A stretch of DNA of 64,000 nucleotides from Plotosus lineatus (Eukaryota > Chordata > Actinopteri > Siluriformes > Plotosidae). The notes below the pieces were generated by a model that did no database searches, was not told the DNA's origin, and worked only from the letters and a program-made list of their open reading frames with translations. Shown here piece by piece: positions 1 through 64,000 of the stretch. Within the stretch, counting starts at the first letter, position 1, and each line of letters starts with the position of its first letter. The DNA is taken from NCBI GenBank assembly GCA_024760905.1, contig CM045729.1, positions 59,180,580 through 59,244,579 of the forward strand, in the 5' to 3' direction. A program made the position numbers and the translations under genes.

Positions 1-33
1 CTCCTGACCAACTATATACACTCTTGAGCAGGG

Positions 34-120
34 TCCCCAACCTTTTCATCACTGCAGACCGGTCAACGCTTTACAATTTTACCGTGTCAAATATAATTTA
101 TTTCTGACACCTCCCCCCGG
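34..120. repeat. hAT-like terminal fragment (tentative)
   Basis: The string 'cagggtccccaacc' followed shortly by 'ctgcagaccggtca' resembles the outer end of non-autonomous hAT elements, whose ends often read CAGGGGTCCCCAACC. Only one end is visible and the segment runs into a (TAA)n tract, so neither a partner end nor an 8-bp target duplication can be shown. Confidence 0.25.
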
Positions 121-121
121 T

Positions 122-122
<1 letters not shown>

Positions 123-177
<55 letters not shown>
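123..177. repeat. (TAA)n microsatellite
   Basis: About 18 uninterrupted ATA/TAA units are read directly from the sequence. Confidence 0.95.
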
Positions 178-269
178 GCACTCCATTAATGTTTTATTTT
201 TCAACAGCTGAAGTAAAGTTGGTTAGGAAGTAGACCTTGAACTTTTCTTAAAAAAAAAAAAAAAAGACA

Positions 270-570
270 CATCCATCTGATTTGCATGTTTGATTTGGCA
301 TAGGTTTTTACGTCGGATGCCCTTCCTGACATAACCCTTTAGCAAGGGGCAGAAACACGCTAATGGCTATGCAGCCTACTCTTTACAAAAAGTCAGCAAT
401 GGTTCTTTTACATGCCTCTCACCATAGACAGTGAGAGACATGTCTGTCCTTTGATAACGCAGTTAGCTGCATTGGGGAGACAGTGACAACTTTGTGGTTA
501 GTGAAACTGGAAACCCCAACCTTAGGATCAGCGATCCAGTACCCTTTACCACCAGGCTACCACTGCCTTA
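270..570 (-). mobile_element. tRNA-derived SINE, head A, RTE-leader body
   Basis: On the minus strand the copy begins with a tRNA-like head near 570 (diverged A and B boxes), continues through the body with 'aaagaaccattgctgact', and ends in the segment 'aagggcatccgacgtaaaaa' that this SINE shares with the 5' leader of the local RTE element. The RTE 3' tail seen in other copies is missing here. A poly(A)-like run (about 249-265) lies beyond the 3' end. The tRNA-like part is retroposon sequence, not a working tRNA gene. Confidence 0.75.
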
Positions 571-599
571 CCCAATCTGTACACATGTGTTTAGAGAAG

Positions 600-1690
600 A
601 CTTTTGACAGTGTCACGGGCTATCTCGTGAAGTGTGCTCTGGGTGTATGATGTACCGGACATGTTGCTATGGGCCATTCGGTTTCTGTCTCACTGGGCCC
701 AGAGTTTGGTCTGCATTGATAACAACAGGTCAAATTCATTTCTGGTGAGAGCTGGAGTCCACCAAGACTGTTTTTTGTCAACAAATCTGTTCATAATTTT
801 TTATGGACAGAATTTCTAGGCACGGCTGAGGCATTGAAGGGTTCTGGTTTGGTGGCGATTGGATTGTGTCTCTTCTCTTTTGTGGATGATATTGTCATTT
901 TTGCTTCATCAATCCACAACTTCCAGCTCTCATTGGAGCGATTAGCAGCCAAGTGCTAAGCAGCCAGGTAGAGAATCAGCACCTCCAAGTCTGAGGCTAT
1001 GGTTCGCACCACAAAAGGATCAAAAGCACTGTCTGGAATGAGGTCCTGCCCCAAGTGGAGGAGTTCAAGTATCTCAGGGTCTTGTTCACGGGTGAGGGAA
1101 GGATGGAGTGGTAGATTGACAGACAGCTTACTGCAGCTTCTGCTGTGAAACAAACTTTGTACCAGTTTGTTGTGGTGAAGAGGGAGCTGAGCTGCAAAGC
1201 AAAGTTCTCAGTTTACCTGTTGATCTACATTCCAATCCTCACCTATGGTCACAAGATTTGGGTAGTGACCAAAAAGGACAAGCTCACAGATACAAGCGGC
1301 TGAAATGAGCTTCCATCTTTGGGTGGTGACGCTCTCCCGTGGAGATAGGGTAAGAAGCTCAGCCATTTGGGAAGAGCTTGGAGTAGAACAGCTGCTCCTC
1401 CATATTGAGAGGAGCCAGTCGAGGTGGCTCAGGCATCTGGTTAGATTGCTTCCAAAATGCCACCCTGGTGTGGTGTTTCGGGAATGTCCGACTGGGAAGA
1501 GACCCTGGGGTCAACCTAGAAGTTGCTGGAAAGATTATGTCTCTCAGCTGACCTGGGAATGCCTCAGGGTGTCCCCCCGGAAGAGTTGGAGGAAGAGTGA
1601 CTGGTGAGAGGAACGTTTGGACCTCATTGCTTAGGCTGCTGACCCTGGATTAAGTGGAGGAAGATGATGATTAAGAAGATGATGAGATAT
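600..1690 (+). mobile_element. 5'-truncated LINE, reverse transcriptase half (family P)
   Basis: In shifting plus-strand frames one can read reverse-transcriptase palm and thumb sequence: a 'FVDDIVIFASS' active-site block near 880-910 (FADD normally), 'STSKSEAMV' near 985-1005, 'LPQVEEFKYL' near 1045-1075, 'LTYGH' near 1240, and the C-terminal 'RPWGQPR' block near 1500. The longest open stretch is 1305-1607. Several stops and frameshifts make it a dead copy. The 3' end shows 'ctggattaagtggaggaagatgatg', shared with the copy at 20.8 kb. The family is a non-LTR element of broad L2/CR1/Jockey appearance; I do not assign a clade. Confidence 0.75.
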
Positions 1691-1785
1691 AGACAGATGG
1701 CATCCATGCTGATAGAATGAGGATACTGTGCAACTTCTAGTAATTTACCAAATATGGCATTAATACATAGGACAGCATTAATACA

Positions 1786-2090
1786 CCAGGGCAGTGGCCT
1801 GGTGGTAAGGTGGTGGATCACTGATCCCAAAGTTGGCAGTTCAAGCCCCACTCTCAACGGGTTGTCACTGTTTTCCCACTGCAGCTAATTGGGTTATCAA
1901 AGGCGGCCATGTAAAATAACCATTGCTGACTTTTGTAAAGAGTAGGTTGCATAGTCGTCAGCTTGTTTCTGCCATGTGATGCCCTGGAAAGCTTTCCAGG
2001 GTGTACTCTGCCCTCACCCAGAGTCAGGTGAGATGGGCACCAGCCTTCCCTCGACCCGAATTAGGATTAAGTTTTTCAGAAAATGAATGA
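1786..2090 (+). mobile_element. tRNA-derived SINE, head A with tail II
   Basis: The copy starts with 'gggcagtggcctggtggtaa' (A box) and 'agttcaagcccc' (B box), has the usual head A body, then switches to a different 3' module ending 'attaggattaag...cagaaaatgaatga'. It is flanked by an 11-bp direct repeat 'gcattaataca' at 1775-1785 and 2091-2101, which I read as its target duplication. The 3' module (tail II) is also found at 36.1, 38.6, 50.7 and 62.6 kb and on the V-SINE-like copies. Confidence 0.75.
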
Positions 2091-2101
2091 GCATTAATAC
2101 A

Positions 2102-2579
2102 TTTTCAATATATCATTTGAACTGTATTGTAAATAATGTATGATAGATTTATTAACAAAACATGATTCACTGCATAGTTGGCATATGGAGTGTCAGAGCA
2201 GTGCAAAACGAATATGATTTATGGATAATTTTAACAATTGTATTTCATGGTAAACTGTGATTTGGGGACAGGAAGGTAATGCTGTAGTGTCAGTGCTCTA
2301 GTTAGTTTTAATTGTTCTTTTAATCATCTTAAAATTAATATTAGATTGACGTGTAAGACACTTTGTTCAATAAACAAATAAATTGTATAATTACTTTTCA
2401 TACATGTTTATGCATATACTTTTTTGTTGACAATAATGGCTCCCATTCAGTGGAAAGACCCATATAGAATATGTTATGTGGAGGACGTATGTATACATTT
2501 GAACCTCAGAAGCTCATATTGTCAGCTTTCGGCACTTTTTTTTTTAATTGAAAGATGTTCCGCTGATGTTTCTCTTGCA
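2102..2579. other. AT-rich stretch, nothing recognised
   Basis: AT-rich sequence with a short poly(T) near 2537-2548. No convincing coding, RNA or repeat signature was seen. Confidence 0.5.
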
Positions 2580-2905
2580 TGCTGTTTGAGTAATTCCTTT
2601 GTGGACTTGCTAGTATACTTCTGATTATTATCCTGTTGAAGGGTCCACTTCAGGCTCAACTTTCATACAGATGAACTCACATTATTTTATAGCACCCATT
2701 AAAATGATGCAAAAATCATAGTTGAATCCATGACTGCAAGCTGCTCAGAAAAAGAACCCCAATCTATTTTCCCTGCCATGATTCACAGTTGGGATTAGGT
2801 TTTTATTCTGTTCAAATGTGTACTGTGACTGTGAAAAATAACTATTTTAGCATTGATCGTTATGTCCTTTATTCCAAAAGGTGCCACCTTTGTCAATATA
2901 TTTAT
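2580..2905 (-). pseudogene. decayed Tc1-type transposase remnant
   Basis: On the plus strand the blocks 'cctgttgaagggtccactt', 'gaatccatgactgcaagctg' and 'atgattcacagttgggatta' resemble the antisense of fish Tc1 transposase genes in the usual order. No terminal repeats and no open frame remain, so only the middle of a very old element is left. The identification rests on remembered similarity to the family and would need an alignment. Confidence 0.5.
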
Positions 2906-3188
2906 TGAAAAACTGTAATTATCTGATGTTCTATTTGAAAAACAAAGGCTTTTACCTGGGACCCCTTCCATGCAGTTCAAATCAGCCCAATCTGGTATAT
3001 ACTGGCAAAGTTGTGTTCTACACAGCAATTGACAGCCATTCTCATATTCACCATCTATCTGTGGAGCCTTTCCTTGAAGAAAAAAAATAACCTGGGTAAA
3101 GTTTGCAGACTCCTACAACCAGTATGCTAAAAGCACACAGGGAAATGTATTGTGGTCAAATGAGACATTTTTGTAGATCATATTTGCA

Positions 3189-3532
3189 TTCATTAATTCA
3201 TTTTCTGAATTGCTTAAGACTAATTAGGATCATGGGGAGGGTGGTGACCATCTGGGTGAGGGAGGGGTACACCGTGGACAGCACATTAGGCCATCGCTGG
3301 GCCAACACTCACACAACCATTCATACTCACACTCACACCTAGGGGTAATTTGGAACAGCCAATTAATCTACTGTGCATGTTTTGCGACTGTGGGAGGAAA
3401 CCGGAATACATACCTGGAGGAAACCCATGCAAGCACAAGGAGAACATGAAAAGCCCATGCAGAAATGCCCAAGCTGGGAATTGAACCCAGGATCTTCTTG
3501 CTGTGAAGTGGACATGCTAACCACTGTGAAAC
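3189..3532 (-). mobile_element. V-SINE-like tRNA SINE (head B) with tail II
   Basis: Minus-strand copy. The tRNA-like head lies at about 3480-3530 (antisense 'ggaattgaacccagg' is the B box region), then comes the central block with 'gtgggaggaaaccgg', and the 3' module near 3190-3300 is 'cctaattag...' tail II ending in 'aatgaattaatg'. The head and body resemble fish V-SINE/DANA-type elements. Confidence 0.65.
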
Positions 3533-3707
3533 CTTGTATTACTTTTTATATTTTATTTTCACATATTTCTTTCTTTCTTTTTTTTTTTTTTTTACATTTT
3601 TGCATAGTTACTTAATTTTAATTATTACAGAGGCATGTGGCATGAACTCCACATACTCTAAACATAATTTATCAATGTGGAGGGTTTTTTCTTCCAAACC
3701 TACAGAT

Positions 3708-4884
3708 CTTCTTCTTCTTCTTCTTCTTCTTTTACTTTCGGCTGCTCCCTTCAGGGGTCGCCACAGCAAATCATCCGCCTCCACCTCACCCTGTCCTCTG
3801 CATCTTCTTTTCTGACTCCAACGACCTTCATGTCTTCCTTCACCACATCCATAAATCTCTTCTTTGGTCTTCCTCGAGGCCTTCTGCCTGGTAGTTCAAA
3901 CCTCAGCATCCTACTGCCAATATACTCACTATCCCTCCTCTGTACATGTCCAAACCATCTCAATCTAGCCTCTCTGACTTTGTCTCCAAAACATTTTACG
4001 TGGGCTGTCCCTCTGATATACTCATTTCTGATCCTATCCATCCTCGTTACTCCCGGAGAGAACCTCAACATTTTCATCTCCGCTACCTCCAGCTCTGCCT
4101 CCTGCCTTTTCCTCAGCGCCACTGTTTCTAAGCCATACAACATCGCTGGCCTCACCACCGTCTTGTACACTTTTCCCTTCATTCTTGCTGACACTCTCCT
4201 ATCGCACATCACACCGGACACTTTTCTCTAACCATTCCAGCCTGCCTGCACACGCTTCTTCACCTCTTTTCCACACTCTCCATTGCTCTGGATTGTTGAG
4301 CCTAAGTACTTAAAATCCTCCACCTTCGTTATCTCTGCTCCCTGTAACATCACCGTTCCTCCTGGGTCCTTCTCATTTACACACATGTATTCTGATTTTC
4401 TGAGGCTAACCTTCATTCCTCTCCTTTCCAGGGCATACCTCCACCTCTCTAGATTTTCTTGCACTTGTTCTCTGCTCTCACTACAGATCACAATGTCATC
4501 TGCAAACATCATAGTCCATGGAGATTCTTGTCTCACCTCGTCTGTCAGCCTGTCCATCACCATAGCAAACAAGAAGGGGCTCAGAGCTGACCCTTGATGC
4601 AGTCCCACCTCCACCTTGAATTCGTTGGTCACACCGACAGCACACCTCACCACTGTCTTACATCTCTCATACATGTCCTGCACCACTCTAACATACTTCT
4701 CTGCCACTCCAGACTTCCTCATGCAATACCACAGTTCTTCTCTTGGCACCCTGTCATATGCTTTTTCCAGATCCACAAAGGCACAATGTAGCTCCCTCTG
4801 ACCTTCTCTGTACTTCTCTATTAACATCCTCAAAGCAAACATTGCATCTGTGGTGCTCTTTCTTGGCATGAAACCAAACTGTTG
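3708..4884 (-). mobile_element. RTE-type LINE copy R1, 5'-truncated
   Basis: Minus-strand RTE (Expander-like) element keeping only the 3' part: reverse transcriptase to 3' end, with the characteristic 'ggggtcgccacag' and (TTC)n tail on the plus strand at 3708-3733. It is bounded by a perfect 18-bp direct repeat 'tcttccaaacctacagat' at 3690-3707 and 4885-4902, a clear target-site duplication. The 5' truncation falls within the 'QQFGFMPRK' region, as expected for incomplete reverse transcription. Confidence 0.92.
3751..4884 (-). pseudogene. RTE reverse transcriptase, 3' part, one stop
   Basis: Minus-strand reading frame for the C-terminal reverse-transcriptase region. The 'AFVDLEKAYDRVP' block and the catalytic 'MFADDIVI' block are present, followed by 'KYLGSTI', 'RLRWFGHVQRRD' and the RGRPKKR basic C-terminus, ending at the 'CCGDP' stop common to all copies. 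The frame is broken by a single TAG at 4228-4230 where other copies have TGG (W). Everything upstream of the palm is absent because of the 5' truncation. Confidence 0.88.
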
Positions 4885-4902
4885 TCTTCCAAACCTACAG
4901 AT

Positions 4903-5299
4903 GATGTGCAGAAACAAAAATCTTGTTTAAAGCAGGACAATGATGAAGCCACCTGTTCTAAGGGACCGTGACATACAGTGAGTGTCTGTCATTTTGATTC
5001 AAACACTATCCTCTGATATTTTTTCAAACCACCAAGCAGTAGATTTTTTTTTCTATCTATGTTATATTTTTTCACTTTTCTTAATTTGGTTATCTAGTTA
5101 TCAACTAACAGGAAGGATGTTTTTTTTCTCAGTAGCACATATCACTACCATTAGGAAAAATATATTTTATTTGATGATATTGACAGTTACCATATCCATA
5201 AATTATAGATTTTTTTCCTCTTATTGATGAAACACCAAATATTTGCTTGGGTTGGTAGTAGGCCTCTTTGGGTCATTTCTGGGCATGAGATGTACCCTG
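4903..5299. other. AT-rich stretch, nothing recognised
   Basis: T-rich sequence between the R1 target duplication and the LINE 3' end near 5300. No feature is supported. Confidence 0.5.
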
Positions 5300-7084
5300 G
5301 TTAATCACTTTTTTTGTGCAGTATCAACTGTGGTTGGCAAGGCTGATGTGTGAGTAGAAGTCTCTGTTGCACTTTTCACAAGGATAGATGGTTGCTTGAC
5401 TGTTTGATTCATGGTGGGTTTTGCTATGAGCTCTTGTCTCATCAAACCATCTGAGGATTTTTGCATCTCCAATGGTGGTGTAGCGTGTTCCTTCACAATG
5501 TTCATTGAACCGTGATCTCCTCCCAATGAGCACTGTCGATGTTGACACTTTTCATGTCATGCCTGCTGACATCTTTGAAGCGCAGTTGAGGATGTCCAGC
5601 TGTTCTGTTTCCGGTGACCAGGTCACCATACAGGATGTTTTTGTGTATGCATCCATTTTTCATTTGGTGGACATGTCCAATCTAGTATAGTCTTCCTTGC
5701 CAAAGCATGGTGTATAAGGTTGGTAACTCTGCACTGGATAGGACCCCTGTGTTGGGAATTTTGTAATTCAAGTATATCTTCAATATATATCTAAGGCAGG
5801 GCAGGTGGAACCATCTTCTCTCTTGTCTGGTATAGGTTAAGCAGGACTCAGTAACATTCAGTAGCATGCTGATGACACATGCACTATATACTGCCACCTT
5901 TGTCTGGGCTATCAGTTTTTCATTCTCCCATACACGTATGGTGAACGAGTGATGTTGCAGCTTTAATAATGCATTTGTTTATTTCTGTATCCAATGAGAG
6001 GATGCCATTGATACTTGATCCGAGGTATCACGTACAGCCTCTAATTGGTAGTTGTCAATGCAAATCAGGTTGGTCATCATCTTGGCCAACACATTGTTTT
6101 TTTGTTTTATTTTTTTTGTTTGTTTTTTTTTTGTTTTTTTTTTTTTGCTTTCATTTTTGTTTTGTTTTGTTTTGTTTGTTTTGGTTTTTGGGTTTTTTCA
6201 AAGCTTGTTAAGCCAAAGTCTTTGCAGGCCTAAGAAAAGCGTTCTAGCAGGTAATGAAGATGTTCGTCTGTGTGTGTGTGTCAACTGCAGCATTAAACAG
6301 CATGTCTCTTATGAGTGTTTCACCTACTTTGTTCTTGGCTCTGAGGCAGGAAAGGTTGAAGAATTTTTCATCCATCATATTGGCAGGTATATTCCCTTAG
6401 TTGAGGATTCGAAGTCATGTTTGAGAACCAGTGAAAAAAAAATTCCAAGGAGGGTGGGAGCTAGGACACAGCCTTGCTTCACTCCATTCTGTATGCTGAA
6501 AGCATCAAGTGTGCAGATATCATACTGGACTGTGCTTTTCATGTCCTAGAGGAATGACATGATCAGGCTGTGCAGTTTTGGAGGGCAACCAGTTTTTGGC
6601 AGGATCTTGAACAAGCCATTTCAACTAACCAGGTGAAATGCTTTGTTGAGATCACTCAAGGCCAGGTAAAGGGGTTTGAATTGCTCCCTGCATTTCTTCT
6701 GTAGCTAATGAACAATGCCCACAACTGATTGTTTGGCACTGAATCCACATTGTGATTTAAGGTAGATCCATACTGCGAGCACTTGAAGTTAATCCAAAAT
6801 AGCTTATGCAAAAAGATACTTCTGTTATTGTTAGTCACCTTTGCTTTTGTAGAGTGTGATCATGTTGGTGTCTCTTGTCTCTTGTGGTACAGCTCCCTCT
6901 TTCCAGCAATAGATAAGATGTTCATGCAGAGGTTGTAAGAGGAATGTTTTGCAGCTCTTTATCAATTCCAGGGGAATTACATCAATGGCAGAGACTTTTT
7001 CTAATTGTTAGGCTGTCTATGGCTTTATTTAGCTTGTCAAGTGCTGGCTCAGTGTTTAGTTGTTCAATATTTGGCAGTGTCTCT
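5300..7084 (-). mobile_element. zinc-finger LINE Z2, 3' half (split element)
   Basis: Minus strand, decayed. Near 5324-5420 it encodes a terminal C2H2-like motif 'CEKCNRDFYSHISLANH'. Near 6500 'GVKQGCVLAPTLL' and near 6640-6660 'LSDLNKAFHLVS' are reverse-transcriptase blocks. Near 6830 'NNNRSIFLHKLF' corresponds to the NYRGISLL region. It continues across the inserted element at 7085-11182 into the 5' half at 11183-13080. Many stops are present. The finger is a LINE C-terminal motif, not a host zinc-finger gene. Confidence 0.75.
6095..6205. repeat. T-rich (TTTTG)n-like low-complexity tract
   Basis: Long run of T with scattered G and the pattern 'ttttgttttgttttg'. It interrupts the LINE coding remnant and produces a spurious poly-Phe frame. 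Confidence 0.85.
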
Positions 7085-7995
7085 GTCTCTGTCTTTGGCA
7101 GGGTGTGTCTGAATGGTCTATTGATGTGCAAAGAGCTAGCTCTGCATGGAGTGAAAGGGAACTAGTGTGCGAAAGCCTTCCTTGCTTGTACATGGCAATT
7201 GCAATGCTGCCAATCAGCCTCTCATAGACAAGCCCGATGCAGTTCCTCCCTGTGGTGACACACAGAAACTGGTACCTTGCAGCCCCAGGCTAAATTACGA
7301 GGACTCGGAAGTGTGTGGCACACCCTGGTGCCCATGAACAGACCCCCTGCTACTGGGCAAATAGCCCCTGTGCTCCCAGGGTTGGTCTTCTGGTCAGAAG
7401 CTAAGGGTGAGGTATCCCTGACAGAAACCTCTTTGTACTGCTCACCACAAACAAGTCTACTCTGACAGACTGGGCGGATGAAATCATCAATAATCACTCG
7501 ATTCAACAATCAGGAAGAGAGAGTAGCAAGGCACTGTAGAGTGCTTAGAGCGTGGCAGAGCACAAGTGAAGGGCACAGTCATCTACTGCAGACAATGTTG
7601 TCCCCAGACGTAATGACTTTTCGTGCCACTGGATCAAGACCTTGGAGGCCAAGAGAGTGGGATTGTCAAAGTGCAACAGCTCTTTCACTGAAATAACCTC
7701 ACTCTACAGTGATGGGGAACTGGCGAAGCAACAGGTGGAGATGACCACTGGTAGTTGTAGTCATGAACCTGCATGTAGGTGGCTTTGGACATTGGTCTTT
7801 CTTCTTTGAACCCAGGGCAGCAAAGAAGTCCAGCAACATCTATAGTGACTGAGAAGCCCTATTTATGACAGCACTGCTCACCCAAGTATGGGAAGGGCCT
7901 AGAAAAGGTGGCCTAAAAATTGCCTGCCCTACCAAGTCTGGCCAGCCCGCCACAGCTGGCAGATCATCCCCAAAGTGGTTGAAACACTAAACATT

Positions 7996-8652
7996 GAAAA
8001 AAAGCTCATACAAGGGGCATGGAACATCCATACCTTAATGGACAGAGACAAAGTTGACAGACCACAAAGAAGAACAGTCCACATTGTCAAGTAATTGTCT
8101 CACTACAACATAGACATAACTGCTCTTAGTGAGACAAGACTAGCGGACAAAGGATCTCTTGTTGAACCATCTGATGGCTACACTTTCTTTTGGAAAGGCA
8201 AACCAGAAAAGAAAGACAGGATCCTGAAACAGCTCCCAGACCTTCCAGTTGGTGTTGCCAAAAGACTAATAAAACTTTACTTGCCACTTGACCAAAAACG
8301 ACATCTCACAATCATCAGTGCCTATGCACCAATGCTGACTGAGCTATCATAGAACAGTTCTCTGCTGACCTTGATTCCCTTCTGAGCTCTGTGTCTTCCA
8401 GCGATAAACTCATACTGCTCGGTGACTTTAATGCCCGAGCAGGTTGTGACCACTATCGATGGGAAAGTGTACTTGACAGACACGGTGTGGGCAAGATGAA
8501 CAACAACGGTCTTCTTTTGCTGAGCAAATGTGCAGAGCACAATCTAGCTATCAGTAACACCACATTCAGGATGGCTGATAAGTACAAGACCTCATGGATG
8601 CGCCGATGTTCTAGACAGTGGCACCTATGTTATTCTTCGCCAGCGTGACATT
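7996..8652 (+). pseudogene. LINE Z1 endonuclease domain, broken
   Basis: Plus-strand remnant of the exonuclease-endonuclease-phosphatase domain that nicks target DNA. Readable blocks are 'GAWNIHTLMDRDKVDRPQRR' near 8020, 'IDITALSETRLAD' near 8110 (catalytic Glu block), 'TIISAYAPM' near 8310, 'LLGDFNARAG' near 8410-8440, and 'NNNGLLLLSKCAEHNLAISN' near 8500. The frame changes and stops several times (for example after 'MLTELS' at 8352). About 40 codons expected between the catalytic blocks are missing around 8220. Confidence 0.75.
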
Positions 8653-9118
8653 AAAGACATCCTAATAACATGAATAATGCTAGTTTCAGAATGTTGGATG
8701 GCTCAGGCTTGTGCACACAATCCTTCGATTGCACATAGCTCTCCACTTCTCCAGGAGGACAAAGCAAACTCGTGCAGCTTTCAACACAGCCAGACTCCAG
8801 GACCCCTCCTACCTTGGTATGTTCAAGGACAGGCTGGACCAAAAGCTGTCCACTACAGGACCACTGACTGGAGACCCAACTCACAAATGGGAAACACTCG
8901 AGTATGATACAGGAGACAGCTAAGACTGTGCTTGGCCCTAAATGCAGACATCACCAAGACTGGTTTGATCAGAACAACACTGCCATAGAGGATCTCTTGG
9001 CCAAGAAAAACAAGGCTTTCATGGAGTGGCACAACAACTCATATTCAGTGCCAAAGAAAAACTGATTCAAGTCCTTGCAGAGTGAGGCTTAGAGGGAGAT
9101 AAGGAAAATGCAGGATAA

Positions 9119-11137
9119 GTGGTGGATGGGAAAGTTGAAGAGATTCAAGGGTTTGCTGACTCAAATAACTCAAAACAGTTTTTCAGTTCCATCAAGACAG
9201 TGTTTGGTCACTCCAAATCGGGCTTCACTCCTCTGCTTTCCTCAGACGGAACAACACTGATCAAGGACAAAACTGGCAACAACAGATGGAAAAAACATTC
9301 CAGCCAACTTCTGCATCGCCCTTCTACAGTTGACCACTGTGTACTTGACCAGACAAAACAACAAGCAGAACACACTGAATTAGATGAACCACCCTCTATG
9401 GATGAAATCAAGAGAGCCATTAAACAGATGAGCTGCAGAATAGCCCCTGGCAGGGATGGCATTCCTGCAGAAGTCTACAAAGCACTAGGTGGCATAGCCC
9501 TGGAAGCCTTTTGCAGTGTGGTAGTCATCATCTGGGTAGAGGAAGAACTGCCTGCAGACTTTCACAATGCATGAATAGTTGCCCTCTTCAAGAATAAGAG
9601 ATCAAGAGCAGACTGCAGAAATTACAGGGGCATATCTCTCCTCTCCGCAGCTGGCAAAATACTGTCCCGAGTGCTACTCAACAGACTCATCCCAACCATG
9701 GCTGAAAGAAATCTCCCAGAATCACAGTGCGGCTTTTGCCCATACCACAGCACTGTACAGTAGACATGATTTTTGCCTTCAGACAGGTCCAGGAAAAGTG
9801 TATAGAACAGAACATGAACCTGTACTTGGTATTTATAGACCTTTCCAAAGCATTTGACACAGTCAACAGAGAAGCTCTCTGGAGTATTCTCAGAAAGCTT
9901 GGCTACCCTCCAAAATTCACTGCATTCGTCAAACTGTTCCACCAGGATATGACGGAATAAATACTCTCAAATGGCGAACCATCATACGGCATTGAAATCT
10001 CCAATGGAGTAAATCAAGGTTGTGTCCTGGCTCCTTTGCTGTTCAATCTCTTATTTACTCAAGTACTCAAACATGCTATCAGTGACCTTGACCTTGGAGT
10101 GTACATCAGATACCGGCTTGATGGGTCAGTGTTCGATCTGAGGCACCTAAATGCAAAAACAAAAGACACTTCACAGGTTACTATTGGAGGCCCTATTTGC
10201 TGATGACTGTACTCTCATGGCCCATGAAGAGAACCACCTGCAAACCATAATTTTCAAATTTTCTGAACCAGCCAAGCTATTTGGACTCACAATTAGTCTT
10301 GGAAAAACTGTAGTACTCATACAGGCAACGCAAAATATGACCATCCAGCCACCATGCATCACTATTGATGGCGCACAGTTGAAAAATGTCCAGACATTAG
10401 AGTACTTGGGCAGCACTATCTCCAGTGATGGTTCTCTTGATGGAGAAATTTCAGCCAGAATCCATAAAGCTAGTCAGGCACTAAGCAGACTTCACACTGA
10501 AGTCTTGAAGCACAAAAGCATTCGTCTCACCACAAAACTCAAGGTCTACAATGCTGTGGTCATAATGTCCTTATTGTATTTTTGCGAGACATGGACTGTG
10601 TACCGAAGACACATCAAAAAGCTTGAGCAGTTTCACCAATGCTCCCTCCACTCCATCATGAAGATACGGTGGCAGGACGGTGTCACAAACCAGGAGGTAT
10701 TAGACAGAGTAAACAACACCAGCATTGAAGCCAAGCTCATCAAAACCCAACTTCAGTGGACTGGATATGTCATCAGGATGGAGAAGTCCAGAATCTCACG
10801 TCAACTCTTCTATGGAGAACTGGTTAAAGGAAACCGCAACCAAGGTCGACCAAAGAAGGAATACAAGGACAACCTCAAGGCAAACCTCAAATGGGTAGAT
10901 ATCAAGCCTGGCCAACTAGAGCTGACAGCTAACAACAGACAGCTCTGGGGCTCCTTGACCCAACCCACAGCTGTAGCATTTGAGGATGACCACCGCTTGC
11001 GCCTTGAAGCAGCCCGCCAATGGAGACACCGAATGTCGTCTACGGTCATCTCGACAACAAGCGTGCCTCGCCCAACATGCAACAGAGTGTGCGCTTCGGC
11101 CTTTGGACTCCGAAGTCACATGCGTACTCACCGATGA
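9119..11137 (+). pseudogene. LINE Z1 reverse transcriptase with C2H2-like end
   Basis: The reverse transcriptase reads nearly continuously in three segments, 9119-9574, 9727-9960 and 10151-11137. Seen in order: 'APGRDGIPAEVYKAL', 'NYRGISLLS' near 9620, 'LVFIDLSKAFDTVNRE' near 9830, 'NGVNQGCVLAPLLFN' near 10010-10050, the catalytic 'ALFADDCTLMA' near 10195-10220, 'LEYLGSTISSDGS', 'LLYFCETWTVY', and a terminal 'CNRVCASAFGLRSHMRTHR'. Breaks are a TGA after 'DFHNA' (9572-9574), a TAA after 'QDMTE' (9958-9960) and frameshifts near 9580-9730 and near 10190. The last 328 codons are intact, so the copy is not ancient. Confidence 0.85.
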
Positions 11138-11182
11138 GAGCACAACCAATCGTGTTTCTCGATTCGAGAGACAACCAAGAAG

Positions 11183-13080
11183 ATTTGGCAGTGTCTCTAT
11201 GGTATTAAAGGAAGGTTGGACAACAAAGTTCTTCTTAGAGTAGAGCTCTGAGCACTGGCCGACCCATCTTTTCATCTGCTTGGTTTGACGTTTATCATTT
11301 CTCCTGTTTAAGATTTCAAGACAGCTGTCTTGGTCTTTTGAGGGTTCAAATGCGTTTTTAATGCCTTTGTATATCCCTCTGATCTTGCCCGGTTCTACGT
11401 ACGTTTGTGCTGAGCTCAAGCTAGCATTCGTTGGCACATCATTTCTGGCAGATCTTGGCATTTGCAACATCTTCTCATAGGCAGTATGTTTATACACTAT
11501 GAGTGCTTTTCGCTTTGCTGGACTGGCAGGTGCTATCACCCTGGAATTTGCTGCAAACCAGTTATAGCTCTTGGAAACATTTTTACCAAAAATGGCGAGG
11601 GCAGTAGCTTCATACAAATCACATTTGTCAGCGGCAAGCTCTGCAGGTCCAGTGCAGGTCTGCATGGTGACTTCAAAGGATCTGGTAAACCCTCCAACTT
11701 TTTTCTGGTTACTGCATCTTGCAGATGTTTATTCATGGATTTCCCTGAGGCTTCAAGTAATGTTGCTTCTTTGGTTACAGCCTCATCTTGCAGCACACCA
11801 AAAATTGATCTGTGTCACAATCTGTACTGTGGAATGAATGTGCCACTAGAACATATTTACACCATGTTTGTCTCACTATTATCATGTTCAGCTGGTGGAC
11901 CTCAAAGCGTTGATCAAGGCTGTCTAAAGGAAACCTTGTGGTGGCGCTTTGTCTTGAAGAAGCAGTTGGTTATACAGAGGTCATGATAAGAGCAGAGCTC
12001 CAAGAGCCACTCTCCATTCTCATTCATCTTGCCAGATTCGAAGTGACCTAGACATGAGGGCCATGAGTCATGATGTGCACCCTCTCTAGCGTTGAAGCCA
12101 CCCCAAAGAATGCATTGCTCATGGTTGGGGATACACTTGATAGTTTCATTGAGTTTCTCATAGAACTTGTCCTTGGCTTCGGGTGATGAGGGAAGGGTGG
12201 GAACATATACACTGACAAGAGTCATGGGCACAGTGGAGGTGTTAAGATGGAGAGATGGTATTAGATGTGTTTCTTCATTACCTGGTTCTACCATTTTCAG
12301 AAGGGAATTTCTGACTGTGACTCCCACACCATGTTCTCTTTTGTCATCTGGGGCCTTCCCATACCAAGTGAATGTGTAATCCTGCAAGGTGGGTTTCCTC
12401 TAGGTTGGCAATATCCACATTTGGTCTGTTCAGCTCATCATTTATTATGGCTGTCCTATGAATATCAGAGATGTTTATAAGGTCCATGGACAGTCCAGTC
12501 ATCATAGTCTGAATGGTACATACTTCCAGTTTGGGAGTTACTCTCTTTTTCCTTTTTCTTTGTTGATTCCTTGGTGCAATGTTTACAATCCACTTTTTGG
12601 TGTTGATTCCCTATTCCTTCTGTACCCTGTGAAGCAGGTAGACTGTGGTGGAACGATACCTTATTGTCTGGGAGCTGCCCAGCTTGAGGCAGGCGCGAGC
12701 TGTTCTGTGAGATCCGAAAACCTCACCCGCCATTGAAAGTCACCCCTGGTGCTTCACTCCACACCAAGTCTTGATGCTCATAACCGTTAGACTGCAACTT
12801 CCTCTGTTTTGTCTACACTGTGAGGATTTGTACCCTATAGTTTCAGAGACAAGCTATTGCTCATGTAGCAGGTCTCCACTCTCTACCGAACTAATGTTTT
12901 CCATAGGAAGGGCAAAGGGCAATACATTCTGGCACCAGTATTGTGGCAGAAGTTTACAGACTGAAGTTGTGAACATTGGACTGCCTTCAGGACTCCCACT
13001 CTGGATTTTTCCTCAAGATTTACTCCTTAAGCCTTTCCTATAGGTAGATATAGCCACAAGGCAGTAGAGGTCTAATTTCA
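11183..13080 (-). mobile_element. zinc-finger LINE Z2, 5' half (split element)
   Basis: Minus strand. The open frame at 11914-12387 is an endonuclease segment: 'TFTWYGKAPDDKREHGVGVTV', 'LVSVYVPTLPSS', 'CILWGGFNAREG' (GDFN changed to GGFN), 'LCITNCFFKTK'. At about 11200-11665 follows the linker with 'RKALIVYKHT' and 'MKRWVGQCSELYSKKNFVVQ'. About 12480-13080 looks like 5' leader. The frame then meets the inserted LINE at 11182. Joined to 5300-7084 it makes one element of roughly 3.7 kb. Confidence 0.75.
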
Positions 13081-13113
13081 GAATTGTCCTTGGGTTAGTG
13101 TATGGCCAAAACT

Positions 13114-13116
<3 letters not shown>

Positions 13117-13150
<34 letters not shown>
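13117..13150. repeat. (TAA)n microsatellite
   Basis: Direct run of AAT/TAA units, followed by an inverted ATT run near 13157-13167. Confidence 0.9.
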
Positions 13151-13156
<6 letters not shown>

Positions 13157-13168
13157 TATTATTATTAT

Positions 13169-13480
13169 GGGCAGAATGGAGTTGCAGTGGTTAGCTCATC
13201 CGCCTCACAGCAAGAAGGCCTGGGTTAAATTCCTGAGCTTGGTTGTTTGTGTGTGGAGTTTACATGTCCTCTCTGTGCTTGAGTGGATTTCCTCTGGGTT
13301 TCCTCCTACAGTCCAAAAACATGCACAGAGGGTTAAATGGCTCTTCCAAATTACCCCAAGGTGTGAGTGTGAATGGTTGTGTGTGCTGGCCTGAGATGAC
13401 CTAATGCATCCCTAATTGCAACCCTGATTAGGATTACCTTAGAAAATGAATTAATGGCTTAGAAAAAGAAATGAATGGCT
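13169..13480 (+). mobile_element. V-SINE-like tRNA SINE (head B) with tail II
   Basis: Starts 'gggcagaatggagttgcagt' then 'ctcacagcaagaaggcctgg' and 'gtgtggagtttacatgtcct', the typical head and body of this family, and ends in the tail II block 'ctgattaggattacctta' with 'aatgaattaatgg'. Confidence 0.65.
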
Positions 13481-14769
13481 GAATAAATAATGATGATTAA
13501 TAACATTATGGCTTTTGGTCAATTTGTGGTTGAATGGCTTTCTCTCTGAGGTTGAACTACACTTGGAACTAGACTCCAATATCAACTTGATTACATGTTC
13601 CTTGTCAGCATCTAAGTGCAATTGCTGTATTTGCTCATTCAAAAAAAAATGAACCAGAATATGGTTCCAATTCAGTAGAGTTCAATATGGTTTAAAAGTA
13701 ATTGATAGCTTGAGTAGGACAATATACATGCTTGGTGATCATTTGTATCTTCAGTTTCTTGATTGGATCCAAAAGGATTTAAATGGCCATTGTAATACAG
13801 TTTTCCAGTTAGGCATATAGAAAACTGTGGTTGGGTAACACGTGTATTGAACAAATACATGTAGATGAGAAATATGAAAGATTAATTGATAAGGCAGTAC
13901 TCACTTTTAATGAATGAGTTCATTATTTCAGTATTGTGTGTAATATAATCTAAATTTTTGCAGCATCTAAAAAGAGAGTAATTGCTATGCAACAGACTAT
14001 AATTCCTAAGCAAGTCAGCTGGAAAAAAAAAGTCAGTGCATAGTGACCTCCTCCTTATGCCATTTGTCATTGACCTACCATTACCATAGGTGAAATCTAA
14101 TGCATCTGGTGGTGTCACAACCACCTCTTTCCCTCCTCTTTATCAATTCTCCACTAGCTCTCTGCACTCCACTTGTCCAGCCTGTGACATTTGTGTCATT
14201 TTCTGCAGCTGTTGCTAATAACTGAGGTCACACACCTCACTGAGAAAGTCTAGACCCTGACATTTTCTCCACTTGCTGAAATATCCAATCTCTGCGTTTT
14301 CAGTAACATGCATGAAACCGCCTACATTATTAAGCAGCCACTTTCCTTTTGTTCGAAACATAACACTGACAGAAACTTATTTTCAATAAAAGAAGGGTTT
14401 GCTTTAAAAAACAAAACTACAGAGATTAAGGCAAAAGGAATGGGGATGGTGAAACAGTAGGAAAAAAATCATAATGATTATACAATCATTCAACTAATTG
14501 ATTAAGCAAAAAAATGGCATGACTAGAAATGAGAAACTTTTTTTTTCTAAGTACGTTATATTCGTGTTGATTCGGGCAGAGTATTCAATGTAATGATTTA
14601 ACTTTGTTGTAGTGTTACGACCTTCGGAAGCCAAGAGATAACATGCAGTACATCACTCTTCCCATTTCTCAAATTTTGGTCAGAGAAATTTCTAGCAGTA
14701 GTTTTATTAACCACTTGGGGAAAGAGCCATGTACAACATAGCAAACAAAATAGTAAACAAAGAACCATT
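13481..14769. other. unrecognised AT-rich DNA
   Basis: About 1.3 kb with short frames only (for example 13882-14124 minus and the start of 14598-14915 minus). No family similarity or structure was seen. Confidence 0.5.
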
Positions 14770-15026
14770 CTGTCTGTCTTCCTTTCGGCTTTTTCCCTTT
14801 TACTCGGGAGTCGCCACAGCGAATCATCTTGATTCGCACATTTTGATTTGGCAGAGGTTTTTACGTCGGATGCCCTTCCTGTCACAACCCTTTTTAGCAA
14901 GGGACAGAAACACACTGACGACTTTGCAGCCTACTCTTTACGAAAGTCAGCAATGGTTCTTTGACATGCCTCTCACCATAGAGAGACATGGCCCACCTTT
15001 GATAACCCAGTTAGCTGCACTGGGGG
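14770..15026 (-). mobile_element. tRNA SINE, head A with RTE tail, 5'-truncated
   Basis: The minus-strand copy ends (plus-strand left side) in 'ctgtctgtcttcctttcgg' and 'gggagtcgccacagcgaatc', the RTE-like tail, followed by the RTE-leader-like block with 'gtcggatgcccttcctgtca'. It stops at 'ttagctgcactggggg', so most of the tRNA head is missing. A possible short target repeat 'agtaaacaaa' is seen on both sides (about 14752 and 15028). Confidence 0.75.
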
Positions 15027-16443
15027 AGTAAACAAACTCATAAACTGTCCTTAAAAAAACAAACAAAAAGACAACCTCACTCTTAGTCAAAAATAGGAAA
15101 AAAACAGACCACAGAACTTAAAGTGCTTCTCCATTCTACTTCTACCGCTACGACTTAAATTAGATATGAAAGGGAAATCACAAAGGCAACACTACAGAGT
15201 ACAGTATACACAATAGCGCACACATTAGCTGACCAGCCTCTCCAGGTAAGAAATGGGAGGAGTTTGAGAAAGAGGGGCAGTTGGTCTCCAGCAACAGCTG
15301 CTTTATAATAATTAGAGCCCATCAGCTGACAGCAATGGAACACAACAGTTGCATGACATAATGGACTCCTGTTCAGCTCAATGACGTAGAAGAAAAACTG
15401 GACTGCACGCTCTGCATACATTATGCATGCCGTCGTGGTCAATAGGCTCTGACTTCTGGTTAGGGCAAAAAGCATGGTAAACATACACACCTCGAAATGG
15501 AAAACGATGAAATAAATCTAAATACTTAGGATGTTTTGGATCCCTAGAGACATGAATATAATCTAAACATTTGCAGCATGCCCAGGAAGGTTTGGAAGAT
15601 ACATCGACACATAGCAGGAGGTACAGACCTTAATAATATTCCTCATGCAAACATGTCAACTGCCACGCCCACCTATCTTGTATTAGTATTATGTAGCAGG
15701 GATTTCAATTGATATATTCCACGAATTACAAGGACTTTTTTGGACACTTTTTGTAACAAAACGAGACTATACATTTATAACCCCAAACACTTACAGTTAA
15801 GCTACACATGTAATATTATATCAGATAAATGAGCAGTAGCAACATGATACATTTTTTATTGATTACAGATACAGTATACACAATAACAGACCAGTTGCAT
15901 ACATGGTGTTATGTTAACAATTAACTCATTTAAGATATAGGTACAAGTTCACCTGGGATATTGATGCACAACGGCCGAACATCTGTACAATACATGCACA
16001 TGCCATCTCAGTACCAGTTTAGGGGAGAACACAACTGGTCTCCTTACAAGAAGTAAGATATCTTCTACCTGCAAGAAATCTTCTTTGTGACTGCACGCAC
16101 TACCTATCCAACAATATATTCTAAAGCCAATCTGACACTAGTATGCATTTTAAATCCTCAATGGCACTCATTCATGTGTACCATGGCGGAATGATTTTGT
16201 GTTTATTTCATCTTTCAGTCAAACAGTTTGTGCAAGAGAGGAATAAGCTTTGCTCATAGCTTGCTCATTCGTACCATTGAGGATGTTCCGCGAACTTCCA
16301 CTCGATTCCTCACCATTGCTTGCTGGGGTGCTCCAAGTTCCTCAACGTCACTCAATGGGCAGACAAGTTTGCTCCACATCATGCTAAAAAGGTGACCGCG
16401 CTTCCATTTTATGACACTCCTTGTCACGCCTCACAAGTGTGTG

Positions 16444-16445
<2 letters not shown>
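15027..16445. other. unrecognised DNA
   Basis: No gene or repeat recognised. A minus-strand frame at 15155-15490 (111 codons) has hydrophobic stretches but no recognisable motif. The words 'aatggcactcat' and 'ttccgcgaa' near 16160-16290 have weak echoes near 18690-18750, on the other side of the Tc1 element. Confidence 0.45.

Positions 16446-16520
<75 letters not shown>
16446..16520. repeat. (TA)n microsatellite, left of Tc1
   Basis: About 37 TA units, directly abutting the left end of the Tc1 element. Confidence 0.95.
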
Positions 16521-16523
<3 letters not shown>

Positions 16524-17926
16524 TCCTTCTCAAAAAATTAGCATATTGAGTTTATTATTTTCTGTAATGTACTGATATAAATTAAACTTTCATATATTTT
16601 AGATTCATTGCACACCAACTGAAATATTTCAGGTCTTTTATTGTTTTGATACTGATGATTTTGGCATACAGCTCATGAAAACCCAAAATTCCTATCTCAA
16701 AAAATTAGCATATTTTATCTGACCAATAAGAAAGAAATACAAAAAAGTCAACCTTCAAATAATTATGTTCAGTTATGCACTCAATACTTTGTCGGGAATC
16801 CTTTTGCAGAAATGACTGCTTCAATGCAGCGTGGCATGGAGGCAATCAGCCTGTGGCACTGCGGAGGTGTTACGGAGGCCCAGGATGCTTCGATAGCGGC
16901 CTTATGCTCATCCACAGTGTTGGGTCTGGTGTCTCTCAACTTTCTCTTCACAATATCCCACAGATTCTCTATGGGGTTCAGGTCAGGAGAGTTGGCAGGC
17001 CAATTGAGCACAGTAATACCATGGTCAGTAAACCATTTACCAGTGGTTTTGGCACTGTGAGCAGGTGCCAGGTCGTGCTGAAAAATGAAATCTTCATCTC
17101 CATAAAGCTTTTCAGCAGATGGAAGCATGAATTGCTCCAAAATCTCCTGATAGCTAGCTGCATTGACCCTGCCCTTGATAAAACACAATGGACCAACACC
17201 AGCAGCTGACGTGGCACCCCCAGACCATCACTGACTGTGGGTACTTGACACTGGACTTCAGGCATTTTGGCATTTCCTTCTCCCCAGTCTTCCTCCAGAC
17301 TCTGACAACTTGATTTCTGAATGACATGCAAAATTTGCTTTCATCCGAAAAAAGTAGTTTGGATTGAGCAACAGTCCAGTGCTGTTTCTCTGTAGCCCAG
17401 GTCGGGCGCTTCTGCCGCTGTTTCTGGTTCAAAAGTGGCTTGACCTGGGGAATGGGGCACCTGTAGCCCATTTCCTTCACATGCCTGTGCACGGTGGCTC
17501 TGGATGTTTCTACTCCAGACTCAGTCCACTGCTTCCACAGGTCCCTCAAAGTCTGGAATCGGCCCTTCTTTCACTTTTTCCTTCCCACAGATGTCCCACT
17601 GAGGTGCCTTGATACAGCACTCTGGGAACAGCCTATTCGCTCAGAGATTTCTTTCTGTGTCTTACCCTCTTGCTTGAGGGTGTCAATGATGGCCTTCGGG
17701 ACAGCAGTCAGGTTGGCAGTCTTACCCATGATTGCGGTTTTGAGTAATGAACCAGGCTGGGAGTTTTTAAAAGCCTCAGAAATCTTTTGCAGGTGTTTAG
17801 AGTTAATTGGTTGATTTAGATGATTAGGTTAATAGCTCGTTTAGAGTACCTTTTCATGATATGCTAATTTTTTGAGATAGGAATTTTGGGTTTTCATGAG
17901 CTGTATGCCAAAATCATCAGTATTAA

Positions 17927-17932
<6 letters not shown>
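16521..17932 (-). mobile_element. Tc1-type DNA transposon missing its right outer terminal repeat
   Basis: The left end has 'gtccttctcaaaaaattag' and, further in, 'tctcaaaaaattagcatatt'. The internal inverted repeat pairs about 16641-16717 with about 17863-17930 (both carry 'ctcatgaaaacccaaaattc' or its complement). The right arm stops at 'attaaaacaat' and runs straight into (AT)n, so roughly the outer 120 bp found on the left has no partner on the right. Because Tc1 elements target TA, insertion in a TA tract is natural. Confidence 0.9.
16781..17729 (-). pseudogene. Tc1 transposase, nearly intact
   Basis: About 316 codons from ATG 17729 to the stop near 16781, close to the usual 340. The N-terminus has a helix-turn-helix region ('KTQKEISERIGCSQSAVSRH') followed by 'SRATVHRHVKEMGY'. 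All three catalytic residues of the DDE core are visible: 'LFSDESKF', 'FQHDLAPAHS' and 'SPDLNPIENLW'. Two lesions inactivate it: an in-frame TGA after 'VGRKK' near 17572, and one extra base in a C run at 17216-17221 (antisense GGGGG) that shifts the frame after 'SVMVWG'. Otherwise it looks young. Confidence 0.9.

Positions 17933-18005
<73 letters not shown>
17931..18005. repeat. (TA)n microsatellite, right of Tc1
   Basis: About 37 TA units replacing the right terminal repeat of the Tc1 element; much the same length as the left tract. Confidence 0.95.
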
Positions 18006-18008
<3 letters not shown>

Positions 18009-18052
18009 GGTAGCTGGATTCATCCACCATTCATTCTTGTAGTCGTCAAGAT

Positions 18053-18335
18053 GATGAACTCTAGAGATGCCGAGAAAATGGCATTAAATCAACAAAGTGT
18101 CTTTCTTGCAGGTGCTGCTGCATTACTACTAATCGAATACTATGACATTTGACATATGTAATCAGCTAGAACCTACACCTGATACTACCAGCAAATCAAC
18201 TAGATTAAAGAAAAGAAGAGCCAGAACAGTGTGGGTGAGGGAATGGTTGACCAGGAGGCAGCAGTTTGGCCATTATGACTGACTGGTTAACCGTTTGTGC
18301 ATGGTGTTCAGGAATACAGTGGTTTGAGTGCTCAC
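18053..18335 (+). pseudogene. PIF/Harbinger nuclease N-terminal fragment
   Basis: Plus-strand reading gives 'MNSRDAEKMALNQQSV' at about 18053-18100 and 'RARTVWVREWLTRRQQFGHY' near 18210-18280. This resembles the N-terminal part of HARBI1-like PIF/Harbinger transposases in fish (VW..WL.RR..FGHYD). It ends in stops after 'HYD' and no catalytic DDE part is found downstream. The match is from memory of the family. Confidence 0.55.
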
Positions 18336-18985
18336 CCAAACTTAAAGGTGAGCAGTTTAAAGTAGACTATGATTACCTTTGAGGAAACAGTGAGAAACAG
18401 TTCTGTCCACAACTCTCTCCCTGGTCTGCCAACATTTAATGTTGGACAATGTGTAGTGTATAAGAGGAAACATTGAGCAGTCAATGAACACCATGGAGGA
18501 CACAAGAGCACCATTTGAGGATACAGGTTTAACGTTGCGCGGCATTGAATTCCCGTGACGTGGTCGGCATTCACACGTGCCCTCACTGTTTCCTCACAGT
18601 TTCCTTATAGTTTGCGGAAAGGTATGCAAAAGAGTTCGTGACAAAATTAATGAACATGTTTCATTTTTTGGGTCGGCAATGACCCTCAATGGCACTCATC
18701 TCGCTCATAGTTTCCACATTGTTCCCATGATGGCACTCACAATTCCCGCGAAGGTACTCACTTTGGCGTACTGTGGAGTACTATGAATGCGTACTCGTGT
18801 CAGGCTGGCATTAGATTCCCTCATCAAATGCACTTAGCCCAGGTCTGGTAACACTGTATGTATGATCACAGAGAGCTGAATCAAAAGAGATTGCAGGCAC
18901 AACCATATAAGCCCCAGTATCAACAACATTCAATAAGGATGTTGTGTCCTGTGCTACACATTTTAATATTATATACAATTTACAA
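18336..18985. other. unrecognised DNA
   Basis: No confident feature. Scattered 'aatggcactcat' and 'attcccgcgaa' words are the only internal structure noticed. Confidence 0.4.
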
Positions 18986-18989
18986 TATA

Positions 18990-19410
18990 CAATCTACAAT
19001 TTAATAGAACCAGTGAAAGATACATCAGCATGACTAAGCAGGGATCTGAAAGCACTGGAGAACCGCAAAGCTGATGGATTGTTATTCCACCCACCATGTT
19101 GTCGCACAGCAGAGAAAAAAGTTCCGAACGACCCTGAGATAACTTGTATGTCAATAAATAGCTCTGTACAGGGTTTTCACCCATTAACAATTCCTTCATC
19201 CATTTGAGGATACTCTCAATGTTACACAAGAAACCAATGACACCCATATTTCTCTTACCAAGACACACCTTTCTACCAAACATATCCATCATACTCGGTA
19301 ACAGTGACTTTGCATGCATTAAAAACTTTGACTGAAGCAGGTTTAGCACCTGCTGGGAAATCCCAGGCTTCGCTGATATGCTACTTACCCATCTGGAATG
19401 CAACATAAGA
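18990..19410 (-). pseudogene. P-element/THAP9-like transposase fragment
   Basis: Minus strand. One frame reads 'NMGVIGFLCNIESILKWM' and 'SYLLTYKLSQ' (about 19140-19260). After a frameshift, the next frame reads 'FFSAVRQHGGWNNNPSALRF' and 'SLLSHADVSFTGSIK' (about 19010-19140). 'LLTYKLSQ...LFF...GGWNNNP' is the conserved block of P-element and THAP9-type transposases. Only this C-terminal part is recognised and it is frameshifted, so it is a dead relic. Confidence 0.65.
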
Positions 19411-20805
19411 ACTAAATGTGAATTGTATTATCCAACAAGAGGCCTCGGGACCAGGTCCCTTATCTGGGCAAGCTGATGCAGGATTAACGATGAAATAAAA
19501 TACTAGAATTATTAAGCATTAGGTGCACTGAAAAAAAACAGAGACATTTGAAGTAGCATCGCACAAAAAAACCCTCTGAGAATTCATAAAGAATATTTTA
19601 ATATATGATACATAAACATCTGTGGGTTTTTTTTTTTTTTTTTGGAATTCAATTACTATGACAGGTGGCACCACTAGATGAACTTATTTTATCGAGGGGC
19701 CCGATGTAACTTCACGCACATAATATAAAAACATTTCCTGTGGTAATTTTTAAGAAGATGAAAATGCTAAGGTCAACAGATGGACACTGCCAACCCTCAT
19801 CCATATGTTGCTATAAATTGTTTATATATTTTAATTATAACTCTTAACACAAAATGTTGCTGTACTGACACATATAGTTCGGTTTTACAAAGTGGAGACC
19901 AAGTAACTTACTCATGAACCTTGTTGAAAGGCACTTCCAATGATATATGGCTGGCGACATACTGACAGTCAGAGTATTTCTCTGAAAGCAAGAACATTAA
20001 CTAATAACATTAACAAAAAGTCAAGGTAAACATGGCGTATCTATTTCAAACAGTACGCGAATGAATTCAAAACCAAACATCAACTACCAAAGTACCAGAA
20101 AAATACTATTACCTGATACCAGACAGTATTTCTACCATTTCTTTTCTTACTTCCATTCAAACAATGAAACAAAGAACATCATAAAACACTAGACTGTCAT
20201 TACCTATCTGGAGTTACATCTGACCAGCTAACATTTGAAAAAAGTGATACAAATAATATAAAATAGTATTTAAAAAGGAAAAAAAATAAGGTACATTATA
20301 TAAAATTGTTGCTCAAACAGTAAAAGAGTAATTCAGGGAGGATTCAAAGAATCATTTACACACCTGAAATTGTAATACAGAGTTTAACCATACTGTCAGT
20401 CAATCTGGGTGCGGTGCCAGAATTCTGGCCTCGGCGGCAGCCATAACACCTTGTCATGGCTGTATATGAAGGGCAAAAAATCCACAGTAGAGGCCCAAAA
20501 TTATTTATGCAGGGTTCTTTTATTAAGACACTGTCTCTAGCTAGCTCGCCGTTGACGCTAAAGAGTTCATCCGCCCTTTGATAGGTCTTGTTTTTATTCC
20601 TACTGGGTTGCTAGCCACCCTCCTGATCAAATGTGGAATCTGGTGGGGGAGCCAGTTTAGTTGCCGACCATTCGACCATGCAACAGGTTGTTCTGGCTTA
20701 CATTTTATGCAGTGATTTAAATTTCTGTTATTAACTCAAGATGTTTACATGGAAAAAATGCAGCTTGGAGGAAGTATAAATGCACAGTCTTGGATCAAGA
20801 TTATG
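19411..20805. other. unrecognised DNA
   Basis: AT-rich, with a poly(T) at about 19627-19642. May include more of the P-element relic or its introns, but nothing can be shown. Confidence 0.4.
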
Positions 20806-21816
20806 AGAAAAGCATCATCGTTTTCTACTTAATCCAGGGTCAGGTCAGAGGTAAGCAGCTGAAGCGGTGAGGTCTCCCCAGCCATTATCTCCAGCTACCT
20901 TCCAGGGGGACACTGAGGCATTCCCAGACCAGCTAAGAGACTTAGTCCCTCCAGTGTGTTCTGGGTCAACCCCGAGGTTTCTTTTCTTTTGGACATGCAC
21001 GAAGCACTACACCACCCAGATGGTCGAGCCACCTCAGTTGGCTTCTCTCAGTGCAGAGGAGCACCAGTTCTATTCCAAGCTCTTCCTAGATGGCTGAGCT
21101 TCTCACCCAAGGATGGAAGCTCAGCCACTTGCATCCACGATATTGTTCTTTCGGTCACTACCCAAAGCTCATGACCATAGGTGAGAGCAGAGATTGCACA
21201 GATCCGCCTGTCGATTTCCCACTCCATCCTTCCCTCACTCGTGAACAAGACAATGAGATAAACTCCTCCATTAGTGGCAGGACCTCATTCCAGACCCAGA
21301 GGGTTTCGCATTTCGCGCTTTTCTAGCTCAGAATCAAGACCAGGGAATTGGAGGTGCTGATTCCTATCCTGGCCACTTTGCATTCAGCTGCGACTTGTTC
21401 CAATGAGAACTGGATGTCCTGGCTTGATGAAGCCAAAATGTCAAGATCATCTGCAAAGAGCAGAGACAAGATCCTGGCCACCAAATCAGAACCCCCCCTC
21501 AACACTTCAGTTGTGCCTAGAAATTATCTTTATAAAAATTATTAACAGAATCAATAACAAAGAACAGTCTTTGTGGACACCAACCCTCACCATAAAATAA
21601 TTCGACCTCTTGTTACCAATGTGAACCAAGCGCTTGCTGCTCTGGTGGAGAGATCTAACAGCCTGTAGCAACAGGTCCGATACACCGTACTCCCGTAAAA
21701 CACCCTACAAAATAACCTGAGGGACATGGTCGAATGCCTTCTCTTAATCCACAAAACGCACGTAGCCAGAATGGGCAAATTCTGATTCCCCATCCAGGGC
21801 AAGCTCACTTTAAATA
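20806..21816 (-). mobile_element. LINE family P, 3' part, minus strand
   Basis: Minus-strand 'LLFADDLDILASSSQDIQFS' at about 21395-21465 (frame 21323-21505) is the reverse-transcriptase active site. Downstream are 'EGRMEWEIDRRI' near 21200, 'TYGHELWVVTE' near 21150, and the 3' end 'ctggattaagtagaaaacga' near 20820. Internal deletions and stops are frequent. Same family as the copies at 0.6 and 28.6-34.2 kb. Confidence 0.75.
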
Positions 21817-22216
21817 AAATAACAGAGTATATAATTCAAAAATCAGTGAAGATATGACAACTACTTCAAAGTCCTTCTGAAGACATGAAAACCATCCATA
21901 ATAACAAGACCAAGCCAGAACAGGGAATCAGTGAAAAGCAGATTTGGTAAAAAGTAACCAGAAGCAGAAGGTGGAGTGTCATGGCAGGAGAAGCTTGAAA
22001 TCAAGGTATTATCAATTGCACTGACAGAAAATTAAACTTGGGATTTGACAACAGTTCATGAAGAAAACAGTGTTTTGTTCGTTATTATGGGGGTTTGAGG
22101 AGGTGCTGTGGTTTTACATTTTTCATGTACAATTTGCAAACGTGAGTACATATTGCATGATAATCCATTTATTAACTCAAAAATATCTCAAAAATAAAAA
22201 AATCAGGCTTTCCAAA
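21817..22216. other. unrecognised DNA left of the Tigger element
   Basis: AT-rich with no recognised structure. Confidence 0.45.
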
Positions 22217-22524
22217 TACAGTGGAGCCTCGGAATGTGAACGTTCTAGAGTCTGAACAAACGGGAATCCGAACAAAAAATCAGTGATTTTTTCCGTCCTA
22301 AAAACCAAACAAAAACTGGAAGTCGAACTCGAGAAACGCGTGAGAAAAAAACAAGACAGAGAGGGAAGAAAAGTGCTCAACTTCCGGAGACTTCGGTCTC
22401 TATTGACTCTGCTTGCCTACTGTGTGCGTGTGGATCTGCTTGCTCCTGTTGTACAAAGTACACTAGTGCATACCGTGTTTTTTTTTTTTACTCTATTAGA
22501 TTATAATTAATAAAGATAATAAAC

Positions 22525-24092
22525 ATGTCTCCAAAAAAAGCCACTGAGAATGGGGTAAATGTGAGGAAAACCATTGAGTTTAAGAAGGAGCTGATAGCTA
22601 AGCATGAATCAGGCGTCCGTGTTACTGATCTTGTTAAAGAATATGGCATGGCGAAATAAACAATATGCACGATTTTGAAGAACAAAGAGGCTGTTTAAAG
22701 CCAGTGATGTCGCGAAAGGCTCAACAGTAATCAGCAAACAAAAATCACAAGTGCTGGAGGAGATGGAAAAGTTGCTGCTCATATACATAAACAAGCAGCA
22801 GTTAGCAGGAGATAGCATTAGCGAGCACATTTTCTGCTGCAAAGCTCACGAAATCTACGATGATTTGGTGAAAAAAGACCCTGACTTGAATCCTGAAGGG
22901 TTCCACTGTAAAGCAACTCGAGGCTGGTTCTAGAATTTTAAACGGAGAAATGGAATTTACAGCGTAGTTCGTCATGGCAAAGCAGCGAGTGCTAACAAAG
23001 ATGGCGCTGAGGACTTCAAACGGGAATTTGCTGATTTTATCAAGGCTGAGAACTATCTTCTCAAGCAAGTGTTTAATTGTGAAGAGACTGGCCTGTTCTG
23101 GAAAAAAATGCCATGGAGGACATACATCATGTATAAGGAGAAATCACTGCCCGGACACGAGCCCATGAAAGATAGGTTCACTCTTTTGTTGTGCGGTAAT
23201 GCAAGTGGAGACTTAAAAATCAAGCCGCTGATGATTTATCACTCAGAAAATCCGAGGGCATTCAAAGCGAACAATGTGATTAAAAGTAAGTTGCCTGTTA
23301 TGTGGTGTTCCAATTCAAAAGCATGGTTAACCAGACAATTTTTCACTGAGTGGGTGCATGAGATATTTGCTCCAAGCATGAAAAAATATTTGCATGAGAA
23401 AGCCCTGCCATGCCGCTGCCTTCTTTTAATGGACAATGCCCCTGCTCACCCTTCCAGTTTGGAGGACAATTTAACCGAGGAGTCCGGTTTCATGAAATTA
23501 AAATTACTCCCGCCTAGCACAACCTCATTGATCCAGCCCATGAACCTGCATGCAATTGCTAATTTCAAGCAATTGTACACAAAATTCCTTTTCCAGAGAT
23601 GCTTCGAGGTGACTAACGACACACAGTTAACACTTCGAGATTTTTGGAGGAATCATTTCAACATCTATCATTGCATTACCATTGTTGATAGGGCCTGGAA
23701 TAACGTCTCACACAGATCAATGCACTCTTCGTGTAGGAAACTGTGACCTCAATGTGTTATGGAGTTCGAAGGGCGAAGGGTTTGAGGCTGTGACGAGCAT
23801 CAGCACAGCAGTTACTGCCGAGGAGGAACAGCAGGGCGATAATCAAATTGTCCAAGACATCGTCAGCATAGGCCAAAGTCTATGTCTGGAAATATACACT
23901 GATGATGTCACTGACCTGTTGGAGGAACATCATGCTGAACTCCCAACGGAAGAACTCCTCCACCTTCAGGCAGAGCAGAAGAAGACGTTGGAGGAGGAGA
24001 TGTCTTCCAAAGAGAATGATGGAAGGAAGGATGCCCCGACTTCACTTATTAAGGACGTGCTCAAAATGGAACGAACTCAACAGCTTTGTTGA
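22525..24092 (+). pseudogene. Tigger (CENP-B-like) transposase, dead
   Basis: Starts at ATG 22525 ('MSPKKATENGVNVRKTIEFK'), with an N-terminal psq-type helix-turn-helix region. A premature TAA follows 'EYGMAK' near 22657, further stops follow, and the DDE region reads openly at 23069-23746: 'CEETGLFWKKMP', 'KDRFTLLLCGNASGD', 'SNSKAWLTRQFF', 'LLLMDNAPAHP' and 'LIQPMNLHAIANFKQLYTKF'. Known active relatives have DETG in the first motif and QPMD in the third, so this copy appears to have D to E (near 23081) and D to N (23543-23545); only the middle Asp (23432-23434) remains. The acidic C-terminus (23682-24092) is in another frame. Confidence 0.88.
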
Positions 24093-24117
24093 ACTATCAC
24101 CCTGATAAGGAATAATA

Positions 24118-24856
24118 CAGTGAGTCGTCAACTTACAACCTATGCCAGTTACGTCTGATCGACTTTACGATCGCAAAAGTGGTGAAGCATGATTCATAGC
24201 AATGCAATGCGAGTGTTGCGCACGACAGCTGTTTGGGCTGCCGGCAGCGCCAGCATCTTAAAAGGCCAAGCAGGAGATGATGCAGCTTCACTTTCTAATT
24301 GCTCAGAGCAAATCTATTCATCTACTTTCAATGCTACCTCACTGTAGCGCGAAGCTGAGAGTTAATCCTTTCTGTGTGGGCGGGTCCGATACCTTGAAAC
24401 TCTACTTTTATTGGACTCACAGGCTGCAGTGTTTATGTGACAGGAAGCACTTTTGGCAATCAGCTGGTCTGTGGGTTGAAGTTTTTCCATGTCTATCCTT
24501 TTGTGTTTGCTTGCCAGCTGTGCTTGGCTTTGTGGAAATGAGCCGATCAAAACGAGGGAAATTTATCTCTTTACCCAAACAACACGCGCAGTCTGTGGCT
24601 GCTGTTATAATCCAATAAAATTGGAGTTTGAAGCTATCGGACCCGCCCACACAGTGGAGTACAGAAAGGATTGGCTCTCCGCTGCGTGTCACAGTGACGT
24701 GGAATTGAAAATAGATGTATAGATTTAAACGAGCGAGATTTATTCATCTGTTTTTGTTTGGCGTGAGTGTATTTGGATGGAAAGTCAACAGACAACCAGA
24801 TTGAGTTACGACCGGTCTGCCGGAACCAAACGCGGTCGTAAGTCGACGACTCACTG
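24118..24856. mobile_element. nested MITE with a hAT transposase fragment
   Basis: Ends 'cagtgagtcgtcaacttac' at 24118 and, on the other strand, 'cagtgagtcgtcgacttacg' at 24856, flanked by TA on both sides (24116-24117, 24857-24858). Inside is a second inverted repeat: 'gtgtgggcgggtccgata' near 24375 and its complement near 24640. Between these arms, 24417-24530 resembles the hAT transposase gene at about 34340-34460 ('tgacaggaagca', 'caatcagctggt', 'gtgggttgaag'). It is non-autonomous and sits inside the 3' part of the Tigger element. Confidence 0.8.
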
Positions 24857-25286
24857 TATATGATTGTATAATTAATATACATTTTGAAAAATAAATAACA
24901 TTATGAAATAACATTATGTTTAAAAAAGGTAGGTTTCTAGCGTCTTGGAACGGATTAAAACCATTTACATTAATTGTAATGGGAATAGCGGTTTTGGAAG
25001 CCGAACAAATCGGAATCCGAACAGCTTCTGGAATGGATTAAGTTCGAGAACCGAGGCTCAACTGTAGTTAATAATTTTTTTGCAGAACAACACTACTCTG
25101 AATTACAACCAAGTTTATGAAAAGACACTATAAACATGCCTGTGAAACCCACAACTTTGTAGTTAGGCATCAAGTTCAGCTCTCCTTTTATTCTATTCCA
25201 TCTCAAGTTCTTTCTCGGTCTGACATTTTTTTTTTCACTCACCCCTTCGGTAAATCAATAAGTTTTCTGAAATGAGCTGGCCTGTC

Positions 25287-28200
25287 TCTTCTTCTTTTCC
25301 TTTCAGCTGTTCCCTTCAGGGCTCGCCACTGGGAATCATCTGCCTCCATCCCACCCTATTCTCTGCATCTTCTTCTCTTACACCAACTGCCTTCATGTCC
25401 TCCTTCACCACGTCCATGAATCGCCTCTTTGGTTGTCCTCTAGGCCTTCTGCCTTGTAGTTCCAACTTCAGCATCTCACTACCAATATACTCACGATCCC
25501 TCCTCTGTACATGTCCAAACCATCTCAATCTTGCCTCTCTGACTTTGTCTCCAATACGTCTTACATGTGCTGTCCCTCTGATGTGCTCATTCCTAATCCT
25601 ATCCATCCTCGTTACTCCCAAAAAGAACCTCAACATTTTCATCTCTGCTACCTCCAGCTCTCCCTCCTGTCTTTTCCCCAGGGCCACTGTTTCTAAACCA
25701 TACAACATCGCTGGCCTCAACACCGTCTTGTACACCTTTCCTTTCATTCTTGCCGATACCTTCCGATCACACATCACACCAGACATGTTTCTCCAACCAT
25801 TCCAACCTGCCTGCACACGCTTTTTCACCTCTTTTCCACACTCTCCATTTCTCCGGATTGTTGAGCCTAAGTACTTAAAATCCTCCACCATCCTTATCTC
25901 TGCTCCATGTAACCTCACCTTTCCTGTTGGGTCCTTGACATTCATACACATGTATTCTGTCTTACTGAGGCTAACCTTCACTCCTCTCCTTTCCAGGGCA
26001 TACCTCCACCACTCTAGATTATCCTGCACTTGTCCTCTGCTCTCACTGCAGATCACAATGTCATCTGCAAACATCATAGTCCATGGGAAATCCTGTTTAA
26101 CCTCATCTGTCAGCCTGTCCATCATCATATCAAACAAGAAGGGGCTCAGAGCTGACCCTTGATGCAGTCCTACCTCCACTTTGAACTCTTCTGTCACACC
26201 GACAGCACACCTCACCACTGTCTTACATCTCTTATACATGTCCTGAACCACTCTAACATACTTCTCTGCCACTCCAGACTTCCTCATGCAATATCACAGT
26301 TCCTCTCTCGGCACCCTGTCATATGCTTTCTCCAGATCCACAAAGGCACAATGCAGCTCCTTCTGACCTTCTCTGTACTTCTCTATTAACATCCTCAAGG
26401 CAAACACTGCATCTGTGGTGCTCTTTCTTGGCATGAAACAAAACTGTTGTTCACAAATGCTGACCTCTGCCCGTAGTCTAGCTTCCACTATTCTTTCCCA
26501 TAACTTCATCGTATGGCTCATCAACTTTATCCCTCTGTCATTGCCACAACTCTGCACGTCTCCCTTGTTCTTAAAAGTGGGCGCCATCACACTTCACCAT
26601 TCCTCTGGCATCCTCTCACTCTCTAAGACCTTGTTGAATATTCTTGTCAGGGAATCTGCTGCTACCTCTCCTAGACACTTCCATACCTCCACCGGTATGT
26701 CATCAGGACCAGCTGCATTTCCATTCTTCATCCTATTCAATGCCCTCCTCACTTCACCCTTCCTAATCTTTGCTACTTCCTGGTCCTCAACGGTCACCTC
26801 TTCTCTCTTTTTTCTCTCTCATTTTCCTCATTCAGCAGCTCTTCAAAGTACTCTTTCCATCTTCCCAGCACACTTTTGTCATCAGTCAATACATTTCCCT
26901 CTGTCCTTAATAACTCTAGCTTGCTGCACGTCCTTCCGATCTCTATTGCTCTGCTGTGCCAACCTGTATAAATCATTTTCTCCCTCTTTACTTTCCAACC
27001 GAGCATACAAGTCATCATATGCCCTCTGTTTGGCTTTGACACCGCTACCTTCACCTTACGCTGTGTCTTCCTGTACTGCTATTTACTCTCTTCGGTCCTC
27101 TCTATGTCCCACTTCTTCTTAGCTAACCTCTTCCCTTGTACACACTCCTGCACTTCCTCATTCCACCACCAAGTCTCCTTATCTACTCTCCTTCCGGATG
27201 ACACACCAAGTATTCTCATACCTGTCTCCCTGATCACATTATCTGTGGTTGTCCAGTCCTCTGGAAGCACTTCCTGACCACCCAAAGCCTGTTTCAACTC
27301 CTCCTTGAAGACAACCCGACACTCTTCCTTTTTCAGCTTCCACCACTTTGTCTTCTGCTCTGCCTTTTCCTTCTTCACCTTCCTCACCATCAACATCATC
27401 CTGCACACCACCATCCTATGCTGTTTGGCAACACTCTCACCCACTACTACTTTGCAGTCACTGACTTCCTTCAAATTACATCGCCTATACAAGATGTAGT
27501 CTACTTGTGTGCTCCTACCTCCGCTTTTATAAGTCATCCTATGCGCCTGTCTCTTCTGGAAGAAAGTATTTACCACAGACATTTCCATCCTTTTTGCAAA
27601 ATCTACCAACATCTGTCCTTCTGCGTTCCTGTCCTGGATACCAAACCTGCCCATCACTTCCTCGTACCCTCTGTTTCCTGCACCAACATGTCCATTGAAG
27701 TCTGCTCCAATGACCACTCTTTCACCTCTGGGGGTACTCTGCATCACTTCATCTAACTCACTCCAGAATCTCTCCTTCTCTTCTAGCTCATATCCTGCCT
27801 GTGGGGCATAAGCACTAACAACATTGAACATCATGCCTTCAATTTCTAACTTGAGACTCATCACTCTGTCTGACACTCTTTTGACTTCTCGAACATTCCT
27901 GACAAACTCCTCCTTCAAGATGACTCCTACTCAATCTCTCTTCCCATCCACACCATGAAAAAACAACTTAAACCCTGCTCCTAAGCTTCTAGCCTTGCTA
28001 CCTTTCCACCTGGCCTCCTGAACACACAGTATGTTCACTTTCCTCCTCTGCATCATGTCAGCCAGCTCTCTACCTTTTCCTCCCATAGTCCCAACATTCA
28101 AAGTCCCTACTTTCAGTCCTCCACTTATGCCTTTCCTCTTCTCCCTCTGCCTGCGGACATGCCTTCTGCCTCTCCTTCTTTGACGTCTTTGACCAACAGT

Positions 28201-28430
28201 AGTCCAATTTCCACCAGCACCCTGTTGGTTGACAGCACTGATGGCGGTTGTTGTTAACCCGGGCCTCGACCGATTCGGTATGAAATTTTTTGTTGTGACT
28301 CGCATATTATATTTGGCATTTGTTTTCCGCCAGATGCCCTTCCTGACGCAACCCTCTGCATTTATTCAGGCTTGGGACTGGCGTGAGGGGGAGACACTGG
28401 CTTGTGCCCCTCCCTCACGGCTGCATTGGC
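25287..28430 (-). mobile_element. RTE-type LINE copy R2, full length
   Basis: Minus strand, from the 5' leader (28430 downwards, with antisense 'gcagatgcccttcctgacgc'-like leader and 'cctcgaccgattcgg') to the 3' end 'ggctcgccac' and a short (TTC) tail at 25287. About 3.1 kb. No convincing target duplication was found. Coding sequence is broken in several places. Confidence 0.9.
25316..28305 (-). pseudogene. RTE endonuclease-reverse transcriptase ORF, copy R2
   Basis: The ATG at 28305 starts 'MRVTTKNFIPNRSRP', the same start context as copy R4. The endonuclease frame runs to 27931, with a stop (TGA for R or G) after 'DGKRD', resumes at 27918-27079 with 'SAYAPQ' and 'GADFNGHVG', then breaks near 27060, 26797, 26590 and 26290. 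Reverse-transcriptase blocks 'AFVDLEKAYDRVP' and 'MFADDIVI' are intact, the latter in the 323-codon segment 25316-26287. Lesions are a mix of stops and small indels, so this copy is older than R3. Confidence 0.88.
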
Positions 28431-28732
28431 TTACCTTGTTGTCTCATTGTCACAAATGTATTTTATTGTCCAAAAATAGTCTCATGTGATTAATTTTAGG
28501 CAGGGTTATGCAAAATGTGTATTTTTTTTATGACTTGGAAATTAGATAACTAATGTTGACAAAGCTCTGGCTCCAGTGATATAGAGACCAAATGGCTCAC
28601 TATACTCCAAAAGCACAAGATTGCCCGAGGGACACAATCGAAAGCCTTTCTATAAATTCACAAAATATATGTGGACACATTGGGCAAACTCCCATATTCC
28701 CTTCAGAATCCTATAGAGCATATAGAGTTGGT

Positions 28733-28851
28733 TGAAAGTGCCATGGCCAGGAAGAAAACCACCGGAATCCAAGGTTCAACCATCAATCAGATCCTCCTTT
28801 CCATTACCCCTTCATAGACTTTCTCGGGTAGGCTGAGATGTGTGACTCCAT
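28733..28851. repeat. 119-bp direct repeat, unit 1
   Basis: Part of the reverse-transcriptase region of LINE P. An almost identical 119-bp block (one difference seen, gccatgg versus gtcatgg) is present at 29651-29769, where LINE P should hold its endonuclease-to-linker sequence. Confidence 0.9.
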
Positions 28852-29650
28852 GGTAATTGGAACATACTTTCCGCTCTCACTTTTTAAAAAAGGTGACTGC
28901 CACCCCGGTTTGCCAATCCCGAGGTAAGGCCCCCAATTACTACATGATGTTGCAGAAATGTGTCAACCAAGACAGTGCTACAATCTCCAGGGCCCTGACA
29001 TATTGAGGGCAGGTCTCATCTAACCCTGGAGCCCAACCACCAAGGAGCTTTTTGACTGCCATGGTGACCCCAGTCCCAGTGATGCATGGACCCCCACCCA
29101 AACCCCTGGGTCTTTCTCCTTGATGGTGGGGATGTTGGTGGGATTGAGGAGGTCCTTGAAGAATTCCTTACACCTCCCAACAAAATCCTTATTCAAGGTG
29201 AGCAGCTCCCCACTTCCACCATACACAGTATTTTTGGAGAACTGCTTTCCCCCTCTTGACGTGTCGGATGGTGGTCCAGAACCTTTTCAAGGCCAACGGA
29301 TAGTCGCTTTCCAGGCTCTCAGAGAACTCATCCTACACTTGAGATTTTGCATCAGTAAAAAGCTTGGGCTGGATGACATTTGGCCTGCTGCTACCCGCCG
29401 GGTGCTTAGGCAGTCCATCAAGCCAATAAGACCCCACAGGCCCCCTTTTTCAGCTGGATGCCCCTTGCACCACAAGTGTCCACCAGCAGGCCTGGGGGTT
29501 TCTGCCATGACAGACACATGACCTTCTGGTAACACCTATGGGCTGCCACCTCTACAACGGAGGCACACATCATGGTTCATTCAGATTCCATGTCACCCAC
29601 TTCCTTCAAAATGTGGTTAAAGCTCTGGCAGAGGTAGGAGTTAAAGGCCC

Positions 29651-29769
29651 TGAAAGTGTCATGGCCAGGAAGAAAACCACCGGAATCCAAGGTTCAACCA
29701 TCAATCAGATCCTCCTTTCCATTACCCCTTCATAGACTTTCTCGGGTAGGCTGAGATGTGTGACTCCAT
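29651..29769. repeat. 119-bp direct repeat, unit 2 (out of place)
   Basis: Near-exact copy of 28733-28851, sitting about 0.9 kb away inside the endonuclease-side part of LINE P. The flanks of the two units are unrelated. Confidence 0.9.
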
Positions 29770-30033
29770 ACTGGACATGACTTCAAACTGGGCCTTAGGA
29801 TGTCCTGGTGCCAAGTGCACTCAATGACACCCTTATGTTCAGACTTGGTGTTTGTGATGGACAAGCCATGACGAGCACAGAAACCCAACAATGACGCCAA
29901 TTACACCCTTCCAGATCAGTCTCATGCCCACATGGGTGTTGAAGTCTCCAAGGGCAATAAAGGAGTGCCCAGGGTTAGTGCTCTCCAACACCTCCCTCCA
30001 CCACAAAAAGACTCCAAGAAGGGTGGGTACTAT

Positions 30034-33000
30034 CTTCTTCTTTTCCTTTCGGCTGTTCCCTTCAGGGGTCGCCACAGCAAATGATCTGCCTCCATCTCTC
30101 CCTGTCCTCTGCATCTTCTACTCTTACTCCAACGACCTTCATGTCCGCCTTCACCGCATCCATAAATCTTCTCTTTGGTCTTCCTCTGGGCCTTTTGCCT
30201 GGTAGTTCCAACCTCAGCATCCTACGACCAATATACTCACTATCCCTCCTCTGTACATGTCCAAACCATCTCAATCTAGCCTCTCTGACTTTGTCTCCAA
30301 AACATCTAACATGTGCTGTCCCTCTGATGTACTCATTTCTGATCCTATCCATCCTCGTTACTCCCAAAGAGAACCTCAACATTTTCATCTCTGCTACCTC
30401 CAACTCTGACTCCTGTCTTTTCCCCAGGGCCACTGTCTCTAAACCATACAACATTGCTGGCCTCACCACCGTCTTGTACACTTTTCCCTTCATTCTTGCC
30501 GATACTCTCCTATCACACATCACACCGGACACTTTTCTCCATCCATTCCAACCTGCCTGCACGCGCTTCTTCACCTCTTTTCCCCACTCTCCATTGCTCT
30601 GGATTGTTGAGCCTAAGTACTTAAAATCCTCCACCTTCTTTATCTCTGCCCCCTGTAACCTCAAAGTTCCTCTTGGGTCCTTGTCGTTCACACACATGTA
30701 TTCTGTCTTACTAAGACTAACCTTCAATCCCCTCCTTTCCAGGGCATACCTCCACCTCTCTAGATTTTCCTCCACTTGGTCTCTGCTCTCACTACAGATC
30801 ACGATGTCATCTGCAAACATCATAGTCCATGGAGATTCTTGTCTAACCTCGTCTGTTAGCCTGTCCATCACCATAGCAAACAAGAAGGGGCTGAGAGCTG
30901 ACCCTTGATGCAGTCCCACCTCCACCTTGAACTCTTCTGTCACACCAACAGCACACCTCACCACTGTCTTACATCTCTCATACATGTCCTGCACCACTCT
31001 AACATACTTCTCTGTCACTCCAGACTTCCTCATACAATACCACAGTTCTTCTCTCGGCACCCTGTCATAGGCTTTCTCCAGATCCACAAAGGCACAATGC
31101 AGCTCCCTCTGACCTTCTCTGTACTTCTCTATTAACATCCTCAAAGCAAACACTGCATCTGTGGTGCTCTTTCTGGGCATGAAACCAAACTGTTGTTCAC
31201 AAATGCTGACCTCTGCCCTTAGTCTTGCTTCCACTATTCTTTCCCATAGCTTCATTGTATGGCTCATCAACTTTATCCCTCTGTAGTTGCCACAACTCTG
31301 TACATCTCCCTTGTTCTTAAAAATGGGCACAAGCACACTTCTCCTCCATTCCTCTGGCATCTGCTCACTTTCTAAGACCTTGTTGAATATTCTTGTCAGA
31401 AAATCTACTGCTACCTCCCCTAGACACTTCCATACCTCAACTGGTATGTCTTCAGGGCCAACTGCCTTTCCACTCTTCATCCTCTTCAATGCCCTCCTCA
31501 CTTCTCCCTTACTAATCTTTGCTACTTCCTGCTCCTCAACGGTCACCCCTTCTACTCTTTTTTCTCTCTCATTTTCTTCATTCATCAGCTGTTCAAAGTA
31601 CTCTTTCCATCTTCCCAGCACACTTCTGTCATCAGTCAATACATTTCCCTCTCTGTCCTTTATCAATCTAACTTGCTGCATGTCTTTCCCATCTCTATTT
31701 CTCTGCTGTGCTAACCTGTATAGATCATTTTCTCCCTCCTTACTGTTCAACCTATCATACAAGTCATCATACGCCCTCTGTTTGGCCTTTGACACTGCTA
31801 CCTTCGCCTTACGCTGTGTCTCCCTGTACTCCTATTTACTCTCTTCGGTCCTGTCAATGTCCCACTTCTTCTTGGCTAACCTCTTCTTTTGTACACACTC
31901 CTGTACTTCCTCATTCCACCACCAAGTTTCCTTATCTACTTTCCTTCCAGAGGACACACCAAGTACTCTCCTACCGGTCTCCCTGATCACATTGGCTGTG
32001 GTTGTCCAGTCCTCTGGAAGCACTTCCTGACTACCCAAAGCCTGTTTCAACTCCTCCTTGAAGACAACACGACACTCTTCCTTTTTCAGCTTCCACCACT
32101 TTGTCTTCTGCTCTGCCTTTGCCTTTTTCACTTTTCTCACCTTCAGTATCATCCTGCACACCACCATCCTATGCTGTTTGGCAACACTCTCACCAACTAC
32201 TACTTTGCAGTCACTGACTTCCTTCAAATTACATCGCCTGCACAAGATGTAGTCTACCTGTGTGCTCTTACCTCCGCTTTCATAAGTCACCCTATGCTTC
32301 TGTTTCTTCTTGAAGAAAGTATTCACCACAGCCATTTCCATCCTTTTTGCAAAATCGATCAACATCTGTCCTTCTGTGTTCCTGTCCTGGATACCAAACC
32401 TGCCCATCACTTCCTCGTCCCCTCTGTTGCCTGCACCAACATGTCCATTGAAGTCTGCTCCAATGACCACTCTTTCACCTCTGGGGGTATTCTGCATCAC
32501 TTCATCTAAATCACTCCAGAATCTTGCCTTCTCTTCTAGCTTACATCCTGCCTGTGGGGCATAAGCACTAACAACATTGACCATCACGCCTTCAATTTCT
32601 AACTTGAGACTCATCACTCTGTCTGACACTCTTTTCACGTCTAGAACATTCCTGACAAACCCCTCCTTCAAGATGACTCCTACTCCATTTCTCTTCCCAT
32701 CCACACCATGATAAAACAGTTTAAACCCTGCTCCTAAGCTTCTAGTCTTTCTACCTTTCCACCTTGTCTCCTGAACACACAGTATGTCCACCTTCCTCCT
32801 CTGCATCATGTCAGCCAGCTCCCTATCTTTTCCTTGCATAGTTCCAACATTCAAAGTCCCTACTCTCAGTCCTAGGCTCACACATTTCCTCTTCTCTCTC
32901 TGCCTACGGACACGCCTCCCGCCTCTCCTTCTTCGACGTCTTCGACCAACAGTAGTCCAATTTCCATCAGCACCCTGTTGGTTGACAGCACTGATGGCGG

Positions 33001-33077
33001 TCGTTGTTAACCCGGGCCTCGACCGATCCGGTATGAATTTTGTTTTGATCATTTGCATTTTTTTTTAAATGTGGCAG
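30034..33077 (-). mobile_element. RTE-type LINE copy R3, nearly intact
   Basis: Minus-strand RTE inserted into the leader/endonuclease region of LINE P. The 3' end has 'ggggtcgccacag' and a short (TTC) tail at 30034. The 5' end near 33077 lacks the outermost leader present in R2 and R4. No clear target duplication was found. It is the best preserved RTE copy in the window. Confidence 0.92.
30062..33058 (-). pseudogene. RTE endonuclease-reverse transcriptase ORF with one stop, copy R3
   Basis: One frame of about 998 codons from ATG 33058 ('MQMIKTKFIP') to the stop at 30062. Residues 1-60 are basic. The endonuclease occupies about 66-330, with 'LNVGTM' (69-74), 'QETRWKG' (96-102), 'SAYAPQ' (164-169) and 'GADFNGHVG' (200-208). 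Then come the linker 'GRWKEYFE', reverse transcriptase with 'NYRGIKL', 'AFVDLEKAYDRV' and 'MFADDIVI', the thumb 'KYLGSTI' and a basic end. The only lesion is TAG at 31832-31834, where copy R5 has CAG (Gln): 'TEESK-stop-EYRET'. Encodes the machinery for target-primed reverse transcription. Confidence 0.93.
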
Positions 33078-33575
33078 TGTCATTTGATGCACAAGCACAA
33101 ACAAACAGTGAGGACCCGTCCCCCCACCAGAAGGCGGAGGGAAGCTACCCTTTCATTAACTGCAGAGAACCCTAAGGTGTGAACACTGAGAGGAAGCAAC
33201 AAGGATGCCCACATTGGTTTGCTGCATCGCCCCATGAGCAACTCCAGAATAGAATAAGGTCCAGCCCCTTTCAATATGGGTGGTTCCAGACCTCAAGATA
33301 CGCACTGAGGTGAGGTCCATGGGCAGAAGCCTGACCTCAACTCACTTGCTTTTGAGCCCTTCCCATAGCCTGGCTCCAGGGGAGGACTCCAGTGACCCAT
33401 GTCCAGGCAACATAAACTGCGACCTTATATGTTTTACCATATAGGATTCTTTTGAACCACAATTCGTCTGAACCTTCACCTAGGACATGTTTGCCTTGCA
33501 TGATCCTACCAGGGGCATAATGCCCCTACCAACATAGCTCCTAGGATTATTAGGACACACAAAACCCTCCACCAT
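33078..33575 (-). mobile_element. LINE family P, inverted 5' leader (second piece)
   Basis: Continuation of 28557-30033 after removal of R3. It holds 'gaggacccgtccccccacc', 'gcaactccagaat' and 'ggcataatgcccctac', which I recognise as antisense 5' leader sequence of this fish LINE family. It ends at about 33575, where the orientation flips. Confidence 0.6.
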
Positions 33576-34185
33576 GGCATTGAGAGGTTCTGATTTGGTG
33601 GCCATAGAATCTTGTCTCTGCTTTTTATAGATGATGTTGCCTGTTTGTTCTTATCAAGCCATGACCTCCAGCACTCATTGGGGCGATTTGCAGTCGAGTG
33701 TGAAAAAGCCAGGATGAAAATCAGCACCTCCAAATCCGAGGCCATGGTTCTCAGTCGGAAAGAATGGAATTCATTATTTGAGTCTTGAAAGAGGTCCTGC
33801 GCCAAGTGGAGGAGTTTAAGTATCTCTGGGTCTTATTCACAAATGAGGGAAGGACAGAGCTGGAGATCGACAGGCAGATATCTGCAAGCCTCTACTGTAA
33901 AGTAGAGCTTGTACTGGTCTGTCATGGCGGGGCTCTCGCTTAAAGCTAAGGTGAAAAGCTCAGAAATCTGGGAGGAGTTCGTAGTAGAACTGCTGCTTCT
34001 CTGCATTGAGAGGACCCAGTTGAGGTGAATCAGGCATCTGTTTAGAATGCCTCCCCAAACGACTCTCTGGTGTGATGTTTTGGACATATCCAATCTGAAA
34101 GAGACCTTGGGGTCAACCCACGGCATTCTAGAGAGATTATGTCTCTCAGCTGGTCTGGGAACGCCTCAGTGTACCACCGGAAGAG
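33576..34185 (+). mobile_element. LINE family P, 3' part in direct orientation
   Basis: Plus strand, begins 'ggcattgagaggttctgatt', corresponding to 'ggcattgaagggttctggtt' at about 827 in the first copy, just upstream of the FADD motif. It continues through 'LFIDDV', 'ISTSKSEAMV' and 'RPWGQP'-like blocks to about 34185, with stops. The 3' UTR is missing where the hAT pseudogene starts. Confidence 0.7.
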
Positions 34186-36018
34186 CTAGAGGAAGTCTGG
34201 TTGATACATGGTGAGGTTTAGCTTCATGCATGCATTTAGGCTTCCACCTGTTAAACATGAGCATAGTTGGTCTTGCTGTTTTTTAGGGGTGAAAACAACT
34301 GCGCACATGCATATGTAGAACCAAACATGGTCAATATGGCAAGACTCACACGATGCAGTGTTTGATACATGACAGGAAGCAGATTCCAAGTATTGACAAT
34401 CAGCTGGTTTGTGGGTTGAAGATTTTTCATGTCTGTCCATGTGTTTTCTTGCCGGCTCTGCCTGCTCTCATGCTCATCATTCAGTGATTTGAACTTGTTC
34501 ACCCACATGTCTGAAGCCTTCAGGTTAGCAACATTTATCTTGTGTGGATGCGTGATTAACTTAAAAAGACAATTTTGCTCACAAAATTTCCCAAAGTGTG
34601 CCTTGAATGACTGCACAAGATGAGATGTGAAGCCTGCTAGCTGCTGGAGATCAAAATGTTGAGCAGGGTTGCTTGCTGTGCATATATCTGTAAATTCTCT
34701 GTTTTTCAAAGTATACTACAATGACCTCTTTCAATATCCACAGTAAGATATCCAGCTTGTTTTCAAATGCAAAATCTGTTTGTTGAAGGGATAAGATTGT
34801 ATTTCCAATTTCTTGCGTTTTCACACTGAGTTGGTTCAGATGCTCACTCATGTCCATGAGATAATGAACCTTGAGGAGCCACTCAGTGTTCACTAGCTTG
34901 GGATACTCAATGCCTTTCATTTGAAGAAAAGTCCAGATTTCATTCAGGCAAGACACAAAATGGCCAAGTACATTGCCTATTGACAGCCAACGCACATTGC
35001 TGTGCAGAACTAGACCGGTATAGTTATTCTCAACTTCATTCAACAGTGCTTTAAACTAGCGATCATTTAAAGCTCATGCAACAATAAAGTTGACCATCTG
35101 AATGACCAGCAGCATCACTTCACCAAGCTGCTTGTCACACATTTGAGCACAAAGTGCCTCCTGATTAAGAATGCAGTAAAAACTTGGGGTGGGTCTATTC
35201 TGCTCACGAAGAAGCATTACAAATCCTTAATGTTTTCCCATCATGCACGACGCACCATCAGTACACAGAAATAAATTAACCCATCGGTTGATTTTTTTTC
35301 TTTAGCAAATTCCTTGAATGACTTGAATAAATCATTCCCTCTCCTTGTCCCTTTCAATGGCAAAACAGCAAGACTTTCCTCACGCATCATGTCACCTACT
35401 ACAATAATGCAATAATAGCACCTGTAATACTGAACTGGGAGAAATGGCCGATATCTGTTGACTCATTCAAAGCAAAAGAAAAATATTTTTGCCTCATTTA
35501 TGTCCTTCACTTCTTGTTCATCCACTTGGTTTGATATCATAATGGTACAATCATGAACAGTTCTTGTTGACAGAGTGATGTCTTTTATGCATATGATTAT
35601 CTTATCTTTACCCAAAAAATCATCAAAAAGTTCAATGGGCACATCAAGCATGAATGTTTTGACATAATCGCAATCTGTAAATAGCTTCCTGTTCCTCACA
35701 ATTGCTACTGAACCAGAAAAGCTACCTGAATTCCACTCCCCTTGCAGGGCCAATGCACGGAGTTGCTGCTAACTAGGTTGCACTCTGGACAGTAGCTATT
35801 GACAGGCATTCTTTATGCTCTCCCCCATTGGATATTGTGATGCAAATGTAGCATGGCGTGTGTCAAAGTGCTGCTTTATATTTGACCATTTCATTGATGA
35901 AATTTGAGCATTGCATATTAGACACAATACAGAACCTTCTCCTTCCATAAAAGCAAATTCTGCTTCCCAATCCTGTTGAAATGCATGATACGTTTCATCT
36001 TTTTTTCTTTTCACCATC
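34186..36018 (-). pseudogene. hAT transposase (ZBED/GTF2IRD2-like), decayed
   Basis: Minus strand. It begins 'MVKRKKDETYHAFQQDWEAE' at 36018, with a BED-type finger 'CLICNAQISSMKWSNIKQHF' and 'DTRH'. The middle segment 34651-35043 has 'LVLHSNVRWLSIGNVLGHF' and 'HLNQLSVKTQEIGNTILSLQ'. The C-terminal dimerisation region (34251-34709) has 'NPAQHFDLQQLAGFTSH', 'LQPTNQLIVNTWNLLPV' and 'TMFGSTYACAQLFSPLK'. Many stops and frameshifts separate them. The pattern fits hAT-Charlie-like transposases of the GTF2IRD2/ZBED5/SCAND3 type. Terminal repeats were not found. Confidence 0.82.
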
Positions 36019-36044
36019 TTCTTGTTGAAAAGGGTTTGCTCTTT

Positions 36045-36190
36045 AATCCATCAGCGTGTTTCTCCCCTATGATGGCCTGACGAGCTGTCCAGGGTGTACT
36101 CTGTCTTCGCCTTGATTCGGCTGAGATGGGCACCAGCGTCTCTGTAACCCTAATTAGGATTAAGCGGTTCAGAACATGAATGAATGGATG
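36045..36190 (+). repeat. SINE tail II fragment
   Basis: 'catcagcgtgtttctccc' followed by 'ctgtccagggtgtactctgt' and 'accctaattaggattaagcg' with 'aatgaatggatgg': the 3' module of tail II, with no head. Confidence 0.65.
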
Positions 36191-36306
36191 GACACATGGT
36201 GATTTTGTGCCTTTTCATATCACATTGTTGTCCCCCTGTGTATCGTGTTTTATTTTGATATGAAACATTTTATAAAATGTTTTAAAATCAATAGTATAAC
36301 CTATGT

Positions 36307-36658
36307 CTGTCTGTCTTCCTTTCGGCTTTTTCCCTTTTACTCGGGAGTCGCCACAGCGAATCATTTGATTCGCACGTTTGATTTGGCAGAGGTTTTTACG
36401 TCGGATGCCCTTCCTGTCACAACCCTTTGAGCAAGGGACAGAAACACGCTGACGACTTTGCAGCTACTCTTTACGAATGTCAGCAATGGTTCTTTTACAT
36501 GCCTCTCACCATAGACAGTGAGAGACATGGCCCGCCTTTGATAACCCAGTTAGCTGCACTGGGGGGCAATGACAACCTTGTGGAGAGTGGGACTCGAACC
36601 CCCAACCTTTGGATCAGCGATCCAGCGCCCTATACCACTAGACCACCACTGCCCCCTT
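36307..36658 (-). mobile_element. tRNA SINE, head A with RTE tail, best full-length copy
   Basis: 352 bp with a perfect 17-bp target duplication 'aatagtataacctatgt' at 36290-36306 and 36659-36675. Minus-strand order: tRNA-like head with A box 'tggtctagtggtat' and B box 'gggttcgagtccc', a middle segment, 'gtcagcgtgtttctgtccc', a block 'aggaagggcatccgacgtaa' resembling the RTE 5' leader, then 'gattcgctgtggcgactccc' and 'gggaaaaagccgaaagga' resembling the RTE 3' end. The head provides an internal RNA polymerase III promoter in retroposons of this kind; it is not a tRNA gene. Confidence 0.9.
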
Positions 36659-36675
36659 AATAGTATAACCTATGT

Positions 36676-38603
36676 ATACAAGCTGATTTTCTTTTAAATT
36701 ATGAAAAGTAGGCAAAAATTTCATGTGCCCCTGGATTTTGATGTTTATTTTTTGTTAGTTGCCACTATAAGTCTAAATGGCTTTCAAATGCAAAAGAATT
36801 CAAGCTCCCTGTAAAACAATACTTGCTATTCCTGCCTTAGGCATGTTGTCATCAGTGGTGGGCCATACAATTGGTACCTGGGCCTTCAGTTCAACTTAAG
36901 CAACTTAAGATAAATCTGTTGGGCTTTTTATACCCAAGCCTAGTGGCTCATCAGAGCCAACACTTATCACCGGTTTCTGTAGAATGGAAGCAGGTTCACT
37001 GGGACTTAACAGACTTAATCTCTTAATAATAATACCACTTTCATGTTGCAATTATAAAAGTCATTAATACTATACAAAAACAATAGAACAAGGTGTGGCA
37101 TTGCAGAGAGAGAAGGGGTGGAATTTTGCACATTTCTGTCAATGACTCTGAGCATAACATAACTTTCACTAGCATAAATTGGAACTCGGGCAAAAGTAAA
37201 AAAGAGTAACGCTTACCTCCACTTACTGAACCTCTCCCAACTTTTCTGGCAAAATCCATCTTGAAAATGGATTTTTAAGAATGTCCGACAGCAAGTTAAT
37301 TTCTCCCCTGTCAGCCATTGTGGGCGTAAAAAAATTCTAACTTTAATGTTTTGTGTGCACATTATTATTCACCTAGTTTTTCTCTGACCAGCCACTCAGA
37401 GGATGGAAAAATGCTAATGTTATTGGAAGCCTGCTAGCTGGCCCGGTGAGGCGATGCTGAAATCTGATTGGTTAAAGAAACAGCCACATCATCCAGCACA
37501 ACTGATTCTGAAAGTCTTGGTCAGGTCAAATTGACATGGTAGCGCATAGAATCTGAAATCTGATACAACAAATGTAATATCCACGTACATGTACTGGAAG
37601 GAGTACAGTCAAGAGACACGAAATGATGAGAATAAACTGTTCGAAAGAAAATAATACAAGTTAAGGGAACAAATACTACAATTAAGTTGGAAATGTAGGT
37701 TAGTGCTTCAGATAGAGTCTAGGCCACCACTGCTGTTCATATTTAGTCTCCCACAATTTTAAGATTTTCCAAGAATGGAGCCTTTGGGTATTTTCATTGA
37801 CTGAACAAACTCTAATTTATTGGAAAGGTTTTAACTATTATAAAACAGTCAAGTAAGTAAAAAAAAAATAAAAAAATCTACCTGGTTCTGGGTGATTTCT
37901 ACCTGGACTAGTTGCTAAGAGTTCAGTAGTCAAGTCTCAGAGTCACATAGAATTGATCTGCACATCTACAGATTGGAAGTGTCAGTGCCTTTATAGCTTG
38001 TGCAACACTACAGTGGTTACAAGACTGAATTTAACAGAACAGAGGATAGAAACCAGTGAGCCATTAGAGTAACTCTAAATCTGGTAGATCAATCAGTATG
38101 TATAAAGAACTGTAGGTCTTTAGGGCTAACACAACATTCTGATGAAAAGTAATGTAGAATAGCATAGCTCATTTGGCTAAATGAATAAATGCTCCGTGAG
38201 AAGCGATACATCTTATGTTTCACAATACATGCTAAAACATCTAGTATCATCAAAATAGAAAAATAGGAAATAACAAGCATAGGGAAAAAAAACAATGTTA
38301 ATTTATCTTTGCCTTGGGTTCTAAAGACTGACTGGAAGACTGCTCCAAATGTGGTGCTTTGCATGGTGATGCCGCTCTTGCTTTTATCATTCAAGTCTGA
38401 ACTTTTTGATCAAAGAAGCCACAGCGTCTCCTAAATGACAATGAATTGTTGAGCATGAGATTCAAGATCATTTGGTTCTTGTTAGTGCAAAATTTAATCG
38501 GGAACCAATGCAGTATGGAGAAAATATGGGTGATCTGGTCATATTTAATCATTCTAGTAAGAACTTTGCTGCATTCTTGACTAACTGGAGCTTGTTTGTG
38601 CAC
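36676..38603. other. mostly unrecognised DNA
   Basis: About 1.9 kb. At 36918-36985 a small fragment ('gggctttttatacccaagcc') matches the 3' part of the SINE family at 57.3 and 59.1 kb. A poly(A) tract lies at about 37859-37877. Short frames at 37041-37259 and 38089-38394 (minus) show nothing recognisable. Confidence 0.45.
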
Positions 38604-38775
38604 CTACATACGCCCATCTCAGCTGACTCTGGGTGAGGGTCGAAAACACCCTGGACAGCTTGCCAGGCCATTGCTGGGCAGAAACATGCTGAATCCTATT
38701 CAGTCTACTCTTTACAAAAATCAGCAATGGTTCTTGAATACGCTTCTTGCCACAGACAGTGAGAGACTTAAGGAA
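38604..38775 (-). mobile_element. SINE fragment, head A body with tail II
   Basis: Contains 'cctggacagcttgccaggcc' (tail II), then 'ctactctttacaaaaatcag' and 'agacagtgagagac' from the head A body. The tRNA-like part is missing. Confidence 0.6.
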
Positions 38776-38873
38776 CCCCTAGATTTGTGTTATCTATACA
38801 TCTAAATTGATGATTTTTCTGAACCTTGTAGCTCACTGCCCTCAAGAACCAAAATAAACCTGAACTGTGTTTT

Positions 38874-38874
<1 letters not shown>

Positions 38875-38918
<44 letters not shown>
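38875..38918. repeat. (TTG)n microsatellite
   Basis: About 14 TTG units. Confidence 0.95.
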
Positions 38919-39263
38919 TGTTTTTATCTTTTTGAAACATTCAAATGAAAATGTGAAAAATATGAATTCAGCTGCAAAGCTCAGTAAACCTTTTATTTAT
39001 TCCATTGTTTTTTTCTTTTTACTAATGGAACCACCACCAGCTCTGTCTTCTGGAGCAGACACTGTGAGCTCTCAAGGCAATTTAATGGATAGGCTCTATC
39101 AACATTTGGTGCACTTGTGAATTTCTTTATACGTTTAGATCCAGTCAACGAGTTTGGATGTTTGGATGAGCATTGTTTCAACAGTGCCTATATTTAGTAA
39201 ACCCACACTGGAAAATTAGAGTGTTATATCTCTCCCTTTGTCTGTGTTCACCTATATATAGAG

Positions 39264-39319
<56 letters not shown>

Positions 39320-39321
39320 AG
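39264..39321. repeat. (GATA)n-(GA)n microsatellite
   Basis: About ten GATA units followed by a short GA run. Confidence 0.95.
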
Positions 39322-39404
39322 TATCTGTCAGGTGGCTCTGTTTGAGATGCTGTGACTGAGATGATATGTCATCTTGTACGCTTGACCAAGGTGATGTGAT
39401 GGGT

Positions 39405-39768
<364 letters not shown>

Positions 39769-40142
39769 CTTAATGACATATCAGAGAGCATTCTAAAGCC
39801 TAGCTCAAACATGGTCAAATGTACAAGTGAATTTTAGTTTGAGAGTAACTAAATAAAAATTTGAGGTAAATGGTCCCTATTCGTGGTCTTGGAAAAAGTT
39901 TTGGTCCTACTTAAAATTTGGTGCAAATTCAGAGTGGCTTGTTTTCAGATAGCTCAAGTGGCTGACTTTTGCTTGTCACTCAAAATCGCCCCTCTTGACA
40001 AAGAAAAATCCATGAAATTATGACAAGACATATGCATCCACCCCTTTTGTGAGGAGTCATGTGCTCCTACAAGTCCATGAAAAAAAAAAAAATCTGCATA
40101 TTCCCTAAAAGTAGCATTCCTCTTGCCATCTTACACATGTAT
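39769..40142. other. unrecognised DNA
   Basis: No supported feature; a poly(A) run at about 40080-40092. Confidence 0.45.
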
Positions 40143-40250
40143 TAATAATAATAATAATAATACATTTTATTTATATGGCGCCTTTCTCAGCACTCAAGGT
40201 CGCCTCACATCATATATCATACATTTTTTACATCATTACATCATATAACT
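40143..40250. repeat. (AAT)n plus 'TTTATTTATATGGCGCC' repeat end
   Basis: A short AAT run followed by 'acattttatttatatggcgc' and 'tttctcagcactcaaggtcg', a motif widespread at repeat 3' ends in fish and amphibians. Family not assigned. Confidence 0.4.
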
Positions 40251-40254
40251 AGCT

Positions 40255-40456
40255 TCCATCTGTAGTCCCTAATTTAGAATGGCCAATTAACCTACAGTGC
40301 ATGTCTTTGAATTGTGGGAGGAAACCGGAGCACCCGGAGGAAACCCACACAAGCACGGGGAGAACATGCAAACTCCACACAGAAACGCCCAGGTCGGGAA
40401 TCGAACCCGGGCTTTCTTGCTGTGAGGCGGACGTGCTAACCACTACGCCACCGTGC
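40255..40456 (-). mobile_element. V-SINE-like tRNA SINE (head B), well conserved
   Basis: Antisense 'cgccaccgtgcc' end with 'gctaaccactacgcc' (A box) and 'gggaatcgaacccggg' (B box), then 'ctccacacagaaacgccc' and 'ggagcacccggaggaaaccc'. This is the least diverged copy of head B. The 3' tail after 'ggccaattaacctacagtgc' is not tail II. Confidence 0.75.
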
Positions 40457-41335
40457 CTCCTAATATAATATAAAAATATTATATGCCTCCTAAAAATATA
40501 ATATTATTTCCAAATTTAAATAGCTTTTCTGGTATCTGCTGATGCTGCATTTTACAATAGACACGTGCATCTCAGACCTGTTCCCGTTGTGTTACGATCT
40601 GCTTATTTAGAATCTATTACAGGCGACATATGGAACATACAATACACAGGCCATGCAGCAAACGAGTACAGCATTTTTTATTTACTTTTCCTTGAATAAC
40701 TAGTTTACCTTGGATTTCCCAGATAATCTCTCCTCTGATATAAAACAGGATTTTATCTTATCAACGAAACTCAGAAAGCTGACCTGGTCTGTTATGCGCG
40801 TCCAAAATAAATAATCCATTACTATATTTACTTAATAAAAACTTCCAACAGGTAATTACGCTCTGAGCTGATATGGAATGAATGAATCACAGAGGAAGGA
40901 GCAGGATTTTAGGCAGACATCCGCACACACAGATGCACTCATGTCCAAATAGTGCAGGCTGACATAGCGACTGTCCCATAAGCCAAAGCTGAGTAAACAA
41001 CTTATTCAAGCGGACAAAAACAGAGATACTCAAATGGAGATTAGATGTAAAATATTCAGAGAAAAAAGTGTACAGTCATTAAGACAGAAAGCACTTGGGG
41101 TTATTTTATTTACTTTGTAAGGACAGGTTAAATATAATACATGGAGCAGAACCAGTGCGTGGTCACAGATCCTCAGTGATTATCCCTATATTAAATATTT
41201 CGATGAGACTGAGTATTTTTTCGGCCAGCCAGAACTGAAAACAACTGGAAAAAAAAAGTTAGATTATTCTGTCTTATTTAACAGTGATGTCACTTACATG
41301 TGTGGAGTCCTATAGTAATACCGTCTCAGTAATTA
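40457..41335. other. unrecognised DNA
   Basis: A short 'taatataatataaaaatatt' palindromic AT stretch near 40460-40505 and otherwise nothing recognised. Confidence 0.45.
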
Positions 41336-42150
41336 CCGTATTCGACGTGATAAGCGCCCAGGGAGCTTAAAAAAAATTGGAATGTGTGTGTGTGTGTGTG
41401 GGGGGGGGGGGTGTTTGAAATGTTACCAGCAGAGTGGAACAGTAAGTGCTTATTACCATCAAGGTGGAAAACATGAATAATAACAGAACAATAAAAGAGT
41501 TGTAATGGTATTTGTGTTATTCATTTTGTGGTATCAACCAAACTACTGAAATGAAAGCTGAAAATAAAGAAAAAACAGCATAAAATAATTTAAAAAAAGA
41601 CCCCTTACTTTTCCCTCCCTTTAAACATTTCCTTTAAACATTTTCCTGGAAGTAAAATCGAGCCAATCAAAACTGTCAACTTTAGCACATGGCATGTTGA
41701 ACCAATCAACATGGACATAAACAAAAGCACATGACCAGGAACTTCTTTAAATTTATGAAGTTAATGAGCAGGAGAAGTGGATGAAAAATTCTGATAAGTC
41801 CATACCTGGCTCATCACTCCATTCATTCAGAGCATCCGATAGTTTTGCTGTAGCAGTTTCTAATAGTTCATCGGTTGTTCGACATTTACCAAGAGAACAC
41901 AGTAAAATACAAGCAAATGTGTCCTTAGTGATGAACATTATAGACATTCCCAGTGGCAGGGGTCTTGAAATACCGTGAACTCCCTTTTATAGGCAGTGAA
42001 TGCCTCATTTTACGGTTACAGAGAGTGATCGACTAAAATTGGTAAGTTTGATCAACAATTTTGCTCCTAGTACACACGGGTGGTTATTAGACATAAGATC
42101 AAAAACACTGAGGGGGCACTTATTGTAGTAGCATGGTTATTACGTCAAAA
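41336..42150. repeat. candidate degenerate DNA element with inverted ends
   Basis: Left part 'gacgtgataagcgccca' near 41344-41360 and right part complementary to 'caataagtgccccctca' near 42110-42126 form a partial inverted repeat. Between them lie a (GT)n(G)n tract (41383-41413) and a 64-codon minus frame (41753-41947) of unknown nature. True ends and target duplication are not resolved. Confidence 0.3.
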
Positions 42151-43639
42151 TGGTATTCCTGGTAAGTTATGCTTGAGGTAATCAATTCTAATTGAGTACA
42201 GTATTTGGTTTAAATACGGGGTGTGGTTCTAGTTCATTGCCTTATTTGGAAAGTCAGATTTTAAGTCAAATCCAACGCCCCATAAGGGTTTTAACTAACT
42301 ATCCTGAAATGAGGAATGGAAAGTATACTAACAAGCAAGCAAAGTGCCAGGAAAAGTTGAACAAATTGTTAGCCAACATCTATTTCTTGATTGTGAATGA
42401 TTGGGGAAATGTTTGTGCTGCTAACCTTTGGAAGTGAATGTTCTTTTATCATGAGATCATACAGTTGTCTTATGTTCATTGTCTAGGGACAGGCTTTGAG
42501 CAAAGATAATGATGGCTGTTTAGATTAAGGTCCCAGCGTAATTTGACTTTAAAGCTAAGTTCTTCCATGTCTGGCTAATTCCTCAGATCAAAATAAGCTG
42601 TATGGAAATGGTAGGAATAGGTCTAAGGAAAGTTATATTTGGCCTTGTTTAATGTCCATGGCAGTGTTCAGGCTGTATCAGAATCAGGATCTAAGAATTC
42701 TTTGATGAGAGCAAAATTCTGTTTTAATTCTGACTTGGATTCGATAGCATGTGCTTTACTGGGTAGCGCTGTGAAGTTTCTTGAAGTAAAAGCCGATGTC
42801 TTGTAAGTAGGCATGTAGCCAGCTGAGGGGTTAGGCAAGAAAGTGTCGACGTTTCGAGCCACCTTGCCTAGCTTCTCTGTGGAGATTCCTCGTTGCCATG
42901 GGATGTGTCTTGGCTTTAAATTCTGTGTCTCGCAAAACTAAGTTTTCTGTATTGTTTAGGCTGGTTCTTTAAAAATGTGATTTATCGTATTTTTGTAGAA
43001 AGCTGTCATAAAAAAGGTTACATCAGATAAAAATGTGGGCAGGAGAACATGGTAGGAAGCCATATCTGATTCAAGTTGAAATTTCTTCTGCTTTCTTTTA
43101 GATGCTCTGAGTTGTCTCCAATTACTTTGCAGCACCTCCAAGAGCCAAGGAGGAGGGCAAGAAGGCTTTTTGTATTTTGTAGATGGTGGGCAGAGAAGAA
43201 CTACTGCTTTTAAGTGCAAGCACTTGCATTTAAACCCTGAAAGGTAGGAGCAGGAACCATGGACTGAAGGAGAACATTCTTCAACTGCAAGGGAAGGAAA
43301 CAAAACCAAGAAACCAAATGAAAATAGCCAAATAAAAAAATCAACATATATGGCAAGCCTTAGAGTAAAAATCTAATAAGAATCTAGCAGGCTATATGGG
43401 TGGTGAATTACCTCATGTAAGGCAGCAGTTCAAAAATTCATTTATATCAGGCAGCAGTTCAAAAAACTGGTTTCTTGGTCTTCACTTGAGCTTATATTGT
43501 GTGGTAATTGTACAGGTACACTCCCATTTTTCTCATAATGCAAAGTTAATCATGATATAACATAGCAGTTTCCAAAATTCACAAAGGAACTGATATACAG
43601 TGTACATTGTAGTGTAAGTCTGACATTATGTCTGACGTC
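42151..43639. other. unrecognised DNA with a 117-codon minus frame
   Basis: The minus frame 42956-43309 starts 'MVLFPSLAVEECSPSVHG' and has a Cys/Pro-rich middle and a basic stretch 'RASKRKQKKF'. I recognise no family, and no splice or promoter context supports it. A plus frame at 42192-42437 (81 codons) is similarly unsupported. Confidence 0.35.
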
Positions 43640-44334
43640 TTGATGTCCAGGATCGGCCAGATTAACTTTTGATGAAGCCTTTACAACAGGTTAACATGGC
43701 ACTTATAGACTGTCCATGTTTCAGATTCATATAACAAGGAAATAAGGATGCAAATTCATGCACCCTGAGTTTGATGTTTGTTGTGATACCTTGATCTTTC
43801 CAGACTCACTTCTCAAGTTTCCCAAAAGCAGTGCAGGTTTTTGCCATGATTTGATCTATTTCTGCATCAAAAGTGCCATTCCTACTAAGTCTGCTTCCAA
43901 GATGGACAAAGCTGTCCGCCACTCTACGTCTTTCTCCTTCTGTCTTGATATTAGGTTCAACATATGTTTGTGTGAGTAGTGGAGTGTACATCATCTTGAT
44001 CCTTATAGGCTGATGATGGGTCTGAATGCAGTACATGCCGAAGAGAAGAAGCCCATTACCTTCTGTTTGTCTTCTACTGAATAAGTAACGAGATCTGCAT
44101 CATCTGCATGAAGATGGTCTCAGACAAGAGTCTGGAATGTTTTTGATTTGGCAATGACACTTCGGGGTTGAAGACTCTGGCAGCGGTTGTAAAGCAAGCA
44201 TGAACCCAAATGTCACAATCTTGGAAGAAGTGGATACTGACACATCGACTTGTTTCATGCCATTCTTAACCATAATTGGTTCAGAAAGTGACCCATTAAA
44301 GTTTACATTCATGTTGTGATGAAGGTATTTAAAC

Positions 44335-47300
44335 TTCTTCGTCTTCTTCTTTTCCTTTTGGCTTTTCCCTTCTGGGGTCGCCACAGCAAAGCATCTGCCT
44401 TCATCTCACCTTATCCTTTGCATTTTCTTCTCTGACACCAACTGCCTTCATGTCCTCCTTCACCACATCCATGAATCGTCTCTTTGGTCTTCCTCTAGGC
44501 CTTCTGCCTGATAGTTCCAACCTCAGCATCCTACTACCAATATACTCACTATCCCTCCTCTGTTCATGTCCAAACCATCTCAATTTAGCCTCTCTGACTT
44601 TGTCTCCAAAATGTCTTACATGTGCTGTCCCTCTGATGTGCTCATTCCTGATCCTATCCATCCTCATTACTCCCAAAAAGAACCTCAACATTTTCATCCC
44701 CAGGGCCATTGTTTCTAAACCATACAACATCGCTGGCCTCAACACCGTCTTGTAAACTTTTCCTTTCATTCTTGCCGATACCCTGCTATCACACATCACT
44801 CCGGACACTTTTCTCCAACCATTCCAACCTTCCTGCACACGCCAGCTCTTTTCACCTCTTTTCCACACTCTCCACCTTCCTCATCTCTGCTCCCTGTAAC
44901 CTTACCGTTCCTGTTGGATCCTTGTCATTCATACGCATGTATTCTGTCTTGCTGCGGCTAACCTCCATTCCGCTCCTTTCCAGGGCATACCTCCACCTCT
45001 CTAGATATTCCTGCACTTGTTCTCTGCTCTCAATACAGATCACAATGTCATCTGCAAACATTATAGTCCATGGGGAATTTTGTATAACCTCGTCTGTCAG
45101 CCTGTCCATCACTATAGCGAACAAGAAGGGGCTCAGAGCTGACCCTTGATGCAGTTCTACCTCCACCTTGAACTCTTCTGTCACACCGTCAGCACACCTC
45201 ACCACAGTCTTACATCTCTTATACATGTCCTGCACTACTCAAACATACTTCTCTGCCACCCCAGACTTCCTCATGCAATACCACAGTTCCTCTCTCGGCA
45301 CCCTGTCATATGCTTTCTCCAGATCCACAAAGGCACAACGCAGCTCCTTCTGACCTTCTCTGTACTTCTCTATTAACATCCTCAAGGCAAACACTGCATC
45401 TGTGGTGTTCCTTCTTGGCATGAAACAAAACTGTTGTTCACAAATGCTGACCTCTGCCCTTAGTCTAGCTTCCACTATTCTTTCCCATAACTTCATCGTA
45501 TGGCTCATCAACTTTATCCCTCTGTAGTTGCCACAACTCTGCACGTCTTCCTTGTTCTTAAAAATGAGCACCAGCATACTTGTTCTCCATTCCTCTGGCA
45601 TCCTCTCACTCTCTAAGACCTTGTTGAATGTTCTTGTCAGAAAACCTACTGCTACCTCTCCTAGACACTTCCATACCTCCACCAGTATTTCATCAGGACC
45701 AACTACTTTTCCATTCTTCATCCTCTTCAATGCCCTCCTCACTTCACCCTTCCTAATCTTTGCTACTTCCTGGTCCTCAACGGTCACCCCGTCTACTCTT
45801 TTTTTCTCTTTCATTTTCCTCATTCAGCAGCTCTTCAAAGTACTCTTTCCATCTTCCCAGCACACTTCTGTCATCAGTCAATACATTTCCATCTCTGTCC
45901 TTTATCACTCTAACTTGCTGCACGTCTTTCCCATCTCTATTTCTCTGCTGTGCTAACCTGTATAAATCATTTTCTCCCTCCTTACTGTCCAACCTTTCAG
46001 ACAAGTCATCATACGCCCTCTGTTTGGCCTTTGACACTGCTACCTTCACCTTATTGCTCTGTCTCCCTGTACTCCTGTTTAGTCTCTTCGGTCCTCTCTA
46101 TGTCCCAGTTCTTCTTAGCTAACCTCTTCTTTTGTACACACTCCTGCACTTCCTCATTTCACCACCAAGTGTCCTTGTCTACTTTCCTTCCAGAGGACAC
46201 ACCATGTATTCTCATACCTGTCTCCCTGATCACATTTGCTGTGGTTGTCCAGTCATCTGGAAGCACTTCCTGAATACCCAAAGCCTGTTTCAACTCCTCC
46301 TTGAAGACAACATGACACTCTTTCTTTTTCAGCTTCCAACACTTTGTCTTCTGCTCTCCCTTTGCCTTTTTCACCTTCCTCACCATCAGCGTCATCCTGC
46401 ACACCACCATCCTATGCTGTTTGGCAACACTCTCACCCACTACTACTTTGCAGTCACTGACTTCCTTCAAATTACATCGCCTATACAAGATGTAGTCTAC
46501 TTGTGTGCTCCTACCTCCGCTTTTATAAGTCATCCTATGCGCCTGTCTCTTCTGGAAGAAAGTATTTACCACAGCCATTTCCATCCTTTTTGCAAAATCT
46601 ACCAACATCTGTCCTTCTGCGTTCCTGTCCTGGATACCAAACCTGCCCATCACTTCCTCGTACCCTCTGTTTCCTGCACCAACATGTCCATTGAAGTCTG
46701 CTCCAATGACCACTCTTTCACCTCTGGGGGTACTCTGCATCACTTCATCTAACTCACTCCAGAATCTCTCCTTCTCTTCTAGCTCATATCCTGCCTGTGG
46801 GGCATAAGCACTAACAATATTGAACATCATGCCTTCAATTTCTAACTTGAGACTCATCACTCTGTCTGACACTCTTTTCACTTCTCGAACATTCCTGACA
46901 AACTCCTCCTTCAAGATGACTCCTACTCCATTTCTCTTCCCATCCACACCATGAAAAAACAGCTTAAACCCTCCTCCTAAGCTTCTAGCCTTGCTACCTT
47001 TCCACCTGGTCTCCTTAACACAAAGTATGTTCACCTTCCTCCTCTGCATCATGTCAGCCAGCTCTCTACCTTTTCCTGCCATAGTTCCAACATTCAAAGT
47101 CCCTACTCTCAGTCCTAGACTCATGCCTTTCCTCTTCTCTCTCTGCCTACGGACACGCCTCCTGCCTCTCCTTCTTCGACCAACAGTAGTCCAATTTCCA
47201 GCAGCGCCCTGTTGGTTAACAGCACTGATGGCGGTCATTGTTAACCCGGGCCTCGACCGATCCGGTATGACATTCTTTGTTTTGACTCGCATTTTTTTTT

Positions 47301-47414
47301 TTGGCATTTGTTTTATGCCGGATGCCCTTCCTGACTCAACCTTCTGCATTTATCTGGGCTTGGGACTGGCATGAGGGAGAGACACTGGTTTGTGCCACCC
47401 CTCCACGGCTGCAT
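44335..47414 (-). mobile_element. RTE-type LINE copy R4, full length
   Basis: 3080 bp bounded by a perfect 18-bp target duplication 'tgatgaaggtatttaaac' at 44317-44334 and 47415-47432. This fixes the true ends of the family: the 5' end starts 'aatgcagccgtggaggggtg' on the minus strand and the 3' end is the (GAA)n-like tail. It interrupts the reverse-transcriptase region of LINE Z3. Confidence 0.95.
44401..47292 (-). pseudogene. RTE endonuclease-reverse transcriptase ORF, copy R4
   Basis: The ATG at 47292 gives 'MRVKTKNVIPDRSRP'. The endonuclease frame is open to 46159 with 'LNVGTM', 'SAYAPQ' and 'GADFNGHVG'; TGA replaces Trp after 'DTWW'. Downstream are frameshifts near 46070 and 45780, open reverse transcriptase at 45239-45823 and 44852-45235 with 'FVDLEKAYDRVP' and 'MFADDIVI', a stop where TVV-type sequence should continue at 45237, and small deletions near 44860 and 44700 (loss of the KRQE...AE segment). 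A final TGA near 44401 replaces Trp. Clearly dead despite intact ends. Confidence 0.9.
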
Positions 47415-47782
47415 TGATGAAGGTATTTAAACATCTTCTCAAATTCAAACAGGCATCCAGGTTTCCCCAGGATGATCTAAAGTGCGCTAAAGTTGACAGC
47501 ATTAAAGGCCTTGGTCAGCGATAATTGTTGTTCCATACACTCCTCCATAAGTTGGCATTCATGAAGATTATCCATAGTACTTCGTTCAACTCTGAAACCA
47601 CATTGGCTTCTGAGATGATTCATGGACAGATTGATATTGTTAGCTGATTCAACAGGACCTTGGAGAAGACTTCCCAACTGCCTATAGCAAACATATTCCA
47701 CTATGGTAAGCATAAACAGACTTGGAGCTCTTAAAAAAAAGACAGCAAACTGAATCGCCACGCTATACAATTAGAATAAGTA

Positions 47783-48703
47783 CAGTGGTACCTTATCTAA
47801 CAAATTTAATCTGATCTGAGGGCGAGCTCGTAAGCCAAAAAAGTTTGTTAGATGAAACAATTATTCCCATAAGAAATAACAGAAAACCAATTAATCCGTT
47901 CCAACCCCCTTCCCTTCCAAACTCATATAACCTGCCACAAACTCATATATTTGACCTAATATATTAAAGATAAACATGTAAAAACAATAAATATCTCATA
48001 GTAATAATAAATGAACACTAACATTAATAATAATTAATAATAGATAACAATAAACATGAATAAACAGTAAGTCAACTAACCCTTCCGACCATCGAAGGCA
48101 ACAAAGATGTCACATGGGCATGCATGAGGTGGTGCGTAACAGAGGGGGAGGAGGTGAGGAGAATTTTGTGCACGTGCATGCTACAAATGCCAGTGAGGAA
48201 AGACTCATGGCGAGCACCCACAAGGCCAGTGCTTCTCAAATAGTAGTGTGATGCCAGGGAAGTTTGTATGACCCAGAGGAGCATGCTTTTTTACCACACT
48301 GTACTAGAAATAAGTGTAATTGCGCATCCACTCGAGTAGTTGGCAGTGGTGCTCTCATAGTCACGCGCTGGTGTTCGGAAAAAGCACTGAGAAAACAACA
48401 TGAAGTGCAGTAAACACTATTTATAGTCATGTATGGGGCGCTGGGGGGTGTGAAATATATATTTTTTCTTCCTAGAGGGGGCATGATAGAAAATAATTGA
48501 GAAGCACTGCACAAGGCATTCTTGGAGCACGGAGGAATACAAGCAGAAGAATACTAGGCTAATCGGCCCAGAAAAACCATTTCCCCAGCAGAGTTTGTAA
48601 ATGAAAATTTTGCTCATTGGATGGGACAGATTTTTTGGTGTGATCTCACCTCATATCATAGAAAATTCGTTATAAGAGACACTTGTAAGTCAAGATACGA
48701 CTA
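47783..48703. mobile_element. non-autonomous Tc1/mariner-superfamily element
   Basis: Left end 'cagtggtaccttatctaac' at 47783 and right end complementary to 'tagtcgtatcttgac' at 48703, flanked by TA on each side (47781-47782, 48704-48705). 'gggcgagctcgtaagcc' and 'acttgtaagtcaagatacga' resemble the subterminal words of pogo/Tigger-type MITEs. No transposase. It contains the hAT MITE at 48227-48509. Confidence 0.7.
48227..48509. mobile_element. hAT MITE, 283 bp, with exact 8-bp target duplication
   Basis: Terminal repeats 'cagtgcttctcaa' (48227) and its complement 'ttgagaagcactg' (ending 48509). The flanking octamer 'cacaaggc' occurs at 48219-48226 and 48510-48517, the 8-bp duplication typical of hAT. 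It carries no transposase. Confidence 0.92.
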
Positions 48704-48963
48704 TACATGAATTGCACTAGCAATATGGTCTCCTCCAGAGCTCATAAGTTCAACAGGTCTTCCATCGAAACCTAGTGCTTTTCCTATGTTTACGTTTTTG
48801 ATGTTAGGTTTCATTTCATCAAGGAAGGGATCAGTTGTCATCTCCATATGATCTTTTTTGTGACAGCCCACTAATAACTGATTTATTGATTGTTGATAGA
48901 TTGTCAAAAAAAATCTGTAAACTGTCCTGTCCATTGAGTCATGATATCTGGAGCATCTCTGAT

Positions 48964-49144
48964 TTAGATAATAGGATGCTGAGGCTGGAAGACCAAAGAA
49001 ACGATTCATGGATGTGGTGAAGGAGGACATGAAGGTCGTTGGTGTAAGAGAAGAAGATGCAAAGGATAGGGTGAGATGGAGGCAGATGATTCGCTGTGGC
49101 GACCCCTGAAGGGAAAAGCCGAAAGGAAAAGAAGAAAGAAGAAG
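48964..49144 (+). mobile_element. RTE 3'-end fragment R6 (181 bp)
   Basis: Only the last part of the RTE: 'ggatgctgagg', 'atggatgtggtgaaggagga', 'gatgattcgctgtggcgacc' and the GAA-rich tail. A perfect 18-bp target duplication 'atctggagcatctctgat' is at 48946-48963 and 49145-49162. About 25 bp are missing internally between two GGAA words, compared with other copies. Confidence 0.92.
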
Positions 49145-49896
49145 ATCTGGAGCATCTCTGATATAAAGCTTTTCACTTCATGGCCACCATTGTTGAGGAT
49201 TGTGGACCACAGACCTCTTGGATCTTTCTGCATAACGCTTAAGAATCTTTGCAGTGACTCCCTCAATTTTTTGCAAAGACTTCTGACCACCACTTATTTT
49301 TCCTTCTGTCAGATTGTGCACTGCAGTCTTGATTTTACAGCCACAGATAACCATCTGCATTGGGAAGCTTCATGTAACCTATTTTTCTCTTCCTGGGGTT
49401 TGGTGATTATAGCATTGTTCTCATCAAACCAGTCTGTTTTTTGTTTAAAGACCAAGACCATTAACATGTAGTGGAGGTTTGTGTTTTGAACTACCGTTAG
49501 CTTCCATCAAAGTCAATGGTCTCAAGGGTATTGCTGAGAGCTTTTAACATGTTTCTGAAACATATTTTGCAACATGGACACATCTATGTGCTTTGTCTCT
49601 TTGACCCCAGTTGCTTTCAGTTTCCTCCTGATACACATTTTCATTTTGCCACATACAAGTTTGTGGTATAGATCACTCCTAATAAGTGTATTGAAATCTC
49701 CAAGTAGCAGTATTCCTTTTGCATTTGGTAATAATGCGATACAATACCAAAGGTATTAATAAAATAAACATGACAGATTCCTGACCACTATCTAAGGTGG
49801 AAGCTTTGATACTCAAAAAACAGATAGAAAGATATACACACACATCAATTCCATAGTAAACATATACTGTAACATTATTCCTTATTGTTATCTCTC

Positions 49897-49905
49897 TCAC
49901 ACACA

Positions 49906-49937
<32 letters not shown>

Positions 49938-49945
49938 CACACACA
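49897..49945. repeat. (CA)n-(CGCA)n microsatellite
   Basis: CA units, then five GCAC/CGCA units, then CA units again. Confidence 0.95.
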
Positions 49946-49965
49946 ATTTCCTAAATTTAATGTAA

Positions 49966-50170
49966 GTTATCAAAGGCTGGCCATGTCTCTCACTGTCTAT
50001 GGTGAGGCATGTAAAAGAACCATTGCAAAGCCGTCAGCGTGTTTCTCTCCCTTGCTAAAGGGTTGTGTCAAGAAGGGCATCCAACGTAAAATCCTATGTC
50101 AAATCAAATGTGTGAATCAGCTGTGGCGACCTCCTGAGAAAAGGGGAAAAGCCGAAAGGAAAAGAAGAGA
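49966..50170 (+). mobile_element. tRNA SINE, head A with RTE tail, 5'-truncated
   Basis: Starts inside the body at 'gttatcaaaggctggccatg'; later 'aagaagggcatccaacgtaa', 'cagctgtggcgacctcctga' and 'gaaaagccgaaaggaaaaga'. Its 3' end is the most RTE-like of the SINE copies, including a GAA-rich tail. Confidence 0.8.
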
Positions 50171-50699
50171 AAGCATGTAAGACAATATATTAATAAACTG
50201 ACCACAGCTTTTTATATTTACAATCACCAGTAATATATAGGATCCTCCGTTAGATGTTTTGCTCACAAATAAAATTTACCCCAGTGCTGCATTCTAAGAA
50301 CAATAATTATGCAGGAGTTTATTCTGTTAAGTACTCAGTTTTTGTGAAGCCTTAATCATAAAAACTTCTATGTCAGTAATGGGTTTTGAATGGAACTCAC
50401 TTGTACAATGGAGACACCTTGTCATGGAGTAAACATGTTTTTAAAAAGTTAATCCTCGTCGGAAATTCTTGACATAAAGCCCATCTCCTTGCCACCATTG
50501 CATGAGCTTACTCATTAGGGATGTGGAGGGGATGAGGAAAAATATTTACAATCCTTTGTATTTTGTAAATTCCTACTTTTACTTTGTAAATCTGCTTTGT
50601 GACAATGTCAATTGTAAAAACACTACACATAAAACTGAATTGAAATTGAGTATTTCCTAGACCTGTTGTGTAATGCTCGACACTGGCCCACATTGGTTC
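50171..50699. other. unrecognised DNA
   Basis: AT-rich, no supported feature. Confidence 0.45.
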
Positions 50700-50938
50700 A
50701 TTTGTTCATTTTCTAAACTGATGAATCCTAATTAGGGTGGTGGGGAGGCTGGCACACTTATCAGCTGGCTCTAGGCGAGGCCAGAGTACACCATGGATAG
50801 TTCACAAGGCCATAACAGGGCAGAAATACCCAGATAACAAAGCAGCCTGCTCTTTACGAAAAACAGCAATGGTTCTTTTACATGCCTCTCACTATAGACA
50901 TGGCTGGCCGCTGATAACCTAGTTAACTGCGGGGGGGA
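50700..50938 (-). mobile_element. tRNA SINE, head A body with tail II, 5'-truncated
   Basis: From tail II ('tgaatcctaattagggtggt') through 'cagcctgctctttacgaaaa' and 'caatggttcttttacatgcc' to 'gataacctagttaactgcgg'. The tRNA-like head is missing. Confidence 0.7.
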
Positions 50939-51411
50939 TCACATGGATATTTGAACAACACTGCATACATGAAACATGTAAAGTACAGACTGGGCATCAA
51001 CTGAGGATTACAGAAATATTACGGGGAGTTTTTTCTCTCTTGCAACAATCATATTACTATTATATAAGTATAGAATTTCACTTAAAGTCCTGACCTATTT
51101 ACCACTCAACTGATTTACAACACATGTTTATATACAAATCAAACAGCTTTTAAATCCACCTCACCTAAATCAGTTCCTTCTGTAATAGCTCCAGTAAATT
51201 CATACAACAGAAAATATTGCAGATTGTTTGTGAAAGGTGCTTGAAGAAAATTGCGATATTCATTATTAGAACTGAAACATGATGGCTTGTGCCTAACGGG
51301 CTGATCTGGGTATTTCAGAAACCGCTGATTTCAGGGGATTTTCAAATACAGCAGTGTCAAAGACTCAGGACTGAATTTATATAGTTTTCATTGTGAATTA
51401 GTATTGCAAGA
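50939..51411. other. unrecognised DNA
   Basis: No supported feature. Confidence 0.45.
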
Positions 51412-51505
51412 GTGGCAGGGTGGCATAGTGGTTAGAATGTCTGCCTAACAGCAAGAAGGTCCTATGTTTGAATCTTGGGCCCGGTGAGGAAGTTTTGTGT
51501 GAGTT
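51412..51505 (+). mobile_element. V-SINE-like head B fragment
   Basis: 'ggcagggtggcatagtggtt' (A box) with 'acagcaagaaggtcctatgt' and 'ttgaatcttggg' (weak B box); stops before the conserved centre. Confidence 0.55.
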
Positions 51506-51551
51506 TAGGTTATCTATCTGTTGATGTAGACTGTATTAAGGAAAATATTAC

Positions 51552-54500
51552 GAACCAGTGTCTCTCCCCCTTATGCCGGTACCAAGCCCGGATAAATGCA
51601 GAGGGTTGCGACAGGAAGGGCATTCGGCATAAAACTTCTGCCACATTTCTCATGCAAATGATCAAAACAAAATTTATACTGGATCGGTCGAGGCCTGGGT
51701 TAACAACGACCGCCATCAGTGCTGTCAACCAACAGGGTGCTGATGGAAATTGGACTACTGTTGGTCGAAGACGTTGAAGAAGGAGAGGTGGGAGGCGTGT
51801 CCGTAGGCAGAGAGAGAAGAGGAAAGGCATGAGTCTAGGACTGAGAGTGGGGACTTTGAATGTAGGAACTATGCAAAGAAAAGGTAGAGAGCTGGCTGAC
51901 ATGATGCAGAGGAGGAAGGTGAACATACTGTGTGTTCAGGAGACCAGGTGGAAAGGTAGCAAAGCTAAAAGCTTAGGAGCAGGGTTTAAGCTGTTTTATC
52001 ACGGTGTGGATGGGAAGAGAAATGGAGTAGGAGTCATCTTGAAGGAGGGGTTTGTCAGGAATGTTCGAGAAGTGAAAAGAGTGTCAGACAGAGTGATGAG
52101 TCTCAAGTAAGAAATTGAAGGCGTGATGGTCAATGTTGTTAGTGCTTATGCCCCACAGGCAGGATGTGAGCTAGAAGAGAAGGAGAGATTCTGGAGTGAC
52201 TTAGATGAAGTGATGCAGAGTACCCCCAGAGGTGTGGGGCAGAGTTCAATGGACATGTTGGTGCAGGAAACAGAGGGGACGAGGAAGTGATGGGCAGGTT
52301 TGGTATCCAGGACAGGAACACAGAAGGACAGATGTTGATCGATTTTGCAAAAAGGATGGGAATGGCTGTGGTTAATACTTTCTTCGAGAAGAAACAGGAT
52401 CATAGGGTGACTTATGAAAGCGGAGGTAAGAGCACACAGGTAGACTACATCTTGTGTAGGCGATGTAATTTGAAGGAAGTCAGTGACTGCGAAGTAGTAG
52501 TGGGTGAGAGTCTTGCCGAACAGCATTGGATGGTGTTGTTCAGGATGACGCTGATGGTGAGGAAGGTGAAAAAGGCAAAGGGAGAGCAGAAGACAAAGTG
52601 TTGGAAGCTGAAAAAGAAAGAGTGTCATGTTGTCTTCAAGGAGGAGTTGAAACAGGCTTTGGGTATTCAGGAAGTGCTTCCAGATGACTGGACAACCACA
52701 GCCAATATGATCAGGGAGACCGGCAGGAGAGTACATGGTGTGTCCTCTGGAAGGAAAGTAGACAAGGACACTTGGTGGTGAAATGAGGAAGTGCAGGAGT
52801 GTGTACAAAAGAAGAGGTTAGCTTAGAAGAACTGGGACATAGAGAGGACCGAAGAGAGTAAACAGGAGTACAGGGAGACAGAGCAATAAGGTGAAGGTAG
52901 CAGTGTCAAAGGCCAAACAGAGGGCGTATGATGACTTGTCTGAAAGGTTGGACAGTAAGGAGGGAGAAAATGATTTATACAGGTTAGCACAGCAGAGAAA
53001 TAGAGATGGGAAAGACGTGCAGCAAGTTAGAGTGATAAAGGACAGAGATGGAAATGTATTGACTGATGACAGAAGTATGCTGGGAAGATGGAAAGAGTAC
53101 TTTGAAGAGCTGATGGATGAGGAAAATGAGAGAGAAAAAAGAGTAGAAGGGGTGACCGTTGAGGACCATTAAGTAGCAAAGATTAGTAAGGGTGAAGTGA
53201 GGAGGGCATTGAAGAGGATGAAGACTGGAAAGGCAGTTGGTCCTGATGACATACCAGTTGAGGTATGGAAGTGTCTAGGGGAGGAAGCAGTAGATTTTCT
53301 GACAAGAATATTCAAGAAGGTCTTAGAAAGTGAGCAGATGCCGGAGGAATGGAGGAGAAGTGTGCTGGTGCCCATTTTTAAGAACAAGGGAGATGTACAG
53401 AGTTGTGGCAACTACAGAGGGATAAAGTTGATGAGCCATACAATGAAGCTATGGGAAAGAATGGTGGAAGCTAGACTAAGGGCAGAGGTCAGCATTTGTG
53501 AACAACAGTTTGGTTTCATGCCAAGAAAGAGAACCACAGATGCAGTGTTTGCTTTGAGAATATTAATAGAGAAGTACAGAGAAGGTCAGAAGGAGCTGCA
53601 TTGTGCCTTTGTGGATCTGGAGAAAGCATATGACAGGGTGCCGAGAGAAGAACTGTGGTATTGTATGAGAAAGTCTGGAGTGGCAAAAAAGTATGTTAGA
53701 GTGGTGCAGGACATGTATGAGAGATGTAAGACAGTGGTGAGGTGTGCTGTCGGTGTGACAGACGAGTTCAAGGTGGAGGTGGGACTGCATCAAGGGTCAG
53801 CTCTCAGACCCTTCTTGTTTGCTATGGTGATGGACAGGCTGACAGACGAAGTTAGACAAGAATCTCCATGGACTATGATGTTTGCAGATGACATCGTGAT
53901 CTGTAGTGAGATCAGAGAACAAGTGGAGGAAAATGTAGTGAGGTAGAGGTATGCCATGGAAAGGAGGGGAATGAAGGTTACTCTCAGTAAGACAGAATAC
54001 ATGTGTGTGAACGACAAGGACCCAAGAGGAACGGTGAGGTTAAAGGAGGCAGAGATAAAGAAGGTGGAGGATTGTAAGTACTTAGGCTCAACAATCCAGA
54101 GCAATGGAGAGTGTGGAAAAGAGGTGAAGAAGCGCGTGCAGGCAGGTTAGAATGGTTGGAGAAAAGTGTCCGGTGTGACGTATGATAGGATGGTATCGGC
54201 AAGAATGAAAGGCAAAGTGTACAAGACAGTATTGAGGCCAGCGATGTTGTATGGCTTAGAAACAGTAGCCCTGGGGAAAAGACAGGAGTCAGAGTTGAAG
54301 GTAGCAGAGATGAAAATGTTGAGGTTCTCTTTGGGAGTAACGAGGATGGATAGGATCAGGAATGAGTACGTCAGAGGGACAGCACATGTTGGATGTTTTG
54401 GAGACAAAGTCAGAGAGGCTAGATTGAGATGGTTTGGACATGTACAGAGAAGGGATAGTGAGTATATTGGTAGTAGGATGCTGAGGTTGGAACTACCAGG

Positions 54501-54664
54501 CAGAAGGCCTAGAGAAAGACCAAAGAGAAGATTTATGGATGTGGTGAAGGTGGACATGAAGGTCGTTGGAGTAAGAGTAGAAGATGCAGAGGATAGGGTG
54601 AGATGGATGCAGATCATTTGCTGTGGCGACCCCTGAAGGGAACAGCAGAAAGGAAAAGAAGAAG
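51552..54664 (+). mobile_element. RTE-type LINE copy R5, nearly full length
   Basis: The only long RTE copy on the plus strand. It begins within the leader ('gaaccagtgtctctccccc'), about 30 bp short of the R4 5' end, and ends 'tgtggcgacccctgaaggga' plus a GAA tail, followed by an AT-rich tract. No clear target duplication. Confidence 0.92.
51652..54636 (+). pseudogene. RTE endonuclease-reverse transcriptase ORF, copy R5
   Basis: Starts 'MQMIKTKFILDRSRP'. Lesions seen: TGA after 'TVGRRR' (51776-51778), TAA after 'DRVMSLK', a small deletion at about 52235 that removes 'GERVVIGAD'-type sequence and hence part of the endonuclease active site, TGA after 'DKDTWW', a frameshift near 52880, TAA after 'TVEDH', TAG after 'EENVVR' (53944-53946) and TAG after 'RVQAG'. 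Reverse-transcriptase blocks 'FVDLEKAYDRVP' and 'MFADDIVI' remain. It carries CAG at the position of the R3 stop. Confidence 0.9.
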
Positions 54665-54880
54665 ATATGTATACAGTATATATATATATAAAACTGAACT
54701 GGGAAGAAGGAGGAGCATGTTTGTAAACAATGGACGCAGGGTCATTATGTCATTACGTCAGCGTACTACGTAAGTACATCTAAACTCAAAATTTGACTTT
54801 TTTTATGAAAAAAAAAAAAAAAAAAACGTAAAAGAGAAAAAAAAACATAAAACGAATGAACATAAGTCGGGGAATGTCTG
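54665..54880. repeat. partial MITE with 'cagacattccccgacttatg' end
   Basis: The right end at 54880 reads, on the minus strand, 'cagacattccccgacttatg', and is followed by TA. A similar end is found at 56789. The left end is not identifiable in the TA-rich sequence next to R5. Confidence 0.35.
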
Positions 54881-54898
54881 TATATATAAAGGAAAATG

Positions 54899-55212
54899 CG
54901 GGTAGTGGTGGTCGAGTGGTATAGAGAGCTGGATTGCTGATTCTAAAGTTGGTCGTTTGAGTTCCATTCTCCACAGGGTTGTCACTGTTCCCCCAGTGCA
55001 GCTAACTGGGTTATCAAAGGCCGGCCATGTCGCTCACTGTTTCTGGTGAGATGCATGTAAAAGAACCATTGCTGACTTTGGTAGAGAGTAGCTGCAAAGC
55101 CGTCAGCGTGTTTCTGTCCCTTGCTAAAAAAAGGGTTGTGTCAGGAAGGGCATCCGACGTAAAAACCTATGCCAAATCAAATGTGCGAATCATCTGGAAA
55201 AGGGAAAAAGCC
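54899..55212 (+). mobile_element. tRNA SINE, head A with shortened RTE tail
   Basis: 'ggtagtggtggtcgagtggt' (A box), 'gtttgagttcc' (B box), 'gtcagcgtgtttctgtccc', 'aggaagggcatccgacgtaa', then 'cgaatcatctggaaaaggga', in which the 'gattcgctgtggcgac' part of the tail is deleted. Approximate flanking repeat 'aaggaaaat' at about 54889 and 55228. Confidence 0.8.
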
Positions 55213-56786
55213 TCAAGGCCATCATTAAGGAAAATACAAGAGCTATTCATAACATGTATAGTTTACTCATGTAAATCCAATATTTAGGCATCTAATACTT
55301 GTTGGTTATGCAGAAAAATGGCTGGCATTTCAGGGTTCAGTATGGGGCACAGCTCAGGGGGTATTCATATATCAGCATAACACTAATAGAAAGTTGGGGG
55401 GGTGACTCATACACAATAAAAATATTGCAAAGAAATACTGAATATTGAACAAATGTTTTATTACTATTTTTTAAAAAATGGTTTAAATGCATTATTTCTT
55501 GACTTTTTTTACATTGTACACTTTGTGTGATATGCATATGATGAAAGAATTACTTCATGAGAAGTAGATCTGTATTACATCCACATAATTATTATTTAAG
55601 GGTAACACCAAAAGTCCAAGTTTTAGTTTTTATTTACTTTTAAAATGTCAGAGGTATATTTTGGGTCAGCCTGTACTTTTTACAAGAAAACTGCATGTAT
55701 GTCAAAAGATACTTCAACTGTTTTATTCTCTCTCTATGATTTTTACAAAGTTAGATGCTCCCTTTCGTTCATTCTCTTGCACATCTGGCCTCAAGGCATT
55801 CTTTTATCTTTCCATCTGTTCTTTCTTGCTTTATCCAAAATGTAACCCAAAATGTCTCATTTGCAAGTTCTCTGACATCATGCCACATGTCTCAAATTTC
55901 TTTCTGTTGTTTTCTTCATTTTCCCAATGATGACCCAGTTCGCACACAACATTGCCAAACATTATAGCAATATTGCATTAAGGTCATAATTTGGTAAGTT
56001 GCTCAAAACATCAGAACATTGGGACAATGCTAAATCATAACATTTATTAAAAGCATGCACATAGTTTTGACATCACCAAAATATCACATACTGTACAACC
56101 AAACCCCCATTAGAATTATCTACTGTGGGACAAAGACTGTGCACATAAATGCTGGAGTTTATTTTTCAGTGAATCACACATGTACTGAAAAGAAAATGCA
56201 TGCACACAGTCCTTGCAAAGTAATGTTTCTATAACAGCTTCAACAGAGAATTTTTGACACATTGATAGAAAATGTTACCTGGAACAATGTTTTGGGAGTC
56301 TTCAAATAACATTTTAGCTGCATTCATACATGAAGCAACAGGCAACATGCTCACTGCTGAGTGACTCGTGACACTGCCTGGTGAGAGGGGCGAATCACTT
56401 CACCTCTCAGCTCTCGTTGCCTGGGTAACTCCCTTACATGATTTGTGCTTCATAATCTTTAAGAGGGAAGCGGTGAGAGATCCAGAAGAACTTATATTAT
56501 CATTATCTTATATTGTGTGAGTTATTTTAACTCATATTATCATCACATACAGATTATTATTATCATTATTATCATCACACAGCAAGTATAGAATGGAGAC
56601 TCTTGTGCATAATGAATCAGTTATAGTTCACTCTCCTCAGCATCTCTATTCTCTATTTGAGAAAAAAACTCTATAAAGTCACCACACCTGTTAGATTCAC
56701 CCAATGATATAACAACGAAATTATTACAGGAAGAATCATAGACTTGTTCATGGGACCTGTTGTTTTATATCTTTATTATCTCACAA
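55213..56786. other. unrecognised AT-rich DNA
   Basis: About 1.6 kb. Overlapping plus frames at 55645-55967 (66-89 codons) are hydrophobic and unrecognised; no other feature. Confidence 0.45.
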
Positions 56787-56788
56787 TA

Positions 56789-56920
56789 CAGACTCTCCCC
56801 AACTTATGTTTTTAATTGGTTCCGGACAGCCGAACATAAGTTGAAAGTGAACGTAAGTTGTTACAGTGACGTATGACGTATGACGTGTGACGTATGATGC
56901 TCATACTGTACTATACATCC
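56789..56920. repeat. MITE end, same family as 54880
   Basis: TA followed by 'cagactctccccaacttatg', then 'gccgaacataagttgaaagt', giving a short internal palindrome. Right boundary not found. Tandem 'gacgtatgac' words follow near 56870. Confidence 0.35.
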
Positions 56921-57289
56921 ATAAATGCCATTACAGTATCTCATAAAACACCCCTAAATCAATTATTATAAACATAACATTGTAAAATAATATCAAATAT
57001 ATCAAATAATATCAACATTAATTTCAAATAAGTCACTTATTTATACTGTGTCACTTTACATGAAGCTTAAAACAGCCAATCAACGCTTACAATATGTGAG
57101 GCGCTCAATAATGAAAGTAGTGTACTTGCAAAAGTAGTGTACTTGCTGTGGGTTATACAGACTTCCGGTCTTTCAAGTGCACAAGGGTGCCGTTGAACTC
57201 ATTTAGAACACTGCCTGCACTTGTCTATGGTGAGGATAAAAAAGAACCATTGCTGAAGACCCCCCACCATTAGGAGTAAAAAAAAAAGG
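56921..57289. other. unrecognised DNA with a SINE scrap
   Basis: 'cttgtctatggtgaggataa' and 'aaagaaccattgctga' at about 57220-57256 are a scrap of the head A SINE body. Otherwise nothing. Confidence 0.45.
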
Positions 57290-57596
57290 TAAAGTCCTTT
57301 GGGCTTTTTACACCCAAGCCATAGTGTCTCATCAGGCCGGTGCTTATCCCCGGTTTGTTTCCATAGCGTGAAGCGACTAGGAGTAAAACTCCTCCTGGAT
57401 TGGATGCTAGTCCATCACAGGTTACCTTCCAGTATATGTTTACTGGTACCCATTTATACTGCTGGATGAACAGAAGCACATTTGTGATTGAGACCTTGCC
57501 CAGGGGTCTTAGCACAGTGGGGGGGTCTACCAGGGATTTGAACACACAACCTCCCGATCATGAGCCCAGCACCCTAACCACTATGCCACCGGCCTC
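57290..57596 (-). mobile_element. tRNA SINE, family D
   Basis: Antisense tRNA-like head at the right end ('ccctaaccactatgccaccg' and 'gggatttgaacacac'); the body includes 'atgtttactggtacccattt' and the 3' part 'ctttttacacccaagcc'. A second copy is at 59138-59444 and a fragment at 36918. Confidence 0.75.
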
Positions 57597-58059
57597 ATGG
57601 ATTAGCATTAAGCTGTTCAGAAAATGCATTTTTTAAAAATAAATCTTCCAATTGGGCTGCAGTCGATTAGATATACTTCCACATTAATACAATGCAAAAA
57701 TCTAATATATATATATACAAGTTGTTTCCATAATATGGTAATTACATAACTTAGAAAGGGGTTCTGGATAACCAAAGAACTTCCTCAGGGAAAATACTAG
57801 AAAGAAAAAATGGAGGGCCAAAGCTAAGATGGTGTTTCAGAAAGTCATTTCAATGGAACACTTTAGACTTAAAAATAAAGAGATTAATTATGCTTAAAGT
57901 TTTAGAAATATTTCTTTAAGAGTAGGAATGACTGTAGAAAGGTTTAAATATGAATTGATAATTAGTTTTACTTCATGCAATTATGATATATAACTTTATA
58001 ATTATCATGTATGGCTTAGTGCAATAAATATACTCATGAAAAATGACCACACAAAGGCT
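57597..58059. other. unrecognised AT-rich DNA
   Basis: No supported feature. Confidence 0.45.
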
Positions 58060-58078
58060 TAAAGGAGAAAAGAGAAAA

Positions 58079-58084
58079 TTTATT
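58079..58084 (-). terminator. polyadenylation signal AATAAA
   Basis: AATAAA on the minus strand (TTTATT on plus), placed correctly for the candidate exon that stops at 58110. Confidence 0.4.
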
Positions 58085-58364
58085 GAATATATTGCACATT
58101 ACAACTCAGTCAGCCTGGTCCAAGGATAAGAATCATAAGAACAGGAAGAAGGGTCTCAGGCTCCATAGGCGACGTTGGAGAATAGTCAGTAGGTAAATCA
58201 GGCCAATCCACAGAGCAATCAATAAAGGGAGGCAATGGAGAAGGCTTTGGAGAAGAATAATCAGTAGCGAGAGGCAAGAGGCAGTGGAGAAGGCTGTTAA
58301 GAAGACTAGTCAGAAGAAGCCAAAGGGATATAGGAGGGGTCTGAAAAAGAGGACATAGCAGTAC

Positions 58365-58714
58365 GGGCAGTTGTGGTCTAGTGGTATAGGGTGCTGGATC
58401 GCTGACCCAAAGGTTGGGGGTTTGAGTCCCACTCTCCACAAGGTTGTCACTGTCCCCTCCAGTGCAGCTAACTGGGTTATCAAAGGCAGGCCATGTTTTT
58501 CACTGTCTATGGTGAGAGGCATGTAAAAGAACCATTGCTGACATCCGTAAAGAGTAGCTGCAAAGTCGTCAGCGTGTTTCTGTCCCTTGCTAAAAGGGTT
58601 GTGACAGGAAGGGCATCCGACGTAAAAACCTCTGCCAAATCAAACGTGCGAATCAGATGATTCGCTGTGGTGACTCCCGAGTAAAAGGGAAAAAGCCGAA
58701 AGGAAGACAGACAG
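58365..58714 (+). mobile_element. tRNA SINE, head A with RTE tail, full length
   Basis: 'gggcagttgtggtctagtgg' (A box) and 'gggggtttgagtccc' (B box), the body, 'aggaagggcatccgacgtaa', 'gattcgctgtggtgactccc', 'gggaaaaagccgaaaggaag', ending 'acagacag'. A short repeat 'agcagt' on both sides may be part of its target duplication. It is inserted in the candidate minus-strand exon. Confidence 0.88.
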
Positions 58715-59137
58715 CAGTGGAAAAGTCATTTGAAGTAAGACCATCAGTCTGGGTGGACTGGTCACTGCTCTCTGTTTGAGACTGAGTGGCCTGTTCATGG
58801 GTAACAGGAGGTACAGGCTGAAATTGGGCAGCTGCTAGAAATCTCAGGAAATCAAGGAGATCTTCAGAGAGGACAAATGAGTGAGGCGGATGGCGACGTT
58901 GTATGATGCTTCTTTTCCTCCTATAAAATGCATGGCAGGCTGACTGAGCTAGAGAATGGAAACAGAATTTAAAGATTAAGGAACATGTCCTGTAACTAGA
59001 TAAGCATGTATAATATTGTGCAAAGGGAATAAGAAAATCTATTGCAATGCTTAAAGGCTTAGGGGCCAGTGTGGTAACATACAATATTAATAAAGTGCAA
59101 CATTAATAATCAAAAAGCTTGAAGTATGTTCAAGTTG

Positions 59138-59444
59138 GTAAGGAAAAGTATGTTGGGTTTTTACATCCAAGCCTAGTGGCTCATCAGGCCGGTGCCTATC
59201 CCCGGTTTCTGTAGCGTGAAGCGACCAGGAGTACAACTCCTCCTGGATGGGACGCTAGTCCGTCGCAGGTTACCTACCAGTATATGTTTACTGGTTCCCA
59301 TTTATACTCCTGGGTGAACAGAGGCACACTTGTGGTTGAGACCTTGCCCAGGGCTCTTAGCACAGTGAGGGTCTCAGTGGGATTTGAACTCACAACCTCC
59401 CGATCATGAGCTCAGTTCCCTAACCACCACACCACCGGCCCCAC
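59138..59444 (-). mobile_element. tRNA SINE, family D, with 13-bp target duplication
   Basis: Antisense head 'ccctaaccaccacaccaccg' and 'gggatttgaactcaca'; the 3' part is 'gggtttttacatccaagcc'. The direct repeat 'tatgttcaagttg' flanks it at 59125-59137 and 59445-59457. Confidence 0.82.
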
Positions 59445-59872
59445 TATGTTCAAGTTGAAGTGCAGCTAATTCAACTATGTTTCATATATTTAAAATTACT
59501 GTTTTAGATTATGTCAAGAAGAATAAAGTACTTACACATTGTGATTTGAAGTGAGATGTGAAGTCAAGATAATCAGTGTAACCAGTTCAAGTGAATACAA
59601 CCAATTGAAGGGAATCAGGAAGAAGGTGCTTATAAAAAAGTATCAATTTTTATAAATATCTCCCAATTTTACCTGAAATTAAAGGGATTTTTTTATCTGA
59701 GGACATGTCACCAAGGGGTGGATGACATCAGATTACAGGTGGTTCAGGAACAATAAGAAAATATGTTAAGGTAGTAGTGATTAAAATGGTCACAAGTGTA
59801 AAATAAAGGGAAATTAACTTAAAATAAGGAAACTGACTAAACAGAATGCAAATACAGAAAGCATGGTTAGAG

Positions 59873-59880
59873 TATTTAAG
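59873..59880 (+). promoter_or_regulatory. TATA-like box of the LTR
   Basis: 'TATTTAAG', about 160 bp upstream of AATAAA at 60035; spacing is compatible with a U3/R promoter. Confidence 0.4.
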
Positions 59881-60373
59881 CTGGGGGATTCAGAGGGTTT
59901 TTCCCAGACTACCGTGAGGTAAACTCAACCTGAGACTGAAACTTACAGACAAAAAGACAGACGTCTTGGTTGTCTGATGAATGGCTAACTTCTTTTCCTT
60001 GCATGCCTGATTAATTGTGTGACAATTAATGGAAAATAAATGATACCTGCTTCTTCTCATTTGTTGTGAAAGGCTGTTATTTTGCTAAGTTTGATCTCTT
60101 GTTTGTTCAACTAATGATCAAACAACTTTGGATAACACCAAAACCCAGACAACCAGGGATACTGTCATTAGACTCAGAACACTATACATCACCAGTCATT
60201 ACCAATCTTCACCTGCTGTTTCTGATCCTCACAACATAGCAAAGCTATTTAACTATGTTCCATAATTATAATTTCGACCTTTACTGACTGAACTCAATAA
60301 ACTGTCATATTTACTTCCTTTACCTAACCTGGGTCATTCCAAATGTTTCTGGAACACATGTTAGTTTATCACA

Positions 60374-60524
60374 CCAAAGAGACGATTTATGGATGTGGTG
60401 AAGGAGGACATGAAGGTCGTTGGTGTAAGAGAAGAAGATGCAAAGGATAGGGTGAGATGGAGGGAGATGATTCGCTGTGGCGACCCCTGAAGGGAAAAGC
60501 CGAAAGGAAAAGAAGAAGAAGAAG
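60374..60524 (+). mobile_element. RTE 3'-end fragment R7 (151 bp)
   Basis: 'gacgatttatggatgtggtg', 'gatgattcgctgtggcgacc' and a (GAA)n tail. The 16-bp flanking repeat 'atgttrgtttatcaca' (one A/G difference) is at 60358-60373 and 60525-60540. It sits near the 3' edge of the LTR. Confidence 0.88.
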
Positions 60525-60545
60525 ATGTTGGTTTATCACATAAAT

Positions 60546-60563
60546 TGGGGGCTCGTCTGGGAT
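60546..60563 (+). promoter_or_regulatory. retroviral primer binding site, tRNA-Pro type
   Basis: 'TGGGGGCTCGTCTGGGAT' differs at one position from the tRNA-Pro primer binding site known from gammaretroviruses (CCGGG in place of CTGGG). It lies 5 bases after the putative LTR end, where a PBS belongs. Confidence 0.6.
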
Positions 60564-61040
60564 TCAAGCTGATCAAATTGGATTTTAGTAGATCAAACCT
60601 TATCGACCAAATTGATTAAGCAATTTTCTGCTTGCATCAAGCCAGTGAATGTAGCACAGTGTCAGGGATTGCAGACTTTATACAAAATATCCCTCCATAA
60701 AGGCCCCAGAAAGTCTTTTAAGCTGAAAGGCCATCGCTGATGCCTTTGAGATAATTGTGAAGGCATCGCTGAAGCCCTTGAGATGATTGTGAAGACTTCA
60801 GCAATAAAACTGTTAGAGAGGAGATACAGAAGGCCTTAGCTGAAAAAGGCTTGCAGCTAGAAGGAATCGGCCCAAGGCTGTGAAGACCTCCATGGCAGCT
60901 CAGAGGAAGTATACGAAGAGGGAGAAGATGAATCGATGCAAAACATTAGTAGTGCCCAAGCCACTTCGAAGACCATAAAGTGTGCTTTTTCTCATCTGCT
61001 ATGAAAGGCTCTTATTTTTCTAAGTTTGATCATTAGCTGA
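60564..61040 (+). pseudogene. remnant leader/internal region of an endogenous retrovirus
   Basis: Between the PBS and a second LTR-like scrap (about 60988-61036) lie about 400 bp with only broken frames, for example a short 'EEIQKALAEKGLQLEGI' reading near 60815-60870. No gag, protease, polymerase or envelope domain can be recognised. The internal region has been almost wholly lost. Confidence 0.35.
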
Positions 61041-61179
61041 GAAAATTGTACAAGAACAAAGCACATCAGAAGGAATTACTTGGACCTATCTTTCTACTGG
61101 TGATATGTGGACATGGGCAGAGGCCTGATTTTCTGATATACTCACGTTTGAACTACAGCCTTGTTTCAGGAACACTTTA

Positions 61180-61600
61180 ACAGTTGTTGTTGTGCAAAAT
61201 TCTCAGTGCAATAATTTATGTGGGAGAGCACATCTGATGTGTGACCCTCCAGGCCTGTCTGTTCTGTGAATATTTCTGTGTAGAGTCAAAACAATCCTGT
61301 GGAGCTGCAGTGGCATCCTCAGTCAGAACCTCGACTGTTTTAAATGCTGGTCTTTGGCTACAGGCTTTAGGTTTATAAGCAGGAATCAGAGACAGAAAGA
61401 GGTGATCCAAGAGTCTGAGATGTGGCAGAGGGGTTGCTTTAAAAGCTTCTGGAATGTTGGTGTAGACCTGGTCCAGTGAGCTTTTTCGTCCCTACTAAGA
61501 AAGCTGTTGTTGATGTACAGACGTCCTTCGCGTTTCTTCCTGGAAATGCTGGTTCTATCTGCTCTGAAGGTAGCATGACCCGCTAGCTAAACCATGGTGT
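61180..61600 (-). pseudogene. LINE endonuclease-domain fragment
   Basis: Minus strand: 'ISRKKREGRLYINNSFLS' near 61500-61550, then 'LLDHLFLSLIPAYKPKACSQ' and 'APQDCFDSTQ' at 61250-61410. The 'SDHLS..LIPAYKP...LQDCF' order resembles the end of the endonuclease region in fish non-LTR elements of CR1/Rex1 type. One stop and one frameshift are visible. Assigned from memory of the pattern. Confidence 0.45.
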
Positions 61601-62576
61601 TCAGGGTGAATGTGTCCAATCAAGTTTGAGAAATTACAATTACACAATAATCCATGCAATGTGAATTAAAGTGCAGTCGTCCATCTTGTTGAGTTTTTCA
61701 CAACTGCAAAAATAAATAATCTTCAGTTGAATTTGATAATTTGTTTCTTTTACTGTGAGAGCCTAAATTAATAAGATTTTGTGGACTACAAGCCAATGAA
61801 AATTTATGGTTGCAACGTATCTAATGCTATAAACAAACATGTCAAAGGCAGGTCAGTTTGTCAGTGGAGTTGTGTCCTTGCAACTTGTGTGCATACTCAT
61901 GGGATGCTCTTCAGGGACAGCCAGATAGCAGGCACCTAACCAATGTTATTATATTTTCTGAGAATTTCGAGCTTACTTGATCTTGTTGTTTTGTTCACAC
62001 TTTGTTTCAAGCATACCAGAGGTGGCTGCTCAAAGGCTACAAGGGAAGTTCTCCTCCCTTTAAAATGTCATTACAGTTTTCATAAAATAAGTACTGTACT
62101 GTTATATTTTAATATAACTAAGTGCTACAATGTACTAAATTTGATGGTTGTTTCATTCAGAATGAACAATATTTTCTCACAGGTCATCGAATGTAATTTT
62201 TTTTTTTTTCTCATACATTCTTATGGCAGCATGATCCATTAAAGCCCACTGATGCACAGCTTCTTTGAAGTCTTATCGCATTTGGGATACACTCAGCTCA
62301 GTCCAGCAAAGTGAGAGAGGTGCTGTGCAGCAAGGCGATTTATTGAACAAATGCTTTAAAAAAGCAAAGCTTCCATGAGACACTAAAGGAGTGGGCAGAT
62401 CAGAATGCCGGGCTGCTACATGATGTTTGGATGTGTAGTGTGTTTCAACAGTGGGGTTTTTTTTTTGTTGTTGTTGTTTTGATTGACACTGGCAATAAAG
62501 CTTATCATGTTTAGTTGGACATGAATTTTTAGCAAGTAGCTGCTGCTCAATGTCTGGATTTTCAAGCAATATAGCA
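61601..62576. other. unrecognised DNA
   Basis: Short poly(T) tracts near 62197 and 62458; a 99-codon plus frame (61943-62242) and a 106-codon minus frame (62273-62593) show nothing recognisable. Confidence 0.45.
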
Positions 62577-62590
62577 TTATTATATTCATT

Positions 62591-62947
62591 CATTCATTTA
62601 TTCATTTATTCATTTTCTGAACCGTTTAATCCTAATTAGGGTTGTACGGAGGCTGGTTCCCATTTCAGCGACTTTGGGCGAGGGTGGAGTACACCCTGGA
62701 CAGCTCGCCAGACCATCGCAGTGCAGAAACACGCTGACAGCTATACACCCTACTCGTGTCAAAAGTCAGCAATGGTTCTTTTACATGCCTCCACCATAGA
62801 TAGTGAGAGACCTGGCTGGGCGATAACCCAGTCAACTGCACAGTGACAACTGTGAGACAGCAGTGACAACCAATTGACAGTGGGGCTTGAATCCGCAACC
62901 TTAATATTGGTAATCCAGCACCTTAACACCAGGCCACCACTGCCCTG
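62591..62947 (-). mobile_element. tRNA SINE, head A with tail II, full length
   Basis: From the left: a CATT-rich tail, 'cctaattagggttgtacgga', 'cctggacagctcgccagacc', the head A body, and the antisense tRNA-like head ending 'caggccaccactgccc'. A 14-bp flanking repeat 'ttattatattcatt'/'ttataatattcatt' (one difference) is at 62577-62590 and 62948-62961. This is the best copy of the tail II version. Confidence 0.85.
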
Positions 62948-62964
62948 TTATAATATTCATTTGT

Positions 62965-63056
62965 ACAAATTTGAATTTGCATGTTCTCCTAGTGCTTGAT
63001 TTCCTCTAGGTACGCTGGTTTCCTCACACAGTCCAAATTGCACCTATCTGCACATA
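62965..63056 (+). repeat. V-SINE-like (head B) body fragment
   Basis: 'tttgcatgttctcctagtgc', 'gatttcctctagg' and 'tttcctcacacagtccaaat' are the conserved centre of the head B SINE. Confidence 0.6.
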
Positions 63057-63061
63057 TGAGT

Positions 63062-63283
63062 GGGCAGTGGTGGCTTAGTGGTTAAGGCAGTGGGTTACCG
63101 ATCCAAAGTTCAGCGGTTCAATCTCCACTGTCACTATTGTTGGACCCTTGAGTAAGGCCATTAACCCTCAGTTCCTTAAAGTGTATAAAATGATAATTGT
63201 AAGTCGTCTAACTGTAAGTTGCTCTGGACTCTGCTCTGGATAAGAGTGTCTGCCATATGCTGTAAATCTAAAATGAATGGTTG
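63062..63283 (+). mobile_element. tRNA SINE, family C
   Basis: 'gggcagtggtggcttagtgg' (A box), 'cggttcaatctcc' (B box), then 'ttgagtaaggccattaaccc' and the 3' part 'gataagagtgtctgccatat' with 'gctgtaaatctaaaatgaat'. This 3' part is common in catfish, characin and other teleost SINE-like repeats. Confidence 0.7.
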
Positions 63284-63785
63284 TATATGACTGCAATGAG
63301 CTGGTCAGGGTTTAGCTCCAGCTTCACAGAGATTATAATAGTACAATGTGTCTTCAAATGAGCTTCACTGATCTCTCCCTCACCTGGATGGATGTAATGG
63401 TGCTGTTAGAATCACATTACTGGAAGTTAGATATGAGCACAACACACACACACACACACACCTGCCTTGTACTGAACTACTCACTGAACAACATGCACCT
63501 TAACCTGCACAAACATGTCTAGACTGGACTTTTAAGTTATTCGCTCTGGACAGTCAATTACCAGGTCAACAAAAGACTGTACTGCACTATCACCTCTCAC
63601 AACATACTATGCACCCTAATCTGCACATGAATGTTTAAATCGGACATCTGTTAACCTCTGCACTAGAATGCCAATTTGCCCCATTACAGTATTATATACA
63701 CAATTCTTATATTTCCTTGTACTTACTTTTAATTTTACCTTGGATGCCTCATCATAGATACATTAAACATATAAATATTACCTAC
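63284..63785. other. unrecognised DNA with (CA)n
   Basis: A (CA)n tract at 63441-63462; partly repeated words 'cctgcacaaacatgtctaga' and 'tctgcacatgaatgtttaaa' near 63510 and 63622 suggest a small internal duplication. No gene. Confidence 0.5.
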
Positions 63786-64000
63786 AGGGTGGCACAATGG
63801 CGTAGTGGTTAGCAAGTCTGCCTCACAGCAAGAAGGCCTGGGTTCAATTCCCAGCTCTGGTGTTTCTATGTGGAGTTTGCATATTCTTCCTGTGATTGTG
63901 TGAGTTTCCTCTGGGTATTTCGGTTTCCGCCCACACTTCAAAAACATGCACAGTTGGTTAATTAGCTGTTCCAAGTTGTCTGTAGCTATGAGTTTAAGTA
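63786..64000 (+). mobile_element. V-SINE-like tRNA SINE (head B), cut by the window end
   Basis: 'agggtggcacaatggcgtag' and 'tggttagcaag' (A box), 'ctgggttcaattccc' (B box), 'gtgtttctatgtggagtttg' and 'tttcggtttccgcccacact'. The 3' part lies beyond the window. Confidence 0.75.

What the first reader, a model, noticed from the sequence alone, without database searches (positions are those of the whole stretch)
36307..36658. tRNA SINE whose body joins the 5' leader and the 3' end of the local RTE LINE
In the SINE copies at 14.8, 36.3, 50.0, 54.9 and 58.4 kb the tRNA-like head is followed by 'aggaagggcatccgacgtaa', close to the RTE leader (51.6 and 47.3 kb: 'aggaagggcatccggcataa' type), and then by 'gattcgctgtggcgac' and 'gaaaagccgaaagga', which is the RTE 3' end (49.1, 54.6, 60.5 kb). 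The SINE therefore looks like a tRNA fused to an internally deleted RTE. Tail sharing between SINEs and partner LINEs is established (UnaSINE/UnaL2, Bov-tA/BovB). A SINE keeping both LINE termini is less usual, and the element looks like a parasite of this RTE.
Basis: partly seen in the sequence, partly recalled or inferred. Interest (0 to 1): 0.8.

Follow-up and report, generated by a model that had tools for sequence, protein, structure and literature searches.

The report
Fish SINE with two-part RTE tail
A short jumping element in a fish genome is a tRNA-like head and a shared middle joined to two pieces, one early and one final, of a longer local jumping element that probably copies it; this build is already known, but the two pieces look able to base-pair with each other, which suggests a testable reason why such parasites keep both.

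Summary
The element is exactly window 36307-36658 (minus strand), between 17-bp target-site duplications; 39 other copies scored at 95-98% identity. It is a tRNA-like head (anticodon position GCU), a body shared with a sister SINE that has an L2-type tail, 61 bp of an RTE LINE's 5' UTR, and the last ~57 bp of that RTE. Both RTE matches far exceed 500 shuffles (70 vs at most 28; 60 vs at most 26). Two corrections. The SINE does not keep both LINE termini: RTE copies start ~70 nt further upstream with a twister-ribozyme-like sequence that the SINE lacks. And the design is not unusual: RTE-derived 5' plus 3' pieces are published for bird, hagfish, ruminant and marsupial elements. So this is a new member of a known kind, probably copied by the RTE machinery. 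The exact donor was not found: three RTE subfamilies match at 76-90%, and the young SINE's (ACAG)n tail differs from the RTE's (AAG)n. Less expected: at the junction the SINE forms a hairpin from complementary parts of the RTE's two ends, and RTE subfamilies II and III keep this complementarity within single elements (type I only across copies). Suggestive, not proved.

The parts
36307..36658 (-). SINE insertion (the finding), full length
   Evidence: 39 other genome copies scored at 95-98%
36290..36306 (.). target-site duplication, copy 1 (17 bp)
36659..36675 (.). target-site duplication, copy 2 (17 bp)
36579..36652 (-). tRNA-like head, anticodon position GCU (serine-like by the genetic code)
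   Evidence: Rfam RF00005, 33.6 bits, gathering score 29; anticodon read by me from the alignment
36427..36578 (-). SINE body, shared with the L2-tailed sister SINE up to about SINE position 222-225
36366..36426 (-). segment derived from the RTE 5' UTR (RTE nt ~71-131), starting at the 3' edge of the twister-like module
   Evidence: score 70 vs shuffle max 28; coordinates
36307..36365 (-). segment derived from the RTE 3' end (last ORF2 codons, stop, short 3' UTR) plus (ACAG)n tail
   Evidence: score 60 vs shuffle max 26
36356..36373 (-). junction hairpin GCGAATCA/TGATTCGC formed by the two RTE-derived arms
   Evidence: Hairpin in the folded SINE consensus; coordinates
25287..28427 (-). RTE copy (type I-like, arms decayed), 5' end AATGCAGCC
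30031..33075 (-). RTE copy, type II, 5' truncated in the leader; 5' arm ~33047-33056, 3' arm ~30077-30086
44342..47415 (-). RTE copy (type I-like, arms decayed), 5' end AATGCAGCC
51550..54670 (+). RTE copy, type II; 5' arm 51654-51663, 3' arm 54612-54621 (10 bp complementary)
28348..28432 (-). twister-P1-like ribozyme at RTE 5' end
   Evidence: RF03160, 45.9 bits, E 5.6e-7, below gathering score 67.2
47336..47420 (-). twister-P1-like ribozyme at RTE 5' end
   Evidence: RF03160, 40.2 bits, E 2.4e-5, below gathering score
48989..49136 (+). 5'-truncated RTE 3' end with (AAG)n tail
60373..60519 (+). 5'-truncated RTE 3' end with (AAG)n tail
3722..4885 (-). RTE 3' part, type III 3' arm GATGATTTGC
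58365..58714 (+). second near-intact SINE copy, 96% identical
54900..55192 (+). older SINE copy lacking the gattcgctgtggcgac block
14769..15026 (-). partial SINE copy, 94%
49966..50161 (+). partial older SINE copy
62613..62945 (-). sister SINE: same head and body, L2-type tail

Best explanation
A SINE of a fish: tRNA-like head (anticodon position GCU), a ~150-bp body, and a bipartite tail made of an internal piece of an RTE LINE's 5' UTR (nt ~71-131) fused to that LINE's last ~57 nt. The RTE reverse transcriptase most likely recognises this tail and copies the SINE by target-primed reverse transcription. It probably arose when a head+body SINE that had an L2-type tail exchanged it for an internally deleted RTE. 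Shown: anatomy, uniform chimeric structure in many copies, TSDs, RTE matches beyond chance, and the sister SINE with the same head and body. Inferred: pol III transcription, trans-mobilisation by RTE, direction of the tail switch, and template switching or recombination as its mechanism.
For: 39 other copies scored at 95-98% identity (40 of 1819 candidates were scored). Non-simple direct repeats of 16-20 bp at the ends in 10 of 20 loci, the window's own included (no shuffled control). tRNA covariance match above the gathering score. Leader and tail matches of 70 and 60 against shuffle maxima of 28 and 26. Among the 120 listed relatives of the RTE ORF, many carry RT (PF00078) and some also endonuclease (PF03372), and those with an organism named are fishes. 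RTE is abundant: 13,309 exact hits to a 5'-leader pattern and 24,538 hits within 2 mismatches to a 3'-end pattern, reversed controls 0. The same body, with or without the head, runs into an L2-type tail in 24 places of 264 kb. Published precedents of the same build.
Against: No sampled RTE subfamily is a near-identical donor: leader 49-54 matches in 61-63 columns, tail 38-44 in 49-50 (subfamily strings put together by hand). All 20 best SINE copies end in GACAG-type repeats, whereas none of 19 RTE 3' ends printed has an ACAGACAG tail (one has a single GACAG after its AAG repeat). Of 23 SINE tails in 264 kb, 7 are ACAG, 6 AAG-like, 6 ATC-like and 4 other or broken. No experiment shows RTE moving it. 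The body was not compared with Repbase/Dfam.
Confidence: 0.92

Rival explanations
1. The RTE itself begins with a tRNA-like head, and the SINE is simply an internally deleted RTE including that head.
For: The 51.4-kb RTE copy is preceded by a tRNA-like sequence at ~51416-51480.
Against: Eight other RTE copies reach back to AATGCAGCC and have unrelated DNA directly before it (they were found by searching for that string). The tRNA-like piece at 51.4 kb also occurs at 40.4 and 63.8 kb, where no RTE match lies beside it.
Confidence: 0.02
2. Ordinary tail sharing: only the 3' end comes from RTE; the 'leader' similarity is chance or a shared low-complexity motif.
For: Shared 3' ends are the general SINE/LINE relation (PMC3747384, passages).
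Against: 61-column leader alignment with score 70 against a shuffle maximum of 28 and a reverse-complement control of 17.
Confidence: 0.02
3. The leader was first part of a SINE and was lent to the RTE, rather than the reverse.
For: Direction cannot be read from similarity alone; the SINE leader is about equally far from all three RTE subfamilies.
Against: In the RTE the leader lies between the twister-like module and the ORF in copies of all three types, while the L2-tailed sister SINE lacks it.
Confidence: 0.05

Closest known systems
AviRTE-mobilised SINEs of birds (ManaSINE1, GymnSINE, MeloSINE and others; PMC4844689, passages seen)
   Same: Promoter-bearing head plus bipartite tail from part of the RTE 5' UTR and the full 3' UTR; ManaSINE1 has a tRNA-Glu-derived promoter
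   Different: Different host, head and RTE; this SINE has an extra body shared with an L2-tailed sister; no sequence comparison made
Hagfish SINE2-9_EBu, SINE2-10_EBu, SINE2-1_EBu and SINE1-1_EBu (PMC7245038, passages and Discussion seen)
   Same: tRNA (or 7SL) head, body, RTE 5' UTR piece, RTE 3' end; ~17-bp TSDs; tail exchange between SINE families proposed
   Different: Their SINE2 bodies with RTE tails are UCON3; the body here was not tested; sequences not compared
Bov-tA / Bov-A2 with Bov-B (PMC3747384 Table 1, passage seen)
   Same: RTE-clade partner; Bov-A2 listed with a BovB 5'-end part; Bov-tA tRNA-headed
   Different: Ruminants, BovB; no sequence comparison made here
Twister ribozymes in RTE 5' ends (PMC7761336, passages seen; stated there as work in preparation)
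   Same: Twister-like motif at the RTE 5' end, proposed to process the 5' end
   Different: Here seen in fish RTE copies at scores below Rfam's gathering score; cleavage not tested

Membership tests
RTE-mobilised SINE with bipartite tail | 3' end homologous to an RTE LINE of the same genome | tested here: met
RTE-mobilised SINE with bipartite tail | Piece of the RTE 5' UTR joined upstream of the 3' piece | tested here: met
   RTE nt 71-131, two-base overlap (CA) at the junction
RTE-mobilised SINE with bipartite tail | Uniform chimeric structure in many copies | tested here: met
   40 of 40 scored matches, the window's included, cover at least query 14-347 of 359; 22 sequences aligned
RTE-mobilised SINE with bipartite tail | Same terminal simple repeat as the partner LINE | tested here: inconclusive
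   Young SINE (ACAG)n, RTE (AAG)n; 6 of 23 SINE tails in 264 kb are AAG-like
RTE-mobilised SINE with bipartite tail | Mobilisation by RTE protein | not testable with these tools
   Needs a cell assay
tRNA-derived SINE (SINE2) | tRNA-like 5' head able to fold as a cloverleaf | tested here: met
   RF00005 33.6 bits against 29; ARAGORN did not call it
tRNA-derived SINE (SINE2) | Pol III transcription | not testable with these tools
   No RNA data
tRNA-derived SINE (SINE2) | Target-site duplications | tested here: met
   17 bp at this copy; 10 of 20 loci with 16-20 bp non-simple repeats
RTE-clade LINE (partner) | Endonuclease and reverse transcriptase domains in one ORF, very short 3' UTR | tested here: met
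   Relatives with both PF03372 and PF00078; stop codon about 20 nt before the AAG repeat. Clade membership itself not tested by a tree
Twister ribozyme, type P1 (in the partner RTE) | Rfam RF03160 at or above gathering score | tested here: not met
   Best 56.4 bits against 67.2, though E 4e-10
Twister ribozyme, type P1 (in the partner RTE) | Self-cleavage activity | not testable with these tools
   Needs an in vitro assay; 5' ends lie at the expected position (the cleavage site is recalled)

The most novel reading that the evidence does not exclude
RTE LINE RNA holds its two ends together through a conserved long-range helix: 8-10 nt at the ORF2 start codon pair with the last ORF2 codons. Bipartite SINEs keep both RTE pieces because that helix, now a local hairpin at their junction, is part of what the RTE protein recognises, and the paired ends may also bring about the internal deletion. 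Support: the SINE junction forms GCGAATCA/TGATTCGC; arms of three RTE subfamilies fit (I GCGAATCA/TGATTCGC, II GCAAATGATC/GATCATTTGC, III GCAAATCA/TGATTTGC) while each of the six cross-combinations has a wobble or mismatch; I expected a type III 5' arm of GCAAATCATC from its 3' arm before fetching it (not logged beforehand) and its first 8 letters fitted. Against: type I's two arms were seen only in different copies; 6 of 14 linked elements have all 8 core pairs and two combine different types; permutation gives 0.059 or, with G-U, 0.025, uncorrected for relatedness; a whole fold of joined type II ends leaves its arms unpaired (0 of 10; type I consensus 8 of 8); fish RTE proteins with other N-termini exist.
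Probability: 0.22. Interest if true: 0.7.

Novelty: new member of a known kind. Interest (0 to 1): 0.4.

Why it matters
As a family it adds a fish example to a known design and shows one head and body carrying either an L2-type or an RTE tail, so tail exchange can be studied inside one genome. Its more useful point is a hypothesis: several RTE parasites keep a 5' piece as well as the 3' end, and the passages I read do not say why. If the two pieces form one RNA structure read by the RTE protein, mutating one arm and then the other would test it directly.

Tried and rejected
Rejected: an RTE with its own tRNA head. Rejected: chance leader match. Tried and empty: fish RTE relatives among viral contigs by protein and by leader pattern, and among GTDB genomes by pattern, so no second species at DNA level. 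Little use: a second protein search for N-terminal diversity listed almost only Hemibagrus, and its newly listed proteins were not examined further. Protein termini of the 120 relatives gave mixed support for conserved arms: MRI at the start with MIRC at the end in Hemibagrus and Oryzias latipes, but MSVH with MTRC in Phyllopteryx, MRLR with LIRC in Oryzias melastigma and MQIT with MIRC in Silurus. Three RTE 3' ends were extended upstream to find type III 5' ends; all were 5'-truncated. Of 8 places then tried for type III 5' ends, 4 gave one (L052, L053, L055, L058) and 4 did not (L051, L054, L056, L057). Duplex permutation on 8 elements: fraction 0.07. Type I consensus duplex is not significant on its own against shuffled arms (0.062), although its 8-nt exact complement was reached in only 11 of 1000 shuffles. 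Not done: Repbase/Dfam comparison; a systematic search for another LINE with a better tail; linking 5' and 3' arm types across the genome (searches unanswered).

Full report
What is there. Window 36307-36658 on the minus strand is one insertion between two 17-bp direct repeats at 36290-36306 and 36659-36675. The window lies in a 1.33-Gb genome of 30 contigs. Those relatives of the RTE ORF that carry an organism name are from fishes such as Hemibagrus, Lucifuga, Channa and Oryzias, so I take the host to be a fish; it was not identified further. A search with the element scored 40 of 1819 candidates; the 39 besides the window copy matched at 95-98%. Of 20 loci examined (the window's own included), 10 show non-simple end repeats of 16-20 bp, two show long AT-repeat matches, and eight show short ones or none; no shuffled control was run.

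Anatomy. The head scores 33.6 bits against Rfam tRNA (gathering score 29), and the aligned anticodon position reads GCU; ARAGORN did not call it. A body of about 150 bp follows. The next 61 columns align to nt 71-131 of the RTE 5' consensus (score 70; 500 shuffles mean 18, maximum 28), and the last part aligns to the RTE 3' consensus (score 60; maximum 26); the two share a CA at the junction. The RTE 3' piece holds the last ORF2 codons and the stop, because this RTE has only about 20 nt between its stop codon and its AAG repeat.

First, the SINE does not keep the RTE 5' terminus. Six of the 8 RTE 5' ends collected in 264 kb and two of seven further loci reach back to AATGCAGCC, about 70 nt before the shared block; directly before it stands unrelated DNA, with a C in five and a T in three of the eight (a search for that string). 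All eight of these match the type-P1 twister ribozyme, with E-values from 4e-10 (L045) to 2.4e-5 (window 47336-47420); two partial matches lie at 51552-51609 (E 0.077) and in L052; L053, L055 and L058, whose stretches start inside the motif, gave none. All scores are below the family's gathering score. From recall, twister cleaves just before the AA of this motif, which would make AATGCAGCC the processed end. A 2020 review already states that truncated but competent twister ribozymes are conserved at the 5' end of RTE elements (PMC7761336, passages). The SINE's RTE piece starts at the 3' edge of this module, so the ribozyme is absent and a tRNA-like head with body stands in its place. Second, the body also occurs with a different tail: in 24 places of the 264 kb examined, with or without the head, it runs into an L2-type tail ('L2-type' is recalled from fish repeats, not searched). 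For the RTE-tailed form I printed 23 places in the same stretch, two of them without the 3' block. The simplest history is an exchange of tail.

Partner. The RTE is abundant: 13,309 exact matches to a 35-place leader pattern and 24,538 matches within two mismatches to a 3'-end pattern, reversed controls zero. But no sampled subfamily is a perfect donor: over young and older SINE forms, leaders match at 49-54 of 61-63 columns and tails at 38-44 of 49-50, best for type III or I in the leader and type I in the tail. All 20 best SINE copies end in GACAG-type repeats, while none of 19 RTE ends printed has an ACAGACAG tail. Of 23 SINE tails in 264 kb, 7 are ACAG, 6 AAG-like, 6 ATC-like and 4 other or broken. 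So the RTE family is the likely partner, and the exact source element is unknown.

Known kind. [quoted passage not shown] Hagfish SINE2-9 and SINE2-10 have a body and both RTE parts, and bipartite non-autonomous elements are called common for RTE (PMC7245038, passages and Discussion). A review table lists Bov-A2, MAR4, RTESINE1 and RTE1-N1_LA with 5'-end parts of BovB or RTE (PMC3747384, passage). The finding is therefore a new member of a known kind.

The unexpected part. At the SINE junction, the leader's GCGAATCA and the tail's TGATTCGC are reverse complements, and folding the SINE consensus predicts a hairpin there. In the RTE these are the bases at the ORF start codon and in the last ORF codons. 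Type II has GCAAATGATC/GATCATTTGC within single elements (window 51654-51663 with 54612-54621; the 30-33 kb copy; L045; L048), type III has GCAAATCA/TGATTTGC within single elements (L055 with L062, L058 with L061), and type I has GCGAATCA/TGATTCGC, but its arms were seen only in different copies. Each of the six cross-combinations has a wobble or mismatch. Type III's 5' arm was fetched after its 3' arm was known, and fitted. Type II's 10-nt complement was reached in 0 of 1000 shuffles and type I's 8-nt in 11 of 1000. Against it: the change at position 3 could be independent CpG decay in both arms; of 14 elements with both ends, 6 have all 8 core pairs, and two (L040:6813-9969, and L052 with L059) combine ends of different types; permutation gives 0.059 for Watson-Crick and 0.025 with G-U, uncorrected for relatedness; when type II ends are joined by a spacer and folded whole, the arms do not pair (0 of 10), while type I consensus ends do (8 of 8). 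Among fish RTE proteins the terminal residues fit in some lineages and not in others. Two paper searches for RTE pairing of this kind and one for bipartite RTE SINEs listed nothing that, from titles and abstract starts, describes it; that is weak evidence of absence. I hold it as a testable idea at about 0.22.

Verdict. Interest 0.4, mainly for the pairing idea and the two-tailed sister families.

Noticed in passing
window 28348-28432, 47336-47420 (minus), 51552-51609 (plus, partial); L045, L040, L021, L031, L033, L048: Twister-P1-like ribozyme at the 5' end of fish RTE copies; RTE 5' boundaries coincide with the expected cleavage position.
   Followed up: partly
window 63064-63266: tRNA-Gly-like sequence (ARAGORN) followed by a weak UnaL2 LINE 3' element match (RF00436, E 0.02): possibly a different SINE with an L2 tail.
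   Followed up: no
window 51416-51480, also 40414-40457 and 63786-63836: Another tRNA-like repeat lying just upstream of the 51.5-kb RTE copy; could be mistaken for an RTE head.
   Followed up: partly
L033:9439-9754: An internally deleted RTE keeping 5' and 3' parts with a junction different from the SINE's: such deletion derivatives do arise.
   Followed up: partly
L040:6813-9969; L052 with L059: RTE copies (or, for the second, possibly neighbouring copies) with a 5' end of one subfamily and a 3' end of another.
   Followed up: partly
L051: A SINE tail directly followed by what reads as RTE ORF sequence: probably a SINE inserted within an RTE copy.
   Followed up: no
window 16781-17570 (minus) and 22934-23746 (plus): Open frames that by eye look like Tc1/mariner and pogo/Tigger transposases; not searched.
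   Followed up: no
window 8343-11137 (plus): Open frames that by eye look like another LINE; not searched.
   Followed up: no
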